Assembly: GCF_012910785.2 (NCBI RefSeq)
Contig: NZ_WTVH02000008.1
Span: 186,001-250,000 of the forward strand
Direction: 5' to 3'
Source: Aromatoleum buckelii
Lineage (GTDB): Bacteria > Pseudomonadota > Gammaproteobacteria > Burkholderiales > Rhodocyclaceae
Length of the DNA: 64,000 nucleotides
A program made the position numbers and the translations under genes. Under the pieces are notes generated by a model. That model saw nothing but the letters and a program-made list of their open reading frames with translations. It had not been told where the DNA came from and ran no database searches. Of the stretch, positions 1 through 64,000 are shown piece after piece. The stretch's first letter is position 1. Each line of letters starts with the position of its first letter.

Positions 1-2
1 TC

Positions 3-206
3 TTTGCCGTGGTGGTGGCCGCGGCAGTCCTGCTCTGGGGCTATGTCTGGTGGAAAACACGGGACTTGCGCAAGGCCATGCGCGCCAACCAGACGCACGC
101 TAGAGCGTCCGCCCATCGTGGGCCGAAACCAGGCCAGGGAATCGTGATCGAGGGCGAGGTCGTGCGCGAGGTTCGGGAAGAGCGCCGCGACGGCACACGC
201 GACTGA
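3..206 (+). CDS. C-terminal part of a small membrane protein (5' end outside window)
   Basis: The open frame runs in from the left edge and ends at TGA 204-206. The visible part is one hydrophobic segment (FAVVVAAAVLLWGYVWW) followed by a basic, hydrophilic tail with KTRDLRKAMR and an acidic end. This is the layout of a single-pass inner-membrane protein with a cytoplasmic tail. A GTG at position 9 could serve as a start, but the hydrophobic stretch already begins before it, so I think the true start lies upstream. I do not recognise the family. A strong terminator follows about 50 bases downstream, so this is the end of its transcript. Confidence 0.5.
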   Translation, partial: FAVVVAAAVLLWGYVWWKTRDLRKAMRANQTHARASAHRGPKPGQGIVIEGEVVREVREERRDGTRD

Positions 207-256
207 TGACAAGTGCTCCGCCGGTTGTCTCCTCGAGCCGGCATTCTGAACGATCG

Positions 257-288
257 AAAAAAGCCGGCACCCGTAGTGCCGGCTTTTG
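257..288. terminator. bidirectional rho-independent terminator
   Basis: A 12-bp perfect stem (AAAAGCCGGCAC, 259-270, pairing with 276-287) with a 5-base loop, and A-rich/T-rich flanks on both sides. It sits between the convergent genes ending at 206 (plus) and 332 (minus), so it can serve both. Confidence 0.9.
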
Positions 289-331
289 CCGCGTGGCGGG
301 CGAACCTCGCCCGGCCATCATTCCCGAATGA

Positions 332-898
332 TTACGGAGTGACCCTCCAGCCCTCCGGATACGGCGCATCCGGATCCGCACTGCGCTCGCTGTCCCAAGG
401 AGTGCCCTCCCCACGATAACGTGTGGAGTCGTCCGGCATCGTCTCGAGCGCCGAGAACTCGCTGATCGGCTGATCCATCGGCCGCAGCTCGACGTACTGC
501 TCCGGACGGTACTCGGGGCCTGCCCTCAGTTCATCCACACTCGCGCTCAGACGCAGCTTGCCGTCCTCGTAGCGCATGCGGTTGAGCGGCACCGTGATTT
601 CCCTGTCGCCGACACCGAGAAAACCACCCGCGGAAATCACCGCATGGATGTTTTCGTCCTGGCGGCTGCGGACGACCGTTTTCACCGAACCGATTTGTTC
701 CCCGCGCGCATCGATGACCTGGGTACCGCGCAATTGACTCGGGGTCATCGACTGGACCTGTCCTGAAGCTCCCATCGGCGAGCGCATCTGGTGCTTGGTC
801 TGGCCTTCAGTGTACGAGTCCGCAGCAGCCCCCATAGGGACCGCAACGAGCGCCGCAAGTGCGCCGGCCAGCAAAGACTTGCGATAGATCGAGCTCAT
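332..898 (-). CDS. exported PRC-barrel domain protein
   Basis: 188 residues starting at ATG 898, chosen because the sequence CAGGAGGATGAT stands directly before it (an AGGAGG ribosome site). The N-terminus is a Sec signal peptide (basic MSSIYRKS, hydrophobic LLAGALAALVAVPMG, cleavage after AADS or nearby). The middle part (about residues 50-120, QLRGTQVIDARGEQIGSV and VISAGGFLGVGDREITVP) has the PRC-barrel pattern. That fold is found in photosynthetic reaction-centre H subunits, RimM and many small stress or envelope proteins. The C-terminal 50 residues are acidic and proline-rich. The likely location is the periplasm, with unknown ligand. It is a stand-alone gene, ending against the convergent terminator at 257-288. 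Confidence 0.8.
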   Translation of the reverse strand: MSSIYRKSLLAGALAALVAVPMGAAADSYTEGQTKHQMRSPMGASGQVQSMTPSQLRGTQVIDARGEQIGSVKTVVRSRQDENIHAVISAGGFLGVGDREITVPLNRMRYEDGKLRLSASVDELRAGPEYRPEQYVELRPMDQPISEFSALETMPDDSTRYRGEGTPWDSERSADPDAPYPEGWRVTP

Positions 899-1440
899 AT
901 CATCCTCCTGCCTGGGGTGGCGTCCGTCTGACTGGTGTCTCGCCCGCATGTCCATCCGGACGAGCATCCTGTCGATCCCTGTTCCGCACCGAGCGCGCCA
1001 AGTCCGGCCAGTTCAGCTGCGGCCGGGGATCGAGGTAAGCTTATGATCGATCGGCACCTTTCTAAGTTCCGAAGCACGCCCACGCGAGCAGCCAATGCCG
1101 GCGGTGGGCCTAGTGGCGGAGCAGTTCCACCCTACCGACTCCCGCCTGGAGACTGTGGAACGTGATCGAGTAAGACGGGCCTGTCGCTGAAATCTTGCGG
1201 TCCGAATCCGGCCAGGCACGGGCCGGAAATGGCTGGAACGGGCAAGCCGTCAAGAACCTGACCCTTTGATGCGCATGGCGTCTCCGAGAGGGGGAACTGG
1301 AGACTGGTGAAGATCGTTTCGGTCACGTGCCCTCTGGGCATTCGTGTAATCGCGCCTGGCTAACACGGTTGCCCGCGAATGTACGAGGTATGCTTTCGCG
1401 ATACCCTCATTGGGGTAACCCGACAGCAGGACTCGCGCCC
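899..1440. other. 542-bp stretch with no recognisable gene
   Basis: It separates the divergently transcribed PRC-barrel gene and the helicase at 1441. Short open frames exist on both strands but none has protein-like composition or a ribosome site. It must hold both promoters, but I see no convincing -35/-10 pair. It has no recognisable IS ends. Confidence 0.5.
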
Positions 1441-4400
1441 ATGACCCTCCTTCCCGACGGCCTCTACGACCTGCTCGTCAACGAGCGCATCCGCGAACTC
1501 GCACTGGAACTGCGCGATGCCGGTCAGGCCGACGTCGAAAAGCTCACCGGGGCGGCGCGACGCCAGCGGCTCCTCGACATGCTTGCGCGGTTGCTGCCCG
1601 ACTTGCTCGACGACGCTGCCGAGGGAAAGGATGACAGCCGCCGCGAGCAGCGCGAACTCGCCCTGATCAACGGCTTGCTCGGGCAACTACGTGGTGGCGA
1701 CGTGCAAGCCGGCAACTGGACTGCGCCCGTCCTCGCGCTGCGCTCGATCTATCGTGGACAGCCTCGTCCGGCGCAGCCTCCGACCGGCGTGCTTGCACCC
1801 TGGCTGTTCACGGCCGGCCGGGCAGATCCGTCGCTGTTTGCGGAATTGCGCGCAGAGCTCGGTTCAACCGACCGCGTCGACATCGTCGTCAGCTTCATCA
1901 CGTGGAGCGGGCTGCGAAAACTCCTCGACGTGCTGGAATCCATCACCGCAGTCGGGGCGCAGGGCGAACCGCGCACGCGGCTGCGCATCATCACGACGAC
2001 CTACACCGGCGCGACCGAAGCTCGCGCCGTCGAGACGCTCGCGGCCCTGCCCGGCGTCGAGCTGCGCGTCTCGCTCGACGGGCGCCGCAGCCGTCTGCAC
2101 GCAAAGGCGTGGCTCTTCCACCGCGCGACCGGCTTCGGCACCGCCTTCGTTGGCAGCGCGAACCTGTCGGCCGCGGCATTGCTGGGCGGCGTCGAATGGA
2201 CGGCGAAATTCACGCAGGCGGGGCAGACCGACCTCTTCGCCGCAGCCGAGGCGCACTTCGAGACACTGTGGAACGACCCGGAATTCCAGCGCTTCGACCC
2301 GCAGGACGACCAGCACCGCCTCGAACTGCGCCGCGCGCTGCAGCAGGCCAGGGGTACAAGCTTCGAGCCGATCGCGACGCCGACCTGGTTCGACCTTCAG
2401 CCCAAGAGCTACCAGCAGGCGATGCTTGACCGCCTCGCCGCCGAGCGGCGCCACGGCCGCACGCGCAACCTCGTCGTCGCGGCCACCGGCACCGGCAAGA
2501 CCGTCGTCGCTGCCTTCGACTACAAGCGCCTGTGCGAGCAGCAGGGCGGAAAGCCGCGTCTACTATTCGTCGCGCATCGCGTCGAACTGCTGCGCCAGGC
2601 CATCGAAACCTACCGGCAGGTGCTGCGCGCGCCGTCCTTCGGCGAACTCCTCGCGGACGGCAGCCAGCCCGAGAGCAGCGAACACCTCTTCGCGACCATC
2701 ATGTCGGTTGCCGCGCGTGATCTCCTCGCGAGCCACGGCGCGGACTACTGGAACACCGTCGTCATCGACGAATGTCACCACCTGCCGGCGAGCCAGTTCG
2801 ACGCCTTCGCCACCGCGATCCGCCCGCGCTTCCTGCTGGGCCTCACCGCGACGCCCGAGCGCGCGGACGGACGCTCGGTGCTTCAATACTTCGACGCACG
2901 CCCTGACGGCAGTCCGGCCGTCGAGCTGCGCCTGTGGGACGCGCTCGACCAGCAGCTCCTTGCGCCCTTCGAGTACTACGCGAGCACCGACAGCACCGAC
3001 CTCTCCGGGGTCCGCTGGAACCAGCCCGGCGAACTCGCGCAGCTCGCCAACGTCATCAGCGGCAACGACGCGCGCGCCCGTCTGGTGATCCACGCGATCG
3101 AGCAATACGTCGCCGACCATGGCGCCATACGCGCGATCGCGTTCTGCGTCGATATCGCCCATGCGAACTTCATGGCCGAACGGTTCACGCAGGCCGGCCT
3201 TCCCGCGCTCGCGATCACCAGCGCCACGCCGCGGGACGTGCGCGAACGCGCCCCGCAGGAGCTGGCCGCCGGCACGCTGAAAGTGCTGTGCACCGTCGAT
3301 CTCTACAACGAGGGCGTCGACATCCCGGAAGCCAACACCCTGCTGCTCCTGCGCCCGACGCAAAGCCCGGTCGTGTTCCAGCAGCAGCTCGGCCGCGGCC
3401 TGCGCCTCGCAGACGGCAAGGACAGCTGCCTCGTCCTCGACTTCGTCGGGCGGCTACAGAACGACTTCCGCTTCGACCTCCTCTACCGCGCGATCACCGG
3501 CCTCAACCGCCAGGAGCTCATCGAGGCCGTCGAACAGGGCTTCACGACACTGCCGCCCGGCTGCCACATCCAGTTCGACCGCGTCGCGCGCGAGCGCGTG
3601 CTGAGCGGCCTGCGCCAGATCAGCAACCAGAACTGGCGCCGCCTCACTGCCGAACTGCGCTACTACGCCACGACCCGCCGCGGTGCGCCGCTGACCCTCG
3701 CCGAATTCGTGCGCGACCAATGCCTGGGCCTCGAAGACCTCTACGACGGCAAGCCCGGCTGGACCGCGCTCTGCCGCGTCGCTGGCCTCGAACACGCCGC
3801 GCCTGACCCCGACGAGACCTATCTCGGCAAGCACCTCGGCGCGCTGCTGCACGTCGATGACCCCGAGCACCTGCTGATCCTGCGCCGCGTCGCCGAAGAC
3901 CCCGCGGCGCTCCTCGCGCAGTGCGCTCACCTTGCCCCAGCTGAGCAACGGCGCATTCAGATGCTCGCCTACCAAATTTTCAGCGACCGCAGCGCCCTGA
4001 TGGATGTGCCCGCCTTCCTCGCCCGCATGGTTGCCAATCCGGCAATATGCCGCGAACTCGCCCAGCTCGCGACCTGCCTCGACGAACGCGCCGACCTCGA
4101 CCCGCAGCCCCTCCCCGGCGCCCCCACCGCCTGGCCGCTGACCCTGCACGCCGCCTACCAGATCCGCGAAATCCTCACCGCCGTCGGCTGGCTCAGCCCC
4201 GAGCGCCGCGCCCCCTTCCAGGCCGGCGTGCTGGCACTACCCGAACACAAGACCGAACTCCTGTTCGTCACCCTCGACAAGCGCGACGGCTTCAACGAAC
4301 GCATCGCCTACCACGACTATGCGATCAGCCCGGAGCTCTTCCACTGGCAGTCGCAGCGCACCGCCGGCCCGGACACCGCAGCCGGGAGTCGCTATTGCGA

Positions 4401-4584
4401 GTCGCCGGGGAATGGATGGCAGTTCCAGCTGTTCGTGCGGGAGGCGCGCGGGCAGGCGTATCGGGCCTTGGGGCCGGTGAGGCTGGAGCGGTGTGAGGGG
4501 GATCGGCCGCTGTCGATTACGTGGCGGCTGGAGCGGGCGCTGCCGGTGGGGGTGTTCAGGCGGTATAGCGTGTTGCGGACTTGA
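1441..4584 (+). CDS. PLD-type nuclease / SF2 helicase / DUF3427 fusion protein
   Basis: 1047 residues from ATG 1441. An open frame reaches back to 1327, but the residues before 1441 look non-coding. Domains in order: an N-terminal helical region; a phospholipase-D-like domain (about 120-300) with the HxK motif HAKAWLF near residue 219 followed by GSANLS; an SF2 helicase core with Walker A ATGTGKT (about 348), DECHH (about 444), LLGLTATPERADG and a C-terminal lobe ending QQQLGRGLRLADGK; and a C-terminal DUF3427-type domain with TLDKRDGFNERIAYHDYAIS, FHWQSQ and SITWRLE. The family is generally viewed as a DNA-directed restriction or repair enzyme; its substrate is not established. The PLD domain shows one HKD half, so a dimer or partner may be needed for cleavage. 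It converges on the RecQ-UvrD / two-gene group and appears intact, unlike them. Confidence 0.88.
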   Translation: MTLLPDGLYDLLVNERIRELALELRDAGQADVEKLTGAARRQRLLDMLARLLPDLLDDAAEGKDDSRREQRELALINGLLGQLRGGDVQAGNWTAPVLALRSIYRGQPRPAQPPTGVLAPWLFTAGRADPSLFAELRAELGSTDRVDIVVSFITWSGLRKLLDVLESITAVGAQGEPRTRLRIITTTYTGATEARAVETLAALPGVELRVSLDGRRSRLHAKAWLFHRATGFGTAFVGSANLSAAALLGGVEWTAKFTQAGQTDLFAAAEAHFETLWNDPEFQRFDPQDDQHRLELRRALQQARGTSFEPIATPTWFDLQPKSYQQAMLDRLAAERRHGRTRNLVVAATGTGKTVVAAFDYKRLCEQQGGKPRLLFVAHRVELLRQAIETYRQVLRAPSFGELLADGSQPESSEHLFATIMSVAARDLLASHGADYWNTVVIDECHHLPASQFDAFATAIRPRFLLGLTATPERADGRSVLQYFDARPDGSPAVELRLWDALDQQLLAPFEYYASTDSTDLSGVRWNQPGELAQLANVISGNDARARLVIHAIEQYVADHGAIRAIAFCVDIAHANFMAERFTQAGLPALAITSATPRDVRERAPQELAAGTLKVLCTVDLYNEGVDIPEANTLLLLRPTQSPVVFQQQLGRGLRLADGKDSCLVLDFVGRLQNDFRFDLLYRAITGLNRQELIEAVEQGFTTLPPGCHIQFDRVARERVLSGLRQISNQNWRRLTAELRYYATTRRGAPLTLAEFVRDQCLGLEDLYDGKPGWTALCRVAGLEHAAPDPDETYLGKHLGALLHVDDPEHLLILRRVAEDPAALLAQCAHLAPAEQRRIQMLAYQIFSDRSALMDVPAFLARMVANPAICRELAQLATCLDERADLDPQPLPGAPTAWPLTLHAAYQIREILTAVGWLSPERRAPFQAGVLALPEHKTELLFVTLDKRDGFNERIAYHDYAISPELFHWQSQRTAGPDTAAGSRYCESPGNGWQFQLFVREARGQAYRALGPVRLERCEGDRPLSITWRLERALPVGVFRRYSVLRT

Positions 4585-4681
4585 GTCGCTGCTATAGCGT
4601 ATTGCTGCCACCCATTCGTCCGATTCGCCGGGCAAGACCTATCTCACCTGCACTCCAGACCGGGTCCTCAGAGCAAAGGGA

Positions 4682-5095
4682 CTATGCCTCGTTTGGAGCA
4701 GAGGGATGCAAACAGCCTCGCGCAACTGCAAGCCTTTTGAGTTTTTTCGCAATCAACTTCTGTTTCTGAGATGTGTGCGCACTATAGTCAGCCAATGCGT
4801 GCGCCGGATTTTCCACCGCCGTATCGGTGCCCACCACGGGATCAGAGTGGCAGCTGATCATTTCACTTTCGAATTCCCCAACGGACAATCCGAAGACTGC
4901 GGCCGACGCGCGACCATTGGAAGTGTAAAGACCGTGGGATTGCGCAGCTGTCGTCAATGCCGACCTGTCGACGGAAAGCTTGTTGAGGTCCTTTTCTGAC
5001 GGCCGGAAGCGATCGCTGGAAGGCTCGCCGTTCTCAAGGAAATTTGGATGAATCTGTCGAAACAAGACTTCTGACGAATTCGTTAGCTTGCTCAT
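4682..5095 (-). CDS. conserved protein of unknown function, second gene of a two-gene pair
   Basis: 137 residues. Its ATG overlaps the stop of the upstream gene by 4 bases (ATGA, 5092-5095), so the two are translationally coupled. No known domain is recognised. The N-terminal half carries a patterned segment (FRQIHPNFLENGEPSSDRF, then PSEKDLNKLSVDR). The middle has FGLSVGEFE and the end is basic (KKLKRLAVARG). From memory, small proteins of this pattern recur behind a larger partner in accessory regions of other bacteria, but I cannot name a function. No signal peptide or membrane segment is visible, so it is probably cytosolic. It lies downstream of an IS3 insertion in its partner, so its expression may be reduced. 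Confidence 0.7.
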   Translation of the reverse strand: MSKLTNSSEVLFRQIHPNFLENGEPSSDRFRPSEKDLNKLSVDRSALTTAAQSHGLYTSNGRASAAVFGLSVGEFESEMISCHSDPVVGTDTAVENPAHALADYSAHTSQKQKLIAKKLKRLAVARGCLHPSAPNEA

Positions 5096-5398
5096 TGGCG
5101 CCCCACACGATCGTCGAATTCTTTCATGAAATCATCTTCGATTTCCCCGAAACGCACTGGATCCATTTCTCCTGTTCCGTCTATTTGTATGCCATACATC
5201 TCTACAGAACCATCCGACGCGAAGGCAACAGAAAAATCCCAGTCATTGATTTCGAATTCAAAAAGGATTCCGCCTTCTTCTGTTGGGAATATTCGATACG
5301 CTCCGCACAGAGATGGACGCTTCGACAAGAATCTTTCTGCGGCGCAGACTGCTGGTCCCTGAATAGCTCGAGCGCCCTCGCCATTCCAGTCATCACTC
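5092..5398 (-). pseudogene. 3' part of IS3-interrupted gene, first gene of the two-gene pair
   Basis: This is the C-terminal part of the protein whose N-terminal part lies at 6605-7441. Joining the two pieces with one ACTC copy gives an uninterrupted frame reading IKGLSDDWNGEGARAI, and a full protein of about 379 residues. The C-terminal domain (DDWNGEGARAIQGP, then YRIFPTEEGG, FEFEINDWDFSVAF and GSVEMYGIQI) resembles a small alpha/beta domain that I recall from other uncharacterised accessory proteins. In the present state this piece has no start of its own apart from readthrough of the IS3 transposase frame, which runs into the insertion edge. Confidence 0.8.
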
Positions 5399-5424
5399 TG
5401 ACCTGCCTGATTTCTTCGGACCAC

Positions 5425-6279
5425 TCATTCCTGGAGAACGGCTTCCGGGTGGGTGGTTGAAATACACAGGCGCTTGAACTCTGCCGGAGTTCTCCGGCCG
5501 AGGCTCGAGTGCGGGCGAACGTCATTGTAATGTCGGCGCCATTGCTCGATGACGACCTTGGCTTCGACGCGGTTGCGAAACCATTCCATCGACAGGCACT
5601 CGTCGCGGAATTTTCCGTTGAAGCTCTCCGTCGTGCCGTTCTGCCACGGCTTGCCCGGATCGATCAGCGCCAGATCGAGATTCTCCCCCGCGGCCCATTT
5701 CAACAGGGCCTTGGAGACGAATTCCGGCCCGTTGTCCGAACGCAGCACCTTCGGTGCGCCGTGGACTGTGACCAGTTGCGACAGCACCTCGATCACGCGC
5801 CCCGAACGAATCGAGCCGGCGACATCGATCGCAAGGCACTCGCGGGTGAACTCGTCGATCACCGTCAGACACTTGAGCTGCTGTCCGTTGGCGCAGGCGT
5901 CGAACACGAAATCATAGGCCCAGACCTGTCGCGCCCCCGTCGGTGGCCGCGGTCGCGGCCGCGAGGCGGCAATCCGCTTCCTGCATCGCTTCCTGGGCAC
6001 TTGCAGCCCGGCTTGCCGCCACAGTCGCCACGCTCGGTCGCTGCTCATCGGATATCCCTGACGTTCGAGAAACACCTGAATGCGGCGGTAGCCATAACGG
6101 GGATATTGGGCCGACAGCAGGCCCATCGCGGCCAGCGCCGGGGCATCCTTGCGCTGCATTCTCGACTCATAGCGCATGGCTGAGCGCGCCACCGACATCA
6201 GCGCACACGCCCGGCGTTCCGACAGCCCCCGCCCTCGGGCGTACGCAACCTGTCGGCGACGGGCGGGTGCGCTCACCAT
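5425..6279 (-). CDS. IS3-family transposase OrfB (DDE integrase catalytic domain)
   Basis: 284 residues. The N-terminal helix-turn-helix-like part (LSERRACALMSVARSAMRYE, then YPRYGYRRIQVFLERQG) is followed by the rve catalytic core. The first Asp lies in VWAYDFVFDACANG, the second in VLRSDNGPEFVS, and Glu in GTTESFNGKFRDECL; the end is RPHSSLGRRTPAEF. The start ATG 6279 overlaps the end of orfA, just after a run of seven A on the coding strand. The normal product in this family is an OrfAB fusion made by -1 frameshifting at such a run. The frame stops at 5425, near the IS end. Confidence 0.93.
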   Translation of the reverse strand: MVSAPARRRQVAYARGRGLSERRACALMSVARSAMRYESRMQRKDAPALAAMGLLSAQYPRYGYRRIQVFLERQGYPMSSDRAWRLWRQAGLQVPRKRCRKRIAASRPRPRPPTGARQVWAYDFVFDACANGQQLKCLTVIDEFTRECLAIDVAGSIRSGRVIEVLSQLVTVHGAPKVLRSDNGPEFVSKALLKWAAGENLDLALIDPGKPWQNGTTESFNGKFRDECLSMEWFRNRVEAKVVIEQWRRHYNDVRPHSSLGRRTPAEFKRLCISTTHPEAVLQE

Positions 6280-6536
6280 TTTTTTGCCGCGATCTCCTTC
6301 ATGACCTCGATCTCGAGGTCACGCTCGGCCAGCAACTTCTTCAGCCGGGCGTTCTCCTGTTCGAGCTGGCGCAGCCGCTTGACCTCGTCGGCGTCCATCG
6401 TCCCGAAGTGCTTGCGCCACGTGTAGATCGTCTGCTCGCTCACTCCGTGCTTCTTCGCCACTTCGGCGACCGGCGCCTTGTCCGCTTCGCGCAGGATCGT
6501 CACCATCTGGGCTTCCGTGAATCGGCTCTTTCGCAT
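6273..6536 (-). CDS. IS3-family transposase OrfA (helix-turn-helix)
   Basis: 87 residues. It begins MRKSRFTEAQMVTILREAD, the usual start of IS3 OrfA proteins, with an HTH (VAEVAKKHGVSEQTIYTWRK) and a C-terminal leucine-zipper-like helix (RLRQLEQENARLKKLLAERD). It binds the IS ends and forms the N-terminal part of the OrfAB transposase. The coding strand ends GCA AAA AAA TGG TGA. The A-run is a slippery site that would move ribosomes into orfB at the overlapping ATG. An AAGAGGAAGTC ribosome site stands before the start. Confidence 0.93.
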   Translation of the reverse strand: MRKSRFTEAQMVTILREADKAPVAEVAKKHGVSEQTIYTWRKHFGTMDADEVKRLRQLEQENARLKKLLAERDLEIEVMKEIAAKKW

Positions 6537-6604
6537 GACTTCCTCTTCTTGTTGGAAGCCATCCTCTCAAGTTTCACGTGGTCCGAAAATCCCCAGGCAG
6601 GTCA

Positions 6605-7441
6605 ACTCAGCCCTTTGATTTCGAACAATCGACTTCTGCACCTCTCCAATTCTTCGCCAATTCCTTGATCAATCAATGCAACATCAAAAGCTTCTATGAC
6701 GCTACGGAACCTATCAGCGTTATCCAGCTCTATCTGAAGGTCAAACTGAACAACCGCATTTATATTTCCATCGAACTCATTGACGACGCGTTCGGCGTCC
6801 AACTGAATTCGAATGTTTCCATGTTCAATGGTTAGAACTTCTATATAGCCGCCCGCTGCATCGGCGTTTACCACTGCGCCGAGAAGAGTCCCAGTACCTT
6901 CGAACCTCGCTTGATAAGTCTCGCGAACTCTCGTAATCAGCTTCTTACGGCGGTAGGTATCGAGGTAGATGACATTTCCGTCTGCGCCCGCTGTGCCTAA
7001 AAATTCGATGCGCTCACTCTCCCGAAGGCCAGAACCGAGCTTGTTCAGTGCGCGAACGTGTTCTGATGACAGAGATTTAGGAAATCGGTCGTTTCCGGCC
7101 CCGTCAATAAGATCAACAACATCACGGAATGACGCCTTGACGACGTCGTACAGTTCGTCAGCAAATCCCGGGAGGTAAGTTTGGGCGGTACCTCTGTTCC
7201 AATCCAGGCTTGGAACCGCGCTGCCTTCTTCAATGGACACCAGATCAAACGAAAGGCTCTTGTCAAAACCCTTCGGAACCCTTTGGCGATCTGCATTTAG
7301 CGCGCGCCACTCGTCCTTGGCGAACGCGGCGAGGAGATCTCGAAATGCCGGAAGATCGGAGAGGACGTCCACTGGTAACCGCGCGCCGTCGAAACGCAAC
7401 CCGACATATCTCAGCTTGAAGATCGTGGCATCGTCGGTCAT
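6605..7441 (-). pseudogene. 5' part of IS3-interrupted gene, first gene of the two-gene pair
   Basis: The N-terminal 279 residues of an about 379-residue protein. As it stands the frame stops at a TGA (6602-6604) formed at the IS edge. I chose ATG 7441; a TTG at 7456 is also possible and neither has a clear ribosome site. No known domain is recognised. The N-terminus (IFKLRYVGLRFDGARLPVDV) and RVPKGFDKSLSFDLVSIEEG, the segment IYLDTYRRKKLITRV and a beta-rich part (GYIEVLTIEHGNIRIQLDAE) suggest a mixed alpha/beta protein without membrane segments. It lies 277 bp behind the UvrD end of the helicase fusion, on the same strand, and directly before its coupled partner. Confidence 0.75.
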
Positions 7442-7718
7442 AACCGTTTTACGCAATCACCCAGTTGGATTTCGCACCGATCAGCAGTGCTTATAGATTA
7501 GGCTGAAAGCATAGCAAATTTGGCTTGCGTGTTACAGGACGACGTGGACTCGTCGGTTCGTCACCCCAGCCTACTCACCGCCGACAATGAGCGCAGGGGC
7601 AAGACTACCCGGCGAGACGTTGGAGAGGGAGGCCCCTTTGGGGGGCCGTTCAACGACCACAAACTGCGGATAGGTGCACACCCAGCTTAGGGTAGAAACA
7701 CCATTCGCCTTCTCCGCA

Positions 7719-10334
7719 TCACCCCGGCACGTATTCAATTTCCGGCAGCACCAACTCCCAAGACTGACACTGCAGCCCCTCCTCACCTTCCCTCACGCCA
7801 CGCACCAGCACCGCCGCGACCCGCACCGCAAGGATCGCCCCCTCCGGCGGCTGAAACTTCGACGACATCCGGCCAACCGCCACACCCGACGCATCAGTGA
7901 TCTCCCACCCCGCGCGCCCATCGCTCCGCGGCCGCAGTGCCAGCGGGCTACCAACATCAAGCGCCGCCAGCGCACGGTGAATCGGCGCCGTCGGCGAGAA
8001 ACGCCCCGGCCACGACAGCACAACCTTCTCCGGATCGGCACACCAGATCCGATGCGCGACACCCGGCTCCGGGGGCAACGCCTCCGGCCGCGAGCGCAGC
8101 ACCAGCCCGTCCAGATCGCGCACGAACGGATGCTGCCCGCCAACCGCCTCGCACAGCGTCAGCGACTTCCGCGCCCGCGTCATCGCGACATAGAACAAGC
8201 GCCGCTCGTCATCCCCACGTCCCTGCCAGCCACCGCCGTCGAGGATCAGCACGTGGTCGAATTCCAGCCCCTTGGCGCGGTGCGCAGTCATGAGGACCAG
8301 CGGCGCGTTGGGGCGGGCGTCGACGGTGGGTTTGCCGATGGCGCCGAAGTCGTACAGGGACTCGATGAGGTCGTCGACGACGAGCTCGCGGCCCGGGGCG
8401 GCGGATTCGGCATCGACGATGAACTGCGCGAGCGCGGCACGGTAGGGGTGTTCGTTGAGGCCGTTGGGCGGGGCGTGGAAGCGGCGGCGGAACCAGTGTG
8501 ACAGGACGCCGGCGCGCACCAGCACGCGGCGACGGCGGGCGTTGCTGCGCTGGCCGCGCAGGAGCGTGACGAGTGCGTTGCCTTCGCGCGTCTGGTGCAG
8601 GCTGACCTGACCGGCGTCGCGTTGCATGCGGACCGGGATGCCGCGCACGCGGCACAGGGCGGCCATCGGTTCGAGGTCTTCCCAGCGGCGGGCGATTACG
8701 GCGAAGCGGCCCCATTGGCCTGCTGCGCCGGTTGCGCCATGCGTCAGCAGATCGTGGAGGCGCTGCAATTCGTCGAGCGCGACCTGCGCTTCCTGCTGCG
8801 GGTTGCGCGGCACTTCGAGCACATTCACGCGACCTTCGGTGAGCGGATCGAGCGCGGCATGCTCGCCGCCGTCGGGCTGGTCGCGGCGGGCATGGTTCAC
8901 GCGGATCGCCTGTCCGCCCTTCATGCGCTCGCGGGCGCGTTCGATGACGCGGTTGGCGCAGTGGATGATGTGCTTGGTCGAGCGGTAGTTCTCGATCAAC
9001 GCATAGCGGCGCGCGGCGTAGTCGGTTTCGAACTGGCGGATGAAGCGCACGCTTGCGCCGTCGAAGGCGTAGATGTTCTGATCGTCGTCGCCAACCACCA
9101 TCAGCGAGACGCGGTCTTCCTCGGTCTGCAGCGTGCGGCCGGCGACCGCGCTGATGAGCTCGTAGTGGTCGCCGTTGATGTCCTGGTATTCGTCGACGAG
9201 CAGGAAGCGGAGGCCGGAGAGGAGGCGGTCGCGCAGAATGGAAGGCCCGACGCCGTCAGCCACGCTCGGCTCCTGCTCGGCGGCGCGCAGGCGGCGGGTG
9301 GCCTGGCGGATGACGTCGCTGAAGTCGACCGCCTCGCCGCGTTCGATCGCCACGGCGTAGCTGGTGCCGGTGAGCCGCATCGCGAGCCCGTGCAGTGTCT
9401 GCACCGCGACGCCGGCCGCATCCGTGCCGACGAGCGCCCACAGGCGGCGACGGATTTCGTTGGCGGCGGAGCGGTTGTAGGCGAGCACCATGATCGCTTC
9501 GGGCAGCACCATGCATTCGCGCAGCAGCCACGCGACGCGGTGCACGATGACCTTGGTCTTGCCGGCGCCCGGGCCGGCGAGCACGAGATGGTTGCCTTCG
9601 AGGGGCGCTGCGACGATGGCCTGCTGCTCCGGGTTGGCGAGATCGGTGAGGATGCGCCGGTGCGCGGCCTCGGTGGTCGCCATCTCCAGCACGTCCTTGC
9701 GCCCGGCGAAGTAGCGGCGCACGAACTCGGCGCGGTCGAGGCTGAAGTAATCGACGATGAAGGCCATCGCCGCCTGGATCTTGCGCACCGCGAGCTTGGC
9801 GTACTCGGCCATCACATGCACCTGGACGATCTTGTCCTTGTAGTGCAGCGCGAGCTCGGCGTAGTCGGACTTCTTGAACTGGCGGCGGCGCGCCTCGGCG
9901 TTGAGGGCTATGCTCATCGCGGAACGAAACACTGCCTTGCCGCGCGCCAGATGCAGCACCTCGTTGGCATCGAGGTAGAGGAGCGCCGCGGAGAGGGCGA
10001 CGTCCCATTTGTCGATTTCGAGATCAGCGAGCGTCGTGTCGGCCTGCAACGCGGCTTCGAGTTCGCCTTGCTTGCAGGTGACGAGCAGCGTGTTGCCCTG
10101 GCGGCGGCGCTGGAACTCCTGCACCAGCGCGCGGGCGAGGCGCATGCGGCGTTCGCGGATGGTCTCGATGTCCTTCCACGGGCGCAGGAGCTTCAGGTAG
10201 CGGCTGTCCGCGGTCTGCGGACGAAGGGCGAAGAAACCACGTTGTTCGACGCCATCGCCGAAGGGCTCGGCGAAGGATTTCAGCAGGCGGGTGAGCTTGT
10301 CCGGGTCGAAGTCGACCTGCGCGTCGCGCCGCAA
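7719..10334 (-). pseudogene. UvrD-like SF1 helicase half of an IS-split exonuclease-RecQ-UvrD fusion
   Basis: This is the C-terminal half of the gene that begins at 14288. All SF1A motifs are present: Walker A AGPGAGKT, LLVDEYQDINGDH, VVGDDDQNIYAFDG, LIENYRST, LMTAHRAKGLEFDHV and RRLFYVAMTRARKSL. A start of its own (TTG 10334) would begin exactly in the target duplication, so independent expression is doubtful. With the IS and one 8-bp repeat removed, the RecQ half reads ...LCDTLRR and continues RDAQVDFDPDKL in frame, giving one 1720-residue protein. The last 100 residues after the helicase are unrecognised. It may still be transcribed from the element, but translation is uncertain. Confidence 0.88.
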
Positions 10335-10370
10335 GGGGGTGTCAGGATTTCTGTGTGTGAGGCGTGAAGA

Positions 10371-10416
10371 GACTGTTCCAACGGGGCCGCCTGCAGGCGG
10401 CCCCGTTGGAACAGTC
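10371..10416. repeat. 46-bp perfect palindrome inside the IS256 left end
   Basis: Both halves are exact reverse complements with no loop (23 bp each, centred on CTGCAG at 10393/10394). It starts GACTGTTCCAACGGGGCCGC. It lies 36 bases inside the left inverted repeat and 10 bases beyond the transposase stop. It could act as a terminator for the transposase or shield against outside transcription, but it lacks a clear T-run. Confidence 0.9.
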
Positions 10417-10426
10417 GGTAGTCATT

Positions 10427-11680
10427 TTAGCCCCGGCCTGCTTCAAAGCGCTCGGCGTAAAGGATGGCGAACTGGTTCATCGCCTCTTTCCAGTCTTTGG
10501 CTGCCCGTCCCCAGTCGGCGGTGATGTTGCGCAGGGCGAGCCAGATCAGCTTGGTTGCCGCCTCGTCGCTCGGGAAGTGCCCCCGCGTCTTGATGATCTT
10601 GCGCAGCCGCGCGTTGATGCTCTCGATGGCATTGGTGGTGTAAATCACCCGGCGGATCGGGGACGGAAAGGCAAAGAACGGGATCACCCGATCCCACGCC
10701 CGGCGCCAGGCGGCGGCCACGGGGGGAAACTTCTCGCCCCACGGGCCTTGGGCGAATGCGTCGAGTTCGGCCAGCGCCGCTTCGGCACTCGGGGCGGTGT
10801 AGATCGGCCGGATTGCCGCCGCCAGCGCCTTGCGATCTTTCCAACTCGCGTAGTCGAGGCTGTTGCGGATCAGATGCACGATGCAGGTTTGCAGCGTGGT
10901 CGCCGGAAACACCGCCTCCAGCGCTTCGGGCATGCCCTTCAGGCCGTCGGTGACCGCAATCAGGATGTCGGTCACGCCGCGCGTCTTGAGGTCATTGAAG
11001 ACCTTCATCCAGAATTTTGCGCCCTCGGTGTTCTCGATCCACAGCCCCAGGATGTCGCGTGTGCCGTCGGGCAGCACCCCGAGCGCCAGGTAGATCGCCT
11101 TGTTGCGGACCACGGCGTCCTCGCGGATCTTGACCCGAAGGGCATCGAAAAACACCACCGGGTACATCGGCTCCAACGGGCGGGATTGCCAGGCAGTGAC
11201 TTCACCCATCACGGCATCGGTGACCGAGCTGATGAACTCGGGCGACACGTCGGTGCCGTATTGCTCGCCCAGAAATCCCTGGATCTCGCGGATCGTCATT
11301 CCGCGCGCATACATGGCGACGATCTTGTCGTCGAAGCCGGTAAAACGCCGCTCGTGCTTCGGGATGAGCACCGGCTCGAAACTGCCGGCGCGGTCACGCG
11401 GCACTTCGATCCGCAGCGGCCCGTCTTCGGTAAGCACCGTCTTGCCGCTCGCGCCGTTGCGGTGATTGCTGCTCTCGACCGGCTTGTCAGCGCCCGGCAG
11501 GTAGCCGAGGTGATGACTGAGTTCGGCGCCGAGTGCCCGTTCGATCAGCGCCTTCTTGAACGCCATCGCGGCCGCGTTGACCGCCTCGGCGCTCATTGGA
11601 CCGCCGACGAACTGGTCAATCAGTTCTTTCGGAATGTTGGGCAGCGCCGCCGGTTGCTTCTTGCTCGTCTTGCTTGGCAT
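10427..11680 (-). CDS. IS256-family transposase (mutator type)
   Basis: 417 residues, ATG 11680 preceded by AGGAGCATGT. The mutator-type DDE signature is visible: FFDALRVKIREDAVV, then TDGLKGMPEALEAVFPATT with TCIVHLIRNSL, and TTNAIESINARLRKIIKTRG. The upstream part has RFTGFDDKIVAMYARGMTIR, typical for the family. It appears intact, so the element is probably still mobile or recently was. Confidence 0.95.
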   Translation of the reverse strand: MPSKTSKKQPAALPNIPKELIDQFVGGPMSAEAVNAAAMAFKKALIERALGAELSHHLGYLPGADKPVESSNHRNGASGKTVLTEDGPLRIEVPRDRAGSFEPVLIPKHERRFTGFDDKIVAMYARGMTIREIQGFLGEQYGTDVSPEFISSVTDAVMGEVTAWQSRPLEPMYPVVFFDALRVKIREDAVVRNKAIYLALGVLPDGTRDILGLWIENTEGAKFWMKVFNDLKTRGVTDILIAVTDGLKGMPEALEAVFPATTLQTCIVHLIRNSLDYASWKDRKALAAAIRPIYTAPSAEAALAELDAFAQGPWGEKFPPVAAAWRRAWDRVIPFFAFPSPIRRVIYTTNAIESINARLRKIIKTRGHFPSDEAATKLIWLALRNITADWGRAAKDWKEAMNQFAILYAERFEAGRG

Positions 11681-11733
11681 ACATGCTCCTTGCTGACATG
11701 TTATGCCTCACACACAAAATTTCTGACAGGCTC

Positions 11734-14288
11734 CGCCGCAACGTGTCGCACAACCGGCGCACATTCAAGATCTGCCAGCCTTCCTGGTCGGCGTCGGGCG
11801 CCTCTTCGCGCAGGTTCTTGAGCAGGGCATCTTCGATGCGTGCGAGTTCGTCGAGGCGCTGCGCCGTGTCGGGATCGCGATAGAAGGTGACCCCGATCTC
11901 GGTGTCATTCGACAGCAGCTTCCAGCGGTCGAGTTCGCGCAGCATGTGCTGCAGCGTGCGCGAATCCTTACCGGTCGCGAGCATCAGCTCGTCAGTCGAT
12001 AGGCCTTGGTCATCGTCAGCCTGAATCAGGATCGACAAGATGCGCACGTAGGGCTCGATATCGGCGTCCGGCCCCAGCTTCTTCCTCAGAAGCGCCCGCG
12101 CCTCCTCCTCGTTCGCGACCAGCAGGCTGCCGGGGAAGACGCGGGTGTGATTCTCGTGGCGTTCGAGCAGGCGTGCTTCCTCAAGCCACGCGACGGCGAT
12201 GCGCACCTTGGTGTCGGCATCGCTCGCGTCCGGATCGATGCGGTGCGCGTCGGGGATTTCGAGCAGGATCTCGCCGCTCGTCACCACGACCTCGCCCTCG
12301 GTGCGGTCCTTGCGCTCGATCGCGCGCAGCGCCTTCAGGATGGCGCCGATGTCGTGCTGCGTGAGCCGCGAGTTTTTCAGCAGGCGGAACTGGACGTCGA
12401 GGTCGGCGTCGTCGTAGAGCAGGATGCAGCGCGCAGCCGCCTGGTCACGCCCCGCGCGGCCCGCTTCCTGCAGGTAGTTCTCCAGCGAGCCGGGCGTGTC
12501 GAGGTGGATCACTAGGCGCACGTCGGGCTTATCGACGCCCATGCCGAAAGCGTTGGTTGCAGCGATGACGCGCAACGTGCCGGCAAGGAAGGCTTCCTGC
12601 ACCGCGCGCTTGTCGGCGGGCAGCATGCCGCCGTGGAAATAACCACAGTCGAGGCCGGCGTCCTTCAGGAATTGCGCGACCTCCTCGACCGTCTTCTGCC
12701 GCGCGCAGAACACGATCGCGCCACCTTCCTCGCGCAGGGCGTCCTGCAGCAGACGCAGAGTCTCAGCGTACTTGGCGGCAGCCGGCACCGAGCGGACCTC
12801 ATAGATGAGGTTCTCGCGACTCACCCCGCCTTCGAGCCGGTCGAGCACGACACCGAGGCGCTTCTCGAAGTGCTGGCAGATGTCGTCGACCACGTCCGGC
12901 TTGGCAGTCGCGGTGAAGCCGAACACCGGCGAGGGCTTGTCCTTCTGGCGCGCCTTGATGAAGCGCGACACATAGAGGTAGTCGGGACGGAAGTCGTGCC
13001 CCCACTTCGACAGGCAGTGCGCCTCGTCGAACACCCAGGCGCCGATCTCGCGATGCATCAGCGCATTGGCGAAGGCGGTGCTGCGGAACTGCTCCGGGGC
13101 GACGAAGATGAGCCCGAGGTCCCCCAGGCGCAGCTTGTCGAGCATCACCCGCCGCTCCATCGGGTTGAGCAGGCTGTTGAGGTAGCCCGCGCACGTGATG
13201 CCGCGCGCCTCCAGATTGTCGACCTGGTCCTTCATCAACGACTGCAGCGGCGAGATCACGACTGTCAGGCTGCTGTTGCGGTAGTAGCGAGCCAGCGCCG
13301 GCAGCTGGAAACACAGCGACTTGCCGCCACCCGTGGGCAGGATCGCGAGCGTCGGCCGGCCCGCGAAACCGTTCTCGACGATGGCCTGCTGCAGTGAGCG
13401 CCCCTCCGCGGTCGTCGGCGTGCTGCGAAAACGCGTGATGCCCGGGAAGTAGCGCGGCAACAGCGTTTCGAGGTCGTGCTGCTCGCGGCACCACGCGCAG
13501 GCGGGGTCGGGGCAAGGCACGTCGCGCAGCGTCGCGATCGCTTCGCGCGCCTTGGGGAAACTGTGGCTCACCCACGGCGGCAGCACGGAATTGCCGCCTG
13601 CGACGCGCAGCCACGCGAGGGCGTATGCAAGCGGCTTGTGCCACGCGGGATCGGGCAGGCAGTGTTCGATGATCCAGCGCTGCCCGGTGATGCAGCCCTT
13701 GCCGTCTGTCGCCCGCTGCCATGCCGCGGCGGCCTCCGCCAACGACGGTCGTAGCGCGCGCCGGAGGGTTGCGAAGAAGTTCGCCACGCCCTTGCCGTTC
13801 TCCGGTGCCAGCAGGTAATGCAGGCACAGCGCCTCGTCCGGGTGCTCGGCGACGCGTTGCTGCAGGGCCTCGTTCTGGTCATTGAACAGCTCGTAGGCGA
13901 GCTCCGCGTCGCGCACCGGGTCGTTGCGCGTCGTCGTGCACAGCTTGTAGTCCTTCACCAGCCGGTGATAGGGGTTCTGCGGGAAGGCGACCGGCGAGAG
14001 TTCGAGCGTATCGATGAGCGGCAGGCGGTGCAGCCCAAGCTCGGGATGCAGCGCCGCCAGCGCAGGTTGGTCGAAGGCGACGACGTTGTGGCCGAGCACG
14101 AAGGCGGCCCCTTCGGTCAGGGCGTCGAGTCGACGCACCAGATCCGGTGCCTTGCCCGAAAGCCGCAGCCGTGCATCGAGATCGGGACGAAAGGCGCCCA
14201 GCTCGCGCAGGACCATGCGGTCCTGGCGGGCGGTTTCGATGTCAAGACATAGGCACCGCGCGCGCGGCGCAGCGGGCGGACCGCGCAT
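11734..14288 (-). pseudogene. exonuclease-RecQ half of an IS-split RecQ-UvrD fusion helicase
   Basis: The N-terminal half of a 1720-residue fusion. At present the frame runs 39 codons into the IS256 element and stops at 11616. Start ATG 14288. Residues 1-140 look like a DEDD-type 3'-5' exonuclease: CLCLDIET near 14-20, FVLGHNVVAFDQPAL, and RNDPVRDAELAYELF. The RecQ core has LPTGGGKSLCFQLPAL (about 318), VFDEAHCLSKWGHDF (about 418), VFGFTATAKPDV and ATNAFGMGVDKPDV with YLQEAGRAGRD (about 608). Winged-helix-like segments follow (SADTKVRIAVAWLEEARLLE region and LSTDELMLATGKDSRTLQ). The truncated product could still be an active exonuclease-RecQ protein. It is the first gene of a minus-strand group with the two-gene pair. 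Confidence 0.88.
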
Positions 14289-14491
14289 GGAATTCGATTC
14301 GATTAAAAACAAGCGCCCGAATTGTATCCGGATGCACCCAGCTCCTACCGTGCATGAGACGCAGATACCTCGGGCGGAAGGGAAAGCGCGGCGGCGTGCG
14401 AGTCATCGACTACTTACGAGCGAAGTCTCCTGCTTCATCCTAATGTCTGAAGTGAAATAGGCCGGCCCCGGGTGGCGTCCCGCCGATGCGA

Positions 14492-15148
14492 CTACTCTGC
14501 CGCCGCGCGCCTCAGCCACGCCAGCCGCTGGTTGATCTTGTCGCGCCAGTTTGCCGCGAGGCTGGGCGTCTGGGCGAGTCGTTCGAGATGCGGGAGGGAC
14601 GGACGGTGTTCCTGCCACAGCAGCATTGCCTCACTCAGCGTCGGTGCGTCGAAGGCCGGAGTCGTCAGGTCGAGCGTGTCGCCCGGTGACACTCGGCCCG
14701 GTTCGAGCACGCGCCAGTACCATCCCGTCAGGAGGCGTTCGGCAATGAAAGCCGCAATCCCTTCGCAGCCGAAACGTTCGTCGATTTTCCAGCATGGAGT
14801 GCGCGGCTGGCACACCTGCAGCCGAACCGTTCCCAGGCTCCAGACGTCTCCGATGCGAACGTCACGCTCGTCCAGTTCGAGAGAGGAGAGATTTTCGCCC
14901 AGCGCCCCCGGACGCAGGCTCTCCCTGGCTTCGGCGAAGCGGGCAGCCAGCTGTTCATAATGGCGAGCGGGATAGAAATGCACCGCCTTGTCAGGACCGC
15001 CGTGAACCCTGCGATCGGCTTGCTGGTCGCCGACAAATCCCTCGCGCGCCACTTCGGCGCTGCTCACCTGCGATTTGTACATGCCGGTCGGACGCCCCGA
15101 CTCGGGCAGCGGCCGGATGCCGCCGATGAAGAGGGATACGTTGGCCAT
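14492..15148 (-). CDS. MOSC domain protein, YiiM-like
   Basis: 218 residues. The N-terminal beta-barrel and the MOSC core are seen in GDQQADRRVHGGPDKAVHFY, ALGENLSSLELDERDVRIGD and the conserved cysteine stretch LQVCQPRTPCWKID. The short helical tail (about 170-218) is the YiiM C-terminal domain. The family binds sulfur or molybdenum-cofactor-related groups. In E. coli YiiM acts with molybdenum enzymes against N-hydroxylated base analogues. Cytosolic. It is a single gene with its promoter in the 279-bp gap shared with lexA. Confidence 0.9.
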   Translation of the reverse strand: MANVSLFIGGIRPLPESGRPTGMYKSQVSSAEVAREGFVGDQQADRRVHGGPDKAVHFYPARHYEQLAARFAEARESLRPGALGENLSSLELDERDVRIGDVWSLGTVRLQVCQPRTPCWKIDERFGCEGIAAFIAERLLTGWYWRVLEPGRVSPGDTLDLTTPAFDAPTLSEAMLLWQEHRPSLPHLERLAQTPSLAANWRDKINQRLAWLRRAAAE

Positions 15149-15324
15149 GGTCGAGTCTCGGTTGATCCGACCATTTTAGCCCGGAAAAACCCGCGCTCCG
15201 CTCTGGCGCCAACGGGGCGATCGCCACACCTACGCGGGGGGCACGTCTTACCCCAGTTCAATGGAAGACTAGACTGCGCCTGCACTTGCCGGGTGAATAA
15301 CGCATTCCTGTCTGGAGGTAGCTC

Positions 15325-15372
15325 ATGCCCAAAACACGCGCTATGATGTGTATAAATATACAGTCATCTTGA
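15325..15372 (+). CDS. possible 15-codon leader peptide upstream of lexA
   Basis: ATG 15325 is preceded by TCTGGAGGTAGCTC, a full GGAGGT ribosome site at ideal spacing. The frame ([15 protein letters not shown]) ends at TGA 15370-15372, 55 bases before lexA. It spans the LexA box. It may be a leader peptide or the surviving start of a lost gene. If transcription starts at or inside the LexA box it is not transcribed with lexA. Confidence 0.3.
15348..15363 (+). promoter_or_regulatory. LexA-binding site (SOS box) of the lexA-imuAB-dnaE2 cassette
   Basis: GTGTATAAATATACAG matches the proteobacterial consensus CTGTATATATATACAG at 14 of 16 positions. It stands 64 bases before the lexA start and is the only such site seen in the gap, so it probably makes the whole cassette DNA-damage inducible and lexA self-regulated. 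Confidence 0.8.
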
Positions 15373-15427
15373 TGGGCTGACGCCCGTCGAATCACTCATT
15401 CAACCTCCCGTCCTTCCGCCGACGCCC

Positions 15428-16039
15428 ATGATTTCTCGCGCTGACTCCCTCACCGCTCGCCAGGCCGAGATTCTCGACTTCATTCGCCACACCGTGGAGT
15501 CCGAAGGACGACCGCCGACCCGCGCAGAAATCTGCACTGCGTTCGGCTTTCGCTCGCCGAACGCGGCCGAAACCCATCTGCGCACGCTCGCCGCGAAAGG
15601 CGCGATCGTCCTCGAGGAAGGTCGCGCGCGGGGCATCCGGCTCGTCGAGGCGCTGGGGCTGCCGTTGGTCGGGCATGTCGCGGCCGGCCGGCCGATGCTT
15701 GCGGTCGAGCACATCGAAGCCCGCTACCAGATCGACTCCGCGCTGTTCTCGCCACGCGCCGACTACCTGCTGCGCGTGCGCGGCATGAGCATGCGCGACG
15801 CCGGAATCATCGACGGCGACCTGCTCGCGGTGCATCGCACGCCGCAAGTGCGCGCCGGCCAGGTCGTCGTCGCCCGCCTCGAGGATGAGGTCACCGTGAA
15901 GACCTTCACCCGCGAAGGGCCGATCGTGCGCCTGCTGCCCGCCAATCCGGACTTCGAACCGATCGTCGTCGACACTCGTCATCAAGCGCTCGACATCGAA
16001 GGCATCGCCGTCGGCCTCGTGCGCAACGGCTCGCGGTGA
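15428..16039 (+). CDS. lexA: LexA repressor of the mutagenesis cassette
   Basis: 203 residues. The N-terminal winged HTH is seen in [33 protein letters not shown] and [16 protein letters not shown] cleavage region follows with [12 protein letters not shown] (the Ala-Gly bond is the expected autocleavage site). The S24 peptidase-type domain has the catalytic Ser in [15 protein letters not shown] and Lys in [15 protein letters not shown]. RecA filaments trigger its self-cleavage and derepression. It leads the cassette lexA-imuA-imuB-dnaE2, 34 bp ahead of imuA, with a LexA box upstream. It may be a second LexA specific to this cassette; another copy elsewhere cannot be judged from here. Confidence 0.93.
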
Positions 16040-16073
16040 CGACTCCCTGCATCCCGGCCCAACACGCGAAGCG

Positions 16074-16751
16074 ATGTCGACCTCCCCCCTCGCGACGCTC
16101 GCCGGGTTGCCGCCCGGTCTCCTCTGGCCGGCCGACCGGCTTGCCCGGCCGGCCGAAGCGGGGGTACCGACGGGCTTTGCCGCGCTCGACGCGCAGCTCC
16201 CGGGCGGCGGCTGGCCGCGCGGCGCGCTGATCGAGCTCCTCATTGACGCGTTCGGCATCGGAGAGCTCGCGCTGCTGCTGCCGGCGCTGCGCGCAGCCGC
16301 CCCCGAGCGCTGGATCGCGTGGATCGCGCCGCCCCATCTGCCATACGCGCCGGCGCTCGCCGCGGCCGGAGTGCGGCTCGACCGATTGTTGCTGCTCACG
16401 TCGTCCGATCCGGCCACAACCTTATGGACGATCCGGCAGGCGGTCGCGTCGGGCGGCTGCTCGGTCGTGGTCGCGTGGCTGCCGAACGCCCAGAGCGCCG
16501 CGCTGCGGCGCCTGCAGCTCGCCGCCGAAGCGTCCGCGACGTCGCTGTTCGTGTTTCGCCCGGGCGGCGCCGCGCAGCAGGCGTCGCCTGCGAGCCTACG
16601 ACTGCGATTGCAGCCCGCGCCCGACGCCTTGGTGCTCGAGATCGTCAAACGGCGCGGCCCGCCGCTCGCGTGGCCGCTTCGGCTCATCCTTCCCGAGCGG
16701 CCCGCCGCTTTCCCTTCCCGAGCGGCCCGTCGATGCTCTGGTTTGCGCTGA
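16074..16751 (+). CDS. imuA: ImuA, RecA/SulA-like translesion synthesis accessory protein
   Basis: 225 residues. It has the RecA-like fold start VPTGFAALDAQLPGGGWPRG, followed by LIELLIDAFGIGELALLLPA where RecA has its Walker A; here no intact P-loop is visible, as in other ImuA proteins. Further RecA-like strands are IAWIAPP and VVVAWLP. In the cassette family ImuA links ImuB and DnaE2 to the SOS response. It overlaps imuB by 19 bases, so coupled translation is likely. The length (about 225) fits the family. Confidence 0.88.
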   Translation: MSTSPLATLAGLPPGLLWPADRLARPAEAGVPTGFAALDAQLPGGGWPRGALIELLIDAFGIGELALLLPALRAAAPERWIAWIAPPHLPYAPALAAAGVRLDRLLLLTSSDPATTLWTIRQAVASGGCSVVVAWLPNAQSAALRRLQLAAEASATSLFVFRPGGAAQQASPASLRLRLQPAPDALVLEIVKRRGPPLAWPLRLILPERPAAFPSRAARRCSGLR

Positions 16752-17938
16752 TCCTGCCCGATCTGCCGCTGCAGGTCTTCACCCGCGGCGTCGAGGACGC
16801 GGGCCTCTTGGCGGTCGTCGAGCCGCAGCCGCGCGCCACAATCGTCGCCGCGACAGCGGCCGCCCGCGTGCGCGGCGTCGAACGGCACCAAGGGGTCGCC
16901 GGCGCGCTGGTGGTGGTGCCCGAGCTGGCCTTGCGCGAGCGCGATCCGGCGCTTGAAACGGCGACGCTGGCCGAGCTTGCGACGTGGGCCGGACGCTTCA
17001 CGCCGTGTGTGAGCCTCGATCCGCCCGATGCAGTGCTGCTCGAAGCGAGCGCGAGCCTGCGGCTGTTCGGCGGCATCGACGCGCTTGCGCAGCGCATCGC
17101 GAAAGCCGCGCTGCCGCTCGGCCTAACCACGACGCTTGCCGCCGCGCCGACGCCGCTGGCGGCACGCTGGCTCGCGCGGGCGCGCCCGGGCACGCTCGTC
17201 CGCCCCTCGGAGGGCTGGGCGCACGCGCTCGATGCGCTGCCGATTGAACTGCTCGCCGATGGGGCGCCCGTGCCCGCTGCCACGCTCGAGCTGCTGCGTG
17301 GCGTCGGCGTGCGCCGCATCGGCGAGCTCCCCCGCGTGCCGCGTGACGGGCTCGCACGCCGCGACGCAAGCGTCGTCACCGACACCGTTGCACGCGCCCG
17401 CGGCCGCGACCCCGATCCGCGCCCGCGCTTCGTCCCTGCCGAGCGCTTCGCCTCGCGCCTCGTGCTGCCGGCAAGCGTCGCGCACACCGAACCGTTGCGC
17501 TTTGCCGCGGGGCGGCTCTTCTCGAACCTCGCCGCATGGCTGGCCGCGCGTCGGGCCGGGCTCGATTGCTGCCGGCTGCATCTCGAACACGACCGCGCGC
17601 CCGCGACCGTCGTCGAAATCGTCACCGGCCGTCCGCAGCGCGATGCGGCGCGCTTTGTGCAGCTCGCGTGCGAGCATCTGGCCGCGCTCACGCTGCCGGC
17701 GCCAGTCGAGGCGCTGCGCCTGACGGCCGACGCGCCGGTCGCACTGCCGGCGTGCACGCCGGATCTGTTCGACGGCGAAAGCGATGCGGCGCGCGAGGCC
17801 GCGCTGCGCCTGCTCGATCGACTGCGCGCGCGGCTCGGCAGGGACGCGGTGCATACGGTGCTGCCCGTTGCCGATCATCGTCCCGAACGCGCCGGGCGCG
17901 GCCGAGGCCGGCTACACGGCGCTCGCGATCACCGATGA
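16733..17938 (+). CDS. imuB: ImuB, catalytically inactive Y-family polymerase homologue, C-terminally shortened
   Basis: 401 residues from ATG 16733 (MLWFALILPDLPLQVF). The Y-family layout is present (VVEPQPRATIVAATAAARVRG, DPPDAVLLEASASLRLFGG, then palm/finger and little-finger segments) but without the catalytic acidic pair, as expected for ImuB. A probable beta-clamp-binding motif is TPDLFDG near residue 340. The frame then reads VLPVADHRPERA, a familiar ImuB segment, followed abruptly by an unrelated arginine-rich tail and stop. Full ImuB proteins run on for roughly 80-100 more residues. The break coincides with the start of dnaE2 homology, so I infer a deletion across the gene junction. 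Function may be impaired, as the C-terminus is said to contact the partners. Confidence 0.85.
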   Translation: MLWFALILPDLPLQVFTRGVEDAGLLAVVEPQPRATIVAATAAARVRGVERHQGVAGALVVVPELALRERDPALETATLAELATWAGRFTPCVSLDPPDAVLLEASASLRLFGGIDALAQRIAKAALPLGLTTTLAAAPTPLAARWLARARPGTLVRPSEGWAHALDALPIELLADGAPVPAATLELLRGVGVRRIGELPRVPRDGLARRDASVVTDTVARARGRDPDPRPRFVPAERFASRLVLPASVAHTEPLRFAAGRLFSNLAAWLAARRAGLDCCRLHLEHDRAPATVVEIVTGRPQRDAARFVQLACEHLAALTLPAPVEALRLTADAPVALPACTPDLFDGESDAAREAALRLLDRLRARLGRDAVHTVLPVADHRPERAGRGRGRLHGARDHR

Positions 17939-20900
17939 GTGCTCGCTCGCGGGCGTCGTGCGCGCGCATCAACAGTCGCGGCGCCTCGCGCGGCCGCTGA
18001 AGCTCGTGATCGGCAGCGAGCTGCGGCTGGCCGACGGGCTGCGCATCGTGCTGCTCGCGACCGACCGTGCCGCGTACGGGCGACTCGCGCGATTGATCAC
18101 GATCGGCCGGCGCGCGGCGACAAAAGGCCGTTACCAGCTGACTCGCGCCGATCTCGATCGCGGGATCCCCGGCTGTCTGGCGCTGGTCGTGCCGCCCGAC
18201 GACGGCGTCCTCGATCGCGAGGCGCTCGTTGCCGACGCGCGCTGGGTCGGCGAACGATTTCCGGACGCCGTGTGGCTTGCGGTTGAGCTCGCCTGCGGGC
18301 CGGACGATGGGCGCCGGCTCGAGGCGTTACTGGCAATTGCTTCGGCCGCCGGCCTGCCCCCGGTCGCGGCGACCGGGGCGCTGATGCACGACCCGTCTCG
18401 TCGGGCGCTCGCCGACGTGCTGGCGGCGCTGCGGCTGCGGGTCACGATCGCCGAAGCGGGCCGGGCGCTTGCGCCGAACGCCGAGCGCGCGCTGCACGAG
18501 CGCGCCGTGCTCGCGCGCCGCTACCCGGCCGAACTTCTCGCCGAGACGCTGCGGATCGCTTCGCGCTGCCATTTTCGGCTCGACGAACTGCGCTACGAAT
18601 ATCCGGCCGAGCTCGTGCCCGACGGCGAGACGCCTGCAAGCTGGCTGCGACGCCTCGTCGAGGACGGGCTGCGCTGGCGCTACGGCCGCCCGCAGGACGA
18701 CCCCGCGCCGCCGAAAGTGCGCGCGCAGGTCGAGCACGAGCTTGCGCTGATCGCCGAGCTCGGCTTCGAAGCGTACTTTCTGACCGTCGAGGATCTCGTG
18801 CGCTTTGCGCGCGGCCGCGGCATCCTGTGCCAAGGGCGCGGTTCGGCGGCGAACTCGGTCGTCTGTTGGGCGCTCGGCATCACCGAAGTCGATCCCGAAC
18901 TCGGCATCATGCTCGTCGAGCGCTTCATCTCGAAAGAGCGCGACGAGCCGCCCGACATCGACGTCGATTTCGAGCACGAGCGGCGCGAGGAAGTCATCCA
19001 GTACGTCTATCGGAAGTACGGGCGCGAACGCGCCGCGCTCGCCGCCACCGTGATCCGCTACCGCGCGCGCAGCGCGCTGCGCGACGTCGGGCGCGCGCTC
19101 GGGCTGCCGCTCGGCCAGCTCGAACGGCTTGCGCGCGACCGCTTCTGGTTCGATGCCGGACGCATTCTGCCCGACCGGTTGCGAGAAGCCGGTTTCGATC
19201 CGGCGAGCCCCGGCGTGCAGCGCCTGGTGACGCTGACCGAAGCGCTCGTCGGCTTTCCGCGCCATCTGTCGCAGCATGTCGGCGGTTTCGTCATCGCGCG
19301 CGGCCGGCTCGACGAGCTCGTGCCGGTCGAAAACGCGGCGATGCCCGAGCGCACCGTGATCCAGTGGGACAAGGACGACCTTGACGCGTTGGGGCTGCTG
19401 AAGATCGATGTGCTCGCGCTCGGGATGCTGTCGGCGCTGCGGCGCAGCCTTGCGCTGGTCTCGACGTGGCGCGCCCGCCCGTTCACCCTTGCCGACATTC
19501 CGCGCGAGGCGCCCGAGGTCTATCGGATGCTATCGGAAGCCGATTCGATCGGCGTGTTCCAGATCGAATCGCGCGCACAGATGACGATGCTGCCGCGCCT
19601 GAAGCCGGCGCGCTTCTACGATCTCGTCGTGCAGGTCGCGATCGTGCGCCCCGGCCCGATCCAGGGCGGCATGGTCCACCCGTACCTCGAGGCGCGCGCG
19701 CGGATCGAACGCGACGAGCCGGTTTCGTATCCGCTCCCGCAACGCCTGAACGCGGACGCGGATCCCACCTCCCAACCGCAGCCCGACGGCGTGCGCCGGG
19801 TGCTCGAACGCACGCTCGGCGTGCCGATCTTCCAGGAGCAGGTCATGCAGCTCGCGGTCGTCGCGGCGGGTTTCACGCCGGGCGAGGCCGACCAGCTGCG
19901 CCGCGCGATGGGCGCATTCCGTCGCCACGGCGAGCTCGAGCGCTACCGTGCGAAACTCCTCGCGGGCATGGCGGCGCGCGGCTACCACGCCGAGTTCGCC
20001 GAGCGGCTGTGCGACCAGATCGAAGGCTTCGGCAGCTACGGCTTTCCCGAGTCACATGCCGCGAGCTTCGCGCTGCTCGTGTATTGCTCGGCGTGGTTGA
20101 AGTGCTTCGAGCCGGCCGCGTTCCTGTGCGGGCTGCTGAACAGCCAGCCGATGGGTTTTTACGCGCCGTCGCAGCTGATCCAGGACGCGCGGCGCCACGG
20201 CGTCGTCGTGCTCGGCGCGGAAGTGACCGCGAGCGACTGGGACTGCACGCTCGAGGCGCTGCCGGACGCATCGCCCAGCGCCGCTCCCGCAGTACGGCTC
20301 GGGTTGCGGCTGGTCAAGGGGTTCGGCCGCGAGGCCGCGATGCGGATTGTCGCCGCGCGCGCCGAACGCCCCTTTCCGGACGTCGACGAGCTTGCGCTGC
20401 GCGCGCGCCTCGACGCGGCCGCGCTCAAGCGGCTCGCGGTGGCCGGTGCGCTCGAGCGTCTTGCCGGCCATCGGCGCCAGGCATTGTGGCAGGCCGCAGC
20501 CGGCCACGCGCCCGAAGGCGTGCTGCGCGGCGCGCGCATCGCGGAGCCGCGCGCCGAGCTCGTGGCGCCATCCGAGGCCCAGGAACTGGTTGCCGACTAC
20601 GCGCGGCTCGGTTTCACGCTCGGCCGCCATCCGCTGGCGCTGCTGCGCGCAACGCTCACGACCCTGCGCTTCGTGACCGCGGCCGAAATCCGCGATTGCC
20701 CGGACCGCAAGCTCGCGCGCATCGCCGGCCTCGTGACATGCCGTCAGCGCCCCAGCACGGCCAAAGGCACGCTGTTTCTCACCGTCGAGGACGAGACGGG
20801 TCTCGCGAACGTCATCGTGCAGGCGGCGCTCGTCGAACGGCAGCGGCGCGAAGTGCTCGGCGCGCGCCTGCTCGGCGTGTTCGGACAGATTCGCCGCGAC

Positions 20901-20990
20901 GGCAAAGTCGTGCACCTGCTCGCACAACGCCTGGTCGATCACTCGGCACTGCTCGGTGCGCTCGATGCGCGCAGCCGGGATTTTCAATAA
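17784..20990 (+). CDS. dnaE2: DnaE2 (ImuC) error-prone DNA polymerase III alpha, N-terminus missing
   Basis: The frame is open from ATG 17784, but its first 40 codons are imuB sequence in another frame. DnaE2 homology begins at about 17902 (AAEAGYTALAITDECSLAG). The normal start, about 30 residues with the first PHP motif (a pattern like ELHCxSNFSFLxGAS), is absent. The rest looks complete: PHP remainder, polymerase core with CQGRGSAANSVVCW, PDIDVDFEHERREE and HVGGFVIARGRL, fingers with GSYGFPESHAASFALLVY, HhH and a C-terminal OB fold (ARIAGLVTCRQRP). In situ translation would need reinitiation, for example at GTG 17958 just after the imuB stop. It is the catalytic polymerase of the SOS mutasome. 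Confidence 0.85.
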   Translation: MRRARPRCACSIDCARGSAGTRCIRCCPLPIIVPNAPGAAEAGYTALAITDECSLAGVVRAHQQSRRLARPLKLVIGSELRLADGLRIVLLATDRAAYGRLARLITIGRRAATKGRYQLTRADLDRGIPGCLALVVPPDDGVLDREALVADARWVGERFPDAVWLAVELACGPDDGRRLEALLAIASAAGLPPVAATGALMHDPSRRALADVLAALRLRVTIAEAGRALAPNAERALHERAVLARRYPAELLAETLRIASRCHFRLDELRYEYPAELVPDGETPASWLRRLVEDGLRWRYGRPQDDPAPPKVRAQVEHELALIAELGFEAYFLTVEDLVRFARGRGILCQGRGSAANSVVCWALGITEVDPELGIMLVERFISKERDEPPDIDVDFEHERREEVIQYVYRKYGRERAALAATVIRYRARSALRDVGRALGLPLGQLERLARDRFWFDAGRILPDRLREAGFDPASPGVQRLVTLTEALVGFPRHLSQHVGGFVIARGRLDELVPVENAAMPERTVIQWDKDDLDALGLLKIDVLALGMLSALRRSLALVSTWRARPFTLADIPREAPEVYRMLSEADSIGVFQIESRAQMTMLPRLKPARFYDLVVQVAIVRPGPIQGGMVHPYLEARARIERDEPVSYPLPQRLNADADPTSQPQPDGVRRVLERTLGVPIFQEQVMQLAVVAAGFTPGEADQLRRAMGAFRRHGELERYRAKLLAGMAARGYHAEFAERLCDQIEGFGSYGFPESHAASFALLVYCSAWLKCFEPAAFLCGLLNSQPMGFYAPSQLIQDARRHGVVVLGAEVTASDWDCTLEALPDASPSAAPAVRLGLRLVKGFGREAAMRIVAARAERPFPDVDELALRARLDAAALKRLAVAGALERLAGHRRQALWQAAAGHAPEGVLRGARIAEPRAELVAPSEAQELVADYARLGFTLGRHPLALLRATLTTLRFVTAAEIRDCPDRKLARIAGLVTCRQRPSTAKGTLFLTVEDETGLANVIVQAALVERQRREVLGARLLGVFGQIRRDGKVVHLLAQRLVDHSALLGALDARSRDFQ

Positions 20991-21094
20991 ACCGCAGCCG
21001 AAAACCGACAAGACGAGCGTCGATCAGGACCGGGCGTCAGAGAGGCGGAACAATCGCGCCGCGGACCATCCGTTGCAACCGGGGGCCAGGTGGC

Positions 21095-21165
21095 TCATTC
21101 TGATTTCTCCCGTGCAGGGCGTGGGTTCGGCGCAAGTTCAGCAAGAATCGAAATTGTCAGCGCAC
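21095..21165 (-). pseudogene. 3' end of the IS1182-interrupted DUF1772-like gene
   Basis: When the IS1182 element and one CTAG copy are removed, the frame of the gene at 22714-23131 continues through IIALGALTISILAELAP to a TGA at 21095-21097. It adds 23 residues with a hydrophobic stretch that completes the last membrane helix. The whole protein would be 162 residues. Confidence 0.75.
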
Positions 21166-21180
21166 CTAGCAGTCCGTCGG

Positions 21181-21205
21181 ACTACGCCACCCACGGTGGC
21201 GTAGT
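21181..21205. repeat. perfect hairpin near the left end of IS1182
   Basis: An 11-bp perfect stem (ACTACGCCACC / GGTGGCGTAGT) with a 3-base loop, directly inside the left inverted repeat and about 85 bases beyond the transposase stop. It is a likely transcription stop or barrier belonging to the element. Confidence 0.75.
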
Positions 21206-21290
21206 GTTCGCGATGCGAAACGTGAATCGGGCGTGAAGGCCGTTTTCACCGTCATTTTTGCGAGAATGCGCACGATTCCCCGCCGTTTCC

Positions 21291-22646
21291 TTACTGTGGA
21301 CGCAATACGGCCATGCGCTTCAGATTCCACGCGAGGCAAACGAGGCTCCATTCGTTCGTCACGTTGTCGAGGCCGCGCAGCAGAAACTGCCGGAAGCCCA
21401 TCACCGACTTGATGATGCCGAACACCGGCTCGACGGTTTGTTTGCGCAGGGCATAAGCCGCGCGTCCGGCACGTGTCTTCAACCGGTGCTTCATCGTCTC
21501 GACCGCCGAGGCCCCCGCGGCCAGCGGTTCGGGTTCGCTGAAACGTTCCCGCCAATCCGGATGATGCGCGTCGCGCTTGACCGCGATCAGCGGTTCGATC
21601 TTCGCGGTGACGCACGCCGTGACGTTCTTCTCGCTGTAGTAACCGGTGTCGGCGAGCCAAATCGCCGGCTGATTCAACCCCTCGGGATTGGCCTGGACCT
21701 TCGCCAGCATCGGCTCGATCTGTTCCTTGTCGTTGGTCGCCTGGGTCACGTGAGTGGCGAGGATGAGCATCGATTCGGTATCGACCACCGCCTGCGCGTT
21801 GTAGCTCTGCTCGAATCCGCCACCCGCGACCGGCATGATCCGGGACTCTTCGTCGGTCAGATTGATCTGGTCGTCGGCGCGGGGCCCGGCTTGCGGCGGT
21901 TTCGGCCCTTTGCCCTTGGACTTCTTGCCCGTTTCGGCTTCCTTCTTTGCGCGGGCGGCGAGCTTCGCCTGGTGCTCGGCCTGTTCGCGTGCGAAGCGCT
22001 CCGCGGCACGCGCTTCGATCTTCGCTTTCGCTTCCGCGATCGCCGCCAGCCGGTCTTCCCGGCGGCGGATTTCCTCGGGCAGCTTCACCCCGTCCGGCAG
22101 CGAGGATTGATCGGCCGCCTCGGCCAGCTTCATGAGCTCCTGCACCTCGGCCTTGAGCTGCGCCTCGATCGTCCGTGCGTGCCCATAGGAGAGCGCACTG
22201 TGCCGGCTCGCGTTGGCGTGGATCTTGGTCCCGTCCAGACTCACCGTGCCAAAGCGCGAGAGCTGGTTCTCGCGCGCCACCTGCAGCACCTGGACAAAGG
22301 CCGCTTCGAACTCCCCGCCGAAGCGCTTCCTGAAATTGGCCAGCGTGTCGTGATCCGGATGCCGATTGCAGGCGATGAACCGGAAGGCGAGCGAGTCATA
22401 CGTCGCCCGCTCGATCTTGCGGCTCGAGAAGGTCCCGGTAGCGTAGCCGTAGATCAGCAGCGCGAGCAGCGTTGCCGGATGATAGGCGTCGCTGCCTCGT
22501 CCCGCGTATGCCCGCTCGATCGCCGACAGATCCAGCTGCTCGACGACGTCCACCACGTACCGCGCCAGATGCGCTTCCGGCAACCACTCCTGCACCGAGG
22601 GCGGCAGCAGAAAGTCAGTGTCCCGGTCTATCGGGTGGAAAGCCAT
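21291..22646 (-). CDS. IS1182-family transposase
   Basis: 451 residues. The N-terminal part (LPPSVQEWLPEAHLARYVVD, YHPATLLALLIYGYATGTFS) and the DDE core (VSLDGTKIHANAS, IWLADTGYYSEKN, TVEPVFGIIKSVMGFRQFLL) are typical of the IS1182 group. A long alanine/lysine-rich coiled insert (about 185-260, ADQ...EARAAERFAREQAEHQ) separates the first and second acidic blocks, also usual in the group. It appears intact. Confidence 0.95.
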   Translation of the reverse strand: MAFHPIDRDTDFLLPPSVQEWLPEAHLARYVVDVVEQLDLSAIERAYAGRGSDAYHPATLLALLIYGYATGTFSSRKIERATYDSLAFRFIACNRHPDHDTLANFRKRFGGEFEAAFVQVLQVARENQLSRFGTVSLDGTKIHANASRHSALSYGHARTIEAQLKAEVQELMKLAEAADQSSLPDGVKLPEEIRRREDRLAAIAEAKAKIEARAAERFAREQAEHQAKLAARAKKEAETGKKSKGKGPKPPQAGPRADDQINLTDEESRIMPVAGGGFEQSYNAQAVVDTESMLILATHVTQATNDKEQIEPMLAKVQANPEGLNQPAIWLADTGYYSEKNVTACVTAKIEPLIAVKRDAHHPDWRERFSEPEPLAAGASAVETMKHRLKTRAGRAAYALRKQTVEPVFGIIKSVMGFRQFLLRGLDNVTNEWSLVCLAWNLKRMAVLRPQ

Positions 22647-22713
22647 TTCCGCAAATCCCGTCAGTTCGCCTGGCTATGATTATCGCCTATCCCGCTCAAA
22701 GTCCGACACGCTG

Positions 22714-23131
22714 CTAGCGCGATAATCTGAAGAATGGCGCGTGAAGCGTGCGCAAACTCCCACTGGTCCCGCAGGCGCGTCCAATCAGGGGGCAGCGTAT
22801 CAGGTGACAGCGGCAACAGCGCAGCGTTCACCGGAGCAACCCAAATCCAGAAGATTGCATGCGTCACAGCAAGACACAATGCGGCAAGCAACGTCCAGGG
22901 AAGTGCTTTCGGGCGCTTACGGATAGCGACAACGAGCAGCGCACTGGCGATAACGGCACCGATCTCACAAACCCCTGAAACCTTCCCGAAAGTCGGATAG
23001 AGCGTTTGCAGGAGGTGGAGCCACAGCGCATCGTCATACTGGAGCTTGGCTGGCATCTCCAAAAGATGGGCAAACGCTGCGCTCAGACTGAGCGCCGTCA
23101 GCATAATCGTGAGGAAGCGCAGTATTTTCAC
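22714..23131 (-). pseudogene. DUF1772 (anthrone-oxygenase-like) membrane protein, interrupted by IS1182
   Basis: Start GTG 23131, with TTGAGGC upstream as ribosome site. The sequence has four predicted membrane segments and family patterns FAHLLEMPAKLQY, LYPTFGKVSGVCEIGAVIAS, IFWIWVAPVNAAL and DWTRLRDQWEFAHASRA. The current frame runs into the IS and ends ACRTLSGIGDNHSQAN; the native end lies at 21095-21165. Inner-membrane protein of unknown substrate. An ECF sigma remnant precedes it on the same strand, and together they may be relics of one operon. Confidence 0.8.
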
Positions 23132-23141
23132 AATAGTTGCC

Positions 23142-23261
23142 TCAAGGGTGCTGAGGACGTAGCGCCTCCTCGGCGAAGTCGAAGTCGCCGAGCAGGCGAA
23201 CCAGCGTCACGAAGATCCGACGCGACTCGGTCCGGTAGATCACCTCCAACTGCTCACGCAC
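23142..23261 (-). pseudogene. remnant of an ECF-type sigma factor (N-terminus only)
   Basis: A 39-residue frame starting GTG 23261: VREQLEVIYRTESRRIFVTL, then RLLGDFDFAEEAL. This matches the region-2 start of sigma factors in the SigJ/DUF6596-type ECF group (usual pattern YRxESRRILATLIRLLGDFDLAEEAL). It then ends RPQHP and a stop, about 10 bases before the membrane gene starts. The remaining 370 or so residues of such a sigma factor are missing, so an internal deletion seems to have joined its start to the next gene. Confidence 0.65.
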
Positions 23262-23345
23262 CGTCCCGGCCGCTCCCCAAGACTATTGACCGGAGCGTGA
23301 GCAACTGTCCATGCTACGGGGCGACTTTCCGCAAAAAGTAAATCA

Positions 23346-23711
23346 ATGCCCCCGCAGCCCCCTACCCTTCCACCTGCCGACAGCCGCGGTACTCGCGCCG
23401 CGCTGCTCTTCGCCTTGACGGCCGAACGCCTGTCGGTTTTCTATGAGCACGGACAATGGCCTACCGCAGCGCAGGGCGCGAGTCTCGTCGCGGAGTGGCT
23501 CAATCGCAGCGGGCGCAGTCTGCCGCTCGCCGATCGTCGCCTCCTGTCCGAACTCAGTGACGAGTTTGCCCGCCAGATTGCCGGCTCGCTGTCGCGCGAG
23601 GCGGGGCTTCAGACGGTGCACGAGATGATGGAGGCACTCGACCCCAAGTACGAATCCGATCTGGCCCGCTCGCTGATGGCGGAATGCGTGAAATGGCTCG
23701 ACGGTGCCTGA
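23346..23711 (+). CDS. hypothetical protein, 121 residues
   Basis: Protein-like composition with amphipathic helices (RGTRAALLFALTAERLSVFY, AQGASLVAEWLNRSG, LSDEFARQIAGSLSREAG, DLARSLMAECVKWLDGA) and a proline-rich start. No signal peptide or membrane segment, and no family is recognised. No clear ribosome site precedes ATG 23346, so the start is uncertain. It stands between the sigma remnant (opposite strand) and an IS256-type end just behind its stop, so its surroundings are rearranged. Confidence 0.55.
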   Translation: MPPQPPTLPPADSRGTRAALLFALTAERLSVFYEHGQWPTAAQGASLVAEWLNRSGRSLPLADRRLLSELSDEFARQIAGSLSREAGLQTVHEMMEALDPKYESDLARSLMAECVKWLDGA

Positions 23712-23766
23712 TTCGTTGTCCGGCAAAATCCACCTGATGACCGCTTGGACGTCCAGGGATTACCGA

Positions 23767-23811
23767 GGGGAGTGTCAGAATTTCTGGGTGAGGCGTGAAT
23801 AGACTTTTCCA
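23767..23811 (+). mobile_element. lone IS256-family end (remnant)
   Basis: GGGGAGTGTCAGAATTTCTG followed by GGTGAGGCGTGAATAGACTTTTCCA aligns with the left end of the IS256 element at 10335 (GGGGGTGTCAGGATTTCTGT...GAGGCGTGAAGAGACTGTTCCA). No transposase or second end follows. It is a solo end left by a deletion. Confidence 0.8.
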
Positions 23812-23857
23812 CGGTGCGCCGCCGGCCCCTCTCAGGCCAGGGATAAACGGCGCGGTT

Positions 23858-23890
23858 CGCGGCAGCTTTACATGACCTAACGCTGCCGCG
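23858..23890. repeat. imperfectly explained hairpin (9-bp stem)
   Basis: CGCGGCAGC (23858-23866) pairs with GCTGCCGCG (23882-23890) across a 15-base loop. There is no T-run. It lies behind the IS256 end and ahead of a possible small gene. Confidence 0.4.
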
Positions 23891-23963
23891 GCGACTCGCA
23901 TCCGAGGTACGGCGGGCCTCCGGATTGCATTGCTCCTCGTGGATCAGCTGCGAGGGGACCGTC

Positions 23964-24053
23964 ATGGCAACGCAACCGAAGCACGACGAACCGGACCGCG
24001 ACAAAAGCGAGCGCATTCCCGAGGGTGAATATGACGGCCCGACGGCTGTGTGA
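23964..24053 (+). CDS. possible 29-residue small protein
   Basis: ATG 23964 is preceded by CGAGGGGACCGTC, a good ribosome site at 8-base spacing. The frame (MATQPKHDEPDRDKSERIPE then GEYDGPTAV) is strongly charged and has no shadow character. It ends 27 bases before the glycosyltransferase start on the same strand, so it could be co-transcribed or couple its translation. No homologue is known to me. Confidence 0.4.
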   Translation: MATQPKHDEPDRDKSERIPEGEYDGPTAV

Positions 24054-24080
24054 GATAGTCGGCTCAAGGGCTGTCGTGAA

Positions 24081-25211
24081 ATGACGGGACCGATGAATGC
24101 CACCTGGCGCGAGCCGGTGCCGGGAGTCGCCTCAATCGCCGTGTTGCGTCCGAACCAGGTCGGTGACTTCATGTTCGCGCTGCCGGCGCTCGCGGCGCTG
24201 CGTAAAACCTATCCGGCCGCCCGCATCGTCTACCTGGGTCGCGCGTGGCACCAGGAATTCCTCGAAAGCCGCACACCACTCATCGACGAGGTCGTCGTAC
24301 TTCCACCGATACCCGGCGTCGGCGCACCTCCGGACGCAGTCGTGGACGAGGATGCGGTCGAGTCGGCGTGCGAAGCGCTTCGGCGCCGGAATTTCGATAT
24401 CGCCTTCCAGTTCTACGGCGGCGGGCGCCATTCGAATCCGTTCGTCCGCCGCCTCGGCGCGCGTTTGACCGTGGGAGTGAGGGACGGCGACGCCGAGCCG
24501 CTCGACCGCTGGCTGCCGTACGTGCCGTGGCACAACGAGCGCCTGCGGCTTCTCGAGACAGTCGGGCTCGCCGGCGCGCCTCCGGTCGACCTGCAGCCGC
24601 TGCTGCCAGTGCTCGCGCGGGATCGGGCCGAGCTTGCGAAGCGTCTGCGGCTACCAGCTGAGCGGCCGCTGGTGGTGCTCAGTCCGGGCGCGACCGACCC
24701 GCGTCGCATCTGGCCGGTCGAGAAGTTCGCGGCGGTCGCCGACGAGTTCGTGCGAATGGGGGCGTGCGTCGTCGTTCAGGGCGGCGGCCCGGACGACCGA
24801 CGGCTCACCGCGAGCGTCATTGCGGCGATGAGCGAGCCGGCGATCGACGCCGGCGGCTTGTTGACGCTCGACGGTCTCGCGGCGCTGCTCCACCGGGCGC
24901 GCCTCGTCATTGCCAGCGACAGCGGTCCGCTACAGATGGCTCAGGCCGTGGGGACGCTAGCGGCCGGCATCTACTGGTTCGTGAACCTGCTGGTGTCGGG
25001 GCCGCTGACCTCGTACCAGAACCGCTGTGCCGCATCGCTGCGGCGCGCGTGCCCGGTCTGCGGCCAGGACAACCTCACGCGGCGCTGCAAGCACGACCCG
25101 TCCTTCGTGGACGACGTCAGTATCGAAGAGGTGAGGGCGCTCGCACTCGAGTTGTGGAGCCTGGGGGAGGGCGCTTCATCAGAGAGCATGCTTCCCGCCA
25201 TACTTCGCTGA
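24081..25211 (+). CDS. glycosyltransferase family 9 (heptosyltransferase-like)
   Basis: 376 residues. GT9 features: N-terminal Rossmann start IAVLRPNQVGDFMFALPALA (the Gly-Asp pair is the family hallmark), and in the C-terminal nucleotide-binding half VVLSPGATDPRRIWPVEKFA and LVIASDSGPLQMAQAVGTLA. The family transfers heptose or similar sugars from ADP-heptose during lipopolysaccharide core synthesis on the inner face of the inner membrane. A C-terminal cluster CPVCGQDNLTRRCKHDPS has four cysteines spaced like a metal site, found in some members. No other LPS genes are nearby, so the acceptor is unknown. Confidence 0.85.
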   Translation: MTGPMNATWREPVPGVASIAVLRPNQVGDFMFALPALAALRKTYPAARIVYLGRAWHQEFLESRTPLIDEVVVLPPIPGVGAPPDAVVDEDAVESACEALRRRNFDIAFQFYGGGRHSNPFVRRLGARLTVGVRDGDAEPLDRWLPYVPWHNERLRLLETVGLAGAPPVDLQPLLPVLARDRAELAKRLRLPAERPLVVLSPGATDPRRIWPVEKFAAVADEFVRMGACVVVQGGGPDDRRLTASVIAAMSEPAIDAGGLLTLDGLAALLHRARLVIASDSGPLQMAQAVGTLAAGIYWFVNLLVSGPLTSYQNRCAASLRRACPVCGQDNLTRRCKHDPSFVDDVSIEEVRALALELWSLGEGASSESMLPAILR

Positions 25212-25396
25212 CCCGCTTTCGCGCGCCGCTCGCGGTCGAGCGGGGTCCAGCGAGCGAACTCGGCGGCCCGACGGTCTGCTCGATGAGGGGTGCGACGTTC
25301 CGTCACCCTCGGGCAATTGCGCTTCGCTTCGTTCGCGGTGATCAACTTACGGTGGGACTTGGACCTGCAGGAGTGCGCCCGTGCTGGGCGTACAGG

Positions 25397-25421
25397 AAAA
25401 AAACCGGCGGTCAGCCGGTTT
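25397..25421 (-). terminator. rho-independent terminator of tRNA-Arg
   Basis: On the minus strand: GAAACCGGC, loop TGACC, GCCGGTTT followed by TTTT. The 8-bp stem is at 25401-25408/25414-25421. It lies about 80 bases downstream of the tRNA gene. Confidence 0.88.
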
Positions 25422-25501
25422 CTTTACAGCACTCGACAGATCAAAATCGAAACCGCGTTCCCGTGCAACGATTTCAGATTCGACGTAAGTACTTGAATAT
25501 A

Positions 25502-25578
25502 TGGCGCGCCCGGCGCGATTCGAACGCACGACCCCTGCCTTCGGAGGGCAGTACTCTATCCAGCTGAGCTACGGGCGC
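25502..25578 (-). tRNA. tRNA-Arg (anticodon CCG)
   Basis: 77 nucleotides including an encoded CCA end. The acceptor stem GCGCCCG pairs with CGGGCGC. The D-arm is AGCTCAGCTGGATAGAGT and the anticodon stem CTGCC/GGCAG encloses CTCCGAA with anticodon CCG. The T-arm contains GTTCGAATC. A TATAAG box about 35 bases upstream may be the -10 element. The 3' end shows no attachment-site duplication that I can see. Confidence 0.97.
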
Positions 25579-25756
25579 GATGGCGAGCTTGAACTCGCAA
25601 TCAAGCGCGCTAGCTTATACCGGTTTCCCTGCGAAGTCCATGTCAGCCCGGAATAACTTCGGAATCATCCTGCGGCGGTCGGAAGCTTCGACCGGAAACT
25701 CGGCCTCCGCGAGAACCGCTGCAACCAGCGGGTCTTCGGAAGGCGTCCTGCGGGAA

Positions 25757-26272
25757 TCAAGGGGCCGGCGGGATGCGCAGCACCTGGCCTGGGTAGATCT
25801 TGTCCGGGTGGGTCAGCATCGGCTTGTTGGCCTCGAAGATCACGTTGTAGTTGTTCGGGTTGCCGTAATAGGTCTTCGCGATCGCCGACAGGGTATCGCC
25901 GCGCGCGACGGTGTGGAAACGGGCTTCGGGCGCGGCCTGAACGACCGACAGCTGGTCGTCGACTTCGCCGACTCCCTGGACGTTGCCGGCGGCAAGCAGG
26001 ATCTTTTCCTTCGTTGCCTGATCGGGTGCCGAGCCGGACACGGTGACGACGGAGGTCGCGGCGTCGAATTTCACCCCGAGATCGGACGGAGCGAGGTTCA
26101 TTGACGTGATGTACTGCTTGATCGCGTCGGCCGCTTTGGCATTCGCGGCGCTTGTATCTGCCGTTGCCGCAGGAGCGGCCGCGTTTGCCGATGCTGCCGG
26201 GGCAGCCGCCTTGGCCTCGCCGCCGCCGAAGAGTTTCTCGCCGGCATCCTTGATGAACGAAAAGAGTCCCAT
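25757..26272 (-). CDS. BON-LysM domain protein (Kbp/YgaU-like)
   Basis: 171 residues from ATG 26272 (MGLFSFIKDAGEKLFGGG), chosen for the ACGGAGGCAAAG ribosome site; the ORF extends upstream without support. An alanine-rich linker (about 20-50) follows, then a BON domain (about 55-115, LGVKFDAATSVVTVSGSAPD, VQGVGEVDDQLSV) and a C-terminal LysM domain (HTVARGDTLSAIAKTYYGNP, then YPGQVLRIPPAP). E. coli Kbp with this build is a cytoplasmic potassium-binding protein. No signal peptide is seen, which agrees. The alanine-rich linker is longer than in E. coli. Confidence 0.88.
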   Translation of the reverse strand: MGLFSFIKDAGEKLFGGGEAKAAAPAASANAAAPAATADTSAANAKAADAIKQYITSMNLAPSDLGVKFDAATSVVTVSGSAPDQATKEKILLAAGNVQGVGEVDDQLSVVQAAPEARFHTVARGDTLSAIAKTYYGNPNNYNVIFEANKPMLTHPDKIYPGQVLRIPPAP

Positions 26273-26484
26273 CTTTGCCTCCGTCTGGAAAAGTCGCATT
26301 GAACGCATTCAGCATAGACCAGACGGGGTTGAAGGTTTTTACATTTGCATGACTGTTACAACCGCAGCGCTCCCATGCGACGCGATATTTCGGGCGGCCC
26401 AAATCATCCGACATCCGCGGTCCGGCCGATGGGCCCGGATATACTTCGCACCTGGCTCGTCCCCAACCCCAGACAGGAGCAAGC

Positions 26485-26943
26485 ATGTCGAAACCCCGAG
26501 TTCAGTTCGTAAGGCGCCCTGGTCGCCTGATGCTTTCCGCTGTCGCGGCATTCGCCGTCGTCCAGCTTGCCGGCTGCGGCAAACAGGCCGCGCCCGATCC
26601 GGAAACGACCGCGACGCTGATCCAGCCGGTCGCGCGCCTCGACCTGAAAGTCGCGAAAGCGACCCCGGGCAGCCGCAGCGGCGAGGAAATTTACCAAAGC
26701 GTCTGTGTGAGCTGTCATGGCAGTGGCGTGCTCGGCGCGCCGAAAACGGGTGATGCGGCCGCTTGGGCTCCGCGGATCGCCCAAGGATTCGACACGCTGA
26801 CGAAGAATGCGATCAACGGCATTCGCGGGATGCCGCCGCGTGGCGGGGGGGCGGATCTGACGGATATCGAAGTGCAGCGCGCGGTCGCCCATCTTGCGAA
26901 CACCGCGGGCGGGAATTTTACCGAACCGCCGGTCGGTCAATAA
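26485..26943 (+). CDS. monohaem cytochrome c lipoprotein (c5 type), upstream of ttrS
   Basis: 152 residues. The N-terminus is a lipoprotein signal (LMLSAVAAFAVVQLAGC, acylated Cys near residue 31). The haem site CVSCH is near residue 74, with the probable axial Met in NGIRGMPPRGGGADLTDIEV. The layout is that of cytochrome c5/c4-like small electron carriers, anchored in the periplasm. The ATG follows CAGGAGCAAGC. It is 29 bp ahead of the sensor kinase gene and probably co-transcribed with it. It may donate electrons to the tetrathionate reductase or report redox state, but this is inference from position only. Confidence 0.88.
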   Translation: MSKPRVQFVRRPGRLMLSAVAAFAVVQLAGCGKQAAPDPETTATLIQPVARLDLKVAKATPGSRSGEEIYQSVCVSCHGSGVLGAPKTGDAAAWAPRIAQGFDTLTKNAINGIRGMPPRGGGADLTDIEVQRAVAHLANTAGGNFTEPPVGQ

Positions 26944-26972
26944 GCCGGTCATTCCGATAGGAAGGGTGGTCG

Positions 26973-28883
26973 ATGGTCGCCCTTGCCGAGCTTCCGGTAC
27001 CGATCGAACGTTCATTCTCGGTCGGCGCCTTTGCGGGCGCGCGGTTCCTGCGCTGCGTGCTGACCGTTGTCGCTGTCCTGCTCCTGTTCGCAGCTCCCGG
27101 TCTCGCGGCGCCGTCGGCGGGGGCCCCGGCCGGCGAAATCCGCATCGGCGTCCTCGCATTCCTCGGCGCCGAGACGACGGTCGTCGAATGGTCACCGGTT
27201 GTGAAGCACCTCCAGACTGCGCTGCCGGGACGCAAGATCAGTCTCGTGCTGCTCGATCGTCAGGGGCTCGACGATGCCGTTGCAGCCGGCACGGTCGATT
27301 TCATCATCACGAATCCGGGGCACTACATCGAACTCGAAGCCAAGTCCGGCGCCAGCCGGATACTGACGCTCGACGCGAGCCCCGGCCGCGCTCCGGAACG
27401 TGCCATCGGATCGGCCGTGATCACGCGGGCGGATCGCCAGGAGGTTCGCGCGTTCGACGATCTGCGCGGACGACGGGTCGCAATCGTCGCGCGCGAAGGC
27501 TTTGGCGGCTACCAGACAGTGCGTCGCGAACTGGCGTCGCTCGGCATCGACCCTGAACGTGATTTCGCCGAGCTGAAGACCGTCGGTTTTCCGATGAGCC
27601 AGGTCCTCGAGGCAGTCGCGAACGGTGACGCCGATGCAGGGATCGTGCGCGCCTGCCTCCTGGAAAGCCGGCCCGAGTGGGCGACCGCGTTCAGGGTCAT
27701 CGGCATGCGCGACGAACCCGGCTTCCCTTGCGCGACCTCGACCCGGCTTTACCCCGACTGGCCTCTGGCGACGCTTCGCGATACCTCGCCGGCACTGGCA
27801 AAGACGGTCGCAATCGCGCTGCTCGCAATGGCGCCGGACGAGAACGGCATGGCGTGGTCGGTGCCGGCCGATTACCAGTCGGTGCACGAAATGTTTCGCG
27901 AACTGCAGATCGGCCCGTACGCGAACCTGCGCGAGCCGACCCTGATGATGCTGGCCGAGCGCTACTGGCCGTGGGTCGCGTTCCTTGCCGTGCTGCTTTC
28001 GGCGTGGATTCTGTACACGGTGCGTGTCGAGCATCTCGTCCACCTCCGCACCGCCGAGCTTCGCGCAGCGCTCGCCGTGCGCGAGGCGCTGGAGGCGCGG
28101 ATGCGCGCCGGCCAGGAGCAGGCCGACCACCTGGCGCGGCTGTCGGTGCTCGGCGAACTGTCCGGCACGCTCGCCCACGAACTCAACCAGCCGCTCGCGG
28201 CGATCGGGAACTATGCCGAAAGCCTGCACCGGCGCGTCGACAACGGCCGCCTGACCGACGAAGCGGTGCGCGAAGCGTCTTCCGAGATTGCCGGGCAGGC
28301 GGAGCGCGCGGCAACGATCCTCGGACGCATCCGCGGTTTCGCGAAGAAACGGGCCGCCGTGCGCGAGGTCGTCGCGCCGCGCGAGATCGTCGGCGAAGCG
28401 GTGGCGCTGTTCCGCGGCATGCTCGCGAATGCACCGGCGGTCGAGGTGACGGACGAACTGCCGCCGTCGACGAGCGTCGAGGTCGATTCACTGCAGATCC
28501 AGCAGGTCCTTCTGAATCTGCTGAAGAACGGCTACGACGCTGCGCGCGGATTCGGTCCCGAGCGACAACGCCTCATAGTGACGATCAGCCGGGGCGACGG
28601 CAACGTGCGCATCGTCGTGCGGGATTTCGGCACCGGCCTTGACGCGGCAACTCGCGAACGGCTGTTCGAGCCGTTCTTCAGCACGAAACCGGATGGTCTC
28701 GGGCTCGGTCTTTCGATCTGCCGCACGATCGCCGAAGCGCACCGCGGCCGCCTTACCGCCGAGCCGGCCGCCGACGGCCGCGGCGGCGCCGAGTTCATCC
28801 TGAGCCTGCCGCTTTCGACAGCCGCTTCGTCTTCCACGCCCCCTCTTTCGGAGTCCCGTTGCGCCAATGTCCCGGACCGATGA
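26973..28883 (+). CDS. ttrS: sensor histidine kinase with PhnD-like periplasmic domain (TtrS-like)
   Basis: 636 residues. A signal/membrane anchor (CVLTVVAVLLLFAAPGLA) is followed by a periplasmic PhnD-type binding domain (about 50-320: IRIGVLAFLGAETTVVEWSP, DFIITNPGHYIELE, LRGRRVAIVAREGFGGYQTV). A membrane helix (WPWVAFLAVLLSAWILYTV, about 333-350) comes next, then a coiled linker and a kinase core with His in LSGTLAHELNQPLAAIGNYA, N box LLNLLKNGYDAARG and RDFGTGLD / STKPDGLGLGLSI. This build is that of TtrS, the tetrathionate sensor of Salmonella and relatives. The reductase genes ttrBCA 1.3 kb away support the assignment. It overlaps the regulator gene by 17 bp. Confidence 0.85.
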   Translation: MVALAELPVPIERSFSVGAFAGARFLRCVLTVVAVLLLFAAPGLAAPSAGAPAGEIRIGVLAFLGAETTVVEWSPVVKHLQTALPGRKISLVLLDRQGLDDAVAAGTVDFIITNPGHYIELEAKSGASRILTLDASPGRAPERAIGSAVITRADRQEVRAFDDLRGRRVAIVAREGFGGYQTVRRELASLGIDPERDFAELKTVGFPMSQVLEAVANGDADAGIVRACLLESRPEWATAFRVIGMRDEPGFPCATSTRLYPDWPLATLRDTSPALAKTVAIALLAMAPDENGMAWSVPADYQSVHEMFRELQIGPYANLREPTLMMLAERYWPWVAFLAVLLSAWILYTVRVEHLVHLRTAELRAALAVREALEARMRAGQEQADHLARLSVLGELSGTLAHELNQPLAAIGNYAESLHRRVDNGRLTDEAVREASSEIAGQAERAATILGRIRGFAKKRAAVREVVAPREIVGEAVALFRGMLANAPAVEVTDELPPSTSVEVDSLQIQQVLLNLLKNGYDAARGFGPERQRLIVTISRGDGNVRIVVRDFGTGLDAATRERLFEPFFSTKPDGLGLGLSICRTIAEAHRGRLTAEPAADGRGGAEFILSLPLSTAASSSTPPLSESRCANVPDR

Positions 28884-29499
28884 CTGCGTGATCCACGTCG
28901 TGGACGACGACGCGGCGTTCCGCCGCTCTCTCGTCTTCCTTCTCGAATCGGTCGGCTGGGGCGTGTGCGCCTATGCGTCGGCGGAGGAGTTTCTGGCCGC
29001 GCACGAGCGTCCGCCCGCGGACCTCGGCTGCCTCGTGCTCGACATCCGCATGCCGACGATGAGCGGGCTCGAACTGCAGGCGGCGTTGCGCGCGCGCGGC
29101 TGGCAAGCGCCGATCGTGTTCATCACCGGACATGGCGATGTCGAGCTCGCGGTCGAGGCGATGAAGCACGGCGCGAGCGACTTCCTGCAGAAACCCTTCC
29201 GCGACCAGACCCTGCTGGACGCCGTCGCGACGGCGGTGCGCCGCTGCGCCGAGGACCGCTCGCGGACCGCATTGCGGGATGCCGCTTTGGGCTCGCTCGC
29301 GCGCCTGTCGCCGCGCGAACGCGAAGTCGCTCGGCTCGTCGCGCAGGGCCTGCCGAACAAGGTGGTTGCGCGCGAACTCGACATCAGTGAAAAGACGGTG
29401 CATGTGCACCGCCAGCACATCATGGAAAAGACCGAAGTCGGCAGCGCTGCCGAACTCGCGCGCCTGATGCTGCGCGCGAACCCGACTGCGCTGGACTGA
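28867..29499 (+). CDS. ttrR: response regulator of the FixJ/NarL type (TtrR-like)
   Basis: 210 residues. The receiver domain (1-120) shows acidic residues in VVDDDAAFRRSL, phospho-acceptor Asp in LGCLVLDIRMPTMSGLE, Thr in IVFITGHGDVELAVEAMKHG and Lys in DFLQKPFRDQ. The C-terminal LuxR-type HTH is RLSPREREVARLVAQGLPNK, VVARELDISEKTVHVHRQHI. It is translated in overlap with the kinase gene and is expected to activate ttrBCA when tetrathionate is sensed. Binding sites are not identified. Close in sequence style to FixJ, as TtrR is. Confidence 0.85.
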   Translation: MSRTDDCVIHVVDDDAAFRRSLVFLLESVGWGVCAYASAEEFLAAHERPPADLGCLVLDIRMPTMSGLELQAALRARGWQAPIVFITGHGDVELAVEAMKHGASDFLQKPFRDQTLLDAVATAVRRCAEDRSRTALRDAALGSLARLSPREREVARLVAQGLPNKVVARELDISEKTVHVHRQHIMEKTEVGSAAELARLMLRANPTALD

Positions 29500-29534
29500 G
29501 CGAGCGGGGAGGCTCTCCCGCCGGCAGCCGCGGC

Positions 29535-29981
29535 CTAGCGAGCGGACCCGCCGCCCGGACCCATCCCGCCGCCTGGACCCATCCCGCCGCCTGGACCCAT
29601 CCCGCCGCCAGGGCTCGCCCCGCGGGGCCCCATGCGGTCCGCGGGGCCGAGGCGTTCGCGTTGACCGGGATCCATCTGGTTTCCCGGCCCCATCATCCCG
29701 CGGCCACGCATCGGCGGTTCATCCGGGAGCGTGACACCGCGCTCCTTCGCACGCTCCACCATCCGCTCGTGATGCTCGGCGCGGATCTGCTCGCGCTCCT
29801 CGGCGGTGCGCGCCGCGCGCATGCGGTCGCGATGCTCGGCCCGCTCCTGCGGCGTCATGATCTGGGAGCCGTAGATCGGGGTGGTGTCGTCGACCGGCGG
29901 CATGCCGCCGGCCGGTTGAGCGAGCGCGCTGCCGGAAATCCACACCGCGGCCAGCGCGACCAATAACGTCTTGAGTTTCAT
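29535..29981 (-). CDS. small exported protein with Gly-Pro-Met repeats
   Basis: 148 residues from ATG 29981 (MKLKTLLVALAAVWISGSALA), preceded by GATGGAGGTTTCG. A Sec signal peptide is followed by a charged helical middle (IMTPQERAEHRDRMRAARTA, EEREQIRAEHHERMVERAKE). The C-terminus is rich in Gly/Pro/Met with three exact GPGGGM units. The charged helices with methionine and histidine recall small periplasmic metal- or stress-related proteins (Spy/CpxP-like), but I cannot name the family. It stands between ttrR and ttrA, converging on ttrR. Confidence 0.75.
   Translation of the reverse strand: MKLKTLLVALAAVWISGSALAQPAGGMPPVDDTTPIYGSQIMTPQERAEHRDRMRAARTAEEREQIRAEHHERMVERAKERGVTLPDEPPMRGRGMMGPGNQMDPGQRERLGPADRMGPRGASPGGGMGPGGGMGPGGGMGPGGGSAR
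29548..29601. repeat. three tandem 18-bp repeats in coding sequence
   Basis: The unit CCGCCGCCYGGACCCATC occurs three times (29548-29565, 29566-29583, 29584-29601), with a partial fourth. It encodes the GGGMGP repeats at the C-terminus of the exported protein. The first copy differs by one base (CCGG for CTGG). Confidence 0.9.
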
Positions 29982-30146
29982 CGAAACCTCCATCGTCAAG
30001 TTGCTCGGAACCACTTGCACGGTGCCGCGCGGCGCAAATCCGGCAATGTCGCGCCGATGCGATTGCGGCGATCCGCTTCAATTCAATATAGGCCGCCATC
30101 CGTCCCGATCGTCATTATTTTTACATTCGTTTTTTCTATTTTCCGG

Positions 30147-33100
30147 TCAAATCCGCTCGAGCTTGGCCGGCAAACCGTTGCGCACCGCGGTGCCGGCGAC
30201 TGCATCGACCCATATCGCCTCGTTGCCGCGCGTCGGATCGACGAGACCTAGGTCATTGAGGTTGATGCCCGCGCGCAGCTCCGGCCGGTCGGGCTGGCGC
30301 TCGCTGCCGAACTTATGTGCGCGGGCGCCGAGCTCCCGGTGGCCGTAGCCGTGCTCGACTGCCACCACGCCGCGCATCACGCCTTCATGGACGATCACGC
30401 GGCACGTGGCGTGGCCGGCGGGGGTCGCGATGCGGGCTAGATCGCCGGTCGCGAGCCCGAGCCGCGCGGCGTCCGCCGGATGCACGATGACCGGGTTGTC
30501 CGGGTGCAGGCCGGTGATCCGCGTTGCGATGCTGTAGGAGTTCTGCAGCGCGGACTTGTAGCTGACGGCGAGCAGCGGCCAGTCGGCATCGCTGTGCACG
30601 TCTCGCACGGGCGTGCCGTCGGCGAACGCGGGCGGCTGCCAGGTCGCGCAGCCGGTGAAACGGCGGCCCGTGAGGCTGTTCTTCGCACCGCCGACGCTGT
30701 CGTTCCATAGCCAGAGCGCGCCTTTGAAGCGGCTCGTCTGCCATTCCCCGTTCGTTTCGTCCTGCGCCTCTTTCGCCGGCTGGTAACGGCCGCCCCGCGT
30801 GTAGAGAAACGCGACCTTGCGCCATTCGTCAGCTTTCAGCGTCGCTTCGAGCAGCGGTCGCAGGCGCTCGACGCCGGACAGTGCGAGGTCCTCGTCGGTC
30901 GCGTCCCCGACCGGCGCCTTGCCGGCGAACGCTATGTTCGCGCCGCCGCGCAGGTACCAGTCCTCGGGCCGCTCGAGCGCAACGCGCTTGCCGTCGGCGT
31001 CGGCGAGCCCTTCCGGGCCGAAGCCCGGCAGGCCCATCGCTTTCGCCAGCGCGATGAAGAACGTCTCCATGCCGATCGCCTGGCCGTCGGCCGTTTTTGC
31101 GGCCTTCGGCTCGACCACCGGCCAGCGCGCCGTCGTCGCCTTCGTCGGCACGCCGTTCCACGGCGCGGTCCAGCCCCAGCTCTCGTACATCAGCGAGTCC
31201 GGCACGATGTAGTCGGCGAACGCGTTGCTCTCGTTGATCAGCGGATCGACGGAGACGATCAGCGGCAGCTTCTTCGGATCGGCAAGTTCCTTCTCGACGA
31301 GAGCTCGCACGCCGGGGATGCCGTAGAGGGGATTCGCGCTCCACAGCACGAGGGCTTTCAGTCCATACGGGTAGCCGCGCAGCATCGCCGGGAACCATTC
31401 GGTGCCGAGGCCGGGCGCGTTCGGGAACCACGCGTCGCGCGCCGGGTAAGCCTTGCCTGCGGCCTTGCGGCGAGCGAACTCGGCGGATTTCTCGTACGGC
31501 ACGTTGCGTCCGAGCGGCGTGCCGGCGGGCTTGAGCGCCCCGGGGAAGGATTCGAGGTCGTAGCGCGGACCCGCGCCCGCGTCCTTGAAGCCGCCGCCAT
31601 TGACGACGAAGCCGCCTTTCCAGTTCAGGTTGCCGATCAGCGCATTCAGCGTGACGACCGAGTACGCGTTGTAGAAACCGTTGCCGGCCATCATACCGCC
31701 GTGCGCAATCGCGCTCGCCTTGCGGCCGTGGCGGGTGAACTCGTCGGCGAGCCCGATGATGACGGCCTCGGGCACACCGCAGATGTCCGCGTATTCGGCG
31801 ACGCTCAGCTTCAGCGCCGACTCGCGCAGCAGCTCGAACGACGTTTTCACCCCGAGCGCGCTGTCCCCGATCGCCATGGCGCCGGCGGTTTCGAGCGGCG
31901 CCGCAGCGGTTGCGGCCGCGGCAGGCGTGGGCTTGCCGTCGACACCGAGCACGAGGTACGGATCGGCGTCCTGGTACCTGTCCGCTTCGGCGACTGCCAT
32001 GCCGATGTCCGAGCCGCGCAGGAAGCGGCCTTCGCGCGGATGACCCGGTTCGGTGATCACGAGCCAGGACGCGTTCGTGAAGGACGGCTCGCCCGCCGCT
32101 TCCGCAGCCGCAAGGTTTGGCAGCGCCAGATACGCGGTGTTCACCCGGTCATTCTCGAACATCCAGCGCATCATGCCCATGACCAATGCTCCGTCCGTGC
32201 CCGGCCGGATCGGCACCCAGCGCCCGCGCTCACCGGCGGCGCGGTTGTCCGCGTTCGTCAGCACCGGATCGACGACGACGTATTCGAGCCGGCCTTCGCT
32301 GCGCCCTTTCGCGAGCAGCGTTCCGGTGCGCTTGAATGGATTGCCGGCGTTGCCCGGTGCAGTGCCGATGAAGAGCACGAACTCGGCGTTCGTGAGATCC
32401 GGTTTCGCGTGCGGCATCTTCTTCAGGTCGCCGAACAGCGCGCCCGAACCCGAGCGATACGCGCCGCCGCAGTACGAGCCATGGCCGATGAAGTTCAGCG
32501 TGCCGTACGACTGGTTCCAGAAGCGGCGCGCGAACGCTTCGCGGCCGTCATTGACGCTCGTCCACACCGCGACCTGATTGACTTTCGCGCCGAGCTGCGG
32601 CGCTTCCGCATCGATCGGCCCGTTCAGGTCGCGCAGCGCCCGTAGCCCGTCGACATGCCCTTCGCCGAACAGGTCGCCGCCTTCGACGAGCTCGCGGACG
32701 AGTTGCTTGAACGGGATCGGCTGCCACTGGCCGGAGTTGCGCGGACCGACGCGCTTCAACGGCGTCAGCACGCGGAACGGGGAGTTCATCTGGTCCATCG
32801 CCGCGTTGCCGCGGCCGCACGCGGTCGAGCGGCCGGCGAGGCCCTTGTCCTGGAAGCGCGACAGCGCGACGAAGCTTTCCTTCACCGACGCCTTCATCGG
32901 CAGGTGCGGCTCGGTCGACAGCGGGCTGTACGGGTTGCCGGCGACGCGGATGACGTTGCCGGTCGTCTTGTCGACACGGACCCGAATGCCGCACTGGGTC
33001 GTGCAGCCGAGGCAGCCGGTGTAGCTGACCTGCTGGTTCGGGTTCGGATGCAGTTCGCCGGTTTCGGCATCGACCGTGAATTCCGGCTCGGCCGAGCGGC

Positions 33101-33230
33101 CATGGAGGTTGTGCGCCTGCGGTTCGTCCCCGACGAGGCCGGACATCATGCGGCCCAGCGTCTGCGAGAACCCCGCGGCGAAGACGGCGAGGCCACCGGC
33201 GGCGATCAGTTCGCGACGTTCGATTTTCAT
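30147..33230 (-). CDS. ttrA: tetrathionate reductase catalytic subunit A
   Basis: 1027 residues. Molybdopterin (DMSO-reductase family) enzyme. The N-terminus has a Tat-like signal (KIERRELIAAGGLAVFAAG). The [4Fe-4S] site is YTGCLGCTTQCGIRVRV with the fourth Cys in RSTACGRGNAAM. The Mo ligand is Cys in FIGHGSYCGGAYRSGSG, as in TtrA proteins. Cofactor segments such as LWSANPLYGIPGVRALVE and the C-terminal domain HPADAARLGLATGDLARIAT are present. It reduces tetrathionate to thiosulfate in the periplasm. Last gene of ttrB-ttrC-ttrA. The length agrees with about 1020 residues for the Salmonella enzyme. Confidence 0.9.
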   Translation of the reverse strand: MKIERRELIAAGGLAVFAAGFSQTLGRMMSGLVGDEPQAHNLHGRSAEPEFTVDAETGELHPNPNQQVSYTGCLGCTTQCGIRVRVDKTTGNVIRVAGNPYSPLSTEPHLPMKASVKESFVALSRFQDKGLAGRSTACGRGNAAMDQMNSPFRVLTPLKRVGPRNSGQWQPIPFKQLVRELVEGGDLFGEGHVDGLRALRDLNGPIDAEAPQLGAKVNQVAVWTSVNDGREAFARRFWNQSYGTLNFIGHGSYCGGAYRSGSGALFGDLKKMPHAKPDLTNAEFVLFIGTAPGNAGNPFKRTGTLLAKGRSEGRLEYVVVDPVLTNADNRAAGERGRWVPIRPGTDGALVMGMMRWMFENDRVNTAYLALPNLAAAEAAGEPSFTNASWLVITEPGHPREGRFLRGSDIGMAVAEADRYQDADPYLVLGVDGKPTPAAAATAAAPLETAGAMAIGDSALGVKTSFELLRESALKLSVAEYADICGVPEAVIIGLADEFTRHGRKASAIAHGGMMAGNGFYNAYSVVTLNALIGNLNWKGGFVVNGGGFKDAGAGPRYDLESFPGALKPAGTPLGRNVPYEKSAEFARRKAAGKAYPARDAWFPNAPGLGTEWFPAMLRGYPYGLKALVLWSANPLYGIPGVRALVEKELADPKKLPLIVSVDPLINESNAFADYIVPDSLMYESWGWTAPWNGVPTKATTARWPVVEPKAAKTADGQAIGMETFFIALAKAMGLPGFGPEGLADADGKRVALERPEDWYLRGGANIAFAGKAPVGDATDEDLALSGVERLRPLLEATLKADEWRKVAFLYTRGGRYQPAKEAQDETNGEWQTSRFKGALWLWNDSVGGAKNSLTGRRFTGCATWQPPAFADGTPVRDVHSDADWPLLAVSYKSALQNSYSIATRITGLHPDNPVIVHPADAARLGLATGDLARIATPAGHATCRVIVHEGVMRGVVAVEHGYGHRELGARAHKFGSERQPDRPELRAGINLNDLGLVDPTRGNEAIWVDAVAGTAVRNGLPAKLERI

Positions 33231-33252
33231 GATGAGTGTCCCGTGATTCGAA

Positions 33253-34341
33253 TCAGGCGCCGGCCTTGCCGAGCCGGTCGAGCGGCAGCAGCGTCGTCAG
33301 CACGACGAAGAGAAAGATCCACAACCCGACGGTGCCGACGATGCCCATCAGGCCTTCGGGACCGAGCGGAAGCTGGTAGCTGTAGTAGCCGGCGCCGGTC
33401 TTCGGCACTTCCTGCCCGCCGATGAAAATCGTCCAGCGCATCATCCACGCCGAGTGCAGCGCGAGCAGGCCGATCAGCAGACCCGACGCCGGGCGCTTCC
33501 ACGCAAGCAGCAGCGTGACGACGGTGGCGGCGACCGCCCAGACGGCGCTGACCTGCCAGTTCGCCGACGGCGCGACTTCGGCGAGCGCCTGCGCATGGGT
33601 CGGCGACACGCCGCTCAGCCCGAGCGCGAGCCAGAGGCCGCCGACGACGAGCGCGACGAACTGCGTCGCGGCGAGCGCCGTCGCCATGCGGCGCGTCGCT
33701 CCCGGCTCGCCCCCGCCCGGCAGCCCGCGGTTGAACAGCAGCGTCAGCCCGAGCCCGCCGGCGAGTGCCGTGACGAAGAACTGCACCGGCAGCAGCGGCG
33801 TGTGCCACAGCGGCCGCGCCCGCACGAGCATCACTTCGACGCCGGTGTAGAGCGCAACGAGCGCGGCGCCGACGAACGCGAGCAGCGCCGCGGCGACGAG
33901 CGCGTTGCGGCTTTCGTGACCACCGTAGGCGATGCGGCGCGCGAGGCCGGCGAGCCTGCCGCCTTCGTCGGCGTGGCGCGCGAGCAGCGGACGGTACGCG
34001 AGCCACGCGTACAGGATCAGCCCGGTCAGATAGACGGGGATGAAGAATGCGCCCCACGACATCCACGACGTCGGCGTGAAGTAGGCATAAAAATGCCAGA
34101 AGCGTGCCGGCTGGTGCAGGTCGGCCAGCAGCGCGACCGGCGCCGTCAGTCCGCACACGAGCGCCGCGAGCAGCGCCAGGCGCGAGATGCCTTCCCAGCC
34201 GGCGCGGCGGAACACCAGGCCCGGCAGCGACACGAGGAACGCGCCGTACGACAGGCCGATGAGAAAGAAGTACTGCACCGCCCACGGGAGCCACGCGATT
34301 TCGCGCGCGACGTTGACGGTTTCGACGATATCGGCATTCAT
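33253..34341 (-). CDS. ttrC: tetrathionate reductase membrane subunit C (NrfD family)
   Basis: 362 residues with about nine membrane helices, e.g. WAVQYFFLIGLSYGAFLVSL, LILYAWLAYRPLLA, TPLLPVQFFVTALAGGLGLT and LWIFLFVVLTTLLPL. NrfD-like features include WHFYAYFTPTSWMSWGAFFI. It passes electrons from quinol to the iron-sulfur subunit TtrB. ATG 34341 is preceded by AACAGGAGACCGATC. The gene sits 19 bp behind ttrB and 22 bp before ttrA, in one operon. Confidence 0.9.
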   Translation of the reverse strand: MNADIVETVNVAREIAWLPWAVQYFFLIGLSYGAFLVSLPGLVFRRAGWEGISRLALLAALVCGLTAPVALLADLHQPARFWHFYAYFTPTSWMSWGAFFIPVYLTGLILYAWLAYRPLLARHADEGGRLAGLARRIAYGGHESRNALVAAALLAFVGAALVALYTGVEVMLVRARPLWHTPLLPVQFFVTALAGGLGLTLLFNRGLPGGGEPGATRRMATALAATQFVALVVGGLWLALGLSGVSPTHAQALAEVAPSANWQVSAVWAVAATVVTLLLAWKRPASGLLIGLLALHSAWMMRWTIFIGGQEVPKTGAGYYSYQLPLGPEGLMGIVGTVGLWIFLFVVLTTLLPLDRLGKAGA

Positions 34342-34360
34342 GATCGGTCTCCTGTTGCCG

Positions 34361-35101
34361 TCAGCCGTGGCGCTTGCGCGGCTGCCACAGCGTGCCCTGT
34401 CCTTCGACCTTGCCCTGGAAGCGCTCGTCGAGCCCGATGTAGAACACGCGCGGCTCGGTCCCCTGCTCGGGCTTGAGCACTTTCACTTCGGCTTTCGCCG
34501 CGTCGAGCCGCCGCCGCAGTTCGCCGTCCGGGTCGTTGAGGTCGCCGAAGATGCGTGCGCCGCCGACGCAGGTCTCGACGCATGCGGGCAGCAGGCCGGC
34601 GTCGACGCGATGCGCGCAGAACGTGCATTTGTCGGCCTTGTTCGTCTCGTGATTGATGAAGCGCGCGTCGTAGGGGCAGGCCTGCACGCAGTACGCGCAG
34701 CCGACGCAGCGGTCGCCATCGACGACGACGATGCCGTCCTCACGCTTGAACGTCGCGCCGACCGGGCACACCGGCACGCAAGGCGGCGCGTCGCAATGGT
34801 TGCACAAGCGCGGCAGCATGTACGTGCCCGCCGGCTGGTCGGCGTCGGTCAGCTTGACGCTGTACGTCGACACGACGGTGCGGAAGCTGCCTTCGGGCAC
34901 TGCGTTTTCCTGGATGCACGACACGGTGCAGGCCTGGCAGCCGATGCATTTTCGCGTATCGACGAGCATCGCCCAGTGGTGCTTGCCGTCGGCGGCGAGC
35001 GCTGGGGCCGGGGCGATCGCCGCTGCGGCGGTCAGGACCGGGATGCCGCGGAGGAACGCCCGTCGGGATTCCGACAGCGCGGGCGGCTTGGGGTACATCA
35101 T
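34361..35101 (-). CDS. ttrB: tetrathionate reductase iron-sulfur subunit B
   Basis: 246 residues from ATG 35101 (AGGAG seven bases before); the longer frame has no support. The Tat signal is SESRRAFLRGIPVLTA. Four ferredoxin-type cysteine groups follow: CIGCQACTVSC; CNHCDAPPCVPVC; CVGCAYCVQACPYDARF; and CTFCAHRVDAGLLPACVETC, for four [4Fe-4S] clusters. It carries electrons from TtrC to TtrA and is exported with its partner. First gene of ttrBCA. The promoter should lie in the 152-bp gap before it. Confidence 0.92.
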   Translation of the reverse strand: MMYPKPPALSESRRAFLRGIPVLTAAAAIAPAPALAADGKHHWAMLVDTRKCIGCQACTVSCIQENAVPEGSFRTVVSTYSVKLTDADQPAGTYMLPRLCNHCDAPPCVPVCPVGATFKREDGIVVVDGDRCVGCAYCVQACPYDARFINHETNKADKCTFCAHRVDAGLLPACVETCVGGARIFGDLNDPDGELRRRLDAAKAEVKVLKPEQGTEPRVFYIGLDERFQGKVEGQGTLWQPRKRHG

Positions 35102-35253
35102 GACAACGCTCCTGGTAAATGGGGGAGTCGCTGCCACTTTAGGCCGATGACGAGGCCACGAAAATCGGGTGTATCGGCGAGCCGCCTAGATGAATTTACC
35201 TATTGCAAGGGGCGAACACGAGGCGCTGCCGCTGCGGGGCGCAGCTTGCGACC

Positions 35254-37236
35254 TCACCGCCCTTCGAGCATCGCCATCAGGTTCGCGATGCGCGCGCGGC
35301 CTTCTTCCTTCGACACCGGCGCGTTCGACTTGCGGTCATTGACTTTCACGTCGCCGCCCATCTCCTCGATGAAGCGTGACGGCTCGCAGGTGCGTGCTTC
35401 CTTGCCGGCCTTGCGCCGCTCGCACCAGGTGATGTTGAGGCTTCGCTGCGCGCGCGTGATGCCGACGTACATCAGGCGGCGCTCTTCCTCGATCTTGTCC
35501 TCGTCGATCGAGGACTGATGCGGCAGCAGCCCTTCCTCGACGCCGACGAGGAACACGTGCTTGAACTCCAGCCCTTTCGACGCGTGCAGCGTCGCGAGCT
35601 GCACGCCGTCGAACTCGCTGTCGTTCTTGTCGAGCATCGAGATCAGCGCGATCGTCTGCGTCAGCTCGATGAGGTTCTTGCCGTCCTCGTCGCCTTTCCT
35701 GCCGAGCCAGCCGACGAAGTCGCGCACGTTGCTCCATTTCGACTCCGCCTCGCGCGGGTCGAGATGCTCGAACAGCCAGGCCTCGTAGCGGATCGCCGCG
35801 AGCAGGTCCTCGAGCACGCGCGACGCCGGCTCGCGCGTTGCGCGGTACTGCAGGCGGTTGATGAAGTTGCCGAACTCCTGCACCTGTTCGAGCTGGCGCG
35901 CGGACAGCGCGTGCGCCGCGCCTTCCTCGAACGTCGCGGCGAAGAGGCTCACATGGCGCCGCCCGGCATAGCTGCCGAGCGCTTCGAGCGTGCCGGCGCC
36001 GATGCCGCGGCGCGGCGTCGTGATCGCGCGGATGAACGCGAGGTCGTCGTCCTCGTTCATCAGCAGGCGCAGGTACGCGATCAGGTCGCGGATCTCAGCC
36101 TTGTCGAAGAACGACTGGCCGCCGGAGATCACGTACGGGATTTTCTGGTTCCGGAGCTGCTGCTCGATCAGCCGCGCCTGGTGGTTGCCGCGGTACAGCA
36201 CCGCGTAGTCGGAAAACTTCGTGCGGTGCTCGAACTTGTGCGCGCTGATTTTCGACGCGACCCATTCGGCCTCGTGTTCGGCGTCGCGGCACGCGGTCAC
36301 CGTGACCTGGTCGCCGGCGCCGTGCTCGGACCACAGCCGCTTTTCGAACAACTTCTCGTTGTTCGCGATCAGCGTGTTCGCGGCGGTGAGGATGCGCTTC
36401 GACGAGCGGTAGTTCTGTTCGAGCTTGATGACCTTGAGCTTCGGATAGTCCTGCTGCAGGAGCTTCAGGTTCTCGACGTCGGCGCCGCGCCACGCGTAGA
36501 TCGCCTGGTCGTCGTCGCCGACCGCGGTGAAGGCGCCGCGCACGCCGGCGAGGTGGCGCAACAGCGTGTATTGCGCCCGGTTCGTGTCCTGGTATTCGTC
36601 GACGAGGAGATAGCGCAGCCTGTTCTGCCAGCGCTCGCGCACCTCCGGGTGTTCGTCGAAAAGGCGCACCGGCAGGCTGATCAGGTCGTCGAAATCGACT
36701 GCCTGGTACGCGCGCAGCGTGCGCTCGTATTCGGCGTACAGCAGCGCCGCGGCCGACGCAAGTTCGTTGTCGGCGAGCTGCGCGGCCTGCTCCGGCGTCA
36801 CCATCGCGTTCTTCCAGCCCGAGATCTGCCACTGCATCGCTTTCGAGCGCGCCTTGTCGGCGTCGCGCGTGATGTCGGCAACGATCTGCACCGTGTCGGA
36901 GGCGTCGAGGATCGAGAACTGCGGCTTGAGCCCGCAGTGCTTCGCTTCCTGCCGCACGATCTTCACGCCGAGCGCGTGGAAAGTGCACACCGTCAATCCG
37001 CCCGGCACGCGCCCGCCCATCAGCCCGGCGACGCGCTCCTGCATCTCCTTCGCCGCCTTGTTCGTGAACGTGATCGCGGCGATGTTCACGGGATTCAGCC
37101 CGCACGCATTGATCAGGTGCGCGATCTTGTGCGTGATGACGCGCGTCTTGCCGCTGCCCGCGCCGGCGAGCACGAGGCTCGGTCCGTCGAGGTAATGGAT
37201 CGCGTCGCGCTGCGGGGCGTTCAGATGAGCGGACAT
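35254..37236 (-). CDS. rep: ATP-dependent DNA helicase Rep
   Basis: 660 residues from ATG 37236 (MSAHLNAPQRDAIHYLDGPS); the open frame upstream is not coding-like. SF1A motifs: LVLAGAGSGKTRVITHKIAH, AAITFTNKAAKEMQERV, LLVDEYQDTNRAQY, AVGDDDQAIYAWRGAD, KLEQNYRSSKRILTAAN, LATLHASKGLEFKHVFLVGV and EERRLMYVGITRAQRSL. It agrees with E. coli Rep at the start (NxxQ, GPxLVLAGAGSGKT) and in length. Rep removes proteins ahead of replication forks and supports restart. It is divergent from dksA, with a 288-bp shared control region. Confidence 0.9.
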   Translation of the reverse strand: MSAHLNAPQRDAIHYLDGPSLVLAGAGSGKTRVITHKIAHLINACGLNPVNIAAITFTNKAAKEMQERVAGLMGGRVPGGLTVCTFHALGVKIVRQEAKHCGLKPQFSILDASDTVQIVADITRDADKARSKAMQWQISGWKNAMVTPEQAAQLADNELASAAALLYAEYERTLRAYQAVDFDDLISLPVRLFDEHPEVRERWQNRLRYLLVDEYQDTNRAQYTLLRHLAGVRGAFTAVGDDDQAIYAWRGADVENLKLLQQDYPKLKVIKLEQNYRSSKRILTAANTLIANNEKLFEKRLWSEHGAGDQVTVTACRDAEHEAEWVASKISAHKFEHRTKFSDYAVLYRGNHQARLIEQQLRNQKIPYVISGGQSFFDKAEIRDLIAYLRLLMNEDDDLAFIRAITTPRRGIGAGTLEALGSYAGRRHVSLFAATFEEGAAHALSARQLEQVQEFGNFINRLQYRATREPASRVLEDLLAAIRYEAWLFEHLDPREAESKWSNVRDFVGWLGRKGDEDGKNLIELTQTIALISMLDKNDSEFDGVQLATLHASKGLEFKHVFLVGVEEGLLPHQSSIDEDKIEEERRLMYVGITRAQRSLNITWCERRKAGKEARTCEPSRFIEEMGGDVKVNDRKSNAPVSKEEGRARIANLMAMLEGR

Positions 37237-37524
37237 GGGCGTCGAGCCGGAAGGACTGCGGGAAAAGGATGGCGCCGGCAGGCGGCACGCCGGCATTCTA
37301 ACCGATCGGGCCAGCGCCCTCGGCCGTGGCTCCCGCAGATGACAAGGGAGGCGAAAGCTTTCAGAATGGGCCGCGTGATGATCTCCAACGACGGGATTCC
37401 CGTTTGATCGGAATATTCGCCGCTCTGGCAGTCGCGATGCCGGGAATCGAAGCGATTTTGCAACCTTGCAGTGCCGTCCTGCGAATCCTGCCGGCCGGCA
37501 TGGACGTAACACGGAGAGCTCATT

Positions 37525-37953
37525 ATGAAAAATTCATCACCCCGCAAGCGTCGCTTGTCGGAAGCCGAACTGCTCGGCATGTCGGCCGACGACTACATGA
37601 ACGACGCGCAGCTCGAGTTCTTCCGCGAGCGGCTGCTCGCGCTGCAGGCGGAACTGCGCGAGAACAGCGAGGAAACCCGCTCGCATCTGCGCGAAACGAT
37701 CGCCACGCCCGACGAGGCCGACCGCGCGACGCAGGAAGAAGAGCAGGTGCTGGAGCAACGCATCCGCGACCGCGAATTGAAGCTGCTGCACAAGGTCGAA
37801 GCGGCGCTGCGACGCATCGAGGACGGCACTTACGGTTATTGCGAAGCGACCGGAGAGCCGATCGGCGTCGGCCGCCTGCTCGCGCGGCCGACCGCGACGC
37901 TGAGCCTCGAGGAGCAGGAACGGCACGAACGGGCCGAGCGGCTGTTCCGCTGA
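37525..37953 (+). CDS. dksA: DksA, RNA polymerase secondary-channel regulator (zinc-finger cysteines reduced)
   Basis: 142 residues, ATG 37525 after CGGAGAGCTCATT. The coiled-coil part (about 20-110) has FRERLLALQAELRENSEETR and the acidic tip DEADRATQEEEQ (DxxDxA-like, needed for action in the polymerase channel). The C-terminal zinc-finger region reads GYCEATGEPIGVGRLLARPT and LSLEEQERHE. Only the first of the four cysteines of the E. coli type remains. Such cysteine-poor DksA proteins exist in other Proteobacteria and act without zinc. With ppGpp it controls the stringent response. Confidence 0.9.
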   Translation: MKNSSPRKRRLSEAELLGMSADDYMNDAQLEFFRERLLALQAELRENSEETRSHLRETIATPDEADRATQEEEQVLEQRIRDRELKLLHKVEAALRRIEDGTYGYCEATGEPIGVGRLLARPTATLSLEEQERHERAERLFR

Positions 37954-38009
37954 ACGTGCCGCACCGTCCGCTCTCGCGCCGGAACGGCACGGCGCGAACG
38001 GGCCGTACG

Positions 38010-38029
38010 ACGGCGGCCGTAGCCGCCGT
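38010..38029. terminator. GC-rich hairpin between dksA and lipA ends
   Basis: ACGGCGGC, loop CGTA, GCCGCCGT between the converging stops of dksA (37953) and lipA (38048). No T-run follows, so termination strength is uncertain. Confidence 0.4.
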
Positions 38030-38047
38030 GCTGGCCGGTGCGACAGC

Positions 38048-38995
38048 TCAGACGACGCCTGCGCCGTGCGCCTGCTGGTCGGCCCAGTAGCTCGAACGCA
38101 CCATCGGCCCGCACGCGGCGTTCTTGAAACCCATCGCCAGCGCCTCGCGCTCGAACATCTTGAACGTGTCCGGATGCACGTAGCGCAGCACCGGCAGGTG
38201 GCCGGTCGAAGGCTGCAAATACTGCCCGATCGTCAGCATCTCGACGTCATGCGCGCGCAGGTCGCGCAGCACGTCGAGGATCTCGTCGTCAGTCTCGCCG
38301 AGGCCGACCATCAGGCCGGACTTCGTCGGCACGTCGGCGTGACGCGCTTTGAACTCCTTCAGCAGCCGCAGCGAGTACGCGTAATCCGCGCCGGGGCGGG
38401 CCTGCTTGTAGAGCCGCGGCACCGTCTCGAGGTTGTGGTTCATGACGTCGGGCGGGGCCTGGTCGAAGATCTCGAGCGCGATCTCGAGGCGGCCGCGGAA
38501 GTCCGGCACGAGCACTTCGATGCGCGTCTTCGGCGCTGCTGCGCGCGTCTCGCGGATGCAGTCGACGAAATGCTGCGCGCCGCCGTCACGCAAGTCGTCG
38601 CGGTCGACGCTGGTGATGACGACGTAGTTGAGCCGCATCGCCGCGATCGTCGCCGCCAGTTCCTGCGGCTCGTTCGCGTTCAGCGGCTCGGGCCGGCCGT
38701 GGCCGACATCGCAGAACGGGCAGCGGCGCGTGCAGATGTCGCCCATGATCATGAACGTCGCAGTGCCTTTGCCGAAGCATTCATGGATGTTGGGGCACGA
38801 GGCTTCCTCGCACACGGTGTGCAGCTTGTGCTCGCGCAGGCTCGTCTTGATTTCGTTGAAGCGCTCGGCTTCGTGGCCGGCGCCGAGCCGGATGCGGATC
38901 CACTCGGGCTTCTTCAGGCGCTCGGCGGGGACGATCTTGATCGGGATGCGCGCGGTCTTGTCTGCGCCGCGCTGCTTGCGTGCCGTGCTGTCCAT
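38048..38995 (-). CDS. lipA: lipoyl synthase
   Basis: 315 residues from ATG 38995 ([16 protein letters not shown]); an ATG at 39037 in the same frame is an alternative. Radical-SAM enzyme: the auxiliary cluster motif is [12 protein letters not shown] and the SAM cluster motif is [11 protein letters not shown]. Further family signs are [31 protein letters not shown] and [12 protein letters not shown]. It inserts two sulfurs into octanoyl groups on lipoate-dependent enzymes, completing the pathway begun by LipB. It lies about 50 bases behind lipB on the same strand. Confidence 0.95.
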
Positions 38996-39044
38996 GCGGG
39001 TCTCTCGTGTCGTGATGGGTCGGGGCGGGTAAGCCATTCAGGGT

Positions 39045-39740
39045 TCAGGCCGGCGGCCGGCCGGCGGGGTACACCGGTGGCAGCAGGCGCTGCAGGGCGG
39101 CGAGCAGGTGCTCGCCAACACTCGCTACGTCGTCGGCGATGCCGAAGTCCTTCATCCGCACGGTGCGCAGGCCTTCGTAACCGCACGGGTTGATCGAGGA
39201 AAACGGCGCCAGGTCGACGTCGACGTTCAGCGCCAGGCCGTGATAACTGCGCCCGTTGCGCACGCGCAGCCCGAGCGCGCCGATCTTCGCGCCGTCAACA
39301 TAGACGCCCGGCGCACCGGCCTTGCGCTCGGCGCTGACGCCGTATCCGGCGAGGCAGTCGATGACGGCCTGTTCCATCAGCGTCACCAGCTCGCGCACCT
39401 TGAGGCCGCGACGGTGCAGGTCGATCAGCAGATACGCGACGAGCTGGCCCGGGCCGTGATACGTGATCTGTCCGCCCCGGTCGATTTTCACGAGCGGGAT
39501 GCCGACGTCGCGCAGCAGGTGTTCCGGCCGGCCCGCCTGGCCGAGCGTGTAGACCGGCGGATGTTCGAGCAGCCAGATCTCGTCCGGCGTGTCGGCGCTG
39601 CGCGCGTCGGTGAAGGCGCGCATCGCGTGCCACGTGGGTTCGTAATCGACGCAACCGAGGCGGCGGACGAGCAGCGCCGACGTGCCGGCAGACTGCGGTG
39701 CCTGCGCCGGAAGGGCAGCCAGCTCGCCGCCAGCGAGCAT
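39045..39740 (-). CDS. lipB: octanoyltransferase LipB
   Basis: 231 residues. Family blocks: [60 protein letters not shown] with the catalytic Lys (KIGALG), [10 protein letters not shown] and the active Cys in [16 protein letters not shown]. It moves octanoate from acyl carrier protein to E2 and GcvH lipoyl domains. Start ATG 39740 follows the ybeD stop (39741-39743) without a gap. The N-terminus (about 20 residues) is longer than in E. coli. Confidence 0.95.
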
Positions 39741-40013
39741 CTAGAGCACCACCTTCACGAGGGGATGCGCGGTCAGTTCGCGATACAGCGCGTCGAGCTG
39801 CGACTGCGACACCGCGCGGATCGTGCAGGTCAGCGCGAGGTAGTTGCCGTTGCGCGACGGGCGCATCGCGACCAGGCGAGCATCGAAATCCGGAGCGTGA
39901 CGCAGCACCACCTCGACCACAGCCTGGGCGAATTCATCGACCCGCGCGCCCATGATCTTGATCGGGAAGTCGCACGGGAATTCGAGGAGAGTCGGTCGCG
40001 TCTCGTCAGCCAC
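39741..40013 (-). CDS. ybeD: YbeD-like regulatory domain protein (DUF493)
   Basis: 90 residues: LEFPCDFPIKIMGARVDEFA, then LRHAPDFDARLVAMRPSRNG and TIRAVSQSQLDALYRELTAH. The fold is ACT-like. In many proteobacteria the gene stands between dacA/dat and lipB, as it does here; a regulatory role in lipoate or cell-wall genes is supposed but not proven. It overlaps the dat end by 8 bases and abuts lipB, so translation is coupled. Confidence 0.92.
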   Translation of the reverse strand: MADETRPTLLEFPCDFPIKIMGARVDEFAQAVVEVVLRHAPDFDARLVAMRPSRNGNYLALTCTIRAVSQSQLDALYRELTAHPLVKVVL

Positions 40014-40863
40014 TGCGCATCACCGTGTTCTTGAATTCCTGGTACCAGTCGTACATTCGGCGCGCGACGGGGCCGGGAATTCCGCTCCCCACGGCCAAGC
40101 CGTCGAGTGTCGTGATCGCGAGCACTTCCTTCGTTGACGACGTCATCCACACTTCGTCGGCAGTCCGCACCTCGTCTTCGAGGATCTCGCGCACCTGGTA
40201 CGGCAAGCCGTGGTGGGCGGCGAGCTCGAGCACGACGTCGTAGGTGATGCCGGGCAGCATCAGGTGGCTCTTCGGCGGTGCGAGCATCGTGCCGTCCTTG
40301 ACGATGACGATGTTCGACGCCGCGCCTTCGGTGAGGAAACCGTCGCGAAACAGCACGGTCTCGACACAGCCGCTGTCGATCGCGCCTTGGCGCAGCAGGC
40401 AGTTCGCGAGCAGCGCGGTGCTCTTGAGATCGCAGCGCAGCCAGCGGAAATCGGCCGCGCTGATCGCGGCCACGCCACGCGCGAGCTGCTCGGCCGGCGG
40501 CGTGACGAGCTCGTCGCTCATCAGGAACACGGTCGGCCGAATCGGCACCGGAAACGCATGGTTGCGCCCGTCGCCGCAGCCGCGCGACACCTGCAGGTAG
40601 ACCGACTGGTCCGCCCACGGGTTGCGCGCAATGATCTCGTTGATGATTCCGGACCATTCGGACGGCGCGTGCGGATTCGGCAGGCGGATCGCCTCGAGCG
40701 TATGGGCGAGCCGCTCGAGATGCTGCGCGAGACGGAACGGCCGGCGCGAATACACCGGGATCACTTCGTAGCCGCCGTCGCCGAACAGGAAACCGCGGTC
40801 GAGCGGTGAAATCCGCGCGTCGGCGAGCGGCTGGAACGTGCCGTTCAGAAAGCAGATGCTCAT
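40006..40863 (-). CDS. dat: D-amino-acid aminotransferase (class IV PLP enzyme)
   Basis: 285 residues. Fold-type IV aminotransferase: FQPLADARISPLDRGFLFGD, YLQVSRGCGDGRNHAFP, the PLP-lysine in RWLRCDLKSTALLANCLLRQ, GFLTEGAASNIVIVKDGTML and WMTSSTKEVLAITTLDG. It makes D-alanine/D-glutamate for peptidoglycan from 2-oxo acids. It is placed between dacA and ybeD in a cell-wall/lipoate cluster, which supports the function. A branched-chain aminotransferase is less likely because of the RGxGDGR pattern. Confidence 0.88.
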   Translation of the reverse strand: MSICFLNGTFQPLADARISPLDRGFLFGDGGYEVIPVYSRRPFRLAQHLERLAHTLEAIRLPNPHAPSEWSGIINEIIARNPWADQSVYLQVSRGCGDGRNHAFPVPIRPTVFLMSDELVTPPAEQLARGVAAISAADFRWLRCDLKSTALLANCLLRQGAIDSGCVETVLFRDGFLTEGAASNIVIVKDGTMLAPPKSHLMLPGITYDVVLELAAHHGLPYQVREILEDEVRTADEVWMTSSTKEVLAITTLDGLAVGSGIPGPVARRMYDWYQEFKNTVMRSG

Positions 40864-40882
40864 GGGCGTCTCCGCATCGGCG

Positions 40883-40918
40883 TTACAGGCTCTGTTACAG
40901 GCTCTGTTACAGGCTCTT
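40883..40918. repeat. three tandem 12-bp repeats at the dacA stop codon
   Basis: The unit TTACAGGCTCTG (third copy ends CTT) occurs at 40883, 40895 and 40907. On the coding (minus) strand the dacA frame reads K S L stop, then Q S L stop, Q S L stop, so each copy repeats the stop codon in frame. Confidence 0.92.
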
Positions 40919-42034
40919 GATCCACAACAACAGCGTATCCCACAGGCGGCCGAAGAAACCGGCCACCGGCACGTCCTGCAGCGCGACGACCGCGTGTTCG
41001 CCGAGCGGCTTGCCGTCGAGAGTCAGGCGCAGCGTGCCGATCGGCTGGCCTTTCCGGATCGGCGCGATGACCGGCTGCTGGCTGACCAGCGCGGCCTCGA
41101 TTTTCTCCGACTGCCCTTTCGGCAGCGACATCACGAAGTCGCCGAGGAAGCCCACCGCAACGTCGTCGGCCTGGCCTTTCCATACTTGGAAGCGCGACAG
41201 TTCCTGCGCAGCCGAATAAAGCTTGACGGTGTCGTGGAACTGGAAGCCGTAGTTCAGCAGTTTCAGCGACTCTTGCGCGCGGATCGTGTCCGAATCGGTG
41301 CCGAGCACGACCGAGATCAGCCGGCGCGGACCGCGCTGTGCCGACGAAATCAGGCAGTAGCCGGCGCTGCTGGTGTGGCCGGTCTTCAGGCCGTCGACGG
41401 TCGTGTCCAGCCACAGCAGGCGATTGCGGTTCGGCTGGGTGATCTTGTTGTACGTGTACTCTTTCTGGGAGTAATAGCGGTAATACTCGGGGAAGTCGCG
41501 CACGATCGCCGCGGCGAGCAGACCCAGGTCGCGCGCGGTGGTGTAGAGCTGCGGGTCGGGCAGGCCGGTCGAGTTCGTGAAGTGGGTGTTTTTCATGCCG
41601 AGGCGCTGGGCTTCGGCGTTCATCATGTGCGCGAACGCTTCCTCGGAACCGGCGAGGAGCTCGGCCAGCGCGACGCACGCGTCGTTGCCGGACTGGATGA
41701 TCATCCCCGAAGTGAGCTCGCCGACGGTAACGGGCCGGTTCGGTTCGATGAACATCCGCGAGCCTTCGCTGCGCCAGGCTTTGTTCGACACCGGCACCAC
41801 TTGATCGAGCGTGATCGTGCCGTTCTTCAGCGCCGCGAACGTCAGGTAAGCGGTCATCAGCTTCGTCAGCGAAGCCGGTTCGATACGCGCGTCCGGTTCC
41901 TGCGCCGCGAGCACCTGCCCGGTGGCGTGATCCATCAGCAGCCAGGATTTGGCAGCCAGCGTCGGCGCGGGGACATTCTGGGCTGAAGCGGGAAAGGCGA
42001 GCAACGCGAGAAGCAGGACAATGAATAAACGCAT
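40907..42034 (-). CDS. dacA: D-alanyl-D-alanine carboxypeptidase (PBP5/6 type)
   Basis: 375 residues from ATG 42034 (MRLFIVLLLALLAFPASAQ), a Sec signal peptide; the longer frame is unsupported. Active-site motifs: SxxK in PASLTKLMTAYL, SxN in MIIQSGNDACVALAE and KTG in TVDGLKTGHTSSAGYC. The C-terminal domain ends in an amphipathic helix (GFFGRLWDTLLLWIKSL) that anchors it on the outer face of the inner membrane. It trims pentapeptide side chains. Part of the shape/cell-wall cluster. The stop is followed by in-frame repeats of the last codons. Confidence 0.93.
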   Translation of the reverse strand: MRLFIVLLLALLAFPASAQNVPAPTLAAKSWLLMDHATGQVLAAQEPDARIEPASLTKLMTAYLTFAALKNGTITLDQVVPVSNKAWRSEGSRMFIEPNRPVTVGELTSGMIIQSGNDACVALAELLAGSEEAFAHMMNAEAQRLGMKNTHFTNSTGLPDPQLYTTARDLGLLAAAIVRDFPEYYRYYSQKEYTYNKITQPNRNRLLWLDTTVDGLKTGHTSSAGYCLISSAQRGPRRLISVVLGTDSDTIRAQESLKLLNYGFQFHDTVKLYSAAQELSRFQVWKGQADDVAVGFLGDFVMSLPKGQSEKIEAALVSQQPVIAPIRKGQPIGTLRLTLDGKPLGEHAVVALQDVPVAGFFGRLWDTLLLWIKSL

Positions 42035-42145
42035 GAGGACCTGAGGGAGAACCGGAAGGTGAGGAAGGGACAACGGAGCCTGCGATTATAGTGGGTCGAA
42101 CGGGCAAAGCCGGCGCGGATCCGATGCCGGCCGGGTGATCATGTT

Positions 42146-43024
42146 TCAGCGTGTAACAACGAAGGGGCGGATATCCAGCGCCGCCGCAATGCGTCCGGCT
42201 TCGTCGCGCGCTTCGTCGGCGGAGGCGAACGGCCCGAGCTGCACGCGATAGCGGCTGCCGTCTTCATGGAGTTCGAGGCGGTCGGCGAGCGTTTCGAACT
42301 CGTCGCGAACCCGCGCACGCAACCCTTCGGCCTTCGCTGCCGAAGAAAACGTGCCGAGCTGAAGGAACACGCCGCGCCCCACCGTCAATCCCTGAGCACG
42401 CTGCAATGGCGCGCTCAGCGCCATCTCGTGCGGCAGGATCGTCTCGACCTCGACCGGGGCGCTGCCGGCATTCACGTAGCCGAGCCGATGGGCGCCGGCA
42501 TACGAGAGGTCGATGATGCGGTCCTTGTGGAACGGGCCCCGATCGTTGATGCGGACGACGATCGCGCGGCCGTTCGCCGGATTCGTCACGCGCGCATAGC
42601 TCGGGATCGGCAGCGTCGGGTGTGCCGCCGTCATCGCGTACATGTCGTAGGGCTCGCCGCTCGACGTCGGCTTGCCATGAAAGCGCCGGCCGTACCAGCT
42701 CGCGCGCCCGCGCTGGCGGAACGCGCTCAGCTCGGTCGCGGGAACGTACTGCTGGCCGAAGACGCTGTACGGCCGGTTGGCGAAACGGTGCAGCGGCTCA
42801 AGGCGCGGTTCGGCATCCGCGATCGCGTCGAGGTTCGCCGGGATGTCGCTGCCGGGGCCGTCGTCCTTGTAGTACCCGCCGCGCCGCGCTGCCGAGCCGG
42901 CGCCCGCAGGCGCCTGCATCGTCGTGTCGCGCGACGGGGTCGAGCCGCAGCCGGACAGCCCTGCCGCAAACGCCCCGGCAAGGGCCAGCGCCAGCACCAG
43001 GGACCGCACGCCGGCCCCAGTCAT
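42146..43024 (-). CDS. rlpA: RlpA lipoprotein, septal lytic transglycosylase with SPOR domain
   Basis: 292 residues from ATG 43024 (MTGAGVRSLVLALALAGAFA). The lipobox is LSGC. The double-psi barrel has GRASWYGRRFHGKPTSSGEP, YDMYAMTAAHPTLPIPSYAR and IVVRINDRGPFHKDRIIDLS with the catalytic Glu/Asp positions. The C-terminal SPOR domain (FLQLGTFSSAAKAEGLRARV, YRVQLGPFASADEARDEAGR) binds denuded septal glycan. It cleaves naked glycan strands at division. It follows rodA by about 40 bp. Confidence 0.93.
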   Translation of the reverse strand: MTGAGVRSLVLALALAGAFAAGLSGCGSTPSRDTTMQAPAGAGSAARRGGYYKDDGPGSDIPANLDAIADAEPRLEPLHRFANRPYSVFGQQYVPATELSAFRQRGRASWYGRRFHGKPTSSGEPYDMYAMTAAHPTLPIPSYARVTNPANGRAIVVRINDRGPFHKDRIIDLSYAGAHRLGYVNAGSAPVEVETILPHEMALSAPLQRAQGLTVGRGVFLQLGTFSSAAKAEGLRARVRDEFETLADRLELHEDGSRYRVQLGPFASADEARDEAGRIAAALDIRPFVVTR

Positions 43025-43067
43025 CGGATCGCAATCGTTCGAACGCACTCGAATTCCTCTTCTTCTT

Positions 43068-44210
43068 TCAACCTCTTGCGAGCACACGGCTGCGCTGGAT
43101 GCTCATGAGGATACCGACCCCGAGGCACAAGGTCACCAGTGCGGTGCCGCCGTAACTGATGAACGGCAACGGCACGCCCACGACCGGCAGGATGCCGCTG
43201 ACCATGCCCATGTTCACGAAAGCATAGGTGAAGAAGATCATCGTGATCGAACCGGCCAGCAGGCGCGTCGCCAGCGAAGGCGCCTGCGCCGCGATGACGA
43301 AGCCGCGCAGCAGCAGCAGCAGATAGCTCGCCAGCAGCACCAGCGCGCCGAGCAGGCCGAACTCCTCGGCGAGCACCGAGAAGATGAAATCGGTGTGGCG
43401 CTCGGGGAGGAACGCGAGATGGGTCTGCGTGCCTTCGGTCCAGCCTTTGCCGAGGACGCCGCCGGAGCCGATCGCGATCGTCGACTGGATGATGTGAAAA
43501 CCGCGGCCGAGCGGATCCTGGGTCGGATCGAGCAGCGTGCACACGCGATGCTTCTGGTATTCGCGCAGCACCTGCCAGTCGACGCCGGGCTGGCACAGCT
43601 GGTCGCCGAAGCCGACGATTGCGCCGATACCGACGATGCTGACCAGCGCGACCGGAACGATCAGCTTCCACGACAGGCCGGCGAAGAAGATCACGTAGAA
43701 GCCGGCAGCGGCGACGAGCAGGCTCGTGCCGAGATCCGGCTGGATCAGGATCAGCGCGACCGGCACGGCGAGCAGCGCGCCGGCGACGACGAACTCGCGC
43801 AGCCGGATGTGCCCCTCGCGCTGCTGGAAATACCACGCCAGCATCAGCGGCATCGCGATCTTCATGATCTCGGACGGCTGGATGCGCGTGATGCCGATGT
43901 CGAGCCAGCGCGTCGCGCCTTTGGACGTCTCGCCGAACAGGTCGACGGCGACGAGCAACAGCACGCCCCCGGCATACAGCGGCAGCGCCAGCGACAGCAG
44001 CCGTTGCGGCGACAGGCGGGCGGCGAGCCACATCGCTGCGACGGCGACGCCGGAATTGACCAGCAGCGACGCGATGCGCTCCGGCGAAGCGCTGTGCATC
44101 AGCCCGAAAGCGTAGCCGAGGAGCACTGCGAGCAGGCCGAACAGGATCGGGTCGATCGGCCGGATGGCGGCGACGAGCAGACGGAGCGGGCTGAAGCGCT
44201 GTTCGGTCAC
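43068..44210 (-). CDS. rodA: RodA, SEDS peptidoglycan glycosyltransferase
   Basis: 380 residues from GTG 44210, which overlaps the mrdA stop (GTGA). About ten membrane helices. SEDS signs: ATRWLDIGITRIQPSEIMKI, LILIQPDLGTSLLV, HIIQSTIAIGSGGVLGKGWT, THLAFLPERHTDFIFSVLAE and PLPFISYGGTALVTL. It polymerises lipid II for side-wall growth with PBP2 from the gene just upstream. The open frame upstream of the GTG is shadow. Confidence 0.94.
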   Translation of the reverse strand: MTEQRFSPLRLLVAAIRPIDPILFGLLAVLLGYAFGLMHSASPERIASLLVNSGVAVAAMWLAARLSPQRLLSLALPLYAGGVLLLVAVDLFGETSKGATRWLDIGITRIQPSEIMKIAMPLMLAWYFQQREGHIRLREFVVAGALLAVPVALILIQPDLGTSLLVAAAGFYVIFFAGLSWKLIVPVALVSIVGIGAIVGFGDQLCQPGVDWQVLREYQKHRVCTLLDPTQDPLGRGFHIIQSTIAIGSGGVLGKGWTEGTQTHLAFLPERHTDFIFSVLAEEFGLLGALVLLASYLLLLLRGFVIAAQAPSLATRLLAGSITMIFFTYAFVNMGMVSGILPVVGVPLPFISYGGTALVTLCLGVGILMSIQRSRVLARG

Positions 44211-46135
44211 GGGGTCGCCTCCTCGTCGTGCCCGGCGTGGGAATCGGCCTCGGCATCCGCGGCGCCGGCGTCTTCGTCCGCGGGAGCCTCGAGACGCGCG
44301 CCGAGCAGGTGATAGTCGATGACCTGGCGCGCGATCGGCGCGGCCGACTGGGCCCCGAACCCGCCGTTCTCGACCAGCACCGCGAGCGCGATCGTCGGGT
44401 TCTCCGCTGGCGCGTACGCGATGAACCACGAGTGGTCGCGCAGCCGCTCGCGGACCCTGCCGGCGACGTATTTCGACCCTTTCAGCGAATACACCTGCGC
44501 CGTGCCGGTCTTGCCGCCGGCGCTGTACGGGGCGCCGGCGAAAGCGCGCGCGCCGGTCCCGGACTTATTGACATCGACCATCGCGTCGCGCACCGCGGCC
44601 AGATGCGCCGGCTTGATCGCGAGCTGCCGGATCGGCTCGGGCTGGACCGCGCGCCGCTCGCCGCTCGCCGTGTCGATGACGTGGCGCACGACATGCGGCC
44701 GGAACACCTTGCCGCCGTTGACGATCGTCGCCAGCGCGTTCGCGAGCTGCAAAGGAGTGTAGGCGTTGTACCCCTGGCCGATGCCGACCGAGATCGTTTC
44801 GCCGCCGTACCAGCGCTGCTGCTCGGGCTTCTTGAAGCGGCCGCGCTTCCACGCCGGCGACGGCAGCACGCCTTCGGCTTCGCCGGGAATGTCGATGCCG
44901 GTGCGCGAACCGAAGCCGAGCGGCGCCATGAAGCCGGCGATCCCTTCGATGCCGAGGTCGTTCGCGAGCTGGTAGTAATAGGTGTTGCACGACACGACGA
45001 TCGACTCGTGCAGGTCGACCATGCCGTGGCCGCCGACCTTGTCGTCCATGAAGCGGCGCCCGGCGAAGCTGAAGTAGCCCGGGTCGGCGATCGCCTGGTT
45101 CGCGGTGCGCTTGCCGGTCGTCAGCGCTGCAAGCGCCATGAACGGCTTGAACGTCGATCCGGGCGGATAGGCGCTGAAGATCGCGCGGTTGAGCAGCGGA
45201 TGATCCGGCGAGTCGTTGAGCTCGTTCCAGTCGGCGGTCGAGATGCCATCGACGAACAGGTTCGGGTCGAACGTCGGTTTCGACGCGAGCGCCAGCACGC
45301 CGCCGGTGCGCGGGTCGATCGCGACGAGCGCGCCGCGCCGGCCGCCGAACGCGGCCTCCGCGACTTTCTGCAGCTCGATGTCGAGCGTCAACTCGAGATC
45401 GCTGCCCGTCGTCGCGGGCGTGCGCGATATCACCCGCACCGCGCGCCCGCCGGCGTTCACCTCGACCTGCTCGACGCCGGTCACGCCATGCAGTTCTGCC
45501 TCGTAGCTGAGCTCCAGCCCGCTCTTGCCGATGTGGTCGGAGCCGCGATAGTTCGCGGTGTCGCCGCGTTCCTCGATGCGTTCCTGGTCGCGCAGGTTGA
45601 TCCGCCCGATGTAGCCGATGACGTGCGAAGCGACTTCGCCATGAGGGTAGTCGCGGAACAGACGCGCCTGGACTTCGACGCCGGGAAAGCGGTAGCGCCG
45701 GGCGACGAAGCGCGCGACTTCGGCGTCGTCGAGGCGGGTGCGGATCGGCACGCTCTCGAAGTTGCGGCTCTCCTCGAGCAGCTTGCGGAAGCGCCGCCGA
45801 TCGCGCGCGTCGATCGTCACGATCTCGCTCAAGGCATCGATCGTCTCGTCGAGGTCGGCGACCTGCGATGGCGTGATCTCGAGCGTGTAGGCGGCGAAGT
45901 TGCGCGCCAGCGTCACGCCGTTGCGATCGAGGATCGCGCCGCGCGTCGGCACGATCGGCACGAGGCCGATGCGGTTGTCCTCGGCGCGCGTGTGGAAGTA
46001 CTCGTGGCGGACGACCTGGAGGTAATAGAAACGCGCCGCGAGCAGGCCGAAGCACACCAGCGCGACGATGCCCGCGACCAGCACCCGGCGGCGAAAACGC
46101 CCCAGTTCCTCGTCGGGAGTGCGGAATTCGGTCAT
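44207..46135 (-). CDS. mrdA: penicillin-binding protein 2, transpeptidase of the elongasome
   Basis: 642 residues. One N-terminal membrane anchor (RVLVAGIVALVCFGLLAARF), a dimerisation domain with PTRGAILDRNGVTLARNFAA, and a transpeptidase domain with STFK in FSAYPPGSTFKPFMALAA, SxN in SIVVSCNTYYYQLAN and KTG in SAGGKTGTAQVYSLKGS. A C-terminal acidic tail (EAPADEDAGAADAEA) is unusual in charge. It forms the complex with RodA, and the two are coupled through a 4-base overlap. mreD lies 2 bases upstream. Confidence 0.95.
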   Translation of the reverse strand: MTEFRTPDEELGRFRRRVLVAGIVALVCFGLLAARFYYLQVVRHEYFHTRAEDNRIGLVPIVPTRGAILDRNGVTLARNFAAYTLEITPSQVADLDETIDALSEIVTIDARDRRRFRKLLEESRNFESVPIRTRLDDAEVARFVARRYRFPGVEVQARLFRDYPHGEVASHVIGYIGRINLRDQERIEERGDTANYRGSDHIGKSGLELSYEAELHGVTGVEQVEVNAGGRAVRVISRTPATTGSDLELTLDIELQKVAEAAFGGRRGALVAIDPRTGGVLALASKPTFDPNLFVDGISTADWNELNDSPDHPLLNRAIFSAYPPGSTFKPFMALAALTTGKRTANQAIADPGYFSFAGRRFMDDKVGGHGMVDLHESIVVSCNTYYYQLANDLGIEGIAGFMAPLGFGSRTGIDIPGEAEGVLPSPAWKRGRFKKPEQQRWYGGETISVGIGQGYNAYTPLQLANALATIVNGGKVFRPHVVRHVIDTASGERRAVQPEPIRQLAIKPAHLAAVRDAMVDVNKSGTGARAFAGAPYSAGGKTGTAQVYSLKGSKYVAGRVRERLRDHSWFIAYAPAENPTIALAVLVENGGFGAQSAAPIARQVIDYHLLGARLEAPADEDAGAADAEADSHAGHDEEATP

Positions 46136-46137
46136 CG

Positions 46138-46659
46138 TCAGATCGGCCGGTTATCGTCCCGGTCCACCGGCCGATACTGCGGCAGCAACAGCACGAAGTG
46201 CAGCGGAATCCACAATGCGGCGCTCGTGAAGCTCGACAGGAAATACTCCCAGCCGGGAAATTCGGCGCCGGCCACGAGCCGCACCAGCACCATGATGAGC
46301 TGCGTCAGGAAAAACATCGGCAGGATGTGCAGCGCCTGCTGCAACGGCGGAAACCACAGCACGCGGCGCGCGATGGACGTCGCGAGGTAGGCGAGCACGA
46401 CATACGCGAGCGCGTGTTGCCCCATCGCCGCGCCCTGCCCGATATCGACCAGCACGCCGAACACGAAAGCGGTCCCCATGCCGACGCGCCGCGGCTCGCG
46501 GATGCACCAGAAAGCCAGCACCAGCGGCACCCAGTCGGGCACGCCGGGCAGGCGGCCGGTCGGGATGTACGCCAACCCCAGCGCGACGAACAGGCTCAGG
46601 AACACGAACCAGTTCTTCGCCGGCTGCAGGATGCGGCTCGATCGATGGGTCGGCTGCAC
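46138..46659 (-). CDS. mreD: MreD, rod-shape inner-membrane protein
   Basis: 173 residues from GTG 46659, just behind the mreC stop (46662-46664). The longer frame overlaps mreC and is not used. About five membrane helices (WFVFLSLFVALGLAYIPT, WVPLVLAFWCI, TAFVFGVLVDIGQGAAMGQH, ALAYVVLAYLA and LTQLIMVLVRLVAG). The GVLVDIGQGAxxGxHALxY stretch is typical. It couples MreC and the elongasome. Confidence 0.92.
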   Translation of the reverse strand: MQPTHRSSRILQPAKNWFVFLSLFVALGLAYIPTGRLPGVPDWVPLVLAFWCIREPRRVGMGTAFVFGVLVDIGQGAAMGQHALAYVVLAYLATSIARRVLWFPPLQQALHILPMFFLTQLIMVLVRLVAGAEFPGWEYFLSSFTSAALWIPLHFVLLLPQYRPVDRDDNRPI

Positions 46660-46661
46660 GA

Positions 46662-47564
46662 CTATCCTTTCCGCTCGGTGCGGCGCAACGGCGCGGACTG
46701 GGGCTGCGGCTGCGGGCGCGGCGGCGGAGCTTCGGCCCGTCCGAGCACCAGCACCTGGGTCGTGCGCTCGACGGCAGCGACCGGATCGCACAGGACGACG
46801 GCAAAAGTCTGCGATTCGTGATCGACGCTGACGACTTCGGCCACCGGCAGTCCGGCGAGAAAAATGCCATCGAGCCCCGACGTTTCGAGCCGGTCGCCAG
46901 GGAGCACATCGACTCCGGACAACGTGAAGCGCAGCTCCATGCGCCCCTGGCCCGCGCCGAACAGTACGCCGCGCAGGCCGTTACGTGCGACCTGCACCGG
47001 CACGGCCTGGTCCTTGTCGGTCAGCAGCGTGACTTCGGCCTGCACCGGATACGCGCGCGTGACCTGCCCGATCATGCCCTGCGCGTTGACGACCGCCATC
47101 CCGGCCGCGACGCCGTGCTGGCTGCCGCGGTCGAGAATCACCTTGCGCGAGAACGGGTCGGGCGCGTCGTAAAGGACTTCGGCGGCGACGCTGCGCACGC
47201 CGGGCGCCGGAGCCATCTGCAGCAGTTCCCGCAGCTGCGCGTTGTCGCGTTCGAGCTGCTCGAAGCGCAGCAGCCGTTGCGCCGCATCGAGCTGGCTGCG
47301 CCGCAGCTCGGCGTTGTCGTGCTGCACTTCGACGAGGGTCGTGAAATAGACGGCCGCGTTACGGACGAAATCGACCGGCGCGGCCGCCGCCATCTGCAGC
47401 GGCCAGGTCGCGACCGACAGCCCCTGGCGCACCACTTCGAGGTAGCGGAAGCGCAGGTCCGCGACCAGCATCGCCAGACACACCGAGACGAGCACGAGCA
47501 GCCGCACGAGCGGCGTCGGGCCTTGCTTGAAAACGGGCGGAGACTGATGGCCGGCCAGCGACAT
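46662..47564 (-). CDS. mreC: MreC, rod-shape periplasmic scaffold
   Basis: 300 residues. N-terminal anchor (LLVLVSVCLAMLVADL), a coiled coil (ELRRSQLDAAQRLLRFEQLE, RDNAQLRELLQM), then the beta-barrel domain (VLYDAPDPFSRKVILDRGSQ, GQVTRAYPVQAEVTLLTD, GDRLETSGLDGIFLAGLPVA). The C-terminus is proline/glutamine-rich and basic. It links MreB to PBP2 and RodA across the membrane. About 55 bp behind mreB. Confidence 0.94.
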   Translation of the reverse strand: MSLAGHQSPPVFKQGPTPLVRLLVLVSVCLAMLVADLRFRYLEVVRQGLSVATWPLQMAAAAPVDFVRNAAVYFTTLVEVQHDNAELRRSQLDAAQRLLRFEQLERDNAQLRELLQMAPAPGVRSVAAEVLYDAPDPFSRKVILDRGSQHGVAAGMAVVNAQGMIGQVTRAYPVQAEVTLLTDKDQAVPVQVARNGLRGVLFGAGQGRMELRFTLSGVDVLPGDRLETSGLDGIFLAGLPVAEVVSVDHESQTFAVVLCDPVAAVERTTQVLVLGRAEAPPPRPQPQPQSAPLRRTERKG

Positions 47565-47621
47565 CGCGGCGACTAGGCGGGGCGAGCAGCGAGCGGCAGG
47601 CGCCGCGGCCCGGAGTTCGTC

Positions 47622-48752
<1,131 letters not shown>

Positions 48753-48773
48753 TTAAGCAGGTTTTGTTACCTC

Positions 48774-49061
48774 ATGTCGCTCTCCATTGAACAGGTCCGG
48801 CGCATCGCCACGCTCGCCCGGATCGAGCTCTCCGACGCCGAAGCCGAAGCGACTCGCGGCAAGTTGAATGGCATTTTCGGCCTGATCGAGCAGATGCAGG
48901 CGGTCGACACCGCCGGCGTCGAGCCAATGAGCCACCCGCAGGACGTCGCGCAGCGCCTGCGCCCCGACGTCGCGACCGAGCCCGACCGCCGCGAAGCGTT
49001 CCAGCGCATCGCCCCGCAGACCGAAGCCGGACTGTATCTCGTTCCCAAGGTTATCGAGTAA
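48774..49061 (+). CDS. gatC: Asp-tRNA(Asn)/Glu-tRNA(Gln) amidotransferase subunit C
   Basis: 95 residues: [56 protein letters not shown] and [11 protein letters not shown] at the end, all family marks. It wraps around GatA and stabilises GatAB. First gene of gatCAB; the gap to gatA is 76 bp. Confidence 0.95.
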
Positions 49062-49137
49062 GGAACCGCGAGCGTCGGGCAGCGGCACGGATCGCACGAA
49101 TCATTTCCGTCCCGGCTGCGCGGCGCTCCCACGACAT

Positions 49138-50610
49138 ATGATCAACGCCAGCCTCACCGAACTGCGCGCCGCGCTCGACGCCGGAAAAATCTCGAGCGTC
49201 GAACTCGCGACGCTCTTCCTCGACCGCATCGAGCGGCTCGATCCGGCCCTCAACGCTTTCATCACCGTCGACCGCGACGGCGCGCTCGAGACCGCGCGCG
49301 CTGCCGATGCGCGCATCGCCGCGGGCGACGCCGGGCCGCTGACCGGCATCCCGCTCGCGCACAAGGACGTGTTCTGCACCGAAGGCGTGCTGACGACCTG
49401 CGGCTCGAAAATGCTCGCGAACTTCGTCAGCCCGTACGACGCGCACGTCGTCAGCCTGCTGAAAGCCGCTGGCGCGGTCAGCCTCGGCAAGACCAACATG
49501 GACGAGTTCGCGATGGGCTCGTCGAACGAGAACTCCCACTTCGGCCCGGCGAAGAACCCGTGGGACACCACCCGCATTCCGGGCGGCTCGTCGGGCGGCT
49601 CGGCGGCCGCAGTCGCCGCGCGCCTCGTGCCGGTCGCGACCGGCACCGACACCGGCGGCTCGGTGCGTCAGCCGGCCGCGCTGACCGGCGTCACCGGCAT
49701 CAAGCCGACTTACGGCGTCGTCAGCCGCTACGGCATGATCGCGTACGCGAGTTCGCTCGACCAAGGCGGCGCATTCGGCGCGTCCGCGGCCGACTGCGCG
49801 CAGCTCCTGACCGCGATGGCGGGTTTCGATCCGCGCGACTCGACGAGCATCGAACGACCGGCCGAAGACTATTCGCGCGAACTCGCCGCGCCCGCCGCGG
49901 CCCGCCCGCTTGCGGGCCTGCGCATCGGCCTGCCGAAGGAATTTTTCGGCGCCGGCATGGCCGACGACGTGCGCGCCGCGGTCGAGGCGGCGCTCGACGG
50001 CTACCGCGCGCTCGGCGCGACGACCGTCGACGTGAGCCTGCCGAACGCGCAGCTCGCGATCCCCGCCTATTACGTCATTGCGCCGGCCGAGGCGTCGAGC
50101 AACCTGTCCCGCTTCGACGGCGTGCGCTACGGCCACCGCGCTGCCGACTACCGCGACCTTGCCGAGATGTATTCGAAAAGCCGCGCCGAAGGCTTCGGCG
50201 CCGAAGTCAAGCGCCGCATCCTCGTCGGCACTTACGTACTGTCGCACGGCTACTACGACGCCTACTACCTGCAGGCGCAAAAGCTGCGCCGCCTGATCGC
50301 ACAGGATTTCCAGGCCGCGCTCGCCGACTGCGACGTCATCGCCGGCCCGACGAGCCCGACGACCGCGTGGGCGATCGGCGAAAAATCCGACGATCCGGTG
50401 CAGATGTACCTGTCCGACATCTACACGATCGCAGTGAACCTCGCCGGCCTGCCGGGCCTGTCGCACCCGTGCGGCTTCGGTGCGGGCGAGCTGCCGGTCG
50501 GCCTGCAGCTCGTCGGCGACTACTTTTCCGAGGCGCGCCTGCTGAACGCCGCGCACCGCTTCCAGCAGGCGAGCGACTGGCACCTGCGCCGGCCGGCGCT
50601 CGCCGCCTGA
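49138..50610 (+). CDS. gatA: Asp-tRNA(Asn)/Glu-tRNA(Gln) amidotransferase subunit A
   Basis: 490 residues. Amidase-signature enzyme: catalytic Lys in [15 protein letters not shown], and the Ser-cisSer pair in [20 protein letters not shown] and [20 protein letters not shown]. The middle has [20 protein letters not shown]. It releases ammonia from glutamine for transamidation of misacylated tRNA by GatB. A stop-to-start gap of 16 bp to gatB. Presence of gatCAB implies an indirect route to Gln-tRNA or Asn-tRNA here. Confidence 0.96.
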
Positions 50611-50626
50611 ACGAGAGTTTGACACC

Positions 50627-52108
50627 ATGAGCAGAAACGACTGGGAAGTGGTCATCGGACTGGAAATCCATGCCCAGCTCAACACCGCGTCGAAGATCTT
50701 TTCCGCCGCCTCGACCGCGTTCGGCGCCGAGCCGAACGTGCAGGCGAGCGCCGTCGACATCGCGCTGCCGGGCGTGTTGCCGGTCCTGAACGGCGGCGCG
50801 GTCGAGCGGGCGATCCGCTTCGGCGTCGCGATCGGCGCGACGGTCGCGCCGAAAAGCGTTTTCGCGCGCAAGAACTACTTCTACCCGGATCTGCCGAAAG
50901 GCTATCAGATCAGCCAGTTCGAGCTGCCGGTCGTGCAGGGCGGTGCGATCACGATCCGCGTCGGCGACGGTGACAAAGCCTACGAGAAGACTGTGCAGCT
51001 CACGCGCGCGCACCTCGAGGAAGACGCCGGCAAGTCGCTGCACGAAGATTTCCACGGCATGAGCGGCATCGACCTGAACCGCGCCGGCACGCCGCTGCTG
51101 GAAATCGTCTCCGAACCCGACATGCGCTCGTCGACCGAGGCAGTCGCGTACGCGCGTGCGCTGCACGCGCTGGTGCGCTGGATCGACATCTGCGACGGCA
51201 ACATGCAGGAAGGCTCGTTCCGCTGCGATGCGAACGTCTCGGTGCGCCGCCCCGGCGGGCCGCTCGGCACGCGGCGCGAGATCAAGAACTTGAACTCGTT
51301 CCGCTTCCTGCAGCAGGCGATCGACTTCGAAGTGCAGTGGCAGATCGACACGATCGAGGACGGCGGCAGGATCCAGCAGGCGACCGTGCTGTTCGACCCC
51401 GACACGGGTGAGACGCGCATGATGCGCTCGAAGGAAGACGCGCACGATTACCGCTACTTCCCCGACCCCGACCTGCTGCCGCTGGTGATTTCGCCCGAAT
51501 GGATCGCACGCGTGCGCAGCGAGATGCCGGAGTTGCCGGGCGCGATGAAGGCGCGCCTCGTCGACGACTACGGCCTGTCCGCGTACGACGCGGCGAGCCT
51601 CACGGCGTCGAAGGAAATCGCCGCGTACTACCAGGCGATGCTCGCCGCGGCCGACGCGAAACCGGGCAGCCAGGTGCCGAAACTGGGCGCGAACTGGGTC
51701 ATGGGCGAACTCGCCGCGCAGCTCAACCGCGCCGAACGCGACATCGGCGACTCGCCGGTCGCTCCCGCGCAGCTCGCGGGGCTCGTGCAGCGCATCGCCG
51801 ACGGCACGATTTCGAACAACATCGCGCGCAAAGTGTTCGCCGCGCTGTGGAACGGCGAAGGGGGCACCGGCCCGGACGCCGCCGATCGCATCATCGAAGC
51901 GCAGGGCCTGCGGCAGGTAAACGACAGCAGCGCGCTCGAACCGCTCATCGACGAAGTGCTCGCCGCGAACCAGAAGTCCGTCGACGAATTCCGCGCCGGC
52001 AAGGACAAGGCGTTCAACGCGCTCGTCGGCCAGGTCATGAAAGCGAGCCGCGGCAAGGCGAATCCGGCGCAGGTCAACGAGATGCTCAAGCGCAAGCTCG
52101 AAGCCTGA
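50627..52108 (+). CDS. gatB: Asp-tRNA(Asn)/Glu-tRNA(Gln) amidotransferase subunit B
   Basis: 493 residues: [100 protein letters not shown], and a C-terminal YqeY-like helical domain ending [20 protein letters not shown]. It activates the tRNA-bound Glu or Asp and accepts ammonia from GatA. Complete and at normal length. Confidence 0.96.
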
Positions 52109-52211
52109 TCGATCGGCATGCCGCCCAAGGCAGCGGCGGGCGTGGCGGAATGACCCTGCGCGCCGCTCGCTATAATGGCAGGTAGCGCTCAGCGACCTGA
52201 AAGGACCGGCG

Positions 52212-53033
52212 ATGTGTCAGCTCCTCGGCATGAACTGCAACGTGCCCACGGACATCTGTTTCTCGTTCGCGGGCTTCCAGGCGCGCGGCGGCGTCACCGA
52301 TCACCATCGTGACGGGTGGGGCATCGCGTTCTTCGAAGGGCGCGGCGTGCGCGTCTTCCTCGACCCGCAGCCGAGCGCGAATTCCCCGGTCGCCGAACTC
52401 GTCCGCAACTACCCGATCCGTTCGCTCAACGTCATCGCCCATATCCGCAAGGCGACGCAAGGCCAGGTGCGCCTCGACAACACGCATCCGTTCCAGCGCG
52501 AACTGTGGGGGCGCTACTGGATCTTCGCGCACAACGGCAACCTGCTCGACTACGCCCCGGCGCTCACCGGGCGCTTCGTGCCGGTTGGCAGCACCGACTC
52601 CGAAGCCGCGCTCTGCCACATCCTGCAATGCCTGGCGCAGCGGTTTCCGGACGGCCCGCCGAGCGCCGTCGCGCTGCATGAGACGCTGCGCGAACTGACG
52701 ATCGAAATCGGGCAGCACGGCGAGTTCAACTACCTGCTGTCGGACGGAGAACACCTGTTCGCCCATTGCTCGTCGCGGCTCGCGTTCATCGTGCGCGAAG
52801 CGCCGTTCACGGTCGCCCACCTCGCGGATCAGGACATGACTGTCGACTTCAGCCGCCACACCACGCCGAACGACCGCGTCGCGGTCATCGCGACCGTGCC
52901 GCTGACCGACAACGAAACGTGGCAGCAGATGACACCCGGCTCGCTCGTGGCTTTTCGGCACGGTGCCCCCGTACCGCTCGGCGACACCCGCACCGTCGCC
53001 TCGTCCCCGTCCCGCACAACCGGAAGTGGGTAA
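52212..53033 (+). CDS. class II glutamine amidotransferase (YafJ-like)
   Basis: 273 residues; ATG 52212 after AAAGGACCGGCG. The N-terminal Cys2 (MCQLLGMNCNVPTDICFSF) is the Ntn nucleophile. Family blocks: DHHRDGWGIAFFEGRGVRVF, VIAHIRKATQGQVRLDNTHP, IFAHNGNLLDY, GSTDSEAALCHIL and HLFAHCSSRLAFIVR. It hydrolyses glutamine or a gamma-glutamyl compound; E. coli YafJ's substrate is uncertain. Stand-alone, with the HIT gene 70 bp downstream. Confidence 0.88.
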   Translation: MCQLLGMNCNVPTDICFSFAGFQARGGVTDHHRDGWGIAFFEGRGVRVFLDPQPSANSPVAELVRNYPIRSLNVIAHIRKATQGQVRLDNTHPFQRELWGRYWIFAHNGNLLDYAPALTGRFVPVGSTDSEAALCHILQCLAQRFPDGPPSAVALHETLRELTIEIGQHGEFNYLLSDGEHLFAHCSSRLAFIVREAPFTVAHLADQDMTVDFSRHTTPNDRVAVIATVPLTDNETWQQMTPGSLVAFRHGAPVPLGDTRTVASSPSRTTGSG

Positions 53034-53106
53034 CTTCTTCTTCATCGCCGAATGGTGAAAGGCTAGAGTTGGCGTTTGCCAGATTCCGATGACTGCGGAG
53101 CCCGCG

Positions 53107-53526
53107 ATGGACTGCACTTTGTGTCTTGCTGAAATGGAAACCCCGATCTGGCGCGACGGGAGCTGTCGCGTCCTTCTGGTCGGTGATCACGACTACCCCG
53201 GTTTCTGCCGCGTCGTGTGGCATGAACACGTCGCCGAAATGAGCGACCTCACCGCGCCGGCGCAGCGCCACCTGATGAATGTCGTGCTCGCGACCGAGAC
53301 CGCGCTGCGCCAGCTGATGGGGCCGGACAAGATCAACCTCGCGAGCCTCGGCAATGTCGTGCCGCACCTTCACTGGCACGTCGTTCCGCGCTTTCGCGAC
53401 GACAGGCATTTCCCGCAGCCGATCTGGGGCATTCCGCAGCGCGAAGGGGCCCGGCGCGAAGCACCTGCGGTCGACGCGCTCGCCGGCGCGATCGTCACTG
53501 CCCTGACCGAACTCACCGCAGGCTGA
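53107..53526 (+). CDS. HIT family nucleotide-binding protein
   Basis: 139 residues from ATG 53107 (MDCTLCLAEMETPIWRDGSC), chosen because GCGGAGCCCGCG stands before it; ATG 53089 has no ribosome site. The HIT motif is PHLHWHVVPRFRDD with the three histidines. The segment DHDYPGFCRVVWHEHVAEMS is typical of the bacterial subgroup. It acts as a nucleotidyl hydrolase or transferase on dinucleotides; the physiological substrate is unknown. About 50 bp before the next gene on the same strand. Confidence 0.88.
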   Translation: MDCTLCLAEMETPIWRDGSCRVLLVGDHDYPGFCRVVWHEHVAEMSDLTAPAQRHLMNVVLATETALRQLMGPDKINLASLGNVVPHLHWHVVPRFRDDRHFPQPIWGIPQREGARREAPAVDALAGAIVTALTELTAG

Positions 53527-53575
53527 ATCCGCGCCACCAGGCCGCCACGTCGAGCCTCGGCAACCCAAGGATCGC

Positions 53576-55231
53576 ATGCCCCACGAATCTCCGATCGACT
53601 ACGGCAGTCCGGCCGAGTGCCTCGACCTGCTCAAGCGCCTGCGCGTACTCGACATCGATGCGACGCAGCACACGCTCGCGGACATCGTCGCCGGGCTGCT
53701 GCGCGCGTTGCCGGCGCCGAACCAGCATCTCGAAGTCCTCGAAGCCGTGCGGGCGCAGGTCGACTTCGTGCAGGCCGAAATGGCGAAGCGCTACGCCGCC
53801 CACCCGCTCCCTCCCGACAGCAGCGAAAACGAGACGCTCGCGCGAGTGGTTTCGCTGTGGGGCGGGATGGCGCGTTCGTATGCGCAGATCAGCCGCCAGG
53901 ACGCGGCCGCCGGCACTCTCGACGACCAGCGCGCGCTGCTCGCGCAGCGGCGCGTGGATTACACCGGCAGGGCGCTGCTGGAGTACTTCCGGGCTCACCG
54001 GGCGCCACCGCACGGCACGTGGGCCGAGCTGCACGACAGCTATTCGGTGGCCGAGGCGCGCGGCGTCGCCGGCATTCGCGTGCCGGATTCGCTCAACGAA
54101 GTGTGGAAAGCGCAAAGTGCGCTCGAAGCTTACGTCTCGGCAGTGCTCGTCGACCTCGCCAATCCGTTCGGCCGCGGCGAGCGGGAGTTCGGATGGGTAC
54201 ACCGCTGGGCGCAGCGCTTTGCCCCCTATTGCAGCCTCGACGCGGAGTCCGACACCGGACGGACGGAAGCGGCCGCATTCGGCATCGATCTTGCCGGCGA
54301 CCACGGGCCGCGCCCGCTGTGGTTGATCGGGCCCCCGGGCGCTGGCGTGCGGCGCTTCGATGCCAGCCGGCTCGCCGGGCAGATCCGGGCGGTGCTGACG
54401 CAGTTCAGGCAGGGCGCCGCCCCCGCTTCGCTCGGCCTGGGCGCGGACTGTTCGACCGATGCCTGCGCCACGCTGCTGCTGTCTCTTTATCGCCCCTGGG
54501 GAGTGGCATCGGCGGCGCGACGCTTTCCGCGCCGCGGCGGCAAGGGGAGCGCCGAGCTGTACGGCGACTGGTTGACGATCGGCTTTCACGTCGCTGGCAG
54601 GACGTTCGAGCAGCCCGCCGGGAGCGCGACGGCCCGCAGCGTCGCAGACGACGTTTCGCTGCTGACTTTCGGCGAGCAGGCGCCCGAGACGGTCGGCGGG
54701 TGGTCGGAACAGCAGCGGCAACGCGTCGCCGCGACGCTCGGCTTCGTCTGCGGACACTGGGACATCGTCGACCATTCGGTGAACGGCTTTCGCCTGCAGC
54801 AACACCCGCATAGCGAGCGTCTCGAGCATCACCAGCTCGTCGGCATCCGCCCGCCCGACGGCGAACGTTTCCTGCTCGGCCAGGTGACCTGGCTGATGTA
54901 CCGGGAGGACGGCGTGATGGAAGCCGGCATCCACATTCTGGCAGGGTTGCCGAAAGTCGTTGCCGCCCGGCTGTTCGGCCTGAACGTCGGCACGCATGTC
55001 GCCTACCAGCAGGCCTTCCTGCTGCCGCCGACGCCCGCGCTGAAGGCCCCGGCGTCGCTGGTGCTGCCTGCCGGGTGGTTCCAGGCGCGGCGCGTCATCG
55101 AAGTCCATGACGACCGGCCGATCCAGATGAGGCTGACCGGGGTGCTGACGCGCGGCACGAACTTCGATCAGGTCAGTTTCGAAGCGCTGACCGATCCCGC
55201 GCGAGACGCGCCGCCGGAAACCGCGCACTGA
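53576..55231 (+). CDS. large conserved protein of unknown function
   Basis: 551 residues, ATG 53576 after CCAAGGATCGC. No membrane helix or signal peptide. The N-terminal half is helical (SPAECLDLLKRLRVLDIDAT, HLEVLEAVRAQVDFVQAEMA, ARVVSLWGGMARSYAQISRQ). The C-terminal half is mixed alpha/beta and ends in a beta-rich domain ([40 protein letters not shown]) that may be PilZ-like, as in c-di-GMP effectors, but an RxxxR motif is not clear. I do not recognise the family. The end overlaps the convergent phoR end by 59 bases. Confidence 0.7.
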   Translation: MPHESPIDYGSPAECLDLLKRLRVLDIDATQHTLADIVAGLLRALPAPNQHLEVLEAVRAQVDFVQAEMAKRYAAHPLPPDSSENETLARVVSLWGGMARSYAQISRQDAAAGTLDDQRALLAQRRVDYTGRALLEYFRAHRAPPHGTWAELHDSYSVAEARGVAGIRVPDSLNEVWKAQSALEAYVSAVLVDLANPFGRGEREFGWVHRWAQRFAPYCSLDAESDTGRTEAAAFGIDLAGDHGPRPLWLIGPPGAGVRRFDASRLAGQIRAVLTQFRQGAAPASLGLGADCSTDACATLLLSLYRPWGVASAARRFPRRGGKGSAELYGDWLTIGFHVAGRTFEQPAGSATARSVADDVSLLTFGEQAPETVGGWSEQQRQRVAATLGFVCGHWDIVDHSVNGFRLQQHPHSERLEHHQLVGIRPPDGERFLLGQVTWLMYREDGVMEAGIHILAGLPKVVAARLFGLNVGTHVAYQQAFLLPPTPALKAPASLVLPAGWFQARRVIEVHDDRPIQMRLTGVLTRGTNFDQVSFEALTDPARDAPPETAH

Positions 55232-56549
55232 AGCGGCTGCCCTTGCCATACTCGCTTTCGACAAGCAGCTGCGCGTCGTGACGCGACAGGATGTGCTTGA
55301 CGATCGCGAGGCCGAGTCCCGTCCCGCCGGTTTCGCGCGAGCGGCCGCGGTCGACACGATAGAAGCGCTCCGTCAGCCGCGGGAGATGCCGGGCTTCGAT
55401 ACCGATCCCGGTGTCTTCGACCGCGAATTCGGCTCCGCCGCCGACCCGTCGCCACAGCAAGCGAATCCGCCCGCCGTCCGGCGTGTAGCGCACTGCATTG
55501 CTCGCGAGGTTCGCGAACGCCGAACGCAGTTCCTTCCCGCTGCCGAGCAGCACCGCGCCTTCGCTTCCTGCCGCGACGACGAGACCGACGTCGTGGCGTC
55601 CGCCCGACAGCAACTCGGTGTCGCGGGCGATGTCGGCGAGCAACGGGCCGACCGCGATCTTCTCTTCGGCCGCGGCCGGGGCGCCAGTCTCGAGTGCGGA
55701 CAGCGTCAGCAGGTCTTCGATCAGCGACTGCATCCGGCACGACTGGTCGAACGCGAGCCGAAGATAACGCAGCGCTTCGGCAGGCTCGAGGTCCTCGTGT
55801 GCGTCGATCAGGGTTTCGAGGAAGCCGATGACGACCGTCAGCGGCGTGCGCAATTCGTGCGAGACATTCGCGATGAAATCGCGGCGCACGGTCTCGAGTT
55901 TTTCGAGCTGGCTGATGTCGCGCGACACGATCATTCTCTGCCCATCGCCGAACGGCACGGCCTGCACCAGCAGCGTCAGGCCAGGCCGGCGACCCGAGCG
56001 GAAGATCACCGGCTCGGCGTCCCCCCGTGTCCCGAGCAGGCGCACGAACTCGGGTTCGCGCACGAGGGTCGTGACCGGCGCTCCCTGGTCTCGCGACGCG
56101 TCGAGGCCGAAATGCTGCGCCGCCGTGGTGTTGATCCACTCGATCCGGTCGCTGGCAGACAGGTACATCACGCCGTCGGGCATCGCTTCGCTCGCTTCGC
56201 GAAACCGCTCCAGCGCAGTTGAGAGCTGCTCGCGCGCGTCGTCGCCGAGGCGTGCCCGCCGTGCGAGCCCGGCGAACGCGTAGTGCCAGCTTCCGGCGCC
56301 GTGCGGCGGCGGCGTGCCGACCGGTTTCTGCGTCCAGGCGACGAGGCGGCAGAGATTGTGCACGTGGTGCGTATACAGCAGCAGCAAGCTGCCGCTCATC
56401 GTCATCAGCGCCGCGAGCGGGCCCGCGACGAGCCCTACGGCCAGCGCCGCAAGCGCGACGAGCGCAAGCGCAGCGGCCGCAACGCTCCAGACGTAACGGG
56501 AAGAAGGGGGGATGGCGGGCTCCGGCAGGCGGTCGGGGGCGGGGATTAT
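55173..56549 (-). CDS. phoR: phosphate-regulon sensor histidine kinase PhoR
   Basis: About 458 residues. Two N-terminal membrane helices ([35 protein letters not shown]), a PAS domain (about 120-220: [20 protein letters not shown]), then HisKA with [21 protein letters not shown] box [16 protein letters not shown] and G boxes [17 protein letters not shown] / [20 protein letters not shown]. No ATG, GTG or TTG lies in frame between the phoB stop and the first helix. I mark the frame from the phoB stop (an ATA codon); CTG 56528 is another candidate. The true start is unresolved. It phosphorylates PhoB under phosphate limitation. Confidence 0.85.
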
Positions 56550-57253
56550 TGCACGCTGCCGCCCTCGACCCGGAGCGAGAAACGGTAGCCGCTGCCGCGC
56601 ACCGTCTGGATCAGCTGGTCGTGTCCGCTCGGCTCGAGCGCGGCACGCAGGCGCCGCACATGCACGTCCACGGTGCGGTCCTCGACGAAGACGTGATCGC
56701 CCCAAACCTTGTCGAGCAGCTGGGCGCGCGAATGCACGCGTTCGGGATGAGTCATGAAGAAATGCAGCAGGCGGAATTCGGTCGGGCCGAGCGCGACCGG
56801 CCTGTCCCCGCAGCCGACGCGGTGCGTCGCAGGGTCGAGCCGCAGGCCCCCGGCTTCGACCGCATCCTCGGTGGTTTGCGGTGCGCGCCGGCGCAGCACG
56901 GCGGTGATGCGGGCAGCGAGTTCGCGCGGGCTGAACGGCTTGGTGATGTAGTCGTCGGCGCCGCTCTCGAGGCCGGCGACCTTGTCCTGCTCTTCGCCGC
57001 GCGCCGTCAGCATGATGATCGGAATCTCGCGGGTCCGTTCGTCGGCTCTGAGCCGGCGCGCGAACTCGATGCCCGTCATGCCCGGCAGCATCCAGTCGAG
57101 CAGCACCAGGTCTGGCAGCGCGTCGCGCAGCCGCTGCGCTGCTTCCTCCGCGTCGGATGCGCGTACGACGCGGTGACCGGCCCGGCTCAAGCTGGCGGCG
57201 ATGAGCTCCTGGATCGCCAGTTCGTCTTCGACTAGCAAAATGTTCGCGGGCAT
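56546..57253 (-). CDS. phoB: phosphate-regulon response regulator PhoB
   Basis: 235 residues. Receiver domain: [20 protein letters not shown], phospho-Asp in [40 protein letters not shown] and [13 protein letters not shown]-terminal OmpR-type winged helix: [40 protein letters not shown] and [13 protein letters not shown]. These are close to E. coli PhoB. It activates phosphate-starvation genes. A TTGTCACAAAA sequence upstream resembles part of a Pho box, but the second half is weak. Confidence 0.93.
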
Positions 57254-57415
57254 CGATGCATCACTCCATGTTGGCCGACGCAGTGTATTGCAGCCATTTG
57301 AATTTTTTGTGACAAGCCCACCGGGCGCAATCGGAGCGGCGTTCGCCGGGCGCGGCCGGGCTGGGCCGATTCGGGTATGATTGGACTCCCGACATCGCCC
57401 GACTCACCAGTCACC

Positions 57416-57841
57416 ATGGCCGGACTCGACGACAAGACTCCCATCCCCACTGCGCTCACGCTGCACCGCAAATCCCGCGTGCTCGAAATCGCGTTCGACG
57501 ATGGCAGCGAGTTTTCGCTGCCGTTCGAGTATCTGAGGGTGTATTCCCCTTCGGCCGAGGTGCGCGGACACGGAGCCGGCCAGGAAGTGCTGCAGGTCGG
57601 CAAACGCGACGTCGACATCGTCGATGTCGAACCGGTCGGCAACTACGCCGTGAAACCGGTGTTCTCCGACGGACACGACAGCGGCCTGTATTCGTGGGAC
57701 TACCTGCACCACCTCGCAATGCAGTACGACACGCTGTGGCAGCAGTATCTCGACCGGCTCGCGCAGGAAGGCCGCAGCCGCGATCCCGCCGAAAATCCAC
57801 CCCCTCCGCCCAAATCCGGCTGCGGCGGTCACAAACACTGA
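57416..57841 (+). CDS. DUF971 domain protein
   Basis: 141 residues from ATG 57416 ([20 protein letters not shown]); an ATG at 57377 is an alternative. The DUF971 domain (also the N-terminal domain of gamma-butyrobetaine hydroxylase) is seen in [47 protein letters not shown] and [11 protein letters not shown]. The C-terminus is proline-rich and ends SGCGGHKH, a possible metal-binding tail. In other proteobacteria it is linked with ubiE as here; proposed roles lie in iron-sulfur cluster delivery. It is 2 bases from ubiE, so co-translated. Confidence 0.88.
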
Positions 57842-57843
57842 GC

Positions 57844-58581
57844 ATGAACGAAAAGACGACCCACTTCGGCTTCGAAACGGTAGCGGAAGGCGAAAAACAC
57901 AAAAAAGTCGCCGAGGTGTTTTCCTCGGTCGCCGGCCGCTACGACGTGATGAACGATCTCATGTCCTTCGGCCTGCACCGGCTGTGGAAGGCGTTCACGA
58001 TCCAGATATCGGGAGTCGGTCGCGGCGACCGCGTGCTCGACGTCGCCGGCGGAACGGCAGACCTGTCGCTCGCGTTCGCGAAACGGGTCGGCAGCGACGG
58101 CCAAGTGTGGCTCACCGACATCAATCACGCGATGCTGTCGCGCGGGCGGGACCGCGTGCTCGACCGCGGCTTCGCCCTGCCGGTCGCGCAATGCGACGCC
58201 GAGAAGCTGCCGTTTCCCGACAACTGGTTCGACTGCGTGACGGTCGCGTTCGGCCTGCGCAACATGACCCACAAGGACGTCGCGCTCGCCGAGATGCGGC
58301 GCGTGCTGCGTCCGGGCGGCCGTCTCCTCGTGCTCGAATTCTCGAAAGTCTGGGCGCCGCTCGCGCCCGCTTACGATTTCTATTCGTTCAAGATCCTCCC
58401 ATGGATGGGCGATAAGGTCGCGCACGACGCGGACAGCTACCGTTATCTCGCCGAGTCGATCCGGATGCACCCTTCGCAGGACGAACTGAAGGCGCTGATG
58501 GAACGAGTCGGCCTGAAGCGAGTCGATTACTTCAACCTGACCGGGGGCGTCGTCGCCCTGCACCGCGGCTACAAGCTCTGA
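57844..58581 (+). CDS. ubiE: ubiquinone/menaquinone biosynthesis methyltransferase UbiE
   Basis: 245 residues. SAM methyltransferase: [57 protein letters not shown] (motif I), [51 protein letters not shown] and [14 protein letters not shown] at the end. It carries out the C-methylation step of ubiquinone (and menaquinone, if present). It stands with DUF971 upstream and a Tim44-like gene and ubiJ downstream, a quinone-synthesis group. Confidence 0.95.
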
Positions 58582-58658
58582 TTCCGCAGCGTGCGCCCGC
58601 TTCCTTTCCTGCGGGAACGACCGGCCGGTTTCGCCCAACGAACGGAGACATATCACCC

Positions 58659-59507
58659 ATGAAAAACCTGCTTCTCGGCCTGATCGCGGTCATTTTCACC
58701 CTCGGTTTCGGCATCCCTGACGCCGAAGCCAAGCGTCTGGGCGGAGGTGGCAGCTTCGGCATGCAGCGCCAAATGACGCCTCCGGCGCCACGCCAGCCGT
58801 CGGCCGCGCCGCAGCAGACGCCGCAGGGCGCGAACGCCGTGCCGCAGAAGCGCTCGTGGATGGGCCCGCTTGCGGGCCTGGCCGCCGGCCTCGGCCTGGC
58901 CGCGTTGTTCTCGCACCTGGGCCTCGGCGCCGAAATGGGCTCGTTGCTGATGATCGCGCTGCTGGTCTTTGCGGGGCTGATGCTGTTCCGCATGCTATCG
59001 CGTCGCAATGCAGCAGCTCGCTCGAGCGGGGCGATGCAGTACGCCGGCGCTCCTGCCGGCGGGAATTTCCCGGCTTCTGCGCCGACCAACTTCGCCGCTG
59101 CCAGCAACGCGGCGCCTGCGCCGGCGGCCCACATCCCGGCAGACTTCGATGCCGAAGCGTTCGTGCGGCAAGCCAAGGTGCAGTTCATCCGCCTGCAGGC
59201 CGCCAACGACGCGGGCAATCTCGAAGACATCCGCGAATTCACGTCCCCCGAGATGTTTGCCGAAATCCGCATGCAGCTGACCGAACGCGGCCCCGTGACG
59301 CAGTGCACCGACGTCGTGGAGCTGAACGGCGAAGTCCTCGAAGTCGTCGAGGAAGCGCAGCGCTACGTCGTCAGCATCCGCTTCTCCGGCCTGCTGCGCG
59401 AAGAAGAAGGCGCAGCGCCGGCGGCGTTCGACGAAGTGTGGCATCTGACCAAACCCAGAACCGGAAACGGCGGATGGGTCGTTGCAGGCATCCAGCAGCT
59501 TTCCTGA
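58659..59507 (+). CDS. Tim44-like domain membrane protein
   Basis: 282 residues. Signal-like N-terminus (LLLGLIAVIFTLGFGIPDAE), a Gly/Pro/Gln-rich stretch, two membrane helices (GPLAGLAAGLGLAALFSHLG, GSLLMIALLVFAGLMLF, about 68-110), a low-complexity linker, and a C-terminal Tim44-type domain (AEAFVRQAKVQFIRLQAAND, LEDIREFTSPEMFAEIRMQL, VVSIRFSGLLREEEGAAPAA, GWVVAGIQQL). The domain is related to mitochondrial Tim44 and ribosomal L45. Its place between ubiE and ubiJ is common in betaproteobacteria, but the role is unknown. Confidence 0.88.
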   Translation: MKNLLLGLIAVIFTLGFGIPDAEAKRLGGGGSFGMQRQMTPPAPRQPSAAPQQTPQGANAVPQKRSWMGPLAGLAAGLGLAALFSHLGLGAEMGSLLMIALLVFAGLMLFRMLSRRNAAARSSGAMQYAGAPAGGNFPASAPTNFAAASNAAPAPAAHIPADFDAEAFVRQAKVQFIRLQAANDAGNLEDIREFTSPEMFAEIRMQLTERGPVTQCTDVVELNGEVLEVVEEAQRYVVSIRFSGLLREEEGAAPAAFDEVWHLTKPRTGNGGWVVAGIQQLS

Positions 59508-59551
59508 ACCCGCTACGCGGATCACGGAAGCCCGGTCTGCCGCAAAAAACG

Positions 59552-60139
59552 ATGTCAGTCGCGACTCGCGGTTTCCTCACCGCACTCAATCACCTGCTGG
59601 CCCCGGCCCCTTGGGCCCGGGAACGGCTTTCGCCCCATGCGGGTCGGCACGCGCTGCTGCATGCCGACCCGTTCGAGATCACGTTCACGGTCCGGGCGGA
59701 CGGATTTCTGGCCGCGGCGGACCCAGCCATGACGCCTTCGATCACGCTTTCGCTTCCGCTCGGTGCGCTGCCCGGCTTCCTCACCGGCGATTCAGGCAAG
59801 GCAATGAGCGAAGTGCGGATCGATGGCAATGCCGAGTTCGCCGATGCGCTGGGCTTCGTGTTCCGCAACTTGCGCTGGGACGCCGAGGAAGACCTGTCGC
59901 GCGTCCTTGGCGACATCCTCGCTCACCGCGTCATGCTCGGAGCGCAGGCCGTCAGGGACGGGGGTTTGCGCGCGTGGCAGGCGCTCGGCGGCAACGTCGC
60001 CGAATATCTCACCGAAGAGCAGCCGCTCCTCGTCACGCGCGTCGCGCTCGAAGGGCATGGGGGGGAACTGGGCACGCTGCGCGACGACCTGGCCCGCCTC
60101 GACAAGCGTGTCGCGCGACTCTCCGCCTCTCGGCAGTAG
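59552..60139 (+). CDS. ubiJ: UbiJ, SCP2-domain ubiquinone biosynthesis accessory factor
   Basis: 195 residues, ATG 59552. The SCP2-like lipid-binding domain (about 10-120) has FLTALNHLLAPAPWARERLS, FTVRADGFLAAADP, LSLPLGALPGFLTGD and VRIDGNAEFADALGFVFRNL. The C-terminus is an amphipathic helix (LGTLRDDLARLDKRVARLSA). It forms part of the Ubi complex that handles the hydrophobic intermediates. ubiB, usually next, is not here: the strand changes to the atp genes behind a terminator. Confidence 0.9.
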   Translation: MSVATRGFLTALNHLLAPAPWARERLSPHAGRHALLHADPFEITFTVRADGFLAAADPAMTPSITLSLPLGALPGFLTGDSGKAMSEVRIDGNAEFADALGFVFRNLRWDAEEDLSRVLGDILAHRVMLGAQAVRDGGLRAWQALGGNVAEYLTEEQPLLVTRVALEGHGGELGTLRDDLARLDKRVARLSASRQ

Positions 60140-60168
60140 TCCCGGTCACCCCAGGAAAGCGCGCAAAC

Positions 60169-60201
60169 AAAAAGGGCAGTCCTGACGGATCTGCCCTTTT
60201 T
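60169..60201. terminator. bidirectional rho-independent terminator between ubiJ and atpC
   Basis: AAAAAGGGCAG (60169-60179) pairs perfectly with CTGCCCTTTTT (60191-60201) across an 11-base loop, with the A- and T-runs serving both strands. It ends both the ubi group and the atp operon. Confidence 0.92.
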
Positions 60202-60238
60202 CTTTCGCCCGCTGCAGGCGGCTTCGCCCGCCGTCGGC

Positions 60239-60664
60239 TCAGTGGCCGCGCTTGCGCAGCTTCTGGATCGCCGCAATCTGTGCGATCGCTTCGGCGAGTT
60301 CCGCCTGCGCCTTGGCGTAATCGATTTCGGTCGACTGGTTTTTCAGCGCCTCTTCGGCGATGCGCTTGGCTTCGAGAGCTTTCGCCTCGTCCAGATCCTT
60401 GCCCCGTATCGCGGTGTCCGCGAGCACGGTGACCAGTCCCGGCTGCACTTCGAGAATGCCACCGGCGACGAAAATGAGTTCTTCCTCCGCCTGGTCGGGA
60501 CGCTTCACCCGTACCGCCCCCGGCTTGATCCGGGTCATCAGCGGCATGTGGCCGGGCAGGATGCCGAGCTCACCCGCTTCACCCGGAAGCGCGACGAACT
60601 CCGCCAGACCGGAAAAGATCTGCTCTTCCGCGCTGACGATGTCCACGTGGACCGTCATTGCCAT
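60239..60664 (-). CDS. atpC: ATP synthase epsilon subunit
   Basis: 141 residues: [60 protein letters not shown], and a C-terminal two-helix domain ([37 protein letters not shown]). Part of the F1 central stalk and an intrinsic inhibitor. Last gene of the atp operon. Confidence 0.96.
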
Positions 60665-60718
60665 AGTGATGTCCTTTTCAAGGCCGCACGACAGCGAACT
60701 GCCGCGCGGCGGGCTCGA

Positions 60719-62134
<1,416 letters not shown>

Positions 62135-62145
62135 TCAGTTATGCG

Positions 62146-63015
62146 TTACACCGCGGCGGCGCCGCTGACGATCTCCGACAGCTCCTTCGTGATCGCTGCC
62201 TGGCGGGTCTTGTTGTAGACCAGCTGCAGTTCCCCGATCACGTTCTTCGCGTTGTCGGACGCGGCCTTCATCGCCACCATGCGCGCGCTCTGCTCCGAAG
62301 CCATGTTCTCGGCGACCGCCTGATAGACCAGCGCCTCGACGTAGCGCACCAGCATCTCGTCGATGACGACCTGCGGGTCGGGCTCGTACAGGTAGTCCCA
62401 CGAACCTTCCGGCGTGCCGAGCTTCTCGCCGGTCAGCGGCAGCAGCTGCTCGAGCACCGGCTCCTGCTTCATCGTGTTGATGAAGCGCGTGTAAGCCACA
62501 TAGACCGCGTCGAGCTCGCCGTTCTGGAACGCGTCGAGCATGATCTTGACCGGGCCGATCATCTTTTCGAGATGCGGCGTGTCACCGAGCTGGACGACGT
62601 GCGACACGACTTTCGCGCCCATGCGCTGCATGAAGCCGAAACCCTTGTTGCCGATGCAGCAGGCCTGGATCTCGGTCGCGCCGGAGGCGTCCCAGCCTTT
62701 CATCGCGTTCAGCGCGACGCGCTGGATATTGGTGTTGAGACCGCCGCACAGACCCTTGTCGGTGGTGACCAGAATCAGACCCACCCGCTTCACCTGGTCC
62801 TTCTGGACGAGGAAAGCGTGCTTGTAATCGGTCACATTGGCCTGGGACAGGTTCGCGGCGAGGCGGCGGATCTTCTCGGCATAGGGACGGGCGGCACGCA
62901 TCCGGTCCTGCGCCTTGCGCATCTTGGATGCGGCCACCATTTCCATGGCCTTGGTGATCTTGCGCGTGTTTTGCACGCTCTTGATCTTGGTACGGATTTC
63001 CTTACCGCTAGCCAT
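62146..63015 (-). CDS. atpG: ATP synthase gamma subunit
   Basis: 289 residues: [60 protein letters not shown] and the C-terminal [40 protein letters not shown]. The rotating shaft of F1. 21 bp behind atpA. Confidence 0.97.
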
Positions 63016-63036
63016 ATTCCGTCTCCGTCCGCGGCC

Positions 63037-64000
63037 TTAGGCCCAGCTCTTCTTGAACTCGTCGATCACCGCGACCAGTTGCTTCTCGCCGTCGGCGTCG
63101 AGCTCCTTGGAGGTCATGATCTTGGTCACGAGAGCCGGATTCTTGGCCTTGACGTACTGCTGCAGCCCGGATTCGAACGCCAGCAGGCGCGGCACCTCGA
63201 CGTTGTCGAAGTAGCCGTTGTTGACCGCGTACAGCGTGATCGCCATGTCGGCGACCGACAGCGGTGCGTACTGCGGCTGCTTCATCAGTTCGGTGACGCG
63301 GCGGCCGCGCTCGAGCTGCTTGCGCGTCGCGTCGTCAAGGTCGGATGCGAACTGCGCGAACGCGGCGAGTTCGCGGTACTGCGCGAGGTCGGTACGGATA
63401 CCGCCGGACAGCTTCTTGATGACCTTGGTCTGAGCGGCACCACCGACGCGCGACACCGAGATACCAGCGTTGATCGCGGGACGGATACCGGCGTTGAACA
63501 GGTCGGTGTCGAGGAAGATCTGGCCGTCGGTAATCGAGATCACGTTCGTCGGAACGAACGCGGACACGTCGCCCGCCTGCGTCTCGATGATCGGCAGCGC
63601 GGTCAGCGAGCCGGTCTTGCCCTTGACTTCGCCGTTCGTGAACTTCTCGACGTGGTCGGCGGACACGCGCGACGCACGCTCGAGCAGACGCGAGTGCAGA
63701 TAGAACACGTCGCCGGGGTAGGCTTCGCGGCCCGGCGGGCGGCGCAGCAGCAGCGAGATCTGGCGGTAGGCCCACGCCTGCTTGGTCAGATCGTCGTAAA
63801 TGATCAGCGCGTCCTGGCCGCGGTCGCGGAAGTATTCGCCCATCGTGCAGCCCGAGTACGGCGCGATGAACTGCATCGCGGCCGATTCGGAAGCCGTCGC
63901 GGCGACGACGATGGTGTATTCCATCGCGCCGTGCTCTTCGAGCTTGCGCACCACGTTCGCGATCGTCGAGGCCTTCTGGCCGATCGCGACGTAGACGCAG
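63037..64000 (-). CDS. atpA: ATP synthase alpha subunit, C-terminal part (5' end outside window)
   Basis: About 321 residues are visible, open to the window edge (the last codons read [20 protein letters not shown]). Blocks: [100 protein letters not shown] and [17 protein letters not shown]. The order atpA-G-D-C on the minus strand is the standard atp operon, whose start lies beyond the window. Confidence 0.97.

Follow-up and report, generated by a model that had tools for sequence, protein, structure and literature searches.

Genetic Organization of the Split Helicase Gene

The window analyzed here, a stretch of 64,000 nucleotides of Aromatoleum buckelii DNA, harbors on its minus strand a helicase gene disrupted by an insertion sequence. 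The N-terminal part, comprising an exonuclease-like domain and a RecQ-type motor, is located at 11735–14288 (ATG at 14288; the frame runs into the insertion sequence and stops at 11616), and the C-terminal UvrD-type part at 7719–10334, including the stop codon. Between them lies an insert of 1399 bp (10335–11733, minus strand), which interrupts a single frame of 1720 codons. The insert is bounded by imperfect terminal inverted repeats and codes for an IS256-family transposase (ORF 10427–11680; NF033543, 397 bits; Pfam Transposase_mut). Three identical copies of this element, including the one in the helicase gene, and one partial copy at 90% were found in the genome. The exact 8-mer CGCCGCAA is present on both sides of the insert, at 10327–10334 and 11734–11741, as a target duplication. 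In silico removal of the insert and one 8-mer restored one open frame (1729 codons including the stop), while the remaining two frames of the joined sequence contain 38 and 20 stops. Counted from the ATG at 14288, the joined gene is 5163 bases long and encodes 1720 amino acids plus the stop. This is in agreement with the original prediction of one ancestral chain split by IS256 with an exact 8-bp duplication.

Whether copies free of the insertion sequence exist in sister strains had also been proposed as a check. In L184, L185, L186, L187, L188, and L190, all six of the relatives in the genus that carry the gene in full, the flanks were found to join without the insert and to share 7–10 bases; as the flanks meet without the insert in these relatives, the join is independently proven. 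The junction sequence is displayed for L025, L052, and L054, the latter two differing from the 8-mer by one base. Some locus names are paired and denote one genome, e.g., L052/L184, L054/L186, L062/L189, and L025/L190, and several L loci belong to the same genomes as G loci. Upstream of the ATG, the block CATCCGGATACAATT (14320–14334, minus strand) has a close match in L025, L052, L054, and L188, and its designation as a promoter is a guess. The helicase gene copy in the window looks to have been inactivated recently by IS256. Insertion sequences inactivating a defence-type island were observed in the window as well.

Domain Architecture of the Fusion Protein

Sequence analysis of the joined protein predicted the domain order DnaQ/DEDD-like domain, Cys/His cluster, RecQ-type SF2 motor, linker, UvrD-type SF1 motor, and C-terminal module. 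The RecQ-type motor (12444–13397, minus strand; Pfam DEAD and Helicase_C) passed the TIGR00614 subfamily cut-off with 293.9 against 219.8 bits and fell below the TIGR01389 RecQ equivalog cut-off (332 against 640.2 bits). The UvrD-type motor (8154–9635, minus strand), identified by Pfam and profile matches, passed the Pfam UvrD-helicase cut-off (140.8 against 23 bits); the equivalog cut-offs for UvrD, PcrA, and Rep were not reached, the best score being 171 against 965 bits. The presence of both motor types in one chain, as proposed initially, is supported. The ATPase motifs are kept in both motors, and those of each motor do not vary across all 65 aligned rows. The C-terminal module of ∼144 amino acids (7722–8153, minus strand) showed no family match; its identification as a HIRAN domain was ruled out by hhalign (6.5%, with 0.2% and 0.7% for unrelated comparisons).

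The N-terminal DnaQ/DEDD exonuclease-like domain (13884–14249, minus strand; residues 14–135) matched DEDDh exonucleases with a hhalign probability of 94.9% (E 4.5e-8). Pfam matches of the N-terminus were below cut-off when single sequences were scanned, and a PDB profile search gave a weak match to a DinG chain (E 0.26). The four metal-binding acidic residues of the DEDD fold are present: D16 and E18 in 59 alignment rows, with a gap in the other 6, and D73 and D127 in 65 of 65. In place of the His/Tyr general base of motif III, the aligned rows carry Asn (59), Ala (3), or Ser (3); the residue is Asn122 in the Aromatoleum protein and Asn in all of 12 diverse sequences. The DEDD-type exonuclease of the original prediction stands with respect to fold and metal ligands and not with respect to the His/Tyr residue. 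The N-terminus is best described as a divergent DnaQ/DEDD fold, whose nuclease activity is uncertain and DNA degradation unproven owing to Asn, Ala, or Ser at the usual His/Tyr position. A conserved C-x4-C-x2-C-x3-H cluster (13476–13514, minus strand; residues 259–271), possibly a zinc site, follows this domain.

Distribution and Inheritance of the Fusion Family

The fusion occurs in a single frame in 15 of the 17 further genomes that carry it in the taxonomic family (ORF lengths counted from the first ATG, GTG, or TTG; the frame of G102 reaches the contig end), the frames of G079 and G018 being without the first portion of the exonuclease-like domain. Single-frame chains were found at 70 of 79 named loci; the two halves are, accordingly, not always separate genes. 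The homologue search yielded 542 confirmed candidates, of which the best 80 were used. Relatives were also found in Cyanobacteria, Bacteroidota, Campylobacterota, and Deinococcota. Far from being the rarity it was first taken for, the fusion forms a widespread family under a generic annotation, its members being named "RecQ family ATP-dependent DNA helicase" in databases. It was not described in the literature searched, to which bioRxiv and most subscription papers did not belong, nor in passages of PMC12525004, PMC5512222, and PMC12458937.

The distribution is patchy across the taxa of the carriers. With the Aromatoleum buckelii genome included, carriers amount to 18 of 121 family genomes, 8 of 17 genus genomes, and, with two candidates scored per genome, 15 of 398 phylum genomes. 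A RecQ above the equivalog cut-off is additionally present in 14 of 15 carriers, showing that the fusion is an extra gene. A distant blastn search of E. coli, for which part of a Pseudomonas homologue served as the query, found no carrier. The 24 matching records of INPHARED phages included none covering >80% of the query, and in the 20 records among the matches listed the RecQ core alone was matched. The RecQ and UvrD halves are co-inherited (distance correlation 0.97 over 53 members), and dN/dS values of 0.07–0.15 indicate purifying selection.

Mobility and Gene Neighborhood

The gene moves horizontally, being found on plasmids, in prophage-like contigs, and at a tRNA-side hotspot. Full-length copies were present on plasmids and in four viral contigs, two of which have clear phage genes adjoining the copy. 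The tRNA match at the flank was retained as evidence, and the short scattered matches obtained by tblastx of the tRNA flanks were set aside.

Tail-to-tail with the helicase gene in the window lies a homologue of type IV methyl-directed restriction enzymes (1327–4584, plus strand). A type IV homologue occurs within 10 kb in six of eight genus carriers, one of them being a distant relative; the gene is also present in five of nine genus non-carriers. An N6-methylase gene lies within 10 kb of the fusion in 4 of 15 carriers against 0.37 expected (P 0.00035, from a simulation of uniform placement that disregarded contig ends) and is not present at this distance in the other 11; near canonical recQ from the same lists, it was found in 0 of 14. 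PADLOC models identified at least 7 restriction-type genes (three type IV, two type I R, and two type I M, some at Aromatoleum loci) among 92 sampled neighbors, against 0 or 1 among 89 controls (P 0.014 or 0.065), a weak test in which 25 of 55 matching families were listed for the neighbors and 25 of 27 for the controls. The neighbors were drawn from 450 ORFs of ≥300 amino acids within 8 kb, excluding those >1300 amino acids, and the controls from 184 ORFs of 20 stretches in five genomes of one family; length was the criterion for picking the sampled ORFs, some of which may be spurious. Eight of ten annotated plasmid regions list no restriction or CRISPR gene in the PLSDB gene table, which is incomplete, and four of these eight list genes of toxin–antitoxin type. 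No constant operon partner was found, the commonest neighbor cluster, which is histidine kinase-like, occurring at 8 of 90 loci with flanks of unequal length. Restriction genes appear to lie nearby more often than expected, yet many copies are without any close by; defence-type neighbors occur in part of the carriers. Such linkage can be passive, through shared hotspots.

Comparison With Known Systems and Alternative Functions

The order of a DEDD-superfamily exonuclease domain followed by a RecQ motor recalls WRN, from which the fusion differs by its UvrD motor, its C-terminal module, and the Asn at the His/Tyr position. WRN helicase is a profile relative (3.9e-72), the match covering the helicase part and not the WRN exonuclease. 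With bacterial RecQ (TIGR00614/TIGR01389), the fusion shares the RecQ core, which is the only part that aligns, whereas extra domains flank this core on both sides. The second half has the full ATPase motif set of an SF1 UvrD-type motor, as in UvrD/PcrA/Rep, but scores far under their equivalog cut-offs. The Gabija GajB and Dpd DpdF models of PADLOC match the UvrD half (up to 155.8 bits) and the RecQ half (up to 361.2 bits), respectively, in the motor core only, and the NCBIfam DpdF cut-off was not reached (173.5 against 550 bits). Bacillus subtilis DinG also combines an N-terminal DEDD exonuclease domain with an SF2 helicase in one protein, as described in PMC12525004, but its helicase is XPD-like and it has neither RecQ nor a UvrD motor.

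That the single frame is an accidental joining of two separate genes has practically no chance of being correct; nothing was found in its favor, and it is refuted by six sister loci with the same chain without the insertion sequence and contradicted by single-frame homologues across several phyla. RecBCD, AddAB, and AdnAB each combine more than one motor with a nuclease in one machine, and a similar end processor, rapidly unwinding and degrading DNA, would account for one chain with two motors and a nuclease-like domain. The resemblance extends to weak profile matches of the UvrD half alone to such enzymes, including RecB and AddA. RecBCD, however, has motors of opposite polarity and a nuclease of a different fold, whereas RecQ and UvrD families are both 3′–5′ movers; no RecB-type nuclease domain was found by Pfam in either half or in scanned fragments, and the His/Tyr residue is replaced in 65 of 65 rows. 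The proposed likeness to RecBCD in logic is hence not borne out, an end processor of this kind is improbable, and the fusion resembles WRN plus UvrD more than it does RecBCD.

An accessory repair or replication-restart enzyme, in which a WRN-like exonuclease–RecQ module and a second motor would serve a mobile element or its host by resolving stalled forks, D-loops, or protein blocks, is a possible though tentative explanation. Besides the WRN-like domain order, it would fit the plasmid replication or partition genes adjoining some copies, the phage O-like replication gene next to copy L213, and the DnaE2-like polymerase gene at 17784–20990 in the window. LexA-like boxes, on the other hand, are not enriched upstream (present at 9 of 88 loci, compared with 113 of 1760 random stretches), the window itself having 5 matches against 11.4 expected, and the patchiness of the fusion, the accompanying resident RecQ, and the linkage to restriction genes also argue against repair.

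Proposed Role of the Fusion Protein

Intact copies, dispersed among many bacteria and often close to anti-virus genes, suggest a little-studied single-gene machine for defence or DNA processing. On the basis of the sequence comparisons, the fusion is best explained as a stand-alone accessory double-motor helicase, carried as cargo of islands, plasmids, and prophages and guarding its carrier against other mobile DNA; the probability of this reading is put at about one half. Its target would probably be phage or plasmid DNA. The protein would load onto branched or 3′-ended intermediates that arise as foreign DNA invades or replicates, and the two motors, both of 3′–5′ families, would open the duplex and strip proteins or strands, while the exonuclease-like domain may hold the 3′ end, with slow trimming or sensing only. 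More speculatively, the fusion could be a single-protein immune machine against mobile DNA, in which SF2 and SF1 motors of nominally the same polarity are combined in one chain with a DnaQ-fold domain of a distinct "DEDD-Asn" class, which would sense the 3′ end or cleave it slowly. Prophages, plasmids, and tRNA-side islands would have disseminated it, with inactivation occurring repeatedly in carriers.

The fusion of a WRN-like exonuclease–RecQ module with a UvrD motor is found in distant bacterial phyla. If it is a stand-alone defence enzyme, a double-motor architecture would be newly added to bacterial immunity; if it is a repair enzyme, it would offer a bacterial model for the coordination of exonuclease, RecQ, and UvrD activities. 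How the DnaQ fold works chemically is a question raised directly by the Asn conserved in place of the catalytic His/Tyr.

Gene Interruption and Restored Frame

The fusion gene, read on the minus strand from an ATG at 14288 to a stop at 7719, is interrupted by an IS256-family element (10335–11733; 1399 bp) carrying an IS256 transposase and terminal inverted repeats. The 8-bp duplication CGCCGCAA is present on both sides of the element (10327–10334 and 11734–11741), and removal of the element with one 8-mer gave a single uninterrupted frame, 5163 bases long, that encodes 1720 aa before its stop. In all six genus relatives with a whole gene, the flanks were joined without insert, with 7–10 shared bases (junction sequences were viewed in three). 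The original prediction of one chain split by IS256 and exactly restorable is borne out by this frame and by these IS-free sister copies. The element looks recently mobile, as the genome holds two further identical copies and one 90% partial copy.

The window pieces compared with sister genes gave dN/dS of 0.07–0.15 against 0.10–0.13 for intact sister pairs over the whole gene; hence, relaxation is not clear, and the sequence comparison indicates a gene selected until recently. Other broken copies were also found. The Aromatoleum evansii KB740 copy (L062 10001–12548) has an internal deletion of approximately residues 42–892, which removed the RecQ half and kept the start and the UvrD half. Three further loci (L059, L091, and L104) carry the gene in two frames (possibly an assembly error), and a Nostoc plasmid copy (H27) has an annotated transposase between the UvrD and DEAD parts.

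Domain Architecture

Single-sequence Pfam searches of the N-terminal domain gave RNase_T and DNA_pol_B_exo1 below cut-off (E 0.02–0.4, or none), and its profile matched PDB chains named exodeoxyribonuclease III (E 0.005–0.03). Profile–profile comparison with six DEDDh exonucleases (DnaQ-fold, with a catalytic His) of the same genome gave 94.9% (E 4.5e-8). In 65 aligned rows, D16 and E18 were present in 59 and fell in a gap in six, whereas every row had D73 and D127. Where the alignment places the catalytic His, 59 rows have Asn, three Ala and three Ser, and all 12 sequences of a diverse set have Asn. A C-x4-C-x2-C-x3-H cluster follows this domain; in the diverse-sequence comparison, it was absent from the Calothrix, Aliarcobacter, and Deinococcus members.

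The RecQ core scored above the RecQ subfamily cut-off and below the equivalog cut-off, followed by a weak winged-helix hint (E 0.03). The ATPase motifs of both motors were invariant in the alignments; motif VI of the RecQ part deviates in Deinococcus and Aliarcobacter. A HIRAN identity was tested for the last 144 aa and rejected.

Distribution and Inheritance

With the UvrD half as query (E < 1e-60), the taxonomic family yielded matches in 18 of its 121 genomes, own genome included, and in 13 of its 68 genera. Fifteen of the other 17 carriers encode both halves in one ORF of 1616–1927 aa; contig ends truncate the remaining two. Among the best 79 loci of the named-species collection, 70 have one frame (1696–1915 aa), five are cut by contig ends and four are broken. 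Counting the own genome, the gene occurs in 15/398 genomes of the phylum and 8/17 of the genus. Of 208 matching plasmid records, 22 have a single matching region that spans 80% or more of the query, and the same part order recurs at 28–33% identity in Calothrix, Bacteroides, Aliarcobacter, and Deinococcus relatives. A single RecQ–UvrD chain, originally thought rare, is instead a family with full-length homologues. Over 53 members, distances computed from one half track those from the other (r 0.97), and none of 2000 permutations was as high. The tree of members has intermixed phyla and scattered members of the window's taxonomic family, as horizontal transfer would produce.

Genomic Setting in Aromatoleum

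Homology between sister DNA and the window starts and stops almost exactly at the fusion-gene ends. A tRNA-Arg(CCG) lies on the same strand 3–8 kb upstream of the gene in four of seven sister stretches, and the same tRNA (∼93% over 77 bp) lies on the same strand 11.2 kb upstream in the window. The window's other flanking DNA is not common to the sisters, except for a methyl-directed type IV restriction homologue, which in the window and in four sisters lies no more than 10 kb from the fusion gene. A. evansii has a 39% relative of it 6 kb from the fusion gene. The type IV gene is missing in two genus carriers and present in five of nine non-carriers. The association is hotspot linkage and not an operon because the orientation differs: the two genes are head-to-head in L188, but L184, L186, L187, and the window have them tail-to-tail.

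The window also harbors a candidate defence pair at 4682–7456, PDC-M32B (4682–5095) and PDC-M32A (6602–7456), with an IS3-family transposase ORF (5425–6279) between them. As the PDC-M32A ORF spans only 278 of 384 profile positions, it may have been shortened by the IS3 element. A further transposase (21291–22646; Pfam DDE_Tnp_1, DUF772) brings the IS families in the region to at least three. A DnaE2-like polymerase gene (17784–20990; Pfam DNA_pol3_alpha) possibly belongs to an SOS mutagenesis cassette and is accompanied by a LexA-like palindrome (15348–15363). Another UvrD-type helicase gene (36442–37224; 297 bits, 759 aa frame) was also observed.

Neighborhood and Proposed Function

Neighbor clusters of the homologue loci revealed no constant partner gene. 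Four of 15 carriers have an N6-methylase gene no more than 10 kb away, against 0.37 expected (P 0.00035); by inspection, none of 14 canonical recQ genes has one nearby. At least seven of 92 sampled neighbors were restriction-type against none of 89 controls (P 0.014), or one of 89 (P 0.065) with an HmaB-type methylase counted. Individual loci contribute other cases: L055 has a ThsA-like gene, L211 encodes a type III methylase, and a type I R-M operon and type I-D CRISPR genes were also seen. Speaking against such linkage, no restriction or CRISPR gene was listed in eight of 10 annotated plasmid regions, four of which list toxin–antitoxin-type genes. Viral contigs contained the full-length gene in four cases and a cut copy in one (L215, with a portal gene on the contig); the full-length gene neighbors a transposase and a CI-like repressor in L212 and adjoins an O-like replication gene in L213. 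A NOV_C-domain gene (PADLOC PDC-S36) was seen near the fusion gene in four loci (L067 17154–17702, L087, L117, and L118) and an AAA_14/DUF4143 protein (PADLOC PDC-S01) in three (L062 12697–14142, just downstream of the fusion gene; L074; L080).

At the sequence level, one selected, mobile, accessory chain is shown to combine a DnaQ-fold domain with two motors whose ATPase motifs are intact. A role in defence is given a probability of about 0.5; an accessory repair or replication role is a credible, somewhat less probable alternative. RecQ and UvrD family helicases move 3′–5′. The fusion protein would act on branched or 3′-ended intermediates of foreign DNA, its motors either following each other along a single strand or moving apart at a fork, each on its own strand. 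The DnaQ-fold domain would hold the 3′ end, with cleavage that may be slow, different in kind or absent. Such an action differs from that of RecBCD, to which the chain had originally been likened in logic, and a RecBCD-like degrader appears unlikely.

Among 10 annotated copies inspected, eight bear the name "RecQ family ATP-dependent DNA helicase," one is called "ATP-dependent DNA helicase RecQ," and one "UvrD-helicase domain-containing protein." A full-text literature search found no description of an exonuclease–RecQ–UvrD fusion in the portions of text it returned. Helicase–nuclease fusions are a known kind, of which we rate the exonuclease–RecQ–UvrD fusion as a new form.
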